Of a DNA stretch of 42,033 bases, positions 1 to 42,033 are shown one piece after another; positions within the stretch are counted from its first letter, which is position 1; the number at the start of each line of letters is the position of its first letter. Origin of the DNA: a virus; the IMG/VR virus record IMGVR_UViG_3300032073_000062, positions 1 to 42,033 of that record; one strand, 5' to 3'. Below the pieces are notes generated by a model that was not told where the DNA came from, made no database searches, and saw nothing but the letters and a program-made list of their open reading frames with translations. The translations under genes and the position numbers were made by a program.

Positions 1-421
1 GTCCTGTACCATCTATGATTACACCCAACTTACCATCTGTATAAAGTTTTAATCTTTGTTTACTTAATGATTTAGCAAATTTTCTCAAACCACTTGTATC
101 GTAATCTACAGGTTTACCTTGTTTATCTACACCTGTTAAATCAGCAAATAACTCATCTGGCATATTGTCAATATCTGTTGTTCCAAAATATTTTTTTAAC
201 AAAAGTTCAAGTTCGTTATCTTGATTTACCATCTTTAAACCTGTCTTAGATACATTTATCTTTTCAGGTATACCGAATAACTTTTGAGCTACAAACGATT
301 TACCACTACCAGGTCCTCCAGCAAGAAATATTGCTTTAAAAATACCAGGATCTCTAGCACCCTCGTTTAATACATCTTCTTCTAAGAATGGTTTTGTTAA
401 AAATTCTGTAAGTTTATTCAT
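1..421 (-). CDS. Partial P-loop kinase/ATPase (C-terminus outside window)
   Basis: The minus-strand frame from the ATG at 421 is open for about 140 codons to the window edge, so the C-terminus is missing. It has a clear Walker A motif, GGPGSGKS, at about residues 35-42, preceded by a hydrophobic strand (IFKAIFLA). It also has a possible substrate-side strand, GVIIDGTG, at the truncated end, as in zeta-toxin-like or polynucleotide/nucleoside kinase folds. Its substrate is unknown. The start lies directly after the endolysin stop (TAA then ATG), so the two genes are probably co-translated. The first 20 residues end in VLNE followed by GA, which also fits an (L/I)-x-E prohead-protease site. It might therefore be a packaged protein, but the peptide differs from the MIKLKDLL tags elsewhere in the window and this idea is weak. 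Confidence 0.75.
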   Translation of the reverse strand, partial: MNKLTEFLTKPFLEEDVLNEGARDPGIFKAIFLAGGPGSGKSFVAQKLFGIPEKINVSKTGLKMVNQDNELELLLKKYFGTTDIDNMPDELFADLTGVDKQGKPVDYDTSGLRKFAKSLSKQRLKLYTDGKLGVIIDGTG

Positions 422-904
422 TTATACTTCCATAGTTCTTCTATACCAACCAAACAAGAATTTTTCTTGTTCAGGTTTTCTATTGACTAAATCATAGTAA
501 TGTTTCAACCTATAACAACGAACTCTAGGTAAAGATGGATTGTATTTCTGTATTGCCGCCAATGTCATTGGGCCAAGACCACCATCTACTTTAAGGTCTG
601 CTTTCTTAGAATTACAAGCTCTTTGTAAAACTTTTACTGCAGTTCCTTTACCTTGATTTACACACATATCAAAATATATGTGCCTGAGTTGTTCGGGCAT
701 CTCATCTACTTTATTTTTATCCCAATAATCTCTTCTATAAATATCAGAAGCTTCTTCTTTCGTTAAATTTTTTATATCAACGTCTGGATAGAAACGTTTT
801 GCAATACCAAAATTGGTTTCTCCGCCTAAATCATTCGGGTCATTTACGTATCCACCCTCGTGATGTAAGGTTATTTCTATTATATCTTTAAATTCTTTTA
901 ACAT
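422..904 (-). CDS. GH108-family endolysin (N-acetylmuramidase)
   Basis: This 160-residue protein is predicted to cleave the glycan strands of host peptidoglycan at the end of infection. The N-terminal half has the glycoside hydrolase 108 signature HEGGYVNDP followed by D.GG.T..GI, and Glu16 is the expected catalytic acid. The second half (roughly residues 88-150), with VDGGLGPMTLAAI, matches the peptidoglycan-binding module usually fused to this family. The length is normal for the family. There is no signal peptide, so release would need a holin; a small two-helix membrane protein at 23245-23559 is a candidate. A good ribosome site (AAAGGAG) precedes the ATG. The gene lies downstream of the tail-fibre region rather than beside the holin candidate. 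Confidence 0.9.
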   Translation of the reverse strand: MLKEFKDIIEITLHHEGGYVNDPNDLGGETNFGIAKRFYPDVDIKNLTKEEASDIYRRDYWDKNKVDEMPEQLRHIYFDMCVNQGKGTAVKVLQRACNSKKADLKVDGGLGPMTLAAIQKYNPSLPRVRCYRLKHYYDLVNRKPEQEKFLFGWYRRTMEV

Positions 905-924
905 TTTATTTCTCCTTTAAGTTT

Positions 925-1410
925 CTAACTACCATCATAAGCAAAAGTGGTAGTTCTTAATGTATTATAATTTGTCACATGGTCATTAAATCCATCACTT
1001 TGACCAGCTTCGTGAAATTTTCCACGTAGTGTAAGAGTAAATACCGCAAATGATTCACCTAGAGTATATTGTGCGGTATAATCTTGATTTGAATTAACAC
1101 TACAAATACCAGGAACATCTCCAGTATCAGACCATGTAAAATTTTGATATCTACTCGCTATTCTTGAAATAAACAAAGATCCTGGTGATGTAAAATTCAT
1201 AGTTGCAGTTGGATTACTACCACCACCACCACTAGTTGGGCTTCTAGAAAGAGTACCAACAATTCCAGCATCAAACATAGACATATTTGTAGCAGTACCA
1301 GTAGAACCTCTTCCATCTGCTGCTAAACTTACCTCAGATGTATAATCACTAGTAGCACCCACTGCTCTACCAAGTTTTCCTAAACTAAGATTATCACCAG
1401 CACTAGGCAT
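925..1410 (-). CDS. Small Gly/Ser/Thr-rich conserved phage protein, probably structural
   Basis: This 161-residue protein is of unrecognised family. It begins MPSAGDNLSLGKLGRAVG and is rich in Gly, Ser and Thr with alternating beta-like segments, no transmembrane helix and no cysteine pattern apart from a single GICSV. Its ATG lies inside the last codons of the giant tail-fibre-like gene (8-base overlap) behind a strong GAGGAG ribosome site, so it is probably translationally coupled to that gene. This suggests a tail-associated or fibre-assembly role. The composition fits a virion surface protein, but nothing in the sequence fixes a function. Confidence 0.7.
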   Translation of the reverse strand: MPSAGDNLSLGKLGRAVGATSDYTSEVSLAADGRGSTGTATNMSMFDAGIVGTLSRSPTSGGGGSNPTATMNFTSPGSLFISRIASRYQNFTWSDTGDVPGICSVNSNQDYTAQYTLGESFAVFTLTLRGKFHEAGQSDGFNDHVTNYNTLRTTTFAYDGS

Positions 1411-1708
1411 TTTTTAACTCCTCTACTTCTTTTTTAAGTTCATCAATTTGCTCTTGTTGTTCTTTTATACCTTCAATTAACAATGGAATCATCTTTTCAT
1501 ATTTAACTGCTTTATATCCACTATCTCTTGTTGTTACTACTTCAGGTAATACCTTTTCCACTTCTTGTGCAATTATACCTACATCGTGACCTTCGTACCC
1601 ATGATGCTCTTCATTTGGTATCCAATCAAATTCCACACCTTGTAATTGTTTTATTTTAAATAAAGAATCTTGAATTGGTGTTGTGTTTTTCTTAAATCTA
1701 ATATCAGA
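1403..1708 (-). other. Peptidase S74 autoprocessing chaperone domain of the giant fibre
   Basis: This segment encodes residues 3667-3767. It starts at the Ser-Asp of SSSDIRFKKN, where the S74 (endosialidase-type) family cleaves itself, and includes the family features GVEFDWIP, GHDVGIIAQEVEKVLPEVV and KAVKYEKMIPLLIEGIKEQ. It ends in a short helical tail. Cleavage is predicted to release an approximately 101-residue C-terminal chaperone after fibre trimerisation. Both residues of the Ser-Asp pair are present, so autocleavage is expected to work. Confidence 0.88.
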
Positions 1709-4700
1709 AGAAGAATAAGCAACAACATCGTTAGCTGCATCTATTCTACCAGTAGTTCCACTTGGTGTGAGGTCACCTACAGAAAGTGCTTTTGCAACTT
1801 TTAATTCTTCTTGAATTTGCATAGATGGATTACCTGATTCATATTGAATGAAAAAGATTTCTTCAAGTTCATCTGCAGTATTATCAGATACCTTAAATGA
1901 CATTCTAGCTGGTTTGTCACCAGCATTCCAAGTGCTACTACGTGTATCTACATCAATCTGAGCAATTACTGATTCAACAGCAGAGTTATTGGCTCTTGCT
2001 TTCCATTGAATTTGTCCAAAAACTTCACCTGCACTAGTAATACCACCATCCGTATTTAGTAGTGTAAGAGTTGCAGGAGCTGCAGTTGTAGTTGATGTAA
2101 TTACACCATGGCCGAATGAACCAGTTCCAGTTGCCATCACATTACCATCACCAGGATCTGCTGCTGTTCCTGCACTAATTCCACCATTGAACCATCCATA
2201 ACCAGGAGATAATACATTACCAGCAGATGTTACTGTTACTCCAGTAGATCCATACCCACCATTTAAGTATAATCCTTCACTATTTAAGTACATAAGACCG
2301 GAATCAGTCATTATAAAACCGTTAGATGTTAAATCATTTGTTAAATCATCACCTAATTGTATTTTAAAATCATCAGAAACATTTACTCCGATTATCCATT
2401 CATCAGCATCATTTTTAAATAACATTCCAGCTTGTTGATTGGCAGCGTGTGATGAATCTACTTTTACACCATATTGATTTCCATTAAAATCACCTAATGC
2501 TGTAGCCTTTATATTAATACTACCAGTAGTATCAATAGAACCTGTAACACGTAAAGAATCCCAAACATCTAAAGAACCTGTAACTGAAACAGGACCTTCG
2601 AGTTCAATAGGAGCTAAACTACTACTAACCGTAAATCTACCAGATCCAAAAAATCCACTCCAATATTTTCCATTATCATTTGTAAAATCAGAATATGTTG
2701 CTCCATCTACAACTCCATGAACTGAAGAGTGTATGCCATACTGTGGTCTAGCTGCCATATCTGTTGAACCAGATAATATTTGTATAATATTTCCTGCAGA
2801 AAGTCTTTGGTTTGAATCACTAAATCTACCATTTACTAAATTTCTAACTCCAATATCAGTACCATCGGATGAATACGGATTGTCTGCTATAGCTTCTCGT
2901 TTCATGGTAAATGTTACACCACGTTGAAATGCACCAGTTCCACCTACGTGTGACGCAATATTAGGAACATAACTAGTTTGACCAACTCCACCTGAAGTAT
3001 TATCAATTACCATTGAACTAGATACTAACGCTATACCAGATAAAGGAGTTGTATTTTCTTTTGCAGACACTAATGATTCTAAAGAACCACCATCATATAT
3101 TTTTCCACCAATTAATACATGACGATTGAAAACTGGATTAGCAGCACTTGGAGTACCTGAACCTGAGAAGTAAGAAAATGAACCAGATTCTCCGTCTAAT
3201 TCTATTCTTTCTCCGTCAAATGATGGTGGATTTACATCGTCTCTTACAACAAAATCTCTACCTAATACTATTTTACCAGCTGATACATTTGGTATAACTT
3301 CAAAATTACCTTTCCACATTTTTCTCATAGCTATATAAGGTCCACTTGTAGCAGTATGTATTTGAAAATTTGAACCTGTAACATACGGATTCTGACCACT
3401 TACAGATATATCATTTGCACCAATTTCAAATCCACCAATCTCACCTGCAGTAGCTTTAACAGTTCCTTGCATTTCTAAACCAGCAGCTGATGCTGATAGT
3501 ACTGTGGTGGTATCATCAGTTTTCAACTCAACTGCTGTACTAGAAATTTTTACGTGTTCTCCGTTAGTAGGCCCTATTGTCGTAGTGGCTCCGTAAGAAG
3601 CTAGTTGATCTCCATTGTCAGCTCTAACAATATTCATTCCGTTAGTTGTGAGTTGAATAGAACCTGCCATAGAACCTGAATGGGTTTGTACATCTGAAAC
3701 TATTGAAGCTGATTGTGCTGATGCTGAAGCGAATGCACTTGCCCCTAACAAAGATGAAGTCGCTTCCGCTAATGAAGCTGATGCCGCAGCACTTACACCT
3801 ATCAATGATGATGTCGCTTCAGAATTTGTTATTCCAGTTTGTAAAGAACCAGTCTCTGCAGCTATCGAGTCTAGTGTATCTGCAGCAGGACCAGATGTTA
3901 CGGTAAAGTGACCTTCAATTCTAGCACCTGACGCAGTGATTTGGTTCATTATTACATCACCATCTGGTTGTAAGTGAAATTTACTAGAACTTATCTGTAT
4001 ATTACCTTCAGAACCACTTACGAATTGATTAGTATCTCCAAAAAAGAATTTTGGTGTAATCACATCAACATTAGAACCACTAATTCTACCACCCTCGAAT
4101 AAGAATCTAGAACCAGTTATTTGACCTGTATTACCATCTAAAACTAATGGTGATGTTTTATCAATGTTAATTGCTGCTCCCATACCAGAATGTGCAGTAC
4201 ATTTATAGTATATAGTGTTTGGTGTGTCTTGTGTTATTTCTATTTCAACGTAAGCTCCACCCGAACCTTGTGTTCCATTTACAGTAACTCCAGTTGAATA
4301 TGTAGTTCCATCTGCTGACGTAGCAAATCTAAATGGATGACTACCATTTGAATCATCAGACACATCAAATCTATATGTGTTACCAGGTATTAATGTCAAG
4401 GATTGTTGTTGTACCCCATTTATATAAAATGCACCACCAGCTGCCGTAACAGTATAAATTATTGTAGAACCATCTCCAGCATCAGCGACACTTTCTATCT
4501 TAGATTCATCTATCCTCATACCACCTATTGTACCATCAGTTGCAGTTATTGAACCACTAATAGCTACCTTGTTATTTTGTGGATCTAAATGGAACATTGA
4601 TGAACTAATCTCTATGTTTCCTTGTGAACCACTTATGAATTGAGCTCCGTCATCTCCAAAGAAAAATCTTCTTGTTAAAACATTTACATTTGAACCACTA

Positions 4701-7700
4701 AGAAATACGTTATCAGATTTGAGAACAAAAGACTTTGTATCTGCACCGTCACCACCACTAACACTTTGACCAAATGATATTAAGTTATTATCATCAGCTT
4801 TGAATAAGAATCCACCACTCGCTGATATAAAAGCTTGAAATTCACTACCACTATAGAAACCCATATGCGGATAGTTTAAGAAAAGTCCTTCACCACTTGG
4901 AGATGGTGGTGTTTCTAGTATTGAACCACTTATGTCTGTCATTATCCTTTCCACCGTAGATGATGATACTGTGGTTATGGTGGAAGCTAGTGATGAAGAT
5001 TGTATCGAAGATGATGCAAATGCCCCACTAGCAAACAAAGAAGCCGATGCGAGTGATTGAACTCCTATCAATGAAGCAGTTAGTTCTGCATTTGATGCAA
5101 ACAATGAACCTGAATCAACCGCTCCTGTTATCTGACTACCTAGTGATGAAGTTGCTGCTAACAAAGATCCTGTTTGTTGGTCAATTGATGATAATGAATT
5201 AGAAAAAGATCCAGTAGTAGAACTTATGGAGTCTATTGTGTCTTGAGCCGGCCCAGCGGTTATTGTCAAGTGACCAGAAAATCTAGCGTTAGAAGCCGTT
5301 ATATCATTCATCACTACATCACCATCAGGTTGTAAGTGGAATCTACTAGAACTAATCTCTATATTACCATCTGAACCACTTACGAATGTAGAATCACCAC
5401 CTAAGAAGAACTTATCTGATAACATATTTATTTTAGAACCACTCATAAACACATTGTCAGCTTTTAGTACAAAAGACTTTGTATCTACTCCATCACCACC
5501 AGATACTGACTGTCCAAATGATATTAAGTTATTATCATCAGCTTTAAATAGAAAACCACCACTTGCAGAAATGAAAGCTTTGTACTCACTACCACTATAG
5601 AAGCCCATGTGTGGATAGTTTAAAAATAATCCCTCTCCACTTGGTGATGGTGGTGTTTCTAGTATTGAACCACTTATGTCTGTCATTATCCTCTCTACAG
5701 TTGAGGAGGAAACTTCTGTAATAGTAGATACTATTGAAGCTGATGTAGATGTAAACGCACCAGATACATTAGCCTCAACTGTATTTAAATCTGTTGCCAA
5801 TGAAGCTGATGCATCCGTAAAAGCACCTGATACTGATGAACTAACATCAGCTAATCCTTGAAACAACGAACCAGTTTCTTGTTCTATTGTTGATAAAGAA
5901 CTTGAAAAAGAACCTGTAGTTGAACTTATTGAATCTATTGTATTTTTAGCACTTCCACCAGTTATATTAATATTACCAGTTATTAAGGCATTAGAAGCTG
6001 TTATTTGTCCGTCTGAATTTAAAACTAAATCATTATCTATATCTGAAATTGTTGTGTTTGTTATATCAAATCCACCGATAGAGGCAGAAACAAAACTAGC
6101 AAAACCTTGATCTGTTATTACTGATTTAGGTGAACCACCAGTAGGTGTTGAAATACTATTAGCTGATAATGAACCCTCTATGGTAACTGCATCCGTGATG
6201 ATACCACCAGATAATAAAAACTTTGAACCAGTAATACCACCGTCTGAATTTAATGTTAAAGAACCATCTGAACTTGATATTGCAGTTGGTGTAATTGCAA
6301 ACCCACCAATTGTACCAGCATTAGCAGTAATAGTACCATCCATAATAACATCACCATCTGGTTTTAAATGAAAATTACTAGAACTAATTTCTATGTTACC
6401 ATTACTTCCACTTACAAATTGTGAACCACCACCTAAGAAAAATCTTTCTCCAAGAATGTTTACATTTGAACCACTTAAAAATACATTATCTGATTTAAGA
6501 ACAAATGATTTTGTTGTTGAACCATCTCCACCAGTTGTAGACTGACCAAATGAAATAAGATTATTGTCGTCTGCTTTAAATAGAAATCCTCCACTTGCGG
6601 ATATAAAAGCCTGATAAGCACTACCACTATAGAAGCCCATGTGTGGATAGTTTAAAAATAATCCCTCTCCACTTGGAGAAACTGGTAGTGATATTAGTGA
6701 ACCACTTATATCGTTTACCATTCTAGCAGCAATGGATTCTGAATTTGAAGTTTGTGTTGTTGCTAAAGATGACGATTGTATTGACGCAGATGCAAAAGCT
6801 CCACTTGCAAATAAAGAACTTGAAGCTACGGCACTAGTTGCAAATAAAGAACCCGATTCAACTGCACTACTAGCAAATAAGGAACCTGATTGAACCGCAC
6901 TTACCGAGTAAGCTGAACTAGATGCATTAGAACTCACACCAATCAATGAAGCGGTAGCTTCTGCGTTCGATGCAAACAATGAACCTGAATCAACAGCTCC
7001 AGTAATTTGATTACCCAATGAACCTGTAGATGTATTTAAGGAAGCAGTTGCCTGTCCCATAACAGACAATCCACTTTCTAAAGAAGCGGTAGCACTACCT
7101 AAAGAATTTACACCACTCTGTAAAGATGCAGTAGTTGCATTCAATGCTGCAAGTTGTGCAGCTGATGGCCCAGCTGTAATTGTTATAGAACCTTCTACTG
7201 CTAAATCACTACCATCCCAAACAAATTTATCACCTAAACTAAAATTACTTCCACTATCTACGTAGAAACCAGTATTAGAATTTCCATGAGTTCCTACACC
7301 ATTGTATAGTTTACCAGCTTGCATTTCTATTCCACCGATAGAACCTGTATTAGCTACTATACCACCTTCTAAGAAAACATTTTGACTATATAAACCAAAA
7401 CCAGCACTTGATGGATTTGTACCATGTAATTTAGCTGAACTTAATCCACTTAAATCACCAAGTCTTGCTTTTAAATCTACAGCATAAATTCCACTACCTG
7501 TTCTTTCAACAATATCTATGTAAGGTGTAGTTTGGTCATTTGGATTTGCATTTAATCTTATAAATCCAGTTCCAACTTTTCCTGTTGATACAATAACTTG
7601 ACTTCCACTATAAGTTTGAGCCGCAGATGGTGTATCTCCTAATGAACCGCTATCACCAGTAATTCCTGAACCATATGCTCTAGACACATAAAGTTTTCCA

Positions 7701-10700
7701 CTAAAATCTGTATTACTAGATGGATTATTACGAGATGCACTTTGTACCAATAAATATTCTGTTGCAAATCCAGTAGCGTTTACTTTCTTAGCAGATAGTA
7801 TTTCATCTGCTACAAATCCACCCACATTGGCGACTGACATCGTAGTATCAGAAGCACCTACCAATCCACCTAAAGAACCAGATAGTACCGTAGAATTTGC
7901 TACATATAATTGACCACCAACTGCATTAACAGTTTCCTTTTCAAATACTGCAGTAGCTAATGTTCCACGAATCCTAGCATTCTCTACTTCAAGAAAACCA
8001 CCAGAAGCTGCTGTCAATCTGAATCCACTTCCTTTCAAATTACTCGCAAAACCCTCAGACTCAATAGTACCATCACTTCTAATAATCATAGAACCACCAG
8101 TAATCTCTTCACTAGTTATAGTCCAACCTGCTATTTCATTTCCAGTTTCACCGAATTTAAATAATGTTTTTGAACTATCTGTACTATCAAGTCCTTCTAT
8201 TCCAAATTTTGGCGAACCAACTGTTCCACCAATTCTTCCTAATGATATTATCGTTGATTCAACATTAGAACCAGTTCTAGCAGTTATTTCTTTATTATAA
8301 GAATCTAATTTAATACCACCATTCGAATCAATAGAAGATATTATCTGTGATGACAAATTCCACGCAGCAATTTGACCAGAAGTAGCAGTAACTTTACCTG
8401 ACATAATAACATCACCACTTGATGATAAATGAAAATTACTTGAGCTTATTTCTACGTTACCATTCGAACCACTTACAAATTGTGAACCTTTCTTTCCTAA
8501 GAAAAACTTTGGAGTTTCTAATGTAATTTCACTACCACTTATATTAGCCCTTGTAGTTTGAATATTTACACCATTACTCGAATCGTATCTTAAAAAGTTT
8601 TGAGCGCCATCACCAACGTAGAATCTTGGAGCTCCACTATTATAACCAAATTGTATTCCTTCATTTCCAAAAGTATGGGAGTTTACAGATATTTCTGCAT
8701 TATTTCCATTTCCATTAAATCTAATTCCACCGCCTGTGCTGGTTATATTATTACCAGTTATATTCCATGCAGCAATTTTACCATCAGTAAATAATACTTT
8801 TGAACCTGTAATTTGTCCACTTGATTTTAGTATTAAATTATCGTTTGAACTTGATATAGCATTTGATGTTACCGCAAATCCACCAATCTGACCTGTAGTA
8901 GCAGTAACACTTCCTTGCATTATTGCATTACCATCTCTATCCAAATGAAATCCACTTGAACTTATTTCTACATTACCATTACTACCACTTATGTATTGTG
9001 ATGATTCTCCTAGATAAAATGTTGGTGTCGCTAGTGTAATTGAACTACCACTCATATGTACTGTTGATGCAGTTATGTCTACGGTAGTTCCATTAAATTT
9101 TATATGACCACCACTTCCTACTGCTGAAAATAATGGTGTTGAACCGCCCGCAACTGCAAGCATTATTCCTATCTCACCATAAGCTTTATCTGGAAGAGCT
9201 ACACCTGGTTGAATAGCTATAAATGGACTATTACTATTACCTCTTATAAGAATCTCTTGACCAGTTCCCAAAGACATTGAGGCTTGTGTTGATGAAAATT
9301 GAACTGCCCCTGTTGAATCAGTAAGTCCAGTATTTGATAAATTCCACCCACCTATAGAACCAGCAGTAGCAGTTACTGTTCCAGCTAATGTAACATCACC
9401 CGTATTTGTTAGATGAAAATTAGAAGAACTAATTTCTACATTACCTTCAGAACCACTTATAAATTGTGCAGTACTTCCTAAGAAAAATTTTGGTGTAGCT
9501 AAAGTAACTGAACTACCACTTAGAGTGGTGTCTCCTGTACTAAATATTTTTATATTACCAGTAGAACCACTTATAAAATTAGTATCGTTACCAAAGTAAA
9601 AATCAGATGAACTTATACTTGTATTTGTTCCATCAAATCTTAAATGACCACCAGCAGCATTACCAACTAAAAAGTGGTTATTACTACCCTGCATGTAAAT
9701 ACCTTTGTTAGTACCATCTATTCCAGTTGGTAATGTACTACCCATTCTGATAAAACCACCTTCACTAGAACTTATAAATAATTGTGTGGCACTTAATTTA
9801 AATACATCAACATCAATTTCTGCAACAGAAGCCGTAACGTCAAAACTATCCGATTTAATACTAACTCCAGTATTGTCCGCGTATAAGTAAGAAGCAGCAG
9901 AACCAACAGCAAATTTAAAGGTGCCATCTGTATCTAGTCCCATTCTTAAACCACCTGCCAAATCACCTTTATTAAATGTAGAACCACTACCCATAACTAT
10001 TAATTGATCTTCAGAACTCATTGTAACTGAATTAGGACCTGTACCTGCAGTTAAAGCTCCATCTTCAATTGTCCAACCACCAACTTCACCAGCAGTAGCT
10101 GTAATTGTACCACCCAAGTCTATGTTACTTGCAGTTATATTTCCTTCATGGTCAACTTTAAAAGCACTTGAACTAATAAATAAATCTTCTGTTGAGTTTC
10201 CAAGTTCAACTCCAGTCGTAGTTATTTTAGTATTTGCAATATTAAATCCACCTATAGTACCACCAGTAGCTGTAATTTCACCTGACATGGTTACATCACC
10301 GTCAGCTGTTAATTCAAAATTAGAAGATGATATTTGTAAATTACCTTGTGAACCACTAATAAAGTTTGCAGGACTGTGTGTTTTTCCTAAAAAGAATGTA
10401 GATGTCTTTACATCAAACAAAGATGGTTTTGTTCTAAACTTTAAATAACTTTCATCAACTCCTGTTGTACCATCATGTATCTCTATACCAGCACCTTCAT
10501 AGTTATCAGACTCATCTGGTAAAACAGAACCACTAAAAATCATGAATCCACCTTTACCATGTAAAGATGCACTTTCGAATCCCTCATACCCGACTGACCT
10601 AACAAAAGCCGAGTTGATACCAGCTGCTTCTATTCCACTACCTGCAGCATTACCCATAAATAATGAACCAGTAAGTAGGTTGTCACTACCATCAATTATA

Positions 10701-12706
10701 AAAGCTGAACCTGATATTGCAACATCTTGTACAGTTGTAACAGTTTCTGCTACATTATTATTTATATCAACATATTCTACTAAAAAATCAAATCTATCAG
10801 GTCTCTGTGTTCTTGGTATTGGAACTTTTACTTTAAATTCATCAGGTGAAAATCCAGTATCCATTGCTGGTCTTAAAGATAAATCACTTATAAACCATTC
10901 ACCTGATTCTGCTCTAATTTGTAGTATAGTATCTACATTAGCAGTTTTATCTAAATTAAATTTTGGTGTAAAAGTGTGTTCTACAGTTTCAAAATTTTGT
11001 ATACCTTCAATGTCATCATCTAGTTGTAAAACTACTGGTTGACCACCATCAGAATCTGATAATTCTGCTCCAAAATAAGTATGTGAACTAAATTCATTTG
11101 AAGTGTTTAGGTTAGATCCAGATAAATGAAAATACAATTTACCAGCTTTTCTAACATTACCATCTATTACTTTAGATGTGGTAATACCCTTTATCTTAGC
11201 TGAAATGGTATATGCAGAATTTTTTCTAAGTGTAAAGTAATTATTAGAATTTGTTTCTACCACTATACTTTCATTTTGACCAGATGTTGAACCACTAATT
11301 CTCAAAGAATCTATAAAGTGACTACCAGTATGAAAAGCACTTACATTACCACCTCGTGTAGAACCGTCAAAAGATGAACTGTTCCAATATACATTTATGT
11401 GATTTTGATTTAAAAAATATCCAGTTCTAAGAGCTCCTGATGATGAGTCGGAATCTTTTAGTAATTCAGGTGACTCTACTATAGTATCAGCCAATACTGT
11501 AAAATCGGATTTTGCAGATTCACTTTTTCCATGTACTCTAACTCTGTAAATGTCACCAGAAAAAGTTCTCATGTTTTTTATTGTTAAATCTAACATAGAA
11601 TCAAACTGAATACCAGATTGTAAAACTGATACTGAAGTGTTGTTGAAAGAAGCTGTCAATGCTGTTGCGGAAAAATCTTCTATTGTAACTTCTGTTATAT
11701 CTGTTCCACTTGGATTACTTCCAGTTGGTAATGTTATCAACGGTGGTTTTTCAGGTATTATTGTTTTCTCATCGATAACTTCTAATATTTTAGATTTATA
11801 TTTTGGTACTGTTACTTCTTCTGTTTTTAATCTATTAGTTGAGGTATCTAGTTTTTTTATTGTTACAGTTCTTTCAGGTATTTCTACAGTTCCACCCTGC
11901 ATATCAGCTTTAAATATTGCAACTTCTGACTTTAGTTTAAACTTAGGTTCTTCTTTTGAAGCAAATATTGTAGATAATCCCCTTCTTTTTATTATAGCCG
12001 GCGAACTACCTCTTAATCCAGTTTTGTATTTATACTCATCTTTAAATCTTCTTAGGTCTTGAAATGTATCTGATACTTCTTTTGGTAAAGATTCTTTTTC
12101 TAAACTACCAGATTCTATCTCTATAATTTTACCCCTTAAATCAGAACGAGTTATTCCATCTACTGTTGCAGTTACTATAGACTCACTTATAGGAGCTAAA
12201 ATTGTTTTAGCCTGAACTACTTCTTGATGATCTGTTGTTGGATTTTTAAAAAATCTTATTGGTTGGGTATTAATTGCTGTTGATAAATCAACATTTATTT
12301 TTGTTTGGTATTTAACATTATAAGCATTTTGAAATTCTAAAGGAACATCTATAACATCAGGATTTATTTCTCCTAATATAGTCAATGTTGCTAATCCAGC
12401 CGTATTTATAGGTGGGGAATATACTTCTATAGTTACATATCGATATGGAACATATGGTGGTACTTCTTCTCCAATAAAATCAACTGGTGTCAAATATATA
12501 GTATTACCTTCAGAGTCTAATAACTCCATTTTTAATTCTATACCAGGATTTAATAAATCAGAACCAAATATTTTAAATGCATATCTACCCTGCGTTAAAG
12601 TTTCAGGCACCTCTTGTACATTAAAGTACTCGTTATTGATGTCCTCTACATAAACACTAACTTGATTTAAATTTTGTAATGTTAATCGCTTTGGAAGAAA
12701 TCCCAT
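1403..12706 (-). CDS. Giant repetitive tail-fibre-like protein with C-terminal S74 chaperone domain
   Basis: This 3767-residue virion protein is very likely a host-binding tail fibre or spike. The N-terminal 700 or so residues are non-repetitive beta-type sequence, probably the attachment region. The middle holds about ten copies of a module of the form FFLG..QFVSGS.GN.EISSS.FHL..DGDV....ITA..G.IGGF. These are interspersed with three long, nearly identical PSGEGLFLNYPHMGFYSGS segments and Ala/Ser-rich stretches (ASASLFASGAFAS type) that look like trimeric shafts. A cupredoxin-like domain sits at about 2745-2850. The C-terminus (from Ser3667, SDIRFKKN) is a peptidase S74 intramolecular chaperone: in that family it trimerises the fibre and then cleaves itself off before the Ser of the Ser-Asp motif. 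The last 20 or so residues form a short coiled coil. The ATG is preceded by AGGGAAT. Confidence 0.9.
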   Translation of the reverse strand: MGFLPKRLTLQNLNQVSVYVEDINNEYFNVQEVPETLTQGRYAFKIFGSDLLNPGIELKMELLDSEGNTIYLTPVDFIGEEVPPYVPYRYVTIEVYSPPINTAGLATLTILGEINPDVIDVPLEFQNAYNVKYQTKINVDLSTAINTQPIRFFKNPTTDHQEVVQAKTILAPISESIVTATVDGITRSDLRGKIIEIESGSLEKESLPKEVSDTFQDLRRFKDEYKYKTGLRGSSPAIIKRRGLSTIFASKEEPKFKLKSEVAIFKADMQGGTVEIPERTVTIKKLDTSTNRLKTEEVTVPKYKSKILEVIDEKTIIPEKPPLITLPTGSNPSGTDITEVTIEDFSATALTASFNNTSVSVLQSGIQFDSMLDLTIKNMRTFSGDIYRVRVHGKSESAKSDFTVLADTIVESPELLKDSDSSSGALRTGYFLNQNHINVYWNSSSFDGSTRGGNVSAFHTGSHFIDSLRISGSTSGQNESIVVETNSNNYFTLRKNSAYTISAKIKGITTSKVIDGNVRKAGKLYFHLSGSNLNTSNEFSSHTYFGAELSDSDGGQPVVLQLDDDIEGIQNFETVEHTFTPKFNLDKTANVDTILQIRAESGEWFISDLSLRPAMDTGFSPDEFKVKVPIPRTQRPDRFDFLVEYVDINNNVAETVTTVQDVAISGSAFIIDGSDNLLTGSLFMGNAAGSGIEAAGINSAFVRSVGYEGFESASLHGKGGFMIFSGSVLPDESDNYEGAGIEIHDGTTGVDESYLKFRTKPSLFDVKTSTFFLGKTHSPANFISGSQGNLQISSSNFELTADGDVTMSGEITATGGTIGGFNIANTKITTTGVELGNSTEDLFISSSAFKVDHEGNITASNIDLGGTITATAGEVGGWTIEDGALTAGTGPNSVTMSSEDQLIVMGSGSTFNKGDLAGGLRMGLDTDGTFKFAVGSAASYLYADNTGVSIKSDSFDVTASVAEIDVDVFKLSATQLFISSSEGGFIRMGSTLPTGIDGTNKGIYMQGSNNHFLVGNAAGGHLRFDGTNTSISSSDFYFGNDTNFISGSTGNIKIFSTGDTTLSGSSVTLATPKFFLGSTAQFISGSEGNVEISSSNFHLTNTGDVTLAGTVTATAGSIGGWNLSNTGLTDSTGAVQFSSTQASMSLGTGQEILIRGNSNSPFIAIQPGVALPDKAYGEIGIMLAVAGGSTPLFSAVGSGGHIKFNGTTVDITASTVHMSGSSITLATPTFYLGESSQYISGSNGNVEISSSGFHLDRDGNAIMQGSVTATTGQIGGFAVTSNAISSSNDNLILKSSGQITGSKVLFTDGKIAAWNITGNNITSTGGGIRFNGNGNNAEISVNSHTFGNEGIQFGYNSGAPRFYVGDGAQNFLRYDSSNGVNIQTTRANISGSEITLETPKFFLGKKGSQFVSGSNGNVEISSSNFHLSSSGDVIMSGKVTATSGQIAAWNLSSQIISSIDSNGGIKLDSYNKEITARTGSNVESTIISLGRIGGTVGSPKFGIEGLDSTDSSKTLFKFGETGNEIAGWTITSEEITGGSMIIRSDGTIESEGFASNLKGSGFRLTAASGGFLEVENARIRGTLATAVFEKETVNAVGGQLYVANSTVLSGSLGGLVGASDTTMSVANVGGFVADEILSAKKVNATGFATEYLLVQSASRNNPSSNTDFSGKLYVSRAYGSGITGDSGSLGDTPSAAQTYSGSQVIVSTGKVGTGFIRLNANPNDQTTPYIDIVERTGSGIYAVDLKARLGDLSGLSSAKLHGTNPSSAGFGLYSQNVFLEGGIVANTGSIGGIEMQAGKLYNGVGTHGNSNTGFYVDSGSNFSLGDKFVWDGSDLAVEGSITITAGPSAAQLAALNATTASLQSGVNSLGSATASLESGLSVMGQATASLNTSTGSLGNQITGAVDSGSLFASNAEATASLIGVSSNASSSAYSVSAVQSGSLFASSAVESGSLFATSAVASSSLFASGAFASASIQSSSLATTQTSNSESIAARMVNDISGSLISLPVSPSGEGLFLNYPHMGFYSGSAYQAFISASGGFLFKADDNNLISFGQSTTGGDGSTTKSFVLKSDNVFLSGSNVNILGERFFLGGGSQFVSGSNGNIEISSSNFHLKPDGDVIMDGTITANAGTIGGFAITPTAISSSDGSLTLNSDGGITGSKFLLSGGIITDAVTIEGSLSANSISTPTGGSPKSVITDQGFASFVSASIGGFDITNTTISDIDNDLVLNSDGQITASNALITGNINITGGSAKNTIDSISSTTGSFSSSLSTIEQETGSLFQGLADVSSSVSGAFTDASASLATDLNTVEANVSGAFTSTSASIVSTITEVSSSTVERIMTDISGSILETPPSPSGEGLFLNYPHMGFYSGSEYKAFISASGGFLFKADDNNLISFGQSVSGGDGVDTKSFVLKADNVFMSGSKINMLSDKFFLGGDSTFVSGSDGNIEISSSRFHLQPDGDVVMNDITASNARFSGHLTITAGPAQDTIDSISSTTGSFSNSLSSIDQQTGSLLAATSSLGSQITGAVDSGSLFASNAELTASLIGVQSLASASLFASGAFASSSIQSSSLASTITTVSSSTVERIMTDISGSILETPPSPSGEGLFLNYPHMGFYSGSEFQAFISASGGFLFKADDNNLISFGQSVSGGDGADTKSFVLKSDNVFLSGSNVNVLTRRFFFGDDGAQFISGSQGNIEISSSMFHLDPQNNKVAISGSITATDGTIGGMRIDESKIESVADAGDGSTIIYTVTAAGGAFYINGVQQQSLTLIPGNTYRFDVSDDSNGSHPFRFATSADGTTYSTGVTVNGTQGSGGAYVEIEITQDTPNTIYYKCTAHSGMGAAINIDKTSPLVLDGNTGQITGSRFLFEGGRISGSNVDVITPKFFFGDTNQFVSGSEGNIQISSSKFHLQPDGDVIMNQITASGARIEGHFTVTSGPAADTLDSIAAETGSLQTGITNSEATSSLIGVSAAASASLAEATSSLLGASAFASASAQSASIVSDVQTHSGSMAGSIQLTTNGMNIVRADNGDQLASYGATTTIGPTNGEHVKISSTAVELKTDDTTTVLSASAAGLEMQGTVKATAGEIGGFEIGANDISVSGQNPYVTGSNFQIHTATSGPYIAMRKMWKGNFEVIPNVSAGKIVLGRDFVVRDDVNPPSFDGERIELDGESGSFSYFSGSGTPSAANPVFNRHVLIGGKIYDGGSLESLVSAKENTTPLSGIALVSSSMVIDNTSGGVGQTSYVPNIASHVGGTGAFQRGVTFTMKREAIADNPYSSDGTDIGVRNLVNGRFSDSNQRLSAGNIIQILSGSTDMAARPQYGIHSSVHGVVDGATYSDFTNDNGKYWSGFFGSGRFTVSSSLAPIELEGPVSVTGSLDVWDSLRVTGSIDTTGSINIKATALGDFNGNQYGVKVDSSHAANQQAGMLFKNDADEWIIGVNVSDDFKIQLGDDLTNDLTSNGFIMTDSGLMYLNSEGLYLNGGYGSTGVTVTSAGNVLSPGYGWFNGGISAGTAADPGDGNVMATGTGSFGHGVITSTTTAAPATLTLLNTDGGITSAGEVFGQIQWKARANNSAVESVIAQIDVDTRSSTWNAGDKPARMSFKVSDNTADELEEIFFIQYESGNPSMQIQEELKVAKALSVGDLTPSGTTGRIDAANDVVAYSSSDIRFKKNTTPIQDSLFKIKQLQGVEFDWIPNEEHHGYEGHDVGIIAQEVEKVLPEVVTTRDSGYKAVKYEKMIPLLIEGIKEQQEQIDELKKEVEELKNA
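4157..4474 (-). other. Cupredoxin-like insert inside the giant fibre
   Basis: Residues about 2745-2850 read as a small beta-sandwich: a YTVTAAGGAFYINGV strand, then LTLIPGNTYRFDVSD, NGSHPFRF, a variable loop, EIEITQDTPNTIYYKC and TAHSGMGAAINI. Four residues sit where type-1 copper ligands lie in plastocyanin and azurin: His2790, Cys2836, His2839 and Met2842. The spacing C-x2-H-x2-M is tighter than in plastocyanin. Similar YYKC..HSGMG domains occur in structural proteins of marine phages. Copper binding is inferred from the ligand pattern only; the fold may serve as an adhesion module. Confidence 0.7.
4902..4948. repeat. 47-bp exact direct repeat, copy A (giant fibre gene)
   Basis: This 47-base stretch is identical to 5646-5692 and codes for the part of the repeat reading IMTDISGSILETPPSP. 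It extends the long repeat unit on its C-terminal coding side, but unlike the 58-base repeat it is shared with the 5646 copy and not with the 6676 copy. The three long units are therefore a mosaic. Confidence 0.88.
5587..5644. repeat. 58-bp exact direct repeat, copy A (giant fibre gene)
   Basis: This 58-base stretch is identical to 6619-6676 and codes for the YPHMGFYSGS-type segment of the fibre. A third, diverged copy lies around 4850-4900. The nucleotide identity is higher than the surrounding fibre modules, which suggests recent duplication or gene conversion and makes it a substrate for recombination. Confidence 0.9.
5646..5692. repeat. 47-bp exact direct repeat, copy B (giant fibre gene)
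   Basis: This is identical over 47 bases to 4902-4948. It lies two bases from the end of the 58-base repeat copy at 5587-5644, so this middle unit shares one half with the unit on one side and the other half with the unit on the other side. Confidence 0.88.
6619..6676. repeat. 58-bp exact direct repeat, copy B (giant fibre gene)
   Basis: This is identical over 58 bases to 5587-5644, in the same reading frame and orientation. Recombination between the two copies would remove or duplicate about 1 kb (344 codons) in frame. Confidence 0.9.
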
Positions 12707-12733
12707 TAAATAATTCCCTATAGTAGTATACTA

Positions 12734-12741
12734 TATAAATA
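12734..12741 (+). promoter_or_regulatory. TATAAATA element, possible late-type promoter for the plus-strand gene
   Basis: TATAAATA matches the -10 consensus of T4-type late promoters and lies 73 bases upstream of the plus-strand ATG at 12814. Read on the other strand it gives ATATTTATA 28 bases before the giant fibre gene, the same arrangement seen before several other minus-strand genes. The orientation in which it works is therefore uncertain. The region is AT-rich and chance matches are possible. Confidence 0.35.
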
Positions 12742-12802
12742 TCACCATTGAAAATTTATTTAAAAATAGTATATAAAAAGTAATTAAAAAGTAGGTATTT
12801 TA

Positions 12803-12810
12803 TATTTATA
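12803..12810 (-). promoter_or_regulatory. TATAAATA element, possible late promoter of the giant fibre gene
   Basis: On the minus strand this reads TATAAATA, the T4-type late -10 consensus. It would give a leader of about 90 bases before the giant fibre ATG at 12706. Together with 12734-12741 it would make a pair of promoters pointing across each other in the only clearly divergent gap of the window. No -35 element is needed for T4-type late promoters and I see none. Confidence 0.4.
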
Positions 12811-12813
12811 AGT

Positions 12814-12969
12814 ATGAGCGATAAATTTGTAAATATAAAGATACGAGAAGAGTATCGTGATATGATTAAAGAATACTCAAAAAGTCATGGATATAAAATG
12901 TATGCTTTGATAGAAACACTTATAAAAGAAAAGTGTACTAAGAAAATATTATATTCTAGTCAAAACTAA
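12814..12969 (+). CDS. Small ribbon-helix-helix-like protein, putative regulator (plus strand)
   Basis: This 51-residue protein is the only convincing plus-strand gene in the window. It begins MSDKFVNIKIREEYRDM and continues with an alternating beta segment (FVNIKI) and two predicted helices (EEYRDMIKEYSKSHG, then YKMYALIETLIKEKC). That order and size match the Arc/CopG/MetJ ribbon-helix-helix fold, which dimerises and inserts its N-terminal strand into the DNA major groove. In-frame codons upstream give no other start. No strong ribosome site is visible. The gene is convergent with the Mre11-Rad50 fusion and overlaps its 3' end by 14 bases. By fold it would be a small DNA-binding repressor, possibly of the divergently transcribed giant fibre gene, but that target is inference. 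Confidence 0.65.
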   Translation: MSDKFVNIKIREEYRDMIKEYSKSHGYKMYALIETLIKEKCTKKILYSSQN

Positions 12970-15900
12970 TATTACTATAAGAACCATCTTTTTTTACTTC
13001 TAATAAAGTATCAACTGCATCTCTCATAGAATCTATGTGAGATACTATTAAAGAGAATTGAAACTGAGTTTTGAGATATTGAAATAATCCATAAACTGAA
13101 TTAATATTATCACTATCCATCGTACCCCAACCTTCATCAATTGCTAAAAAATTAGAACGTGGTAAATTAGAAACATTTATTAAACTTGCGCGAATAGCTA
13201 AAGAACTTATAAACCGTTCCATACCACTACTAAGTTCAAGAGGCCATACCCTATCGTCATCATAGACAATATGAGTATCTATTACCTTACCATCCATATT
13301 AAATATAATATTAAAATCAACTATCTGTGAAAGGATATCATTTACAGCACCCTCAACAGTTGGAAGTGATTTACTAATCAAGTCATAAGGAACACCGTCA
13401 CGTTTAATAGCTTCTAATAAATATTGATAAGCTTGGTGGTCACCTTCAAGTTTTTCTACCTTTGTGATATTATCATTAATCTGTTTTTCATTTGTTTTTA
13501 AAACTTGAATGTCACCATATAAAGTAGTAAGTTTTTTAGTTAACATATCTAACTGATAATCCAAATCATCATTTTGATTTTGTAAATTATCTATCTCTGT
13601 TTCAATCTGAGAATTAAATATTACATCTTTTTCTTGTGTGTGGTATTTTTGTATTTCTGAAGTTATAGATGTTAATTGATTAAATACATTACTACGTTTT
13701 TCTTCTAGTAAACTTAGTTGTGATGTTGCATGTGATTCTTGTATATTGAGATTGTTTAAATTTTCTACTAGAGTATCTAAATCATTTTTGTAAGCACGAA
13801 CCTTAAACATTTTTTGTATTCTAGTCTCCATCTTTTGTTTTTTAGTAACATATTGTTGAGCTAATACTTTATCTTTATCTAAATACTTTTGTGTTTCTAT
13901 TGCATCTAATGTAAATGGATTACTCATACAATCATCACAATTTTCATCATAAGTTAAGTTACCAAGTTTATCAATTTTATCTAACTTAGTTCTTACTTCA
14001 ATTTTTAGTTTATCTATTTCGATTTGAAACAAATCTCTTTCTTCTTCAAGTTTTTCTAACTTAGCATAATTGTCACTTACATTATCTTTTTCATATTGAG
14101 ATATCTTAGAATTTAGATTTTTCTTTTCTAATGCAAAGGTCTTTACGTGTGTTTTTGTATTTCCTAAATCAGTATCTACATTGTACAAAATACTATTAAG
14201 TTTTTTATTTTCACTTTCAAGTACCTCAATATCACGAACACTACCATCAACTGGTTTTAAGCGTTTAGTTTCATCTTTTATACTATTAATAACTTGACGA
14301 ATTTGTTTCTTTAAACTACGTTCATCTTTCTTAAAACCTTTTTGTTTTTCTTCAAGTAAAACTAATTCATCAGTTATTTGAGCCAACTCATCTCCATAAC
14401 CAGATTTCTTAAAATTACTCAATAGAGTATGAACCTCTTTAATATCTTCAGAAGCTTGTTGGTATAATCTATCAAATATTTTCAATCCCATAAATTGAGA
14501 TAAAAGTTCTTTACGTTCTTTTTGTGTTTTATCAATAAATACGGTTGTATCATTTTGAGAACTCATTGAAGTTAAGATAAAATCATCATACGAGCCAATA
14601 ACTTTTTTAATATTATTTTGAGTTGTTCTTCGTTGGTCACCATTTAAACTTACACGTTCACCACTATCATCGATTAAGTAAAACTCTACATCAACCTTAA
14701 CGTGGCCTGTTCTTAAATTCTTTTTACCTTTTTTCTCAATAAAATAATCTATACCATCTATCTCAAAATTAACCTTACAACTCATTGTAGATTTTGAATT
14801 ATTAATAACATTATCGGCTTTGTAAGCACGAGATGATGTGTCAAATAAACAAAAACATAAAGAATCCAATAATGATGATTTACCAGTAGCATTAGGTGCA
14901 AACAATCCAACAATACCATTTAATTTAGTAAAGTCAACTACATTGTCTTCTCCATATGAAAACATATTTGAAAACTCAAATTTTTTCAATTTCCAATCTA
15001 TGTTTAATTGTATATCTGAATCTGGTATTGTTGCATTTACATCAGTAAGTATATTCTTAATCTTAATCATAGTCTCATCATCGACAAGATAATTATTGTT
15101 AAGATATTCGCTAATCAATTTAAATTGATAATCAACGTTATTTACATCTCCAATATTAATTTTTTTATTACGAATTTTTTCTGTACTTAAACCATCTACT
15201 CTACTTATAACAGATTCTTGAATCTTAGCCATTTTTTGTACTTTAGTCATAAGTTTTTTTAGTTCAGATGGTTTGGTGTTTGAAACCCTAACTCGTATTC
15301 TAGGTTTCTTAGGTATGTCTGATAAATCAGGTAATGTATTATTATCTATATTGATTGTATAGTAACCATAATCATTTGGTATTTCAATGTATTTAGATTT
15401 ACGAGTTGGAACATCCCACAATAAATAACCTTTACCAATATCTTCACCATGATTTTGTTGTACTAACGAGCCACAATAAGATATAGTTTCTTCTTTATTG
15501 ATATGTTGACGTTTGTGGATATCACCGAGTAATCCCATATCATAACCCTTAAACCGAGTAATTTTTACATCAGATGGTAAACTGAATCCTAAATCAGTTT
15601 CACATTTATCTACAGTTCCATGAAATAATACAACCTTAGTTCTATCACCAGGTACATCTTTGGCTTTTATATAATCTTTTTCTTTATCCCACACATCCCA
15701 TACAACAAAATCTGTATCGGCACAGGTATAGATGCCCGTTCTCTTTAGATAGTGTAAATTAGAATGATTTAAATTTTCTACAATTGGTGTTAAACAATCC
15801 ATTCTATTTAGATTATTTAGATTACAATCGTGATTACCTGCAATAATAATTGTTGGACATATATCAGCAAGATTCTTAAATAACCTAGATAACTGGTCGA

Positions 15901-16111
15901 TAAGTTCTGGTGACATATCTGTTTTAGAATGTGCAATATCTCCACCGATATATGCGACTGCATTATCTTTGTTTTTTCTTACTTCTTTGTACAGACCTTC
16001 AAATACTTCTTCGTATTCCTTATGCCGTTTCAGATTACGAATCTGTATGTCTGATATGTGATGTATGTATTTTAATTTACGAAACGGAACTTTAACTTTT
16101 TCTTGTATCAA
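12956..16111 (-). CDS. gp47-gp46: Single-chain Mre11-Rad50 (gp47-gp46) recombination nuclease
   Basis: This 1051-residue protein joins both subunits of the SbcCD/Mre11-Rad50 complex, which processes DNA ends for recombination-dependent replication and host DNA breakdown. Residues 1 to about 340 are the Mre11/gp47 calcineurin-like nuclease, with motifs SDIQ (Asp21), GGDIAHS (Asp58), GNHD (93-95), FHG (164) and GDIH (197-199). From about 375 it is Rad50/gp46: Walker A PNATGKSS (406-413), a long coiled coil with a CDDC zinc hook (Cys725, Cys728), ABC signature LSSGMERF (about 960-967), Walker B FLAIDEG (about 988) and H-loop His1025. The start is TTG: its TTGA overlaps the upstream stop, AAAGGA lies 8 or so bases before it, and an in-frame stop just upstream rules out an earlier ATG. 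In T4 the two parts are separate genes. Confidence 0.92.
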   Translation of the reverse strand: MIQEKVKVPFRKLKYIHHISDIQIRNLKRHKEYEEVFEGLYKEVRKNKDNAVAYIGGDIAHSKTDMSPELIDQLSRLFKNLADICPTIIIAGNHDCNLNNLNRMDCLTPIVENLNHSNLHYLKRTGIYTCADTDFVVWDVWDKEKDYIKAKDVPGDRTKVVLFHGTVDKCETDLGFSLPSDVKITRFKGYDMGLLGDIHKRQHINKEETISYCGSLVQQNHGEDIGKGYLLWDVPTRKSKYIEIPNDYGYYTINIDNNTLPDLSDIPKKPRIRVRVSNTKPSELKKLMTKVQKMAKIQESVISRVDGLSTEKIRNKKINIGDVNNVDYQFKLISEYLNNNYLVDDETMIKIKNILTDVNATIPDSDIQLNIDWKLKKFEFSNMFSYGEDNVVDFTKLNGIVGLFAPNATGKSSLLDSLCFCLFDTSSRAYKADNVINNSKSTMSCKVNFEIDGIDYFIEKKGKKNLRTGHVKVDVEFYLIDDSGERVSLNGDQRRTTQNNIKKVIGSYDDFILTSMSSQNDTTVFIDKTQKERKELLSQFMGLKIFDRLYQQASEDIKEVHTLLSNFKKSGYGDELAQITDELVLLEEKQKGFKKDERSLKKQIRQVINSIKDETKRLKPVDGSVRDIEVLESENKKLNSILYNVDTDLGNTKTHVKTFALEKKNLNSKISQYEKDNVSDNYAKLEKLEEERDLFQIEIDKLKIEVRTKLDKIDKLGNLTYDENCDDCMSNPFTLDAIETQKYLDKDKVLAQQYVTKKQKMETRIQKMFKVRAYKNDLDTLVENLNNLNIQESHATSQLSLLEEKRSNVFNQLTSITSEIQKYHTQEKDVIFNSQIETEIDNLQNQNDDLDYQLDMLTKKLTTLYGDIQVLKTNEKQINDNITKVEKLEGDHQAYQYLLEAIKRDGVPYDLISKSLPTVEGAVNDILSQIVDFNIIFNMDGKVIDTHIVYDDDRVWPLELSSGMERFISSLAIRASLINVSNLPRSNFLAIDEGWGTMDSDNINSVYGLFQYLKTQFQFSLIVSHIDSMRDAVDTLLEVKKDGSYSNISFD

Positions 16112-16326
16112 GTATTATCCTTTATGAATTTCTTCACTTTGTTTATTTTAGAATTTGGCACTATTACATCCCAAGCTGTTTCTTCAGAAAGTCTACCATT
16201 TTCATAGTATATAGTAGAACGGTGTAACCCAAAGCGGTCAACCAATTCTTCACACACTTTATCATTATCAATATGGACTTTCCATTCATCATCATTAAAT
16301 TTCCATATGTCTCTTTGTTTTGCCAT
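16108..16326 (-). CDS. Small conserved-type protein between primase and recombination nuclease
   Basis: This 72-residue soluble protein is unrecognised: MAKQRDIWKFNDDEWKVH followed by a mixed alpha/beta sequence with VCEELVDRFGLHRSTIYYENGR and a basic C-terminal helix (KINKVKKFIKD). The central LVDRFGLHRSTIYY has a helix-turn-helix flavour, but I cannot support DNA binding beyond that. It overlaps the primase end by 32 bases and its stop overlaps the start of the Mre11-Rad50 fusion (TTGA), so it is embedded in a DNA-metabolism operon and is likely co-translated with both neighbours. Confidence 0.65.
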   Translation of the reverse strand: MAKQRDIWKFNDDEWKVHIDNDKVCEELVDRFGLHRSTIYYENGRLSEETAWDVIVPNSKINKVKKFIKDNT

Positions 16327-17233
16327 TTAACTTTATCCTCATTAAGTCTGAAAACTTTGTTTTGTTTGTTATATTAATTAAATATAACAATTTTTCAAAA
16401 CCTGTTTCACTCGGGTCTTTTTCTTCAAATTTCATCATTCTGACTTCCACGTCATCATTTATAAAATTTTCTGAAATCTTTACTGCATCATCAATTGCAT
16501 CTTCATCTAAAGCTAAATATATAACTTTAACTCCAAAATCAATTATTTTTTTCTGTAGGGATTTCATAACCGTTTTACCAAACAAAGGTATAGCATTTCT
16601 TTTGAATGCCATAGCATCAAATACACCCTCACATAATATAATTGGTTCATCCCAATTAATAAATAAATCAAATCCAATAATATCCTTACTAGTAGGTGAA
16701 TTGCGATATTTTAATTTACTATTGTAAAAGTCTCTACCAACAAAAAAGTTTAACTGACCATCTGAATCATAAGATGGTATAATAATTCTATTTGAATATA
16801 ATCCTGAATCACAATATCCAATATCATACTTTAATATGTCTTCATCAGTTATTCCACGTTTATATAAATAACTCAGAGCATGTCTTTTAACGATACTATC
16901 TCCCCCATTCCAAAGAGGTTTGTATTCTTTGGGTAGTTGTACTACCTCTACACTTGTATCTTTAGTTTTTTTATATTTGGGAATATCACCAACTAATTCT
17001 TTAAGTTCTTCATAATGTTCATGTGAAGCTCCAACCTTTTTAAATAGTTGAAATAAGTTTCTACCACCGACATTAGACACCCAACAATGCCAGTTCTGAT
17101 TCTGAACATTGATTTGTAATTTAGGTTTGTGATGAGATATAAAAGGTGACCAATAAAGGTACTCATCTTGTTTTCTTAATTTAGTTCCATTAGAGTTTAA
17201 AACTCTATTTAGAAGATTAACTATCTTGTTCAT
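16295..17233 (-). CDS. gp61: T4 gp61-type DNA primase with degraded zinc ribbon
   Basis: This 312-residue protein should make RNA primers at the fork together with a gp41-type helicase encoded elsewhere. The TOPRIM domain is clear: LCEGVFDAMAF gives the catalytic Glu202 and ALDEDAIDD gives the Asp243-x-Asp245 pair. The N-terminal zinc-ribbon region keeps the frame of the family (HHKPKLQIN, then WHCWV..VGG) but the metal ligands are largely missing. The expected CPFC reads SPFI at 29-32, and the expected CxxC reads CWVS at 50-53, leaving one of four cysteines. Sequence-specific priming, which uses this ribbon in the family, may therefore be altered. It overlaps the nuclease gene upstream by 17 bases and the 72-residue gene downstream by 32. 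Confidence 0.85.
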   Translation of the reverse strand: MNKIVNLLNRVLNSNGTKLRKQDEYLYWSPFISHHKPKLQINVQNQNWHCWVSNVGGRNLFQLFKKVGASHEHYEELKELVGDIPKYKKTKDTSVEVVQLPKEYKPLWNGGDSIVKRHALSYLYKRGITDEDILKYDIGYCDSGLYSNRIIIPSYDSDGQLNFFVGRDFYNSKLKYRNSPTSKDIIGFDLFINWDEPIILCEGVFDAMAFKRNAIPLFGKTVMKSLQKKIIDFGVKVIYLALDEDAIDDAVKISENFINDDVEVRMMKFEEKDPSETGFEKLLYLINITNKTKFSDLMRIKLNGKTKRHMEI

Positions 17234-17561
17234 TTAATAATTCTAATAATTTGTCAAATTCTAAGACTGCATAAGTCTTTGTTCTGTTTCTTTTGAATAT
17301 AAGTAAAGGTACGTGTTTACCACTATTTGTTTCAGCTTGTTCTAATGAAGACCAAATGTTAAGTTTCTCTTGATTTTTACACTCTACGGAGAATGGAAAT
17401 AATCTCCTAGCAGCTGGAGATAAGAGTATATCTTCTCCACTATCTCCCATAGTAATAGAACGAACATCATCTGGTTCTAATTGATTAAATTTTTCAAGGA
17501 TTAAATCTCTGACTTTGTTTTGTAACCGCTTGCCTTTGTTCTTTGCTGAACGAGGTTTCAT
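17217..17561 (-). CDS. PD-(D/E)XK nuclease, putative Holliday-junction resolvase
   Basis: This 114-residue protein has a compact PD-(D/E)XK nuclease core: a basic N-terminal helix (KNKGKRLQNKVRDLILEKF), Asp44 in GEDILLSP, then Glu60-Cys-Lys62 followed by Asn-Gln64 in FSVECKNQ, and a later basic strand (LLIFKRNRTKTYAVL). The pattern and length resemble archaeal-type and phage Holliday-junction resolvases. Its place in an operon with primase and Mre11-Rad50 supports a role in resolving recombination intermediates. A Vsr-like or replication-repair nuclease of the same fold is an alternative. The ATG follows a 78-base gap, so this gene may be the first of the DNA-metabolism transcript. Confidence 0.68.
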   Translation of the reverse strand: MKPRSAKNKGKRLQNKVRDLILEKFNQLEPDDVRSITMGDSGEDILLSPAARRLFPFSVECKNQEKLNIWSSLEQAETNSGKHVPLLIFKRNRTKTYAVLEFDKLLELLNEQDS

Positions 17562-17639
17562 ATATTATTCTTTTCTTTTGGTTTTAAAAGGTAACCTTAT
17601 ATAATTAGTAATTAAAAAACCCAAATACAATTATTTTTT
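17562..17639. other. 78-base intergenic region ahead of the DNA-metabolism genes
   Basis: This is one of the few real gaps in the window. It is AT-rich and contains an 11-base near-palindrome (AAGGT-A-ACCTT) at 17588-17598, which could be an operator or part of a weak hairpin, and a T-rich run near 17630 beside the preceding stop. It probably carries the promoter for 17561-12956. I cannot assign -10 or -35 elements with confidence. Confidence 0.4.
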
Positions 17640-18833
17640 TCAAATCCACTTTTTTATTTCTCTCTCAGCGAATTTCTCAGCCTTCTCTTCCCACTTATTA
17701 TCATCATGAGGATCTAATCCTTTGTATGTAGCCATAGTTCCAGCCTGAACATATTTCTTCATATACTTCTTTACACCTATTCTTTTAGCATCTAATGCGT
17801 GTCCTATTTCATGTAGTATAGTCATTAGAAATTCTTTTATATTAGGATATGATGGTCGTAAGGTTATAGTGTCCGTTTCAGGTACATATTCACCGAAGTT
17901 TTTTCCTCTACCCATTTTTATTTTAGATTTTAAGCCATATTGTTTTACTAATTGAGATGCAGTATCTTGGTAATCAACTCTTTCTAATAATGGTTTTAAT
18001 TTTATCATAGCTGGTCTTTTATATCCTCTATATTCATCACCACTATCTTTAACTTTATCATCAATATCTGACATAATATAACCAGTTGAATTACTAATAG
18101 ACTTTTTTAATGACTTCTTTTTTGATTTCCATTGAGATGGTTTAATAAAACCTGTAGCTCCTTTTAAACCTTTTATATTACCAGTTGGACTACCTTCTGA
18201 TATATTTGTAAGATTTTTAAACAAAATCTCACCAAGTTTTTCTCCAAACACAGTATCACTTGGGAAGTGTGCTCGTGCCATTGTTCTAGAATTACTTATC
18301 ATTTTTCCAACTTCCATCAAACCTTTTTCATGATGTGGATATTTTTTTCCTAATGCTCTTGCAATAAAAATACCTTGTGTAGAATGACCACTTGGATATG
18401 ATGGTGTGTTTGCAGTATTTAAATTATGTATTTTAAAATCTGGTATTTTATAAAAATCACCTAACTGAAATGGTCGAGGTCTGTTGTACTTGTATTTTAG
18501 CTCGTAAATGATACGACCACTATCTTTAATTAATTCTTTTATATATTCTTTAGGATATTTTAAATTGTTTTCTTCACAATATTTTTTAAATGAACCTTTA
18601 ACGTCATCACCTTGCTTAACATATTCATTATCTATTTTACCATCATTATAGTTTAAAAGGTAATCTAACTCTTCTCTTGTTTCTCTACTTGAATTTTGAG
18701 GAGGTGGATTATGTGCAATAACAGGCTCATGTATATAAACAAGTTCTCGTTTCATCTTCTTGCTATGTTTGTCTTTGATAGTATCAGAAAATACCATCTC
18801 ATCTAATTTTAGTAAATCTTTTAACTTAATCAT
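17640..18833 (-). CDS. Tagged PAP2 phosphatase fused to a tagged zinc metallopeptidase (putative packaged polyprotein)
   Basis: This 397-residue protein has two enzymes. Residues about 90-205 carry the PAP2/acid-phosphatase triad motifs K..YNRPRP (113-121), PSGH (147-150) and SRTMARAHFPSD (182-193), with all catalytic Arg and His residues present. Residues 276-397 carry HEIGH (341-345) and a downstream WEEKAEKFAE that could supply the third zinc ligand. The protein starts MIKLKDLLKLDE, and an almost identical MIKLKPLLE recurs at 276-284, exactly between the enzymes. Both end in L-x-E, the T4 prohead-protease site. I chose ATG 18833 over the TTG at 18848 because its ATGA overlaps the upstream stop and GGTGG precedes it. 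The internal ATG (18008) has no well-spaced ribosome site, so the fusion looks genuine. Packaging and cleavage are inferred. Confidence 0.82.
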   Translation of the reverse strand: MIKLKDLLKLDEMVFSDTIKDKHSKKMKRELVYIHEPVIAHNPPPQNSSRETREELDYLLNYNDGKIDNEYVKQGDDVKGSFKKYCEENNLKYPKEYIKELIKDSGRIIYELKYKYNRPRPFQLGDFYKIPDFKIHNLNTANTPSYPSGHSTQGIFIARALGKKYPHHEKGLMEVGKMISNSRTMARAHFPSDTVFGEKLGEILFKNLTNISEGSPTGNIKGLKGATGFIKPSQWKSKKKSLKKSISNSTGYIMSDIDDKVKDSGDEYRGYKRPAMIKLKPLLERVDYQDTASQLVKQYGLKSKIKMGRGKNFGEYVPETDTITLRPSYPNIKEFLMTILHEIGHALDAKRIGVKKYMKKYVQAGTMATYKGLDPHDDNKWEEKAEKFAEREIKKWI

Positions 18834-19210
18834 AACCACCTTTTCCAAGAACTATAATGATGTTTATTAATATGTCCTCTTTCAGGTATCTTTTCTAAAT
18901 CAGATGGTTTTCCTGTTCCACCTTTTTTAGTAATAATTCTAACTGCTTGTTTCTTTTTGCTATCTATAAGAAATACACCACCTGGTAAGTTACTAATCTG
19001 CATTCCCTTTTCAGCTCTTACCATAGTAGCTTTATCTCTGTAAATCATTTTGTTACCACCAGGTCCAGCACTAGACCATTGTCCAGTTGGTTCTTTGTCA
19101 CCACTAGCAACATAAAGATTGAATGGTTTCTTTACAAAAAAGTGTACCTTATCACTTCCATACAACGGGTGTTTGTAAACTTCTGTTAGTATATCTTTTA
19201 ATTTAATCAT
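18830..19210 (-). CDS. Tagged putative internal virion protein, unknown function
   Basis: This 126-residue protein starts MIKLKDILTE followed by VYKHPL, a capsid-targeting-like tag ending in L-T-E. The mature part is basic and mostly beta-like (KVHFFVKKPFNLYVASG, NLPGGVFLIDSKKKQAVRIITKKG) with no motif that I recognise and no transmembrane helix. Its ATG overlaps the stop of the neighbour upstream (ATGA) and its stop overlaps the start of the PAP2-metallopeptidase gene in the same way. The three genes are therefore probably made in fixed proportion. It could be an effector or a DNA-binding internal protein; the sequence does not decide. Confidence 0.72.
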   Translation of the reverse strand: MIKLKDILTEVYKHPLYGSDKVHFFVKKPFNLYVASGDKEPTGQWSSAGPGGNKMIYRDKATMVRAEKGMQISNLPGGVFLIDSKKKQAVRIITKKGGTGKPSDLEKIPERGHINKHHYSSWKRWL

Positions 19211-20124
19211 ACCTGGTCAATTATTCCTTCTCTTGCATTGTACCATTTTCTAAACTTTGCTGGTGTTCCTATAGTTATTTTACTTTCAGGAACCCATTTT
19301 AACATCTCTTTTTTCCATTCACCAGGTTTTCCCATATATTCCCATCCAGCTTTTTTTGCTTCCCTACTCAATATAAAAGCATCTATTACTTTAGTATCGT
19401 AGATAAGTATTTCATTCCACCACGCAGAACGTTTATCTTCTGGTGTTCTAAGATTTTTCTTTATAAGTTCTTTATTTTGTTTTAACCATTTGTTTTGCCA
19501 GTCAAAAAAATCTTTGATGAATTTATTTATAAAAGGATTAGTTTCCTTTTCTACTATCTTTTTATATTCAAGATACGGCATCTGTTCATCATCTTCCATC
19601 CATTGTTTTTCATACTTTTCTTTAATCTTATATATCTCATCAAAAAGTTTTTCTCGTTTCTTTGGAATACCAGCTTTCTCATAAGCCTTATTAAATATCG
19701 TTCTGTCGCCTGTAATATAATGTCCCGCAATCCATCTACGACCTGTCTTATCAGGTATCGTATCAAAGTCCATATATCTAGTTGCTAATAATGTTCCTTT
19801 CATATAAAATATAACACCACCTTGTCCAGTCTGAACACCTTTACCTTTTGCTAGTGGTGAATCGTTATTAGCACGAGTGAATGTTGATATGGATTTTTTC
19901 TTACCGATTACCTTACCTAATTGTCTTATATGGTCTGGACTTGTAAGATGAAATGAACTGATAGGTTGTTTTCCAAACATTTTTTCCATTTGTGTTGGAT
20001 AAAGAGCAATATGATCTCTCATTGATATCATATCCATAGTAGGTTTAGTATGAGCAGGAAACCACATGGTTTTACCCTTATGCGTTAACCACTCTTCAGT
20101 TAACAAATCTTTTAACTTAATCAT
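19207..20124 (-). CDS. Tagged putative internal protein with possible ADP-ribosyltransferase-like fold
   Basis: This 305-residue protein starts MIKLKDLLTE followed by EWLTHKG, the same tag as its neighbours. The mature part shows SSFHLTSPDHIRQLGKVIG (57-74), then KSISTFTRA (77-85), GGVIFYMKG (102-110) and WWNEILIYDTKVIDAFIL (235-252). The order H-x-T-S, S-T-x-T, hydrophobic strand, then N-E-I-L resembles the His/Ser-Thr/Glu strands of ADP-ribosyltransferase-type folds, and T4 packages an ADP-ribosyltransferase (Alt) as an internal protein. The match lacks the full STS and ExE motifs, so this is a suggestion only. A charged helical stretch fills 140-225. The start overlaps the upstream stop (TAATG) and the stop overlaps the next start (ATGA). 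Confidence 0.6.
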   Translation of the reverse strand: MIKLKDLLTEEWLTHKGKTMWFPAHTKPTMDMISMRDHIALYPTQMEKMFGKQPISSFHLTSPDHIRQLGKVIGKKKSISTFTRANNDSPLAKGKGVQTGQGGVIFYMKGTLLATRYMDFDTIPDKTGRRWIAGHYITGDRTIFNKAYEKAGIPKKREKLFDEIYKIKEKYEKQWMEDDEQMPYLEYKKIVEKETNPFINKFIKDFFDWQNKWLKQNKELIKKNLRTPEDKRSAWWNEILIYDTKVIDAFILSREAKKAGWEYMGKPGEWKKEMLKWVPESKITIGTPAKFRKWYNAREGIIDQV

Positions 20125-20504
20125 TACTCAACATTATCACTATCATATACATATTCGAACCAACCACCATACTGAGAGTCAGCATCACGATATACATTTT
20201 CCCAATCTTTTAATGTACGATATGCACTTGGATTACTTGTCTTCACATCATGAATCTTTTCAAACATTTTATTAAGTTTATTCATATCAGAAACAATTTT
20301 ATTAGCCATTCTTTCCATCTTTTTTATATCAGACTTCTTGGCTTCTGTAATAGTTTCTTCTTTAACCTGAAAGGGTGGTCTATCTTTATCTGTGTAAAGT
20401 TTACCTAATTGGTGGTCTTTCATTACACTATCAAATGTAGGAAGTGGTTCACCAAACTTTCTATTACCAAAAGCTTCTTTAATTATTTTTTTTAATTTTA
20501 TCAT
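20124..20504 (-). CDS. Tagged helical putative internal virion protein
   Basis: This 126-residue protein starts MIKLKKIIKE followed by AFGNRKF, a variant of the capsid-targeting-like tag ending in I-K-E before Ala, as in T4 internal proteins. A second I-T-E-Ala site lies at 52-55 (ETITEAKK). Cleavage at both would leave a C-terminal helical domain of about 70 residues (KKMERMANKIVSDMNKLNK and following) with an acidic, aromatic tail. No enzymatic motif is visible. This is the first gene of the group transcribed after the 51-base gap at 20505-20555. Its AAGGG ribosome site is 9 or so bases from the ATG. It may be an effector or a core-packing protein. Confidence 0.68.
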   Translation of the reverse strand: MIKLKKIIKEAFGNRKFGEPLPTFDSVMKDHQLGKLYTDKDRPPFQVKEETITEAKKSDIKKMERMANKIVSDMNKLNKMFEKIHDVKTSNPSAYRTLKDWENVYRDADSQYGGWFEYVYDSDNVE

Positions 20505-20526
20505 ATTAATTACCCTTAAATATACC

Positions 20527-20534
20527 TATAAATA
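20527..20534 (-). promoter_or_regulatory. ATATTTATA-type intergenic motif before the tagged genes
   Basis: The minus strand reads ATATTTATA here (TATAAATA on the plus strand), 23 bases before the ATG at 20504. The same motif in the same orientation precedes the genes at 12706, 22335, 26894 and 29721. It could be a promoter element or a regulator site. The motif also occurs by chance within coding DNA of this AT-rich genome. Confidence 0.32.
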
Positions 20535-20555
20535 TTATATAAGTCAAGTGTTATT

Positions 20556-21401
20556 TTACCATTTTCTACAAGACCAATAACGTGCTTTATGACGAGGTCC
20601 TGGATTATCACAATTATGACGAGCTCTAAATGATTTACGAGCTCCTGGATTAGACTTTCTAATCTTCATTGTACCACCCTTAGCACCACCACCTTGACCA
20701 AAATTTACTTTAACCACATTACCTTTAGGGTTTTTAACATATACTTTAAATTTCTTTGTATCACCCTGCATAATCTTACCAAGCTTTACTTTTCTACCTT
20801 GGTATTCTGCTTCGTTTAAATCTTTATTATCAAATTGAAATGTATATCCACCACTCTCACCTATGTTGTTTTCCCAATAAACTTCACCTTCACCAACCCA
20901 AGTGGTTGTCTGTATTCCTTCTTTCTTTACACAGTTGGGATACATCTTACCAAACATCTTCTTCATACCTTTTTTCTCGTAACCTTTCCAACACGCCTCA
21001 CATAAACATTTATTTTCATTTACAGATTCATTAGCCAATTGAAGAGCATCTTTAACTTTAGTATGTTTTGACATTCCTTTAAACATCTTCTCAATTTTTT
21101 TGACAGCACCACTCATATTACCACTCATCGATTTAGCTATCTTGACTGCTTTGTCAACCTTTGCTTTAGGAAATAAGGAATCAAGGAAATCTCCTTTCTT
21201 CTCATTCACACCTTCTTTTTTAGAGTTACCCCAATTAGCTGCACCGACTTTACGACACTTTACAAGAGCACCACTTGCGTATGCAGATGGCCATACATCG
21301 TAACGAGCTTTTACTTTACGATAACAAGCATCTTTCTTACCAGCGGCTTCATCAAACTGAGCTTCTGTAATAGGTTTTCCTACTAACTCTTCTAACTTCA
21401 T
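20556..21401 (-). CDS. Basic multi-module phage protein with repeated (L/I)-x-E/A junctions (putative packaged polyprotein)
   Basis: This 281-residue, strongly basic, Cys-containing protein is built of modules common in marine T4-like phages. Residues 22-60 hold KKDACYRKVKARYDVWPSA and the following YASGALVKCRKVG. Residues 132-162 hold CWKGYEKKGMKKMFGKMYPNC. Residues 246-281 hold KSFRARHNCDNPGPRHKARY and YWSCRKW. Each segment starts just after a possible prohead-protease site: ITE13-Ala, LCE135-Ala and LNE197-Ala. The N-terminus (MKLEELVGKPITE) is a longer version of the tag on neighbouring genes. The paired Cys/His in each module could bind zinc. A role as an internal DNA-associated protein cut into pieces in the head is inferred. 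A GGAGAG ribosome site precedes the ATG. Confidence 0.75.
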   Translation of the reverse strand: MKLEELVGKPITEAQFDEAAGKKDACYRKVKARYDVWPSAYASGALVKCRKVGAANWGNSKKEGVNEKKGDFLDSLFPKAKVDKAVKIAKSMSGNMSGAVKKIEKMFKGMSKHTKVKDALQLANESVNENKCLCEACWKGYEKKGMKKMFGKMYPNCVKKEGIQTTTWVGEGEVYWENNIGESGGYTFQFDNKDLNEAEYQGRKVKLGKIMQGDTKKFKVYVKNPKGNVVKVNFGQGGGAKGGTMKIRKSNPGARKSFRARHNCDNPGPRHKARYWSCRKW

Positions 21402-21410
21402 TATACTCTC

Positions 21411-22124
21411 CTATTTCTTTGGTTTGGTAGATACTCTAATTGGTTTCTTACCACCACCACTTAATGATGATGTTCCACCTCTACCTGCTTTGTTCTGAGC
21501 AGCTCTTTTTCTACGAGTCGCACTTGCTTTTTGTTTCTTACTCATATTAGCTGCTTTAGAAGCTGGAACACATTTAGCGTATCCTCTCTTCTTACCACTA
21601 CTACCACACGGCGGATGTCCACCACCTTTTTTCTTTTTACCGATGTTTACCCATCTATCTGAAAACCATTTCTTTAAATTTTCATTAGATATATTACCAC
21701 AATGAATACAAGTATTATCTTCTACAATTTCTTTTAACCTAGAAGTATCAACACCTTCTGGTATTGGCATTCCAAGTTCTTTTGGTGCTACTACCTTTCT
21801 TACAATTGTCCAAGCTTTTTTCAATTGATTCTTTTTAGGTTCTAAATATCGGTCACTTATCTTTAATCCAGTACCTTTAACTGGTACACCAATCTTCAAC
21901 CAAGCATCATGAATCTTTTTTCTTTGAGTTGGTGAAGCGTCTCTTAAATAGTGTCTGTAGTCATGAGGCCAAAACCAATCTCTTCCATTGTATTTTTTTG
22001 AACCAACTGATTCATTCTTTCTCTTTTTCTTTTTAAGTAAATGAGAACCAGCAGGTTCATCACCTAACTTACCATCTATTCCGTAACCACAGGTTCCTTC
22101 TAATATATCTTTTAACTTAATCAT
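21411..22124 (-). CDS. Tagged basic Cys-rich phage protein, putative internal virion protein
   Basis: This 237-residue protein starts MIKLKDILE followed by GTCGYG. I chose ATG 22124 because the tag begins there and it lies one base after the upstream stop. The longer open frame to 22292 runs antiphase through another gene. The middle (about 47-120) has a W-rich helical region (GRDWFWPHDYRHYLRDASP). C139-x2-C142 in CIHCG may bind zinc. Residues 150-215 contain the module KKWFSDRWVNIGKKKKGGG followed by PCGSSGKKRGYAKCVPASKA and RRKRA, widely seen in marine phage proteins but of unknown role. The C-terminus is Lys/Arg/Gly-rich and probably binds DNA. It lies beside the other tagged genes and is likely packaged with them. 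Confidence 0.75.
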   Translation of the reverse strand: MIKLKDILEGTCGYGIDGKLGDEPAGSHLLKKKKRKNESVGSKKYNGRDWFWPHDYRHYLRDASPTQRKKIHDAWLKIGVPVKGTGLKISDRYLEPKKNQLKKAWTIVRKVVAPKELGMPIPEGVDTSRLKEIVEDNTCIHCGNISNENLKKWFSDRWVNIGKKKKGGGHPPCGSSGKKRGYAKCVPASKAANMSKKQKASATRRKRAAQNKAGRGGTSSLSGGGKKPIRVSTKPKK

Positions 22125-22125
22125 T

Positions 22126-22335
22126 TTAGTCAGACTTTTTCTTTTTCCACTTGGATTTCCAATTACCCCAAGCTCCACCTTTCTTACCTTTACCTTCTTT
22201 ACCTTTGACTTTCTTACCCTTCTTCTTTTTCTTTTTCTTAATCTCTTCCATACCAGCATTATTACTAGCTTGTAGAGTTGGTACTGAACCAAAAAGAAAA
22301 ATACCAGTAAGTAAAATTTTTAATAGATTTTTCAT
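22126..22335 (-). CDS. Secreted lysine-rich small peptide
   Basis: This 69-residue protein has a textbook Sec signal peptide: MKNLLK, then the hydrophobic ILLTGIFLFGSVP, then TLQA before SNN as the likely cleavage site. The mature part is about 45 residues, almost entirely Lys and Gly with three Trp (GMEEIKKKKKKKGKKVKGKE and onwards, ending KWKKKKSD). Such a polycation in the periplasm would bind nucleic acid, lipopolysaccharide or peptidoglycan. It could also be membrane-active like a cationic antimicrobial peptide. A TTAGGAG ribosome site and the motif at 22353-22367 lie upstream, so this may be the first gene of a transcript that continues into the tagged internal-protein genes. Confidence 0.75.
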   Translation of the reverse strand: MKNLLKILLTGIFLFGSVPTLQASNNAGMEEIKKKKKKKGKKVKGKEGKGKKGGAWGNWKSKWKKKKSD

Positions 22336-22352
22336 TACACTTCTCCTAATTA

Positions 22353-22367
22353 TATAAATAAATATCG
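22353..22367 (-). promoter_or_regulatory. 15-base conserved intergenic motif CGATATTTATTTATA (copy 1)
   Basis: The minus strand reads CGATATTTATTTATA, identical over 15 bases to the copy at 29762-29776, although the surrounding sequence is unrelated. It lies 18 bases before the ATG at 22335. The exact identity in two separate gene-start gaps suggests a shared promoter or operator. Its orientation relative to T4-type late promoters (TATAAATA) is reversed, so I do not name its class. Confidence 0.42.
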
Positions 22368-22373
22368 TTTAAA

Positions 22374-23027
22374 TTATTTTTTAGTACTACTTACTAATTT
22401 ATCAGAAACTTGAGCACTTAATACCGATTGTATAGTAAAGTATAGTGATGGATTACGTTTCAATAGTTCTTTAAACTCTCTCTGTTTCCATACTAAACAT
22501 TGAGTCTCGTATTTTACTTTACAAGTTGCAGTAGCAACTTTCTCTGTAAGGAAAGACATTTCACCAACAAACTCACCATCTCTTAATTCTGCTATTTGTT
22601 CATTATCAACAAGTACATCTACAGTTCCATTGTATATTAAATATAAATCAGGAACCGGCATACCTTGAGTTATAACTCTCATATTTGGTTTCAAAGTTTC
22701 CCATTGTGCAGCTCTACTGATTTTAAGATATTCAACTGGTGTCATTTCTTTGAATAAGGTTTGATATAACTCTTCGTTTTTTGAGTCCATTTTAACTTGA
22801 CGTTTTTCGTATAATATAATTGCTATATGATATAGATTGACACCGATAAAAACTACATTCCAAAATATAGCAATAACCATAGGTTCTGCAGGAATGAAAT
22901 AATTATAGAATATTGAAAAACAACTGGCAGTTATTGACATTAATCTTAACCAAAAAATATCTTTGACTAAGAATGAAAGTGCAATTAAACCAAATGCTAA
23001 ATGTCCTGTTAAATCTCCAATATTCAT
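22374..23027 (-). CDS. Popeye-like membrane protein with cyclic-nucleotide-binding fold
   Basis: This 217-residue protein has three hydrophobic helices (about 8-25, 28-45 and 48-74, including SFLVKDIFWLRLMSITAS and FWNVVFIGVNLYHIAIILY), followed by a cytoplasmic cNMP-binding-type beta-roll at about 83-210. That architecture and the RD/KDI.WLRL...FW...F...NLY pattern are those of Popeye-domain (POPDC-type) proteins. The roll has G-TVDVLVDN...L-DGEFVGEMSFL; the Glu of the phosphate-binding cassette is kept (Glu156) but the cassette Arg is replaced by small residues (KVATAT), as also happens in Popeye proteins. It may sense a cyclic nucleotide or act as a membrane scaffold. It begins two bases after the stop of the gene upstream with no clear ribosome site, so coupling is likely. 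This would be unusual phage cargo. Confidence 0.78.
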   Translation of the reverse strand: MNIGDLTGHLAFGLIALSFLVKDIFWLRLMSITASCFSIFYNYFIPAEPMVIAIFWNVVFIGVNLYHIAIILYEKRQVKMDSKNEELYQTLFKEMTPVEYLKISRAAQWETLKPNMRVITQGMPVPDLYLIYNGTVDVLVDNEQIAELRDGEFVGEMSFLTEKVATATCKVKYETQCLVWKQREFKELLKRNPSLYFTIQSVLSAQVSDKLVSSTKK

Positions 23028-23029
23028 TA

Positions 23030-23245
23030 TTATTTATTTAGATTATTTGGTGGTATTATAAAATCTTCTTCAGATTTACCCAATTTTTCTAAACCTTCTT
23101 GTTCTTTTATATATTTTGCAAATTTTTTTGTAATTATTTCAGCAACTGTTTCCGAAACCTTTCTGTTATTCCAATCTGCCATCCGATGTGCGTATAGAGA
23201 ATCTTTTATCATTGTCACCAAAGATACAAAATGTTTCTTTTTCAT
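23030..23245 (-). CDS. Small helical protein of the envelope block, unknown
   Basis: This 71-residue predicted helical protein is unrecognised: MKKKHFVSLVTMIKDSLYAHR, then DWNNRKVSETVAEIITKKFAKYIKEQEG and an acidic/polar tail (SEEDFIIPPNNLNK). It has no signal peptide or transmembrane span. Its ATG overlaps the stop of the holin-like gene (TAATG) and the Popeye-like gene starts two bases after its stop. This tight packing suggests that the three products are used together. It could be a small soluble partner of one of the two membrane proteins. Confidence 0.6.
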   Translation of the reverse strand: MKKKHFVSLVTMIKDSLYAHRMADWNNRKVSETVAEIITKKFAKYIKEQEGLEKLGKSEEDFIIPPNNLNK

Positions 23246-23559
23246 TAGTCATTCTTTTTTTTAGAATGTCTGAACCAAAAGTCTATTGTTTTACCAAAAG
23301 TAGCAATAAACGTACCTAATATAATATTCAATAAATCTCTATGTTGTTCATCTAAATCTAATACAGGATGAAATAATAGATGTAACACCCAATATAGTAC
23401 AGCAAACATACCACCAGTAATAGTAAATTGCATCCAATCTGGTAAACCATCTCCACCATGTAGTTCATCAGGACCTGTAAGCCATTCCGTTTTATTTTTC
23501 TTTTTCTCAGCTCCATGTGCACAAGCTGGACATTTGTGTTCTATTTTAGTATCGGCCAT
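23245..23559 (-). CDS. Small two-helix membrane protein, candidate holin
   Basis: This 104-residue protein has two transmembrane helices (about 45-64, FTITGGMFAVLYWVLHLLF, and 75-95, LLNIILGTFIATFGKTIDFWF) separated by a short acidic loop, with a basic end (RHSKKKND). The second helix with its GTFIATFGK..DFWF ending resembles a class of phage holins that end in a Gly-containing helix and a charged tail. The N-terminal 40 residues are soluble and contain CPAC (Cys10-x2-Cys13), possibly zinc-binding. If it is the holin it would release the GH108 endolysin encoded at 422-904. Both its ends overlap neighbouring genes by TAATG. Other small membrane-protein roles cannot be excluded. Confidence 0.6.
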   Translation of the reverse strand: MADTKIEHKCPACAHGAEKKKNKTEWLTGPDELHGGDGLPDWMQFTITGGMFAVLYWVLHLLFHPVLDLDEQHRDLLNIILGTFIATFGKTIDFWFRHSKKKND

Positions 23560-23936
23560 TAGAATACGTCCTCCGCTAAAACTTCAGATATAGCATCTTT
23601 TATATCATCGTTAGTTACATCAATTTCACCATCCATGTCGGCTTTCCAAACTTTCTTTTTAGAACCACCGTGAAATAAACCAATAGATGGGAAGTTTCTT
23701 AATCTTAATTTTTTAGAGGTTTTTTTAGTATCCTCTGATTTTACAGTTATGATTATAGCTTCTTCATGACCTTTAACTCCTTCTAGAATACTCTCATCTA
23801 ATTCTTGTTCTTGCCATTCGGAAGTAAATACTACTACTGAAAACCCATCACCTATTTTATCTTTGAAATTCTTATCAGTAACCTGTGACATTACCGTAGA
23901 TAAGAAAAATAATAATCCAATAAAATATCTCATCAT
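23559..23936 (-). CDS. Exported thioredoxin-fold protein lacking the CxxC active site
   Basis: This 125-residue protein has a signal peptide (RYFIGLLFFLSTVMSQ) and a mature domain with a thioredoxin-like layout: FSVVVFTSEWQEQELDE, where the active-site CxxC should follow the Trp, then AIIITVKSED, and NFPSIGLFHGG with the cis-Pro (Pro83). The expected cysteines are absent; the segment after Trp41 reads QEQE. It is therefore not a redox enzyme of the usual type and may be a binding or chaperone-like module in the periplasm. Two adjacent ATGs (23936, 23933) exist; GGAG is better spaced for the second. It sits between the MshEN-like and holin-like genes. Confidence 0.7.
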   Translation of the reverse strand: MMRYFIGLLFFLSTVMSQVTDKNFKDKIGDGFSVVVFTSEWQEQELDESILEGVKGHEEAIIITVKSEDTKKTSKKLRLRNFPSIGLFHGGSKKKVWKADMDGEIDVTNDDIKDAISEVLAEDVF

Positions 23937-23942
23937 AATCTC

Positions 23943-24542
23943 CTACTTATCTCTTTTGTTAGCTACTTGAACTCGTAACTCTGTTACTAACTTTTTTAAA
24001 TCTTTAACATCATCTTCTAAATCATCCAACCTATCAAATACAGTATCCATATCATCTTGTAAATCCCCAACCTGTTGGTTGTATTGTTCCTTAGACCTTG
24101 GCCAGTTATGTCCTTCAGGTCTTGATGGATACTCATCTTTGTAGATTGCTTCTATATCAATCTTTGGAAGTTCTTTAGCTTCTTGTATTTCTTGTAATAA
24201 CATATAATAACCACCAACTCCACCAGCTATAACAGTTGCTAAAGCACCGATAGTTTGAACCGACATTGTGAATTTAGTTCCCATAACTTTTTCTTCACTT
24301 AGTTCAACAGGTTCATTTTTAGATTCTACTTTTTCTACTACTTCTTCTTCAACCTTATGTTGAGGTTCATCCATCAATGCGTCTGTAATATCATCTAGGG
24401 TGCAAAATCCTTTATCTACAAGTATCTCACCCAATGCTCTTTTATCTCCTTTTATCTGATCTTGAAGAGCTTGGTTTAGTTGTCTCTTTGTAATGATATC
24501 CTCATCACAAAGTAACTTACCTATTTTAATATCACCATTCAT
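23943..24542 (-). CDS. MshEN-like cytoplasmic domain, single membrane helix and coiled coil
   Basis: This 199-residue protein has two tandem copies of an MshEN/GspE-N-like motif at the N-terminus: KIGKLLCDEDIITKRQLNQAL (from 6) and ALGEILVDKGFCTLDDITDAL (from 36). In MshE the same double motif binds c-di-GMP; here the first copy has Lys for Arg and lacks one Gly. An acidic linker (60-90) leads to one transmembrane helix (about 94-116, SVQTIGALATVIAGGVGGYYMLL). A second half follows that ends in an acidic/Leu coiled coil (DLQDDMDTVFDRLDDLEDD and onwards). By charge the N-terminus faces the cytoplasm and the coiled coil the periplasm, like an inner-membrane spanin with a sensor domain added. 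A lipoprotein gene lies immediately upstream. Ligand binding and spanin function are inference. Confidence 0.68.
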   Translation of the reverse strand: MNGDIKIGKLLCDEDIITKRQLNQALQDQIKGDKRALGEILVDKGFCTLDDITDALMDEPQHKVEEEVVEKVESKNEPVELSEEKVMGTKFTMSVQTIGALATVIAGGVGGYYMLLQEIQEAKELPKIDIEAIYKDEYPSRPEGHNWPRSKEQYNQQVGDLQDDMDTVFDRLDDLEDDVKDLKKLVTELRVQVANKRDK

Positions 24543-24551
24543 TTTATTCCC

Positions 24552-25097
24552 CTAATAATACTCACTATAAAATGTATTAGTAGTATCAGTATCTATTGGT
24601 AGATTTTCAAATACCACTAATCCGTTTTGAAATTCTTCTCTATATGGATTCCAAAAAGTTCCTTCGGCATATCCACTAACAACATTATTATGAAGTTCGT
24701 TTATGATACCTTGTCCATTTGTTGTATAATCTGAAGTACCTACAATCTCCAATACAATACCTTTTGAAGACGCTGTATCTGGATTTACATAAACACCCAA
24801 ATCAATTAAGTCATTATCATCATCTGCATCAGTATCATAAAAGATTAGAGCATAATGTTCCTTTTCAGGACTTATACGACCTAAACTTTTTTGAAAATGA
24901 ATAACGAATATTTTTTTTACTGAACCATCTTCTTGTATTATCTTTTTACCAAAAGTAGTAATACTTTCATAATAATCATATACAGGTATAATGTCACCAT
25001 TAACCCACATTCCAATATCTTCTACGACAGGAATCTCAACTCTTTCGTCTTCACAACTCCAAAATAGTAATCCTATCAATAATAATAATCTTTTCAT
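24552..25097 (-). CDS. Lipoprotein of the envelope block
   Basis: This 181-residue protein has the N-terminus MKRLLLLIGLLFWSC followed by EDERVE. The Cys15 after a hydrophobic stretch reads as a lipobox, although Trp-Ser before the Cys is not the commonest form. The acidic residues directly after the Cys favour outer-membrane sorting in some bacteria and surface retention in others. The mature part is beta-rich and acidic, with an Asp-rich loop (YDTDADDDNDLIDLG) that could bind calcium. It ends in tyrosines (TFYSEYY). I do not recognise the family. It is longer than typical o-spanins and not Pro-rich, so although it neighbours a membrane/coiled-coil protein, an o-spanin role is uncertain. A GGAGATGG ribosome site lies in the upstream gene end. 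Confidence 0.68.
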   Translation of the reverse strand: MKRLLLLIGLLFWSCEDERVEIPVVEDIGMWVNGDIIPVYDYYESITTFGKKIIQEDGSVKKIFVIHFQKSLGRISPEKEHYALIFYDTDADDDNDLIDLGVYVNPDTASSKGIVLEIVGTSDYTTNGQGIINELHNNVVSGYAEGTFWNPYREEFQNGLVVFENLPIDTDTTNTFYSEYY

Positions 25098-25310
25098 TTA
25101 CCATCTCCAATGTAAGCGTTTATGTCTTCGTTTTTTCCACTTACGTTTATGTTTACATTTATGTTTATGTAAACAGGTTTCAATATTTAATGTATACCAA
25201 GGTTTATGCTTTACAATGATATGTTGGTGTCCACAATTTTTATGTTTACCTACCTCATATCCACTTGAAAAAGCAATCATAAATACCACTATATATTCTA
25301 TACCTGGCAT
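25098..25310 (-). CDS. Membrane-anchored His/Lys/Cys-rich small peptide
   Basis: This 70-residue protein has one hydrophobic N-terminal helix (IEYIVVFMIAFSSGYEVG) followed by a basic tail with nine His and three Cys (GKHKNCGHQHIIVKHKPW, then ETCLHKHKCKHKRKWKK and RRHKRLHWRW). The dense His/Cys suggests metal binding and the Lys/Arg suggests binding to nucleic acid or to a phosphate-rich surface. I do not recognise the family. It is packed tightly between the beta-barrel gene (adjacent) and the lipoprotein gene (start in its end), each with its own ribosome site (GGGGTGG here), which supports it being expressed. Confidence 0.6.
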   Translation of the reverse strand: MPGIEYIVVFMIAFSSGYEVGKHKNCGHQHIIVKHKPWYTLNIETCLHKHKCKHKRKWKKRRHKRLHWRW

Positions 25311-26591
25311 TTACCACCCCACAAATTGATAGTTTATACCAAACTTTAAATCATACGCTGGTTTATCCCAATAGTAAAGATATCTACCTTCAGAAAATAC
25401 ACCTAAGTTATCTTTTATCTTTACACCAAAGATAGCACCGATATCATAATCATTCCAAGCTTTCCAACTAGGTTCTGAAAATTCAAATAAATGTGGTAGT
25501 CTTTTATCATCTTTATGTTGTTTATAAGAATCAGCGTTATGATAAGAATATGTATCATGTCCGTAGTGATATGGCATCCAATTACCCCAAGCATGTAACC
25601 ACCAATTCTCATCATAATGATAAAAATCAGCACCTAAAACTAAAGATGTTTCTCGTTGAAATCCAAGGTCTGTCTTGACTTCATCTATATATTCTTCTAA
25701 CATACCTGGAAAATGATATAGAAAGTATTCTCTATCTGTGTAAGCAAATATTCTACCATCTTCGTCTCTCCATAACCAATCATGTCCCCAATATTCACCA
25801 CCTTCATTCCATAAAGGACCTGCACCTTCAATTTCTCTAAGTTCGCCAGTTACAGGATCATATTCATATAGTTGTTGTTTTATCCAATTTCCATCTTCAT
25901 CTTGCATTGTTGGATCAAACCACATATTGTCGTCAATACCAAATGCGTCTTCTGCAAAGTTCCACCATTGTCCTCTATACCAAGTTGTATCTAATATAGC
26001 CGCATCAAATCCATAAACAGGATGTTGTCTGTGTTTAACACCAGCACTTATGTTTAGTCCACCGATTGATTTCTTTATTCGTAAATCACCATGAACATAC
26101 TGAACATCTTCCAATCCAAGTTCGGTGTAACCACCTTTAATCATAAACCACTCACCTACATATCGTAACCAGTATTCTTGATTAAGGTAATCATCACCCC
26201 ATTGTCTACCTTCAGACCATTTAGCTAAAAACTCCCAACCCTTTACAGGACCGAATGTTGCATTTTCATTTGCTGATTGTTCAGAACCATCGTACCAAGT
26301 TCCACCATTACCAGCATTCTTAACACCACGTTTTGGTTCGTACTTAAAACGACCTATTTTTCTAATACCTAATGACTTTTGAAAATCAGGTTCTAGTTCA
26401 CGTTTTTCCCTTTTGAACTCTAATTGTCCAGTAGACAAACCACCGACAATAGCAAATCTATCGTCTTGGTGTCTTGGTGCATTAAGACTGAAACTCGCAT
26501 AAGCTGTGGAATACTTAAAGAATTTCCATATTTCATTTTCAGCAAACAAAGATGAGGTTATTAATAAACCTATTATAATTTTCTTTAACAT
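25311..26591 (-). CDS. Phage-encoded outer-membrane beta-barrel protein
   Basis: This 426-residue protein has a Sec signal peptide (MLKKIIIGLLITSSLFA, cut before ENE). The mature protein is rich in Trp, Tyr, Gly and alternating strands (GWEFLAKWSEG, YWLRYVGEWFMIKGGYTEL, GLNISAGVKHR, TSLVLGADFYHYD, WLHAWGNWMPYHYG) and ends DLKFGINYQFVGW. Alternating strands with a terminal aromatic are the signature of outer-membrane barrels recognised by BamA. Long acidic, Trp-rich loops (about 205-300) would be surface-exposed. Such proteins on phages commonly alter receptors or exclude other phages; that role is inferred. I cannot name the family. A strong AGGAG ribosome site precedes the ATG. The gene heads the envelope block. 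Confidence 0.75.
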   Translation of the reverse strand: MLKKIIIGLLITSSLFAENEIWKFFKYSTAYASFSLNAPRHQDDRFAIVGGLSTGQLEFKREKRELEPDFQKSLGIRKIGRFKYEPKRGVKNAGNGGTWYDGSEQSANENATFGPVKGWEFLAKWSEGRQWGDDYLNQEYWLRYVGEWFMIKGGYTELGLEDVQYVHGDLRIKKSIGGLNISAGVKHRQHPVYGFDAAILDTTWYRGQWWNFAEDAFGIDDNMWFDPTMQDEDGNWIKQQLYEYDPVTGELREIEGAGPLWNEGGEYWGHDWLWRDEDGRIFAYTDREYFLYHFPGMLEEYIDEVKTDLGFQRETSLVLGADFYHYDENWWLHAWGNWMPYHYGHDTYSYHNADSYKQHKDDKRLPHLFEFSEPSWKAWNDYDIGAIFGVKIKDNLGVFSEGRYLYYWDKPAYDLKFGINYQFVGW

Positions 26592-26609
26592 CTGTTTTCT
26601 CCTATTTAA

Positions 26610-26894
26610 TTAACCTAATGTATCCCCTTTGTCATCCTCAAAATGAGATGAACCACTTATTACAGGTGGTGTTGGAGCTACATAAAATTCTGAACCAGTT
26701 AGATGTCCAATTAATTTGTTTTTAACCTGAGTCAAACTAGCATCTTCTGCTAAACTGTGGTCAACAAACTGATGATATTGTCCATCTGAACCTGATACTC
26801 TCAATACCCAATAAGCAAAGTCACCATCAGTAAATTCTTTTCTAACTGATTCTAACTTTGAACTTTGAGCTTGTGCTTCTGTAAAACTTGCCAT
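26610..26894 (-). CDS. Small unknown protein between structural and envelope genes
   Basis: This 94-residue soluble, Ser/acidic protein is of unknown family. It has MASFTEAQAQSSKLESVRK, then DFAYWVLRVSGSDGQYHQF, VKNKLIGHLTGSEFYVAPT and a disordered, acidic end (GSSHFEDDKGDTLG). The order of a helix and a beta part looks like a small virion accessory protein. It is transcribed after the paralogous tail proteins and has an excellent AAGGAG ribosome site after a 30-base gap that holds the ATATTTATA motif. It may therefore be either the last structural gene or the first gene of the envelope transcript. Confidence 0.6.
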   Translation of the reverse strand: MASFTEAQAQSSKLESVRKEFTDGDFAYWVLRVSGSDGQYHQFVDHSLAEDASLTQVKNKLIGHLTGSEFYVAPTPPVISGSSHFEDDKGDTLG

Positions 26895-26916
26895 TTACTT
26901 TCTCCTTAATTACAAT

Positions 26917-26924
26917 TATAAATA
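26917..26924 (-). promoter_or_regulatory. ATATTTATA-type intergenic motif before 26894
   Basis: The minus strand reads ATATTTATA, overlapping the end of the gap after the stop of the 374-residue protein and 23 bases before the ATG at 26894. It matches the motif before 12706, 20504, 22335 and 29721. It could mark the start of the envelope-block transcript. Chance occurrence is possible. Confidence 0.32.
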
Positions 26925-28049
26925 TTAGTTTGTGTCAAATCTGACCACAAATGTTAAAGCTAATTCTTTATCATTTTTAATTGGTTTTGCTGTTTTAGCA
27001 ATTGCCAGTAATTCGTTGTTACTATTATACAATCCAATTGATGTAACATAAGTAGCAAAATCAGAATGTGTGGCTTCACCAATTAATTCTGTACCGATTT
27101 TATATTCTTCATTTTTAAACGAACCAGTAGAGTATCCAGTTAAATCATATGGGTACTCATCTTGAACTGTATTTTTATATATGTCATCAGTATACTTGTT
27201 ACCAAAAAATCCAACACTACCACTCTGACCAACTTTTAAACTTCTATTATTAGTGTGTTGAAAATCATCTTCACTAACTTTACAAACATATTCTCTTTCA
27301 TAAATAGTTTGTGTTGAATCAAAAGTTAAACTAAATCCATCACTACCATCACCACTTCCTACTGTAGAGTATGAGCCAGTATCCGTAATAACTATTATAC
27401 CCTCATCATAAAATACATTACCAACAACACTACCACTATTATTAGAGTCTGGTGTATTTACAGAATAACTAGAACTAAATGCAGTATCGTACAAATTTCC
27501 GTAACCATCATCTTGTAAAATAAATGTTGAAGCAGTACTGTCATCTACTAATCTAATAGAATCTCTAGCTATAGATTCACCAAATAACCGTTGAGGTACA
27601 GATATAACAACTGCAGCGTCGTGTAGTTGCCTTGTATATGGTCTTCTTAATTTTTGTTGATGTAAGTTATCTACAGTATGATATAAATGTCTAGTTTCTG
27701 TGTACTCTAAAACTGCATCTGAAGATGTAGGAACTCCTTTAATGTAACTAACACTAGCATTTACTTCAGGATGTTTACTATCAGGTGTAATATTATACAA
27801 CTCACCAATATCTCTATAAAATAATTTGTTAATTGTATAGTAAGTTGGAACATTGTAAAATGTACTACCAGAGATAGTTGTTGAATCAGCAGTTGCTGTA
27901 CTAAAATTAGAAAGATTTGAATCACTACCTTTTGTTATTGATATTGAATAAACACCACTTCCACTATCTACATTAGTTACAGTAAAAGTTTTATGAACTT
28001 CAAACGGTGAGATTAAGATATCATCGGATTCGAGATTCTTGTACGGCAT
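26925..28049 (-). CDS. Tail/baseplate structural protein (paralog A)
   Basis: This 374-residue, beta-rich, Ser/Thr/Asp-rich protein begins MPYKNLESDDILISPFEVHK. Its C-terminal 50 or so residues (TYVTSIGLYNSNNELLAIAK followed by TAKPIKND) closely match the end of the protein at 28061-29104 (TSVGMYNNNNQLIAIAKLSKP). That C-terminal pattern occurs in virion structural proteins of large tailed phages and probably forms a conserved attachment or oligomerisation fold. With its place after the tail genes, a baseplate or fibre-attachment role is likely. A GGGGG ribosome site precedes the start. Confidence 0.72.
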   Translation of the reverse strand: MPYKNLESDDILISPFEVHKTFTVTNVDSGSGVYSISITKGSDSNLSNFSTATADSTTISGSTFYNVPTYYTINKLFYRDIGELYNITPDSKHPEVNASVSYIKGVPTSSDAVLEYTETRHLYHTVDNLHQQKLRRPYTRQLHDAAVVISVPQRLFGESIARDSIRLVDDSTASTFILQDDGYGNLYDTAFSSSYSVNTPDSNNSGSVVGNVFYDEGIIVITDTGSYSTVGSGDGSDGFSLTFDSTQTIYEREYVCKVSEDDFQHTNNRSLKVGQSGSVGFFGNKYTDDIYKNTVQDEYPYDLTGYSTGSFKNEEYKIGTELIGEATHSDFATYVTSIGLYNSNNELLAIAKTAKPIKNDKELALTFVVRFDTN

Positions 28050-28060
28050 TTTAGAACCCC

Positions 28061-29104
28061 CTAAAAATCAAGTTTTACTTTTATTAAGGCTTCTCTTGCT
28101 TTTGATTTCAATATTGGTTTACTTAACTTAGCTATTGCGATTAACTGATTATTATTATTATACATACCTACTGAAGTAATATAAGTCTTTGGTTCAGAAG
28201 CCAATCCAGCAATAATTTGTTTAGTTCCAGCTACAGACTGTGTGTAAAAAGTTTCATTAGTTGTTGAATTAAATTTACCAGAAGTAGCTCTTACAAAATA
28301 ATGAGTTGAAGTTATTTCTTCTTTTCTTTTCATCTGAAAGTAACCACCATTATCTATAGCTTTCCATAGTTTTTTAGCATTTCTATCATCACTATTAGAA
28401 CCACTAGCAGTTACCAATCTTAAACCAGCACCAGCCAATCTTTCAGCGTTCAATAAAATAACACCCAACGATGGATAGAAAGTTCCATATGAACCAGCTG
28501 AACCTTCAGCAGAAGCCGCTGTTTTAATTGTTGTTCCACCAATTAAACTACCACTAACAACATTATATTCTGGTGCAAAATTTCTTTGATTTGTGTTACC
28601 ACCTGCTATTGCAGAAGAATCGTCAATTAATTTTAATGTTGAACCAGAAACACCAGCTATGTTACCTTGATGACTAGCACTCAAATGTAATTCCCATCCA
28701 CCTGGTTCAATTGCTTCTCTCATTCTAGCTCTATTTAAGACTACTGCATAAAATTGTTTAGAAGTAGTATTATCTTGAAATGTAAAAGTAGTAGTTTGTG
28801 GAGGATTGATTAAATTATTTATTTGTCCAAATATAGCTGCCGTTGTTCTGTCACCAGTAGCACCTTTAGTTCCTAAAGAACCACTACCTTCTTTATGACC
28901 ATAAACTACTCCAAATTGAATTGAAGCAGAGGCGTTGTTTGCAGGATTATATCGATAAACATCAACATTATAATCACCTGTGTTTGTGTATTGTGTGGAT
29001 GAAGTATGAAAAGTAGTTAGTGTAGAAGCACCATCTTGCCAAACACCAGATGTTACAATTCCTACGTCTGTACTTATATCTTCATCGTTAAAAAGTTTAT
29101 ACAT
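28061..29104 (-). CDS. Tail/baseplate structural protein (paralog B)
   Basis: This 347-residue protein begins MYKLFNDEDISTDVGIVTSG, has a beta- and Gly/Ser-rich middle and ends in the GMYNNNNQLIAIAKLSKP motif shared with the next gene. Its start overlaps the stop of the 205-residue gene upstream (TAATG) behind a very strong GGAGGAG ribosome site, so it should be highly expressed, as expected for a virion protein made in many copies. Which T4 baseplate component it replaces cannot be told from sequence alone. Confidence 0.74.
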   Translation of the reverse strand: MYKLFNDEDISTDVGIVTSGVWQDGASTLTTFHTSSTQYTNTGDYNVDVYRYNPANNASASIQFGVVYGHKEGSGSLGTKGATGDRTTAAIFGQINNLINPPQTTTFTFQDNTTSKQFYAVVLNRARMREAIEPGGWELHLSASHQGNIAGVSGSTLKLIDDSSAIAGGNTNQRNFAPEYNVVSGSLIGGTTIKTAASAEGSAGSYGTFYPSLGVILLNAERLAGAGLRLVTASGSNSDDRNAKKLWKAIDNGGYFQMKRKEEITSTHYFVRATSGKFNSTTNETFYTQSVAGTKQIIAGLASEPKTYITSVGMYNNNNQLIAIAKLSKPILKSKAREALIKVKLDF

Positions 29105-29721
29105 TAGTATACTCCTCCATCTGTGATGGGATCAATAATATCTTTTTCTTTAGGTCCTTGTGCATCTACATTCGAAGTAGGATCTGCTAGTACACTAATT
29201 GTAACTACTTTACTTAGACCACTAGTGTTTCCAACAATTGTTACAGTTGTTGTAGCTGCTTTTATTATAGCTTGTGTTTTCAAACTAACAGAAGGTCCAG
29301 AAATTGATGATTGACCACCACCGTTTGCAAATTTTACTATATTAGTATTTTCAATATAGTATGTATATGTTTCTGTTTGACCAGTAGTTAACGGTGTAAT
29401 TGTTATAGGTGTGTTACTATCAACTGAACTGTAATCCAATTGATCTACATTTATTTGTGTACCAGCAAGTGATTGATCTACAAGAAAACTTCTAAAATTT
29501 GTCCTATTTGGTGTTGCTTCTAATAACGACATATTTTCAATTACTGTTCCATATGAATCAGTTCCATTTGGATGTGTAACATCCCATAATGTGTAATCGA
29601 TTTCTTCGTCACTTAAAGCGAATTTTGTAATGTTTAAATCACCACCGTTTGCAAGTATTTCACGACCTTTTTTGGTTAAAATTGCATCTACCGTAACGGT
29701 TGAATTATCTAAAAATCCCAT
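29104..29721 (-). CDS. Tail-associated virion structural protein
   Basis: This 205-residue protein starts MGFLDNSTVTVDAILTKKGR, then EILANGG.LNITKFALSDEEIDY, a sequence pattern seen in structural proteins of large marine and gut phages (an ILT.KG....N G.F.I..FALGDDE.DY motif). The second half has bacterial-Ig-like beta strands (SLKTQAIIKAATTTVTIVG and NTSGLSKVVTISV). It probably builds part of the baseplate or the tail-fibre network together with its two neighbours. It follows a 79-base gap containing the 15-base conserved motif and has a TTGGAG ribosome site. Confidence 0.72.
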   Translation of the reverse strand: MGFLDNSTVTVDAILTKKGREILANGGDLNITKFALSDEEIDYTLWDVTHPNGTDSYGTVIENMSLLEATPNRTNFRSFLVDQSLAGTQINVDQLDYSSVDSNTPITITPLTTGQTETYTYYIENTNIVKFANGGGQSSISGPSVSLKTQAIIKAATTTVTIVGNTSGLSKVVTISVLADPTSNVDAQGPKEKDIIDPITDGGVY

Positions 29722-29761
29722 ATTATTGTCTCCAATGAATTGTGTGTTGATATAACTTTTC

Positions 29762-29776
29762 TATAAATAAATATCG
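29762..29776 (-). promoter_or_regulatory. 15-base conserved intergenic motif CGATATTTATTTATA (copy 2)
   Basis: This is identical to the 15 bases at 22353-22367. It lies 41 bases before the ATG at 29721, in the 79-base gap after the 1185-residue gene. It is a likely promoter or regulatory site for the 29721-26925 structural genes. The rest of the gap shows no terminator-like hairpin. Confidence 0.42.
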
Positions 29777-29800
29777 ATGATTAATTTTTTCGAACATTTT

Positions 29801-32800
29801 TTATCTCTTACGTCTTTTCTTAGGTTTTATTTTTTTCTTACCACCTCTTTGATCTACTGAAAGTTTAGATATACCCTTTGTAGTTGGTACTGCAACAGTT
29901 GGTGCAGTTGTTGTTATGATAAATGGTAAGTCACCATCTATGGTGGTTTCTGATGTGTTCTTTACACCTTCGTAAAAAAGTCTTTTGAACGATGTAATAT
30001 TTTGGTATTCAGAATCTAAATCCGATTCGTGTAACGACCTAGAACTATATAAATTTTCAAAAGAATCTATACTGTACTTAGAACTAAAACTGTAATCATG
30101 TTCACTATCGTATGTAAATTTATAGTATTGATTATTTTCAGATAGTTTATTATCTGAAATTACTGAACCAGTTGCTTCTGAAAATACATGACTAGGACCT
30201 CCAAAGATAGCAGTACCACTTACGTATGTATTTCTATCATCAAAGTTATCGTTTGATTCAAATCTATACAACGATGGTTTTAAAAAAGTATCAGAAGAAT
30301 CTATCTCACCTTCGTAATTTGGATATTCAGTTTCTATAGTTAATACAGAATGACTAGCTTCATTAGTACTTTTATTAAAATTAGTATTTGATATATTAAT
30401 ACTGTCATTGTGGTCGTGTCTTGTACCTACTAAATCATTTCTTTGTATTGGATTTTTTGAACGTTCAAAAATATTTGGTTCTATTACTGTTCCAAGAGTT
30501 GTCTTTGACCTTGCGGGTATTAATTTTTTTATATGTTTAAAAATTGATTGGTCGTAGTATTTTATTAAATGCATATAATCCCAAAAGTCATTATTATCTG
30601 TATACTTTTGGAAATAATCATTTGAAGAAACTTTTAATTTAGGATATTCTAATTTAAAATTATCTCTTGGATCTCCAAGCAACTCATTAAAGTCTAAATT
30701 AGCAAATGATGATATTATATCCTCATTAACTACATCAGTTGGTGAAAAGTAAATACCAACTTTTGGTGAATCAACTGGTGAAAAATCATTCTCACTTATA
30801 TCAACTCGTTTATCCACAAATAATTGAGTACTACTACCACTTTTGTAATTATCTTCTATTCGAATCTTATCATTATTTCTTCTATTTGGGCCGTAATTTG
30901 GTATCATAGTTTTTGTATCGTCAACTACCGATTCAAATGTATTATTACCACCAAATCCAAATGCATATCCAGTGGTAGTTACGGTTTGATTAGAACTAAC
31001 ATCTCTAATAGTGCTTCCATCTGACAAGGATGTGTTGTCATCAAAAGAATATCTAGTTGTTAAAGAGTAATAAGAAGATGATGGATTGTTACCAACATAT
31101 GATTTTGGATTATTAACATGAGTGTCAAAAAATCTTTCTTTTAATGGTTCATTCCATGTTCTAAATTCCATCACAGAACCGGTTAATTGATTTCCAAACA
31201 CATCAGTTGGTTTACCACCAATGTACAAATCACCACTGCCAGTCCACGCTGCGTTATATGAACTAGTTGATGTGTTCGAACCTGTTATAACTAATGATGT
31301 ATTGCTAGAATGTATTATTCTATCTAATCCAGATTCATATTTTTTAACAAACAAATTGTAACTAAATGAATCAAAAATACTATCAGTATTTGATGAAACC
31401 TTTCTTACAGAAACATCATCCCAAAAAATAGTAGATTTTGGTTTTACATTTTCAAACCTTACACCTAGTTTTACAGTATTAGGAAAGCGTATTGTTTTTG
31501 TTACTGATATTTTTCTCCATTCAGATTCATCTAATCCTATTGTCTCTGAAGTTTTTACACCACCTAATGATGTAATTGATATTTGACTTGAATCTACATC
31601 TTCATCCCAATTTATAACACTTTCATTTTCATCTAATTCAAACATACGCAAACGACCAACAGAATCTACTGTACTACCAGATACTTTAGCAAAAGCGGAA
31701 AAAGAATATACTTCACCTGTACTAACATCAGTTACAGATGCTTTTTGTGAACCAAGAGAACCAGATGGATCTACTACTTTGAATAAATTTGTAAATGACA
31801 CATTACCACCATCAGTATCAGATGTATTAATATGTCTTAAACTTTTTGTTCCAATTTTAGCAACATTAGAACTACTAACTATTTGTATATTTCCAAACTT
31901 AGCACTATTAGTCTGACCATCTGAACCAGCTATGAATGGTGGATTGAATAGTGAACTTGTTTCAAATGATGAAAAAGGAAACAACTCAACTTCTACTTTT
32001 TCTTTATTCAACATTAGAGAATAATACTCACCATCAAATATTGGTAGTAAGGATGAACTAACCTCTTGTTGACCAGCAGAACCAGATAAAATAAATGAAA
32101 CAGTTCCATAATTATCTACAGAACCATTGTCTTTTAATCTAATAGCCCAATCATCTTCTTTTTGTATAAGAGTTTGGTTTGAACCACTAACTGACCTAAA
32201 TCTTAATTCTACTGTTTCTGGTTTTCTACCTGTATCACTATCATCAGACCAACTACTTGATACATATTGTGCACCTCTAAATCCTAGAGCTTTAGTAAAC
32301 TTTTTTGATATTTCAAACGGTGTTCGTTGTACACTATTGTCCATTCCACCATATTCTCTTACTTTTAAAATTGTACTAGGTATACCATAACAATTCAACA
32401 GTCCTTTTAAAGAATTAACCGTTCCCTTTGATTTTAATAAAAAGGGCATACTTGCAATAACTCTTTTAGTTATTTCTTTTGATATATCTCCTTCTACTGG
32501 AGAATCAAGAGAACCTGATGTGTATAGAGTATATGAATCACCACTTAATTTTTGACCAAACCCATGTCTGCTCAAATCTAACAAATCTTTACTATCTTCA
32601 ATAGACCACCCCAATGATTTCACAAGATTAAAAATTAAATCTTTTGAAAAACCATCTTCTAAACTCAATCTTCTATCTGATATATCTGTCATTGATTTAA
32701 TATACAACCAAGTTTCATCAAAATGTTGAGCGGTCATATCCATAAAGTCTAAAAATTGATGATTGTTAGTATCACTTTTTATATGGTCTGGTAATAAATT

Positions 32801-33358
32801 AACTAACCTATTACTATTTTCTTGGTCGTAAAGTGAAGCACTATATATTTGACCAGTTTTATTATTAACAGAACCATACCATGATACGAAATCAGCATTA
32901 GATGAACTTACTGGCACATAAGGACTTTCAAAAGTTCCACTACCTGTTTTTGGCCAAGATGCATCATGAAATTCACCGATTGAACTTGTGACATATGTAG
33001 ATTTATAACTATACAAATAAGATTCGTAATCATCAAAACTATTTTTTACTTCTCGTATTTTATTTTCATAAAAAACAGCATCTTCTGTTGTAGTAGTACT
33101 TCCTACAAACGAAGAACTTTCTTGAGTATATTCTTCTATTTGCTGTACTTTATATTTAAAGTTTTTTAGTCTTGATTTTGCAGATGAGAAGTTAATAAAA
33201 TTTTCGTAATTAGAATAATCAATACTTAACTTTGCAGAACTTTCAACTAAATATTTATCTTCTATTTGTTTTTTTAAGTTATTATCATTGGTTACCAAAT
33301 CATCATAACTTTTTAAAGGTATTGTCCTTTTAGTAATTGGTGATTTATTATCTATCAT
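29801..33358 (-). CDS. Large baseplate/tail protein with LamG-like and carbohydrate-binding-like domains
   Basis: This 1185-residue protein starts at an ATGA overlap with the gene upstream. The N-terminal 350 or so residues are mostly helical (LPDHIKSDTNNHQFLDFMD, LYIKSMTDISDRRL, LLKSKGTVNSLKGLLNCYG); the KSKGT..SLKGLLNCYGI segment resembles tail protein I-type baseplate components. Residues about 350-545 and 545-656 are beta-rich; the latter ends FENVKPKSTIFWDDVSV, as in CBM4/9-type carbohydrate-binding domains. Residues about 660-760 have the LamG/concanavalin-like pattern (GDLYIGGKP, GSVMEFRTWNEPL). The C-terminus is a basic Lys/Arg tail. It probably links baseplate wedges to fibres and touches surface glycans. 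The assignment to a specific T4 protein (gp7-like) is unsure. Confidence 0.72.
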   Translation of the reverse strand: MIDNKSPITKRTIPLKSYDDLVTNDNNLKKQIEDKYLVESSAKLSIDYSNYENFINFSSAKSRLKNFKYKVQQIEEYTQESSSFVGSTTTTEDAVFYENKIREVKNSFDDYESYLYSYKSTYVTSSIGEFHDASWPKTGSGTFESPYVPVSSSNADFVSWYGSVNNKTGQIYSASLYDQENSNRLVNLLPDHIKSDTNNHQFLDFMDMTAQHFDETWLYIKSMTDISDRRLSLEDGFSKDLIFNLVKSLGWSIEDSKDLLDLSRHGFGQKLSGDSYTLYTSGSLDSPVEGDISKEITKRVIASMPFLLKSKGTVNSLKGLLNCYGIPSTILKVREYGGMDNSVQRTPFEISKKFTKALGFRGAQYVSSSWSDDSDTGRKPETVELRFRSVSGSNQTLIQKEDDWAIRLKDNGSVDNYGTVSFILSGSAGQQEVSSSLLPIFDGEYYSLMLNKEKVEVELFPFSSFETSSLFNPPFIAGSDGQTNSAKFGNIQIVSSSNVAKIGTKSLRHINTSDTDGGNVSFTNLFKVVDPSGSLGSQKASVTDVSTGEVYSFSAFAKVSGSTVDSVGRLRMFELDENESVINWDEDVDSSQISITSLGGVKTSETIGLDESEWRKISVTKTIRFPNTVKLGVRFENVKPKSTIFWDDVSVRKVSSNTDSIFDSFSYNLFVKKYESGLDRIIHSSNTSLVITGSNTSTSSYNAAWTGSGDLYIGGKPTDVFGNQLTGSVMEFRTWNEPLKERFFDTHVNNPKSYVGNNPSSSYYSLTTRYSFDDNTSLSDGSTIRDVSSNQTVTTTGYAFGFGGNNTFESVVDDTKTMIPNYGPNRRNNDKIRIEDNYKSGSSTQLFVDKRVDISENDFSPVDSPKVGIYFSPTDVVNEDIISSFANLDFNELLGDPRDNFKLEYPKLKVSSNDYFQKYTDNNDFWDYMHLIKYYDQSIFKHIKKLIPARSKTTLGTVIEPNIFERSKNPIQRNDLVGTRHDHNDSINISNTNFNKSTNEASHSVLTIETEYPNYEGEIDSSDTFLKPSLYRFESNDNFDDRNTYVSGTAIFGGPSHVFSEATGSVISDNKLSENNQYYKFTYDSEHDYSFSSKYSIDSFENLYSSRSLHESDLDSEYQNITSFKRLFYEGVKNTSETTIDGDLPFIITTTAPTVAVPTTKGISKLSVDQRGGKKKIKPKKRRKR

Positions 33359-34422
33359 GGTAACGTGTCCATACTTTTAAGAACTACTACGTCTCTTACA
33401 TCATTTCCATTATCTTCTGGATCATAAGAAACTAGTTCAACTGTTTCTGTTAATACTGGCAATACTTCCCTACATACATACATTTTATCTTTTTCAGTAA
33501 TATCTGTTGGTAATGGTTCATACATTTTAAATATAATCGAATATGGTTCATATGGATATTTTACATTATCTGTTACCACATTTGTAGTTAAATATATTTT
33601 ATCATCACCAAAATGTAAGTAAGTATTTAAATCTTCTCTATCATTTAATTTGTAACTAAAAGTGTAATTTCCAAATAAACCATCTGGAGAAAATCCAGGA
33701 GCTTCAAATGCTTTTGGAGCTAATTGGTCTTTAAATTCATTCCAAGATTCATCTAACTCAAAATATTCAACTCCACCATCCGTTCCCTTACCCAATACAG
33801 TTGCTTTGAATGCAGCATAATTGGGAGTTCCTGGTGGTAATTCTATTTGATCTGGACGTTCAGTTCCTTCTGGTGCTGTTTTATTTCCTGCAATACCATA
33901 TGATACATCTAGTAAATATCGTGCTTCTTGACCATATACAATATCACCTGTATCTTCGTCTTCCGTTCCTGGTAAACAAACTACAGTAGTATTTATTACA
34001 CCTTGTGGACCACTATCTCCGATTGCACCATCTGCAAAGCCATCTTCCATTGACTGTATGTTTAGACCAATAAGACCATTTTCAAGAAGAAGTCTGTAAG
34101 GAGAGCCTGTATAATTTGATGATGTTGTGGTTCTTGTTTCTCTAAATATCTCTTCACCGCCACCACCATGACTGTTTTGATTTATAGACCATATCCATAC
34201 ATTGTAGTTCCAAGTAGGTGATTCTGGAAAACCAATTTCTCTAGCTTCTAGGTCTAATCTAGATGCATAGTCTATTGTAGGGGGAGGACCTCCACCCTCT
34301 TGAACGACAATGGTATCTCCTCTTGGATCTATGTATATCTCTGGTTGACCAGCTGGTGGTCTACCTGGACTACTTCCTCCAGTTGATGATCCACCTCCAG
34401 TATTTTCATTTGGTTCTGGCAT
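33355..34422 (-). CDS. Virion structural protein with Gly/Pro-rich N-terminus
   Basis: This 355-residue protein opens with a disordered Gly/Ser/Pro segment (EPNENTGGGSSTGGSSPGRP) followed by a beta-rich, acidic body (YNVWIWSINQNSHGGG, SPYRLLLENGLIGLNIQSM, YTFSYKLNDREDLNTYLHFG). No family is recognised. It lies between two large tail proteins, overlaps the next gene by ATGA and follows a 31-base gap with an AAAGAG ribosome site. A tail or baseplate role is inferred from context. Confidence 0.7.
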   Translation of the reverse strand: MPEPNENTGGGSSTGGSSPGRPPAGQPEIYIDPRGDTIVVQEGGGPPPTIDYASRLDLEAREIGFPESPTWNYNVWIWSINQNSHGGGGEEIFRETRTTTSSNYTGSPYRLLLENGLIGLNIQSMEDGFADGAIGDSGPQGVINTTVVCLPGTEDEDTGDIVYGQEARYLLDVSYGIAGNKTAPEGTERPDQIELPPGTPNYAAFKATVLGKGTDGGVEYFELDESWNEFKDQLAPKAFEAPGFSPDGLFGNYTFSYKLNDREDLNTYLHFGDDKIYLTTNVVTDNVKYPYEPYSIIFKMYEPLPTDITEKDKMYVCREVLPVLTETVELVSYDPEDNGNDVRDVVVLKSMDTLP

Positions 34423-34453
34423 TATATATCTCTTTGTTTATTAAATTTAATCA

Positions 34454-35998
34454 TTAATCATTCCTAGCAGTTACAATACATGCTGGATAAAAAACTGTTG
34501 ATTTTTCATTACCTGCATTCGTACCAGCTTGTTGTACAGTTAAACCAATACCAATGTATGCATCCCAACTGTTTATTTTGATTAGTATGCTACTTCCATT
34601 TGTGCTATTTTCAGTTTTAGCTGAAAATGGATTACTCCTAACAGTAGCAAATTTTTCAGGTGAGTCAAAACTAAATCCTTCAAGGTCTGATGGTTCTAGT
34701 ATTACAAAATCACCAAATCCTTTATCACCCGGTTTAATTGGTGTCCACCCTTTATTAGAAGTCGAGGATCCTCCTTTATCCCAATCATATCCTGATATTG
34801 TCCAAGTGTAATTTGTCGGAAGATTAGTTTCATCAGCTTGTCTAACTAGTGCACTATTACTTTGTAGTTCAAAAATTACTCCATTACCAGATTCTCTAAG
34901 ATAAATTGGAGTTACTATGTGTTCTGATCCTGGATACACCCTTCTAACTTGTTTTGGAATAGCATCCGAACCATGAGTTGAAACTCTTTCAAATAATTTC
35001 ATCATTACTGGATTATTTTGAAAATTTCCCGTAAATGCATTGTATGGATCACCTTGTCTTTCATTATTAAAATCTTTGAAATAAGTTTGGAACGTATCAA
35101 ATTTAAATCTAGGATCTTCAAATCCTGAGTTTGAAATGATATCTCCACTTTTATTTGATATTGAGCCAAGAAGTAAACTAGAAAAACGAAAACTTGCTTG
35201 AATGTCACTTGGAAGTTCTGCATCAATTTCTGCATTAAAAAGTATATTATCTCCTCTACTGTAAATAGGTTCTGGAGGTGTTATGCTAGTAATGAAAGCG
35301 TTTGGTATAAAAAACTTACCTTCGGTCAATATATCATTTGGTATAGTAGATTGTCCTGTATCTGTAAATTTAACTTTTCTAGAATCTCCAGCAATAGAAC
35401 CAGGACCAGTAAATTTAATTTTAGACAATCCAAAATCTTTTGATGTTATTCTTGCTCTTTCTTTTCTTAAATTACTAAACTTTTTTAAATATTCTTCATC
35501 AACAATTGCCTGTGGTATTATTCTTATTTCTGTGCGAGTACCTGATATTTCATCAATTAGATATCTATCATCCTTTACAGATAAATCTGGTACTACACCA
35601 CGACCACCAGTAACACGCAACATATCTTGAGGATTATTCTTATCAAAAGCTCCTTTATATATTTGTCCATCTGTCTGCACTAATACTGTATTAGGAGTTC
35701 CACCCAAGTATCTAAGAAATACGAACTTCAACACAAATCTACCCCTATCATATCCTAGTTTTCTAAGAATTGTTCCAGTTTTTGCTTGAAACCTATCCTC
35801 GTCATCAAACATATAATCGTCTGAAACTAGTATATATGATTCTAAGAAATTTTCATTTTCATCGTGAATTAGAAGATGAACGTAATCGCTATCTAGTTCT
35901 CCAAATTTACCACCTAAATAAAACTTATCTGAGGCCTCATAATTAACAACTTTAGATGTTGTTATAAGTTCTTTATCTTTTTCTTTTAATGTTATCAT
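34454..35998 (-). CDS. Virion structural protein, probably baseplate-associated
   Basis: This 514-residue protein has an N-terminal region (KFYLGGKFGELDSDYVHLLI, GRFVLKFVFLRYLGG) like the immunoglobulin-type attachment regions of large phage tail proteins. A middle region and a beta-rich C-terminal domain follow (YTWTISGYDWDKGGSST, GFGDFVILEPSDLEGFSFD) that could be a receptor-contact or scaffolding domain. No enzymatic motif is seen. It overlaps the gene upstream by TAATG and sits in the run of tail genes after gp6, so it is most probably part of the wedge periphery or fibre base. Confidence 0.7.
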   Translation of the reverse strand: MITLKEKDKELITTSKVVNYEASDKFYLGGKFGELDSDYVHLLIHDENENFLESYILVSDDYMFDDEDRFQAKTGTILRKLGYDRGRFVLKFVFLRYLGGTPNTVLVQTDGQIYKGAFDKNNPQDMLRVTGGRGVVPDLSVKDDRYLIDEISGTRTEIRIIPQAIVDEEYLKKFSNLRKERARITSKDFGLSKIKFTGPGSIAGDSRKVKFTDTGQSTIPNDILTEGKFFIPNAFITSITPPEPIYSRGDNILFNAEIDAELPSDIQASFRFSSLLLGSISNKSGDIISNSGFEDPRFKFDTFQTYFKDFNNERQGDPYNAFTGNFQNNPVMMKLFERVSTHGSDAIPKQVRRVYPGSEHIVTPIYLRESGNGVIFELQSNSALVRQADETNLPTNYTWTISGYDWDKGGSSTSNKGWTPIKPGDKGFGDFVILEPSDLEGFSFDSPEKFATVRSNPFSAKTENSTNGSSILIKINSWDAYIGIGLTVQQAGTNAGNEKSTVFYPACIVTARND

Positions 35999-36663
35999 TA
36001 TTCTATTGGCTCACCATCTGGTATTAAATTTAATATAGCATCATCTAAAGCTTTTAAATCACTATAATTATAGTCCTCACCGTAAAATGATTCATTTGTA
36101 GCAAACTTTCTTTTTTGATTTCCAACTACTAACCATTTTGTAGAATCTGCAGCGTCTGTTTTAATAATAATATCACCATTGAATACTCCATCAGGTAAAC
36201 TATCCGCAACACTTAATTCAATTAATTCAGTAAAGCTTCTTTCGATTATTGAATTTATAATTCTTCTATTGTAGTCAGGATAAATGTTGTTAATTTGTTG
36301 TTTTGAATGAGAATTTTCTCTAATAAAATTTTCAAAATCATCTAAGTATCCAGGAGCGTTTAAATCTTCTAAAAAATTATCTTCACCAGCTTCTGCAGCA
36401 TCTAATTCGGATTTGTTTAACAACGCAGGAAAATCTGAGTAAGGGCCCGTTTGACTAGATAATAAAGTTGAGCTCTCTATTCCCAATCCAACTCCTAATT
36501 CAGAATCTCTTTCTATAGTTTCAAATGAGTACAGAACATTGTTCTCGTCTCTAAACTTATTTTTTGCATAATCTACTATCTTGTTTATATGTTCAGCTCT
36601 TAAATCATTTCTAAAATTATTGTAGAAATCTAAAGCCTGTAACTCTTCTATTGTGTACGGCAT
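35998..36663 (-). CDS. Tail/baseplate protein of unknown subunit
   Basis: This 221-residue acidic protein has a helical N-terminus (TIEELQALDFYNNFRNDLRA, EHINKIVDYAKNKFRDE) and a C-terminal beta part (DGVFNGDIIIKTDAADSTK, WLVVGNQKRKF). No family is recognised. Both ends overlap neighbours by TAATG, giving tight coupling between the DNRLRE-like and 514-residue genes. A small wedge adaptor is plausible from context. Confidence 0.68.
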   Translation of the reverse strand: MPYTIEELQALDFYNNFRNDLRAEHINKIVDYAKNKFRDENNVLYSFETIERDSELGVGLGIESSTLLSSQTGPYSDFPALLNKSELDAAEAGEDNFLEDLNAPGYLDDFENFIRENSHSKQQINNIYPDYNRRIINSIIERSFTELIELSVADSLPDGVFNGDIIIKTDAADSTKWLVVGNQKRKFATNESFYGEDYNYSDLKALDDAILNLIPDGEPIE

Positions 36664-37766
36664 TATATGGTTACCTTAAATGTAAATCCCTCGTCAAAAT
36701 ATTGATCTGTTTCATCAACTGTTCCACTACCACTTTGAACTCTATATTCTAAAGTGTAATACCTTTCGGGTTGATATCCGTCCAACCAAATATTAAAGTA
36801 ATTTCCACTAGAATCACAACTGAGTAATGAACCACTACCGTAGGGTACAATTACATCATGTGTTTCTGCATCTCTAATAGAATAGTAAGATGAACTAATA
36901 GGTAAATATTTCACAGTTAAATTATCTGCAGTCGTTGAGTATGTTGTTGATGGAAATCTTTCTCTACCAACAACTCTGAATTTTACTCTAGAATTTTCTT
37001 TATACTCTGGTCTTAAACCTTTCATATAAACAACCATGTCTTCCATCTCTGAACCAGCCAATGGTGATAAGGTACCTGGTACATATTTAGAATCATTCCA
37101 CACAGTTTCTAATGTTGGTGGATATTTAGTATGAGTATCTGATGAGAAGAATGATAGATTACCAAACCTTGTTGTATTACCTTCATCACTACCAGTATTT
37201 GCATTACTAACACTACCACTTCTCTTAACCATAAATCCATCATTTGGAATCGTTCCATCTAACCACTTATTAACAATATCAGTAACATTCATTCTTACAT
37301 CTGAAGTTTTATGGTCAAACGAGTATGAAGCTTCATATAAACTACCACTATACCAAGAACCACCTGATGCACTAACTTGACTGTCCCATAATGTACCGTC
37401 TGTCTCCCCATCTTTGTAATACCAACTACATCCCTCATCTGTTACTGGATTATCATATGAACGACCATCGCCCATTATCCACGAACCACTTACTGGATAA
37501 GCGTATAAACTTTGAGATGTAACTAATGCTTCTGGTTTTGCATCGTATAAATTTAAAAAATATGATGCATTTGTAATAGTTCCACTATTAAGAGAACCTG
37601 ATATCGTGTCTAAATTAAATTTTATTACTATTCTACTAGAATTTACTGTTTCTCCGCTATCACTAACGTCTTTTCTGACTTCTATTATTTCATCCATACC
37701 TGAATTTAAACTACCACTAGCTTGATATAAAGTTGAATCTTTTTCTGCGAATGTAAAATAATGCAT
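36663..37766 (-). CDS. DNRLRE-like structural protein of the baseplate gene cluster
   Basis: This 367-residue protein has an N-terminal two-thirds with the layout of DNRLRE-type beta-sandwich domains: DSTLYQASGSLNSGMDEIIE, then SSRIVIKFNLDTISG, an element for each strand, DIVNKWLDGTIPNDGFMVK and FSSDTHTKYPPTLETVW. In bacteria such domains lie on surface proteins and polysaccharide-active enzymes. The final 130 residues form another beta domain (VVYMKGLRPEYKENSRVKF) ending TFKVTI. It lies directly downstream of gp6 with a GGAG ribosome site, where T4 has gp7, so it may be a wedge component of different fold. Confidence 0.68.
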   Translation of the reverse strand: MHYFTFAEKDSTLYQASGSLNSGMDEIIEVRKDVSDSGETVNSSRIVIKFNLDTISGSLNSGTITNASYFLNLYDAKPEALVTSQSLYAYPVSGSWIMGDGRSYDNPVTDEGCSWYYKDGETDGTLWDSQVSASGGSWYSGSLYEASYSFDHKTSDVRMNVTDIVNKWLDGTIPNDGFMVKRSGSVSNANTGSDEGNTTRFGNLSFFSSDTHTKYPPTLETVWNDSKYVPGTLSPLAGSEMEDMVVYMKGLRPEYKENSRVKFRVVGRERFPSTTYSTTADNLTVKYLPISSSYYSIRDAETHDVIVPYGSGSLLSCDSSGNYFNIWLDGYQPERYYTLEYRVQSGSGTVDETDQYFDEGFTFKVTI

Positions 37767-37770
37767 CTGT

Positions 37771-39759
37771 CTACTCCACTATACCTAAATTATCACCAAC
37801 TACTTTACCCTTAATATCTGAGTTTGGAAATTTAACTTCAAATATACTAGGATCTAATGCTGGATATAAAACACCACCTTTTAAAGAATTTTCCATATCA
37901 TAAATATTTCCAGAATAACCTTGTCCAACATCAAATAAATTCTTGACTAAAACTTGATGTTTATCTGGATTATCATCTATAGGTGGTACAATAGATGCAA
38001 CTCCATCAACCAAAGATAATTCATATGCAATATCTCCTAGTACAATTGGTTGTCCTATTTGCCATCTATCAATATCGAAGAAATCTTTAACTACTGAAAC
38101 ACATCTTAGAAGAACATCATTTTTATTAAAATTTGCTTTTGTCAGTATTGAAAAATTTATACCAATATTAATAACATATGCATTCTTGACATTTATTGCA
38201 TCCGTAAGCATTCTATATTGTGATAAATAAGTTTTTAAATTTTGTTTTGTTGTTTCTGTTAGTGTAGATAGTTTTTTATTACTATCAAATCCAAGAGTAT
38301 ACATATTTACTGCTAATGGATTTGGTATCTTGTTAGCTTGAAGTGTAGATAACTTTTTATCAACGTCTTCAGATGTTATAGTGTAATCTTGAGAATTTAT
38401 ACTTCCAACACTATTTAGTTGTTCATCTTGTACAAAATGAACTTTTGCAACATTACCATACTTAGCTGGTAATGAATATGCTCTTACGATATAATCTTCT
38501 TTAGTAACTATTCTTTGTTGTGATTGAAAGTAAGCTAATGCATTTTCTCTAGTCTCTCTTATACTTTCACCAGCAGAACCGCCAGTAGCTGGTCTTGGAT
38601 TTGTAAATGATACTGAATTTTTTGCATCTTGAACTAATAAGCTTGATAACAATGCGCTTTGTATTTCAAAACTTATGTTAGATAATTGATTTATCTCACC
38701 TGTATTTACATTATCATCTATACCACCACCGTATGTATATTCAATTGTGAGTGTAGTGTTTGCAGGTGCCAATCCAAATGTACGTGTTTTTAAAAAATTA
38801 CTAGGATCAAAAGCTTCTGTTAATTTTGATGGACTACCTGGTAAACTAGAACCAACAGAATCTGGATTTGGAATTATTTCTTCGTCAGGATTATCTGATA
38901 CGCCAGCTCCAAATCTTAAGATTGTTTCATTATTTTCATTTATGTAAGTTGAGAATCTACGAGAAACTTTTTTTAGTTTTAAAATGTAAGGAGACAAATC
39001 GTTATCAGCAGAAGCCATAGGATTGTTTTGTACATTATTTTCCATATCTTCAAATATAGTATCTCTTGCCAAAGAATCTACTTCATACCATTTATTACCA
39101 TCACTATCTGTACAAGATAAAATTTCTATAACATCAGGATTACCTAATCTAATTTCTGAATATTTTTCTGCAGAATTAAAATCAAAATATTCTTTTTGTA
39201 TTTCTCCACTTTGAACTCTTACTTGTTTTTTTAGTAAAAATTTAGTTGGAACACCACCATCTGTTTCAAATGTAGATACTTTCAAAGAATCGTATGAACT
39301 AGAAAATTTAAAATTACAATCTTCTACAGTTCTAAATGTTGTACCATTAGAAGAAGCCTTTATAACCACTCCTGCAGGTAGATTTAAGGAATACCTGTAA
39401 TCTGGTAAATTGTTTAATGCTGGTATAGTTTGAAATACATCTAATACAGCTGTAGCTGCAGATGTAGTTTTTGGTTTATATCCAAAAGACTGAGCTATAT
39501 TATATACATTTCTTTTTTCTTCAGCATAAGATAGTAAAGATTCTCTAAATTGAGCATCAATGTAATACGAAAGAACGTCACCAACATAAGATGCCATCTC
39601 AATGAACATCATACCCGGTGATGCTTCATTAAAATCATTGTAAGTATTAGGAAAATACTGCTTAGCATATTCAATTAAATTACCTTTAAAATCATTAAAG
39701 TCTTTATTAAGATAATTAACTGATTTTACTGAGTCTTTTTTTACAGTTGTTCTTGCCAT
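37771..39759 (-). CDS. gp6: Baseplate wedge protein gp6 (baseplate J-like)
   Basis: This 662-residue protein, nearly the same length as T4 gp6 (660), starts MARTTVKKDSVKSVNYLNKD and has the conserved gp6 opening FNDFKGNLIEYAKQYFPNTYN, then SPGMMFIEMASYVGDVLSYYID, ESLLSYAEEKRNVYNIAQSF and GYKPK. The baseplate J-like core (AYFQSQQRIVTKEDYIVRAY, PAKYGNVAKVHFV) follows at about 415-450. gp6 dimers form the iris ring that links the six wedges around the hub and opens when the tail contracts. It lies next to gp25, its partner in the wedge core. An AGGA ribosome site precedes the ATG. Confidence 0.93.
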   Translation of the reverse strand: MARTTVKKDSVKSVNYLNKDFNDFKGNLIEYAKQYFPNTYNDFNEASPGMMFIEMASYVGDVLSYYIDAQFRESLLSYAEEKRNVYNIAQSFGYKPKTTSAATAVLDVFQTIPALNNLPDYRYSLNLPAGVVIKASSNGTTFRTVEDCNFKFSSSYDSLKVSTFETDGGVPTKFLLKKQVRVQSGEIQKEYFDFNSAEKYSEIRLGNPDVIEILSCTDSDGNKWYEVDSLARDTIFEDMENNVQNNPMASADNDLSPYILKLKKVSRRFSTYINENNETILRFGAGVSDNPDEEIIPNPDSVGSSLPGSPSKLTEAFDPSNFLKTRTFGLAPANTTLTIEYTYGGGIDDNVNTGEINQLSNISFEIQSALLSSLLVQDAKNSVSFTNPRPATGGSAGESIRETRENALAYFQSQQRIVTKEDYIVRAYSLPAKYGNVAKVHFVQDEQLNSVGSINSQDYTITSEDVDKKLSTLQANKIPNPLAVNMYTLGFDSNKKLSTLTETTKQNLKTYLSQYRMLTDAINVKNAYVINIGINFSILTKANFNKNDVLLRCVSVVKDFFDIDRWQIGQPIVLGDIAYELSLVDGVASIVPPIDDNPDKHQVLVKNLFDVGQGYSGNIYDMENSLKGGVLYPALDPSIFEVKFPNSDIKGKVVGDNLGIVE

Positions 39760-39770
39760 TTTTTTTCCTA

Positions 39771-40193
39771 TTAATATCTAGTAGCTGTGTAACTAGTATC
39801 TAATGTAATTTGTTCTAAAGTATTTGGATTTAAAGTTGTAGAAAATTTTAACGTAACAAATATAGTATTTTTATCATCTGTTAATGTTTTAACATCAATA
39901 ATGTTAATATAAGGTAACCAAAAAGAAACAGACTCTTTAATAATTTCTTCAATTCTATTTGGTAATTGTTCATCTCTTTGTTCAAAACACAACTCTCTTA
40001 ATCTACAACCAAATTCTGGTTGGTTTACTCTTTCACCAGGATGAGTTAGTAGTAAATTTTTAAGATTATGCTGTGCTTGTTGTAATGAAGTTTTAGTCAT
40101 TGAAAAATTATTGTTGTTATCTGCACGTAATGGAAATGATAATCCTATATATGTGTCTGGATCTACATCTATTTCTCTAGCACTTCTTGGCAT
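39771..40193 (-). CDS. gp25: Baseplate wedge protein gp25
   Basis: This 140-residue protein is close to T4 gp25 (132). It shows the gpW/gp25 family pattern LRADNNNNFSMTKTSLQQAQ, then HNLKNLLLTHPGERVNQPEFG and CRLRELCFEQRDEQLP, with a conserved Glu in the FG..L..L.FE segment. gp25 initiates sheath assembly and anchors gp6 in the wedge. An unusually strong AGGAGG ribosome site lies in the end of the gene upstream, with a TAATG overlap. Confidence 0.95.
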   Translation of the reverse strand: MPRSAREIDVDPDTYIGLSFPLRADNNNNFSMTKTSLQQAQHNLKNLLLTHPGERVNQPEFGCRLRELCFEQRDEQLPNRIEEIIKESVSFWLPYINIIDVKTLTDDKNTIFVTLKFSTTLNPNTLEQITLDTSYTATRY

Positions 40194-40663
40194 TATCCAA
40201 GTCCTCCTTGTTTCTTCTTATCTAAAGCTTTCATCAACTTACTATAATCCTTTGTTAATGCACTTGTTACGTGTTCTGGCACATCGTTTACTGTCTTCCC
40301 AGCCTTTTGTAAAGTATCAACTGCAACCATATCACGTTTAACTTCTTCTGATTGACCATATCCCATCAATTCTTGCATTCTTGATTTATCAAATGTTCCA
40401 CCACCCATAGTTGGATACTCATCAAAATGAGTTTGTTTTTTACTTAGTCCAACAGTTTCATTTAAAACGCTATTCAAAGCTGTGTTTTTAGTGTACTTTA
40501 TTTCTTCTTTAGGTTCTGAAACTTTTTGCTCCATAATTTCAGATAGTACTGGTGTACTATCACTTGGAGATGTTTGTTCTTTTATAAATATCGCCTTAAC
40601 TTCTTTTTTTACCTCTCTTCTAACTACTTCTTGTATTACTTTTACAAGGTCTTTCTTAGTCAT
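40193..40663 (-). CDS. Conserved-type small protein between gp5 and gp25
   Basis: This 156-residue protein has an amphipathic charged N-terminal helix (KKDLVKVIQEVVRREVKKEV, KAIFIKE), a disordered middle and a C-terminal part with EYPTMGGGTFDKSRMQELMG and VPEHVTSALTKDYSKLMKAL. Comparable proteins occupy this position beside the baseplate hub genes in marine T4-like phages, where the role is unknown. The helix and disordered linker suggest a hub or tube-cap chaperone, which is inference. It is separated from gp5 by 8 bases and overlaps gp25. Confidence 0.7.
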   Translation of the reverse strand: MTKKDLVKVIQEVVRREVKKEVKAIFIKEQTSPSDSTPVLSEIMEQKVSEPKEEIKYTKNTALNSVLNETVGLSKKQTHFDEYPTMGGGTFDKSRMQELMGYGQSEEVKRDMVAVDTLQKAGKTVNDVPEHVTSALTKDYSKLMKALDKKKQGGLG

Positions 40664-40671
40664 GATAACTC

Positions 40672-41676
40672 CTATACTGTTTTTGTTGTTTTACTTTTCA
40701 TTGTACTTAAATCTAATATTTTTTTTAAAGTTTTTACAGCTGTTGTTAAAGCAGCTCCACCTACAGAATCTACTTTGAAAGCAAGAGCCGCTATGTCTAA
40801 TTGATTTAAAAAAGTATCTATAAATGAAATTAAATCATCTCCTCTTATTACTGGTTGTAAATCACCATTTCCAATATTAACTTCATTGGAATTTAAATTA
40901 ATTGTTGAGGTTGTTAAATCTATTTTTTTATTTTTACCTTCTAAGTTTGTACCAATTAGAACTTCATCTCTTCCATTAATAAATATACCGTTAGATTTTA
41001 TTAACACTTTTTTTCCTGAAATTTCGTTTCCATTAAATGTTTTACCTAGTAATCCATTTGAAGTTAAATAAATCGAAGAGTCATCATTTTCAATATCCTC
41101 AGATACCAATCCATTTTTTTGTTGATGATTTGCTCTTATTTTTATAACTGGTGATATATCATCACCATCGATATTTCTGTCAAAATGTATAGATTGCCCG
41201 TAACGACCTTCATATGCAACAGAACCTTCATTTATTTCTATTTGAGGTATATTTCTTCTTTCAAAAGTATCACCAAGTTTTTTTACTTCAAAGTCACGAG
41301 GATCTACAACAGAATTTTCGTTAATAAAATCTGTTTTATTTATTATACTAGTGTAATAAAATTGTCCACCATATTCTATAGCAACAACACGTTCACCAAC
41401 AACTGGTATTGTAACTATATTAGGCCATAATGGTTTTACCAAATCTACATTTCTATTTACTTCTCCTGGTTTATTTACAAAGTATCCTTGAACACTACCT
41501 CTTTCTCCCACCACATTATGTACTACATTTGTAACATAAAATTCTTCAGACTCGTGATAGAAAAATTTAGATGCATCAATACAATCTCTTACATATTTTT
41601 GAATTTGATTTTTCTTTGGAAGAGCATCCATTTCTATTCTATCAAGACTTCCACCTACTTTTTCTGTATATGCCAT
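40672..41676 (-). CDS. gp5: Baseplate hub/spike protein gp5-like, without lysozyme domain
   Basis: This 334-residue protein has the OB-fold region of gp5 (FYVTNVVHNVVGERGSVQGYF, VNKPGE, LVKPLWPNIVTIPVVGERVV, IEYGGQFYYTSI) in its first half. A beta-rich second half follows (IKIRANHQQKNG, IYLTSNGLLGKTFNG, KVLIKSNGIFINGRDEVLIG, TTSTINLNSNEVNIG) that could form a short spike prism. There is no lysozyme domain between them; T4 gp5 has one, and many marine T4-like phages do not. The protein caps the tail tube and forms the piercing spike. Peptidoglycan would therefore have to be opened by another virion component. It overlaps the gene upstream by TAATG. Confidence 0.85.
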   Translation of the reverse strand: MAYTEKVGGSLDRIEMDALPKKNQIQKYVRDCIDASKFFYHESEEFYVTNVVHNVVGERGSVQGYFVNKPGEVNRNVDLVKPLWPNIVTIPVVGERVVAIEYGGQFYYTSIINKTDFINENSVVDPRDFEVKKLGDTFERRNIPQIEINEGSVAYEGRYGQSIHFDRNIDGDDISPVIKIRANHQQKNGLVSEDIENDDSSIYLTSNGLLGKTFNGNEISGKKVLIKSNGIFINGRDEVLIGTNLEGKNKKIDLTTSTINLNSNEVNIGNGDLQPVIRGDDLISFIDTFLNQLDIAALAFKVDSVGGAALTTAVKTLKKILDLSTMKSKTTKTV

Positions 41677-42033
41677 TAATTACTCTTGGTTACATTTTCT
41701 ATCTTACGGTGTATTTTATCAGACTCTACTTGTATGTCTTCTACCATATCTTCTATACCAGACAACAACTGTGTTTTTTCTTCTTCTGATAATCCAAACT
41801 CATCTTCCGCACCAGCCTTACCTTCAGCAGAAATAAGTCTCTGAACAATACCAGCCATCTTAACAAGTTGGTCATCGTTTTTAACATTGATTTCAAGATA
41901 CTCTTTTATCATCGGTACTATTTGTACAGCAGTATCTCCATCCTTAATAAACTGAACAAGTTCTTTTGTTAGTACATCAAGCTGTTTTCTGTTAAATTGT
42001 GTGTTGTCGTAAATGTCTTTGAAAAGTGATGAT
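41676..42033 (-). CDS. Partial conserved-type protein upstream of gp5 (start outside window)
   Basis: The frame stays open without a stop from 41676 to the window edge (about 118 codons), so the ATG at 41912 is probably an internal Met. The extra sequence reads LFKDIYDNTQFNRKQLDVLT, KELVQFIKDGDTAVQIVPMI before the Met. The visible part is helical and acidic (KNDDQLVKMAGIVQRLISAE, SEEEKTQLLSGIEDMVEDIQ), lacks membrane segments and looks like a structural or assembly factor. I do not recognise the family. It overlaps gp5 by TAATG and is presumably in the same transcript. Confidence 0.75.
   Translation of the reverse strand, partial: SSLFKDIYDNTQFNRKQLDVLTKELVQFIKDGDTAVQIVPMIKEYLEINVKNDDQLVKMAGIVQRLISAEGKAGAEDEFGLSEEEKTQLLSGIEDMVEDIQVESDKIHRKIENVTKSN

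Follow-up and report, generated by a model that had tools for sequence, protein, structure and literature searches.

The locus examined here raises the question of whether nine neighbouring viral genes form a coherent programme acting on the host envelope, as the initial annotation had proposed, or a set of separate genes. The window, which is the whole 42,033-nt stretch of DNA analyzed (IMG/VR record IMGVR_UViG_3300032073_000062), carries the block as nine minus-strand ORFs at 22126-26591, all of which are present. In the order of reading, they are as follows:

BARREL, 25311..26591, minus strand: 426-aa protein with a predicted signal peptide and outer-membrane beta-barrel; core gene
HK70, 25098..25310, minus strand: 70-aa His/Lys-rich peptide with an N-terminal hydrophobic segment; sporadic
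LIPO, 24552..25097, minus strand: lipoprotein (lipobox ...FWSC) with a beta-rich domain; common, not obligate
MSHEN, 23943..24542, minus strand: protein with an MshEN-type N-domain (~residues 6-56), one TM segment (98-116) and a coiled coil (~150-197); core gene
TRX, 23559..23936, minus strand: predicted exported thioredoxin-fold protein without CxxC; core gene
HOL104, 23245..23559, minus strand: small membrane protein, holin-like; movable
g71, 23030..23245, minus strand: 71-aa protein without a membrane feature
POP, 22374..23027, minus strand: three-TM Popeye/cyclic-nucleotide-binding-fold protein without the phosphate-binding Arg; movable
K_sec69, 22126..22335, minus strand: small exported poly-Lys protein with its own upstream ATATTTAT

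A signal peptide, lipobox or TM segment was predicted from hydrophobicity in eight of the nine products, with g71 as the exception, compared with 0/27 of the other window genes (Fisher P=3.0e-7), which bears out the envelope bias first noted for this block. The genes were also described as tightly packed with frequent stop/start overlaps. The packing is indeed tight, with gaps between adjacent genes of -1, -1, 0, 0, 2, 6, 9 and 38 nt, but the overlaps were slightly overstated, as 1-nt overlaps occur at just two junctions (TRX/HOL104 and HOL104/g71), and two further pairs abut.

About 220 related loci were fetched for comparison, and the order of the core genes was counted in non-redundant loci. 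The order BARREL-(LIPO)-MSHEN-TRX was constant: TRX immediately follows MSHEN in 55/55 non-redundant loci, and BARREL lies upstream of MSHEN in all 52 that were testable (52/52). MSHEN relatives are encoded on at least 458 IMG/VR stretches. The core is under purifying selection (dN/dS 0.08-0.11; 0.086 for BARREL) and is better conserved than the adjacent tail genes, with a median identity of ~75% for BARREL and values down to 37-43% for tail genes. The other genes vary: POP and HOL104 are mobile, HK70 was detected only in the close relative L033, g71 accompanies POP in few loci (L001, L005, L013 and L018), and K_sec69 homologues recur sporadically in the block neighbourhoods of relatives. Non-core block genes of the related loci are envelope-enriched too (113/260 vs 89/707 elsewhere, P=2e-23). 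Judged by gene order across relatives, the nine genes divide into a fixed core and cargo that can be exchanged, because the order of the core is invariant while POP, HOL104, g71, K_sec69 and HK70 vary. The proposed coherence thus holds for BARREL-MSHEN-TRX, which are not scattered in relatives, and fails for the remainder, which are. A pile-up of unrelated morons at a tolerant site between late genes would account for the varying presence and place of these five genes, but it is very improbable for the block and is contradicted for the core, whose order persists although the flanking tail genes mostly share only 25-47% identity with the window genes.

The boundaries of the block are marked by the following features:

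g94, 26610..26894, minus strand: small protein with an 18-nt gap to BARREL and ATATTTAT just upstream
ATATTTAT promoter-like element, 26918..26925, minus strand: upstream of g94 and the block
ATATTTAT promoter-like element, 22358..22365, minus strand: upstream of K_sec69

The element is ~41-fold enriched in intergenic upstream DNA; a sigma-70 promoter scan gave matches at chance level only. It is located between a tail gene and BARREL in 47/68 loci and also precedes tail genes and SLT genes, and it was found at most 120 nt upstream of MSHEN in 1/69, TRX in 0/67, POP in 0/68 and pilins in 0/88 cases. Because it is found ahead of the core and of tail genes but hardly ever within the core, we read the block as a single operon in the promoter class of the tail genes, and g94 probably opens the transcription unit that contains it. 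From the promoter class common to tail genes, the motif therefore suggests that the block is probably expressed late. The nine-gene extent was corrected at its downstream edge, since K_sec69 is preceded by an element of its own and belongs with the p727 genes further downstream; it is probably the first gene of the next unit.

Our preferred reading, to which we assign a probability of roughly 0.5, is a composite operon of the tail-gene promoter class in which the fixed core would form a trans-envelope complex that probably docks on the type IV filament/secretion machinery of the host, and which also carries lysis genes. The sequences themselves show the order and neighbourhoods of the genes, their conservation and fold families and the common promoter-like element; from these we infer where the proteins lie, that they form a complex, when they are made, what they dock on and with what effect. 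The core proteins probably join into a single assembly that crosses the envelope of the infected cell. BARREL would sit in the outer membrane, usually with the LIPO lipoprotein. The AF2 model of BARREL contains strands at low confidence (pLDDT 55.6), and its best Foldseek matches in the PDB were outer-membrane barrels, which lends tentative support to the beta-barrel label given earlier. No sequence relative of BARREL was found in the phage collection or the PDB; a bacterial origin gained no support, as limited searches of GTDB contigs (pattern scan) and of five genomes carrying POP relatives gave no confirmed relative. The lipoprotein label of LIPO is supported by its invariant lipobox Cys15, and its AF2 model (pLDDT 83) had no significant fold match in the PDB or in the viral BFVD. 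TRX would be a redox-dead thioredoxin fold in the periplasm: profile matches to thioredoxins/TXNDC5 reached 2.9e-14, so that the Trx-like label stands by profile only, and the active-site position reads SEWQEQ in place of a CxxC redox site.

MSHEN would span the inner membrane, its MshEN-type head lying in the cytosol and its coiled coil probably in the periplasm; a TM and heptad check backed both the TM segment and the coiled coil. The MshEN fold was confirmed by NCBIfam NF053729 (2.1e-12, over the cut-off), and profile matches in the PDB included PilF (1.1e-8), MshE (0.0012) and also PilB. The head corresponds to the N-terminal fold of PilB/GspE/MshE motors, with the tandem motifs present; MshEN domains occur in glycosyltransferases too, such as NfrB. 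Short MSHEN copies proved to be an ORF-calling artefact, as a GTG start gives back the full double motif. The MshEN c-di-GMP receptor has two 24-residue motifs (RLGxx..G..L...L..Q) with conserved Arg, Gly and Gln (PMC5013675). c-di-GMP sensing by MSHEN was rejected, since the fold is confirmed but the key residues are altered: the relaxed published motif matched 0/20 MSHEN sequences, the Gly18 position is Asp in 20/20, the Arg38 position is T/S/K/A and the Gln61 position is variable.

Two to four tandem type IV pilins follow the core in 15/44 loci with enough flank. The pilins are accessory, because 29/44 loci have none near the core and several large records have none at all; the window itself encodes 0. 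Pilins of the GFTLIEL class with an N-methylation motif (PF07963 above cut-off) were detected in 14/19 related records. A phage-coded pilus motor was rejected, as the 19 records, which are fragments, contained no PF00482 (T2SSF) and no above-cut-off PF00437 (T2SSE), the PF00437 matches being ~15 bits in ~400-aa frames. The phrase 'phage-encoded pilin' occurred in none of the papers searched. The fold of the MSHEN head has a regulatory role at the N-terminus of PilB/GspE/MshE motors, and one third of the relatives supply pilins but no motor or platform. Most likely, though we put this step forward tentatively, the assembly would therefore plug into the host type IV pilus/type II secretion machinery, which it would block, give a new tip or use for export. 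The likeness to type IV pilus/T2SS parts lies in the MshEN fold and in the pilins near the core of relatives. Unlike those systems, MSHEN has no ATPase domain, has a TM segment and coiled coil and carries a degenerate c-di-GMP motif, the phage records yielded neither a motor nor a platform, and BARREL is not a recognised secretin. A fuller scenario, which is unlikely in its entirety, is that in a marine myovirus lineage, late in infection, the barrel, periplasmic scaffold and inner-membrane adaptor would seize the host type IV filament/type II secretion motor and drive a pseudopilus with phage pilins, for export, release or receptor shutdown.

The core sits after tail genes, and the upstream tail-gene family g347/g374 lies within four genes of it in 42/49 loci. 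In cultured relatives (Flavobacterium phage immuto and Microcystis phage Mel-JY01), the same site holds tail fibres/spikes or large unannotated genes. In known phages, receptor-masking genes often sit beside adhesin genes, and this site would suit proteins that hide or disable the phage receptor at the cell surface, like T5 Llp, phi80/N15 Cor and Pseudomonas phage Tip/Aqs1. Such exclusion morons, with lambda Lom and the PilB inhibitors Tip/Aqs1 among them, resemble the block as phage envelope proteins at an adhesin site with a possible pilus target; they are usually one small gene of varied sequence, whereas the core is multi-gene, strictly ordered and highly conserved. Phages are also known to prevent superinfection by blocking PilB (PMC11656802). 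That the core serves superinfection exclusion or receptor masking is conceivable, yet unlikely: the conservation of BARREL next to much more divergent tail genes is unlike an arms race, and the tail-gene promoter class, which suggests late expression, does not favour it either. Returning to the trans-envelope complex, many uncultured marine tailed phages seem to equip the host envelope with a structure of their own that spans it, because ordered outer-membrane, periplasm and inner-membrane genes occupy the tail-fibre site and are apparently co-made with the tail. As a rule, an envelope gene of a phage is a lone moron that changes quickly; in this case, an ordered, conserved multi-protein set recurs at the tail-fibre site in hundreds of uncultured viral contigs, often with pilins. 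If the complex works, the effect of lytic phages on the envelope of the living host would go beyond puncturing it, and the target could be sought directly by biochemistry through the MSHEN head, with host motor or platform proteins as candidates.

Timed lysis had also been suggested, and for POP and HOL104 the gene neighbourhood agrees with it. POP lies beside SLT, GH108 endolysin or HOL in relatives, its place changing between the block and the vicinity of lysis genes; in 21/34 loci, at least one holin, SLT or GH108 gene is at most three genes from POP, compared with 7.8 for random genes. HOL104 directly precedes POP in about 10/34 POP loci and also recurs elsewhere beside endolysin or transglycosylase genes. 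Its holin-like label is weak: the window copy matched phrog_9990 (unknown function; 7e-4) and a relative matched phrog_689 holin (0.0014), both weakly, compared with 3.2e-27 to phrog_3427 for a true 3TM holin in relatives. From these neighbourhoods, it is fairly likely that POP and HOL104 are lysis-linked cargo added to the operon.

The whole block might instead be a lysis apparatus, in which LIPO and MSHEN would act as a spanin-like pair, BARREL would help to breach the outer membrane and HOL104/POP would time lysis. Holins lie near the core in 22/44 loci, POP occurs beside endolysins/transglycosylases, the lipoprotein gene adjoins the TM/coiled-coil gene with a topology that fits a spanin pair, and the promoter element is common to tail and SLT genes. 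However, LIPO is within five genes of MSHEN in 38/52 distinct copies and absent from that range in 14/52, the window endolysin is ~22 kb away, and we know of no spanin pair with an outer-membrane barrel partner, MshEN head or pilins, so we regard this explanation as rather unlikely. The block shares with phage lysis cassettes the weakly holin-like HOL104, the association of POP with SLT/GH108/holin genes and a lipoprotein with an inner-membrane coiled-coil protein, but it differs in its predicted outer-membrane barrel, its thioredoxin fold, its MshEN head and its Popeye protein, none of which, to our knowledge, is among the parts of described cassettes.

The Popeye label of POP was confirmed by Pfam (PF04831, 2.3e-15, 57.4 bits vs a gathering score of 28.1; PF00027, 4.9e-14), and POP of relatives also has three TM segments. 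No relative was found in the phage collection, and none of the papers searched dealt with Popeye proteins in phages. POP might act as a sponge for cyclic nucleotides or as a Pycsar-like effector, and so counter or copy the nucleotide defence of the host, as PADLOC PycTIR/PycC (1e-12 and 9.5e-8) and PDB PycTIR (3.5e-9) matched over the nucleotide-binding domain. This role is improbable, however, given the recurrent lysis-gene context and the lack of a cyclase or TIR partner, and cAMP/Pycsar sensing was rejected since the phosphate-binding Arg is missing in all copies: in the cassette GEMSFLTExxATA, its position is Ala in 19/19 phage copies. The Arg is also absent from the bacterial homologues (PF04831) in Bacteriovoracaceae/Chloroherpetonaceae, with which POP shares 43-48% identity over the full length and from which it differs in being phage-encoded and lysis-linked.

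The nine minus-strand ORFs that the initial annotation placed at 22126-26591 were present, spaced by -1 to 38 nt, in a 42-kb IMG/VR virus fragment with every gene on one strand. PHROG matches to baseplate wedge genes, primase, SbcC-like, RusA-like, and endolysin mark the window, judged by sequence, as part of a large myovirus. A marine origin is presumed from the sample type and from published relatives. The claim that eight of the nine genes are of envelope type was borne out: an export or membrane feature was called in 8/9 block genes versus 0/27 remaining window genes (P=3.0e-7), and these calls and localisations come from simple criteria of hydrophobicity and lipobox presence rather than from SignalP.

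Related loci were taken from IMG/VR scans with POP (Popeye-like membrane protein), BARREL (predicted outer-membrane barrel), MSHEN (MshEN-type membrane protein), and a pilin; the records are fragments. At least 458 IMG/VR stretches encoded MSHEN relatives. Among non-redundant loci (90% clustering, same-contig loci merged solely via protein clustering), TRX, a thioredoxin-fold exported protein, was the immediate next gene after MSHEN in 55/55, and BARREL lay within six genes upstream of MSHEN in all 52 with sufficient flank. In 42/49 loci, the four genes preceding BARREL included a tail gene of the g347/g374 families, which were scored with a single profile. Median pairwise identity was 75% for BARREL, 73% for POP, 63% for MSHEN, 58% for TRX, and 51% for the lipoprotein LIPO, and that of adjacent tail genes (37-43%) was below the core genes. 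BARREL identity exceeded primase identity in 82% of locus pairs, and dN/dS was 0.08-0.11. Gene order and conservation make BARREL-(LIPO)-MSHEN-TRX a putative single functional unit, the core.

Of 785 intergenic stretches upstream of genes, 240 contained the octamer ATATTTAT, an enrichment of about 41-fold relative to coding DNA; it likely represents a phage promoter class. Intergenic examples in the window, upstream of gene groups, are:
29767-29774, ATATTTAT element
20528-20535, ATATTTAT element
12735-12742, ATATTTAT element
The extended element TATTTATA is the reverse complement of T4 late TATAAATA.

Of 68 distinct loci, 47 had the octamer in the stretch leading from the last tail gene to BARREL. 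In the 120 nt preceding a gene, it was present for MSHEN in 1/69, for TRX in 0/67, for POP in 0/68, and for pilins in 0/88. The window genes with ATATTTAT upstream were g205 (tail), g94 (a small gene just before BARREL), K_sec69 (secreted, poly-Lys), g126, and the giant gene. From this placement, the likely transcription unit would be g94-BARREL-HK70-LIPO-MSHEN-TRX-HOL104-g71-POP, with K_sec69 likely opening the next. Because the element precedes tail and SLT (transglycosylase) genes, we infer that it may be a late promoter.

MSHEN has an MshEN domain, one TM, and a coiled coil, and it breaks the published motif (PMC5013675): Gly18 is Asp in 20/20, position 38 lacks Arg, and Gln61 is not conserved. 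TRX has a thioredoxin fold without CxxC. The barrel of BARREL comes from a low-confidence predicted model; LIPO, with a beta-rich domain, gave a good model (pLDDT 83) for which a fold search returned no match. The predicted core locations span the outer membrane to the cytosol.

Pilins with an N-methylation motif, 2-4 in tandem, followed the core in 15/44 loci, and the best structure matches of the one tested were geopilin and PilA. Phage-encoded tandem type IV pilins that come immediately after the block, including a GQSLAEF type and followed by families c34 and c20 of unknown function, are:
L009:11567-12931, tandem type IV pilins
L053:13554-15112, tandem type IV pilins
L055:16909-18455, tandem type IV pilins
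A platform protein or above-cut-off motor ATPase was found in 0/19 records. Because of the MshEN head and the accessory pilins, we tentatively consider that the core would partner with host machinery for type IV filaments or type II secretion (probability roughly one in three).

POP has a Popeye/cNMP fold with the phosphate-cassette Arg replaced, and bacterial homologues match over its full length. Popeye-like membrane proteins of Bacteriovoracaceae, Chloroherpetonaceae, and Phycisphaeraceae (L079-L089) also lack the phosphate-binding Arg. The position of POP varies: it follows TRX in some loci, and elsewhere stands directly after an SLT or a HOL gene, or directly before a GH108 endolysin. A lysis-type gene lay within three genes of POP in 21/34 loci (random genes: mean 7.8, maximum 16). 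This count draws on HOL104, a weak holin candidate; with only SLT and GH108 considered, one of them lay within two genes in 11/34. POP lay far from the block in the 96-kb record of L055 and occurred without MSHEN in several records of at least 100 kb, these being fragments in which absence is unproven. Both POP and HOL104 appear to be lysis cargo. For the core itself, a spanin-like lysis role is a somewhat less probable alternative to the host-machinery partnership, and exclusion, among the roles first proposed, slightly less probable again. The proposed coherent programme held for the core, by gene order and conservation; HK70, g71, and K_sec69 are sporadic.

Two cultured phages, Flavobacterium phage immuto (NC_055915) and Microcystis phage Mel-JY01 (PP395634), have a tail gene order in common with the window:
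g78-g334-bpW-bp662-g367-g1185-g205-g347-g374, then primase
In immuto the tail-to-primase interval is filled by annotated tail fibre and spike genes, and in Mel-JY01 by large unannotated ones; in the window the block stands in that site. MSHEN was absent from both phage genomes. The 3767-aa protein at 1403-12706, with a C-terminal S74 intramolecular chaperone domain, is a probable giant tail fibre, away from the usual fibre site.

Downstream of the block (17640-22124), the consecutive mprot, g126b, g305, g126, and p727b have a common N-terminal tag, M(I)KLKDLL/ILxE, which occurred in 106 proteins of related loci and might serve in packaging or targeting, by analogy with the T4 internal-protein tag. 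The tagged 402-aa protein at 17640-18848 has a PAP2 phosphatase domain (PF01569, 1.1e-9) and is perhaps a delivered lipid phosphatase.
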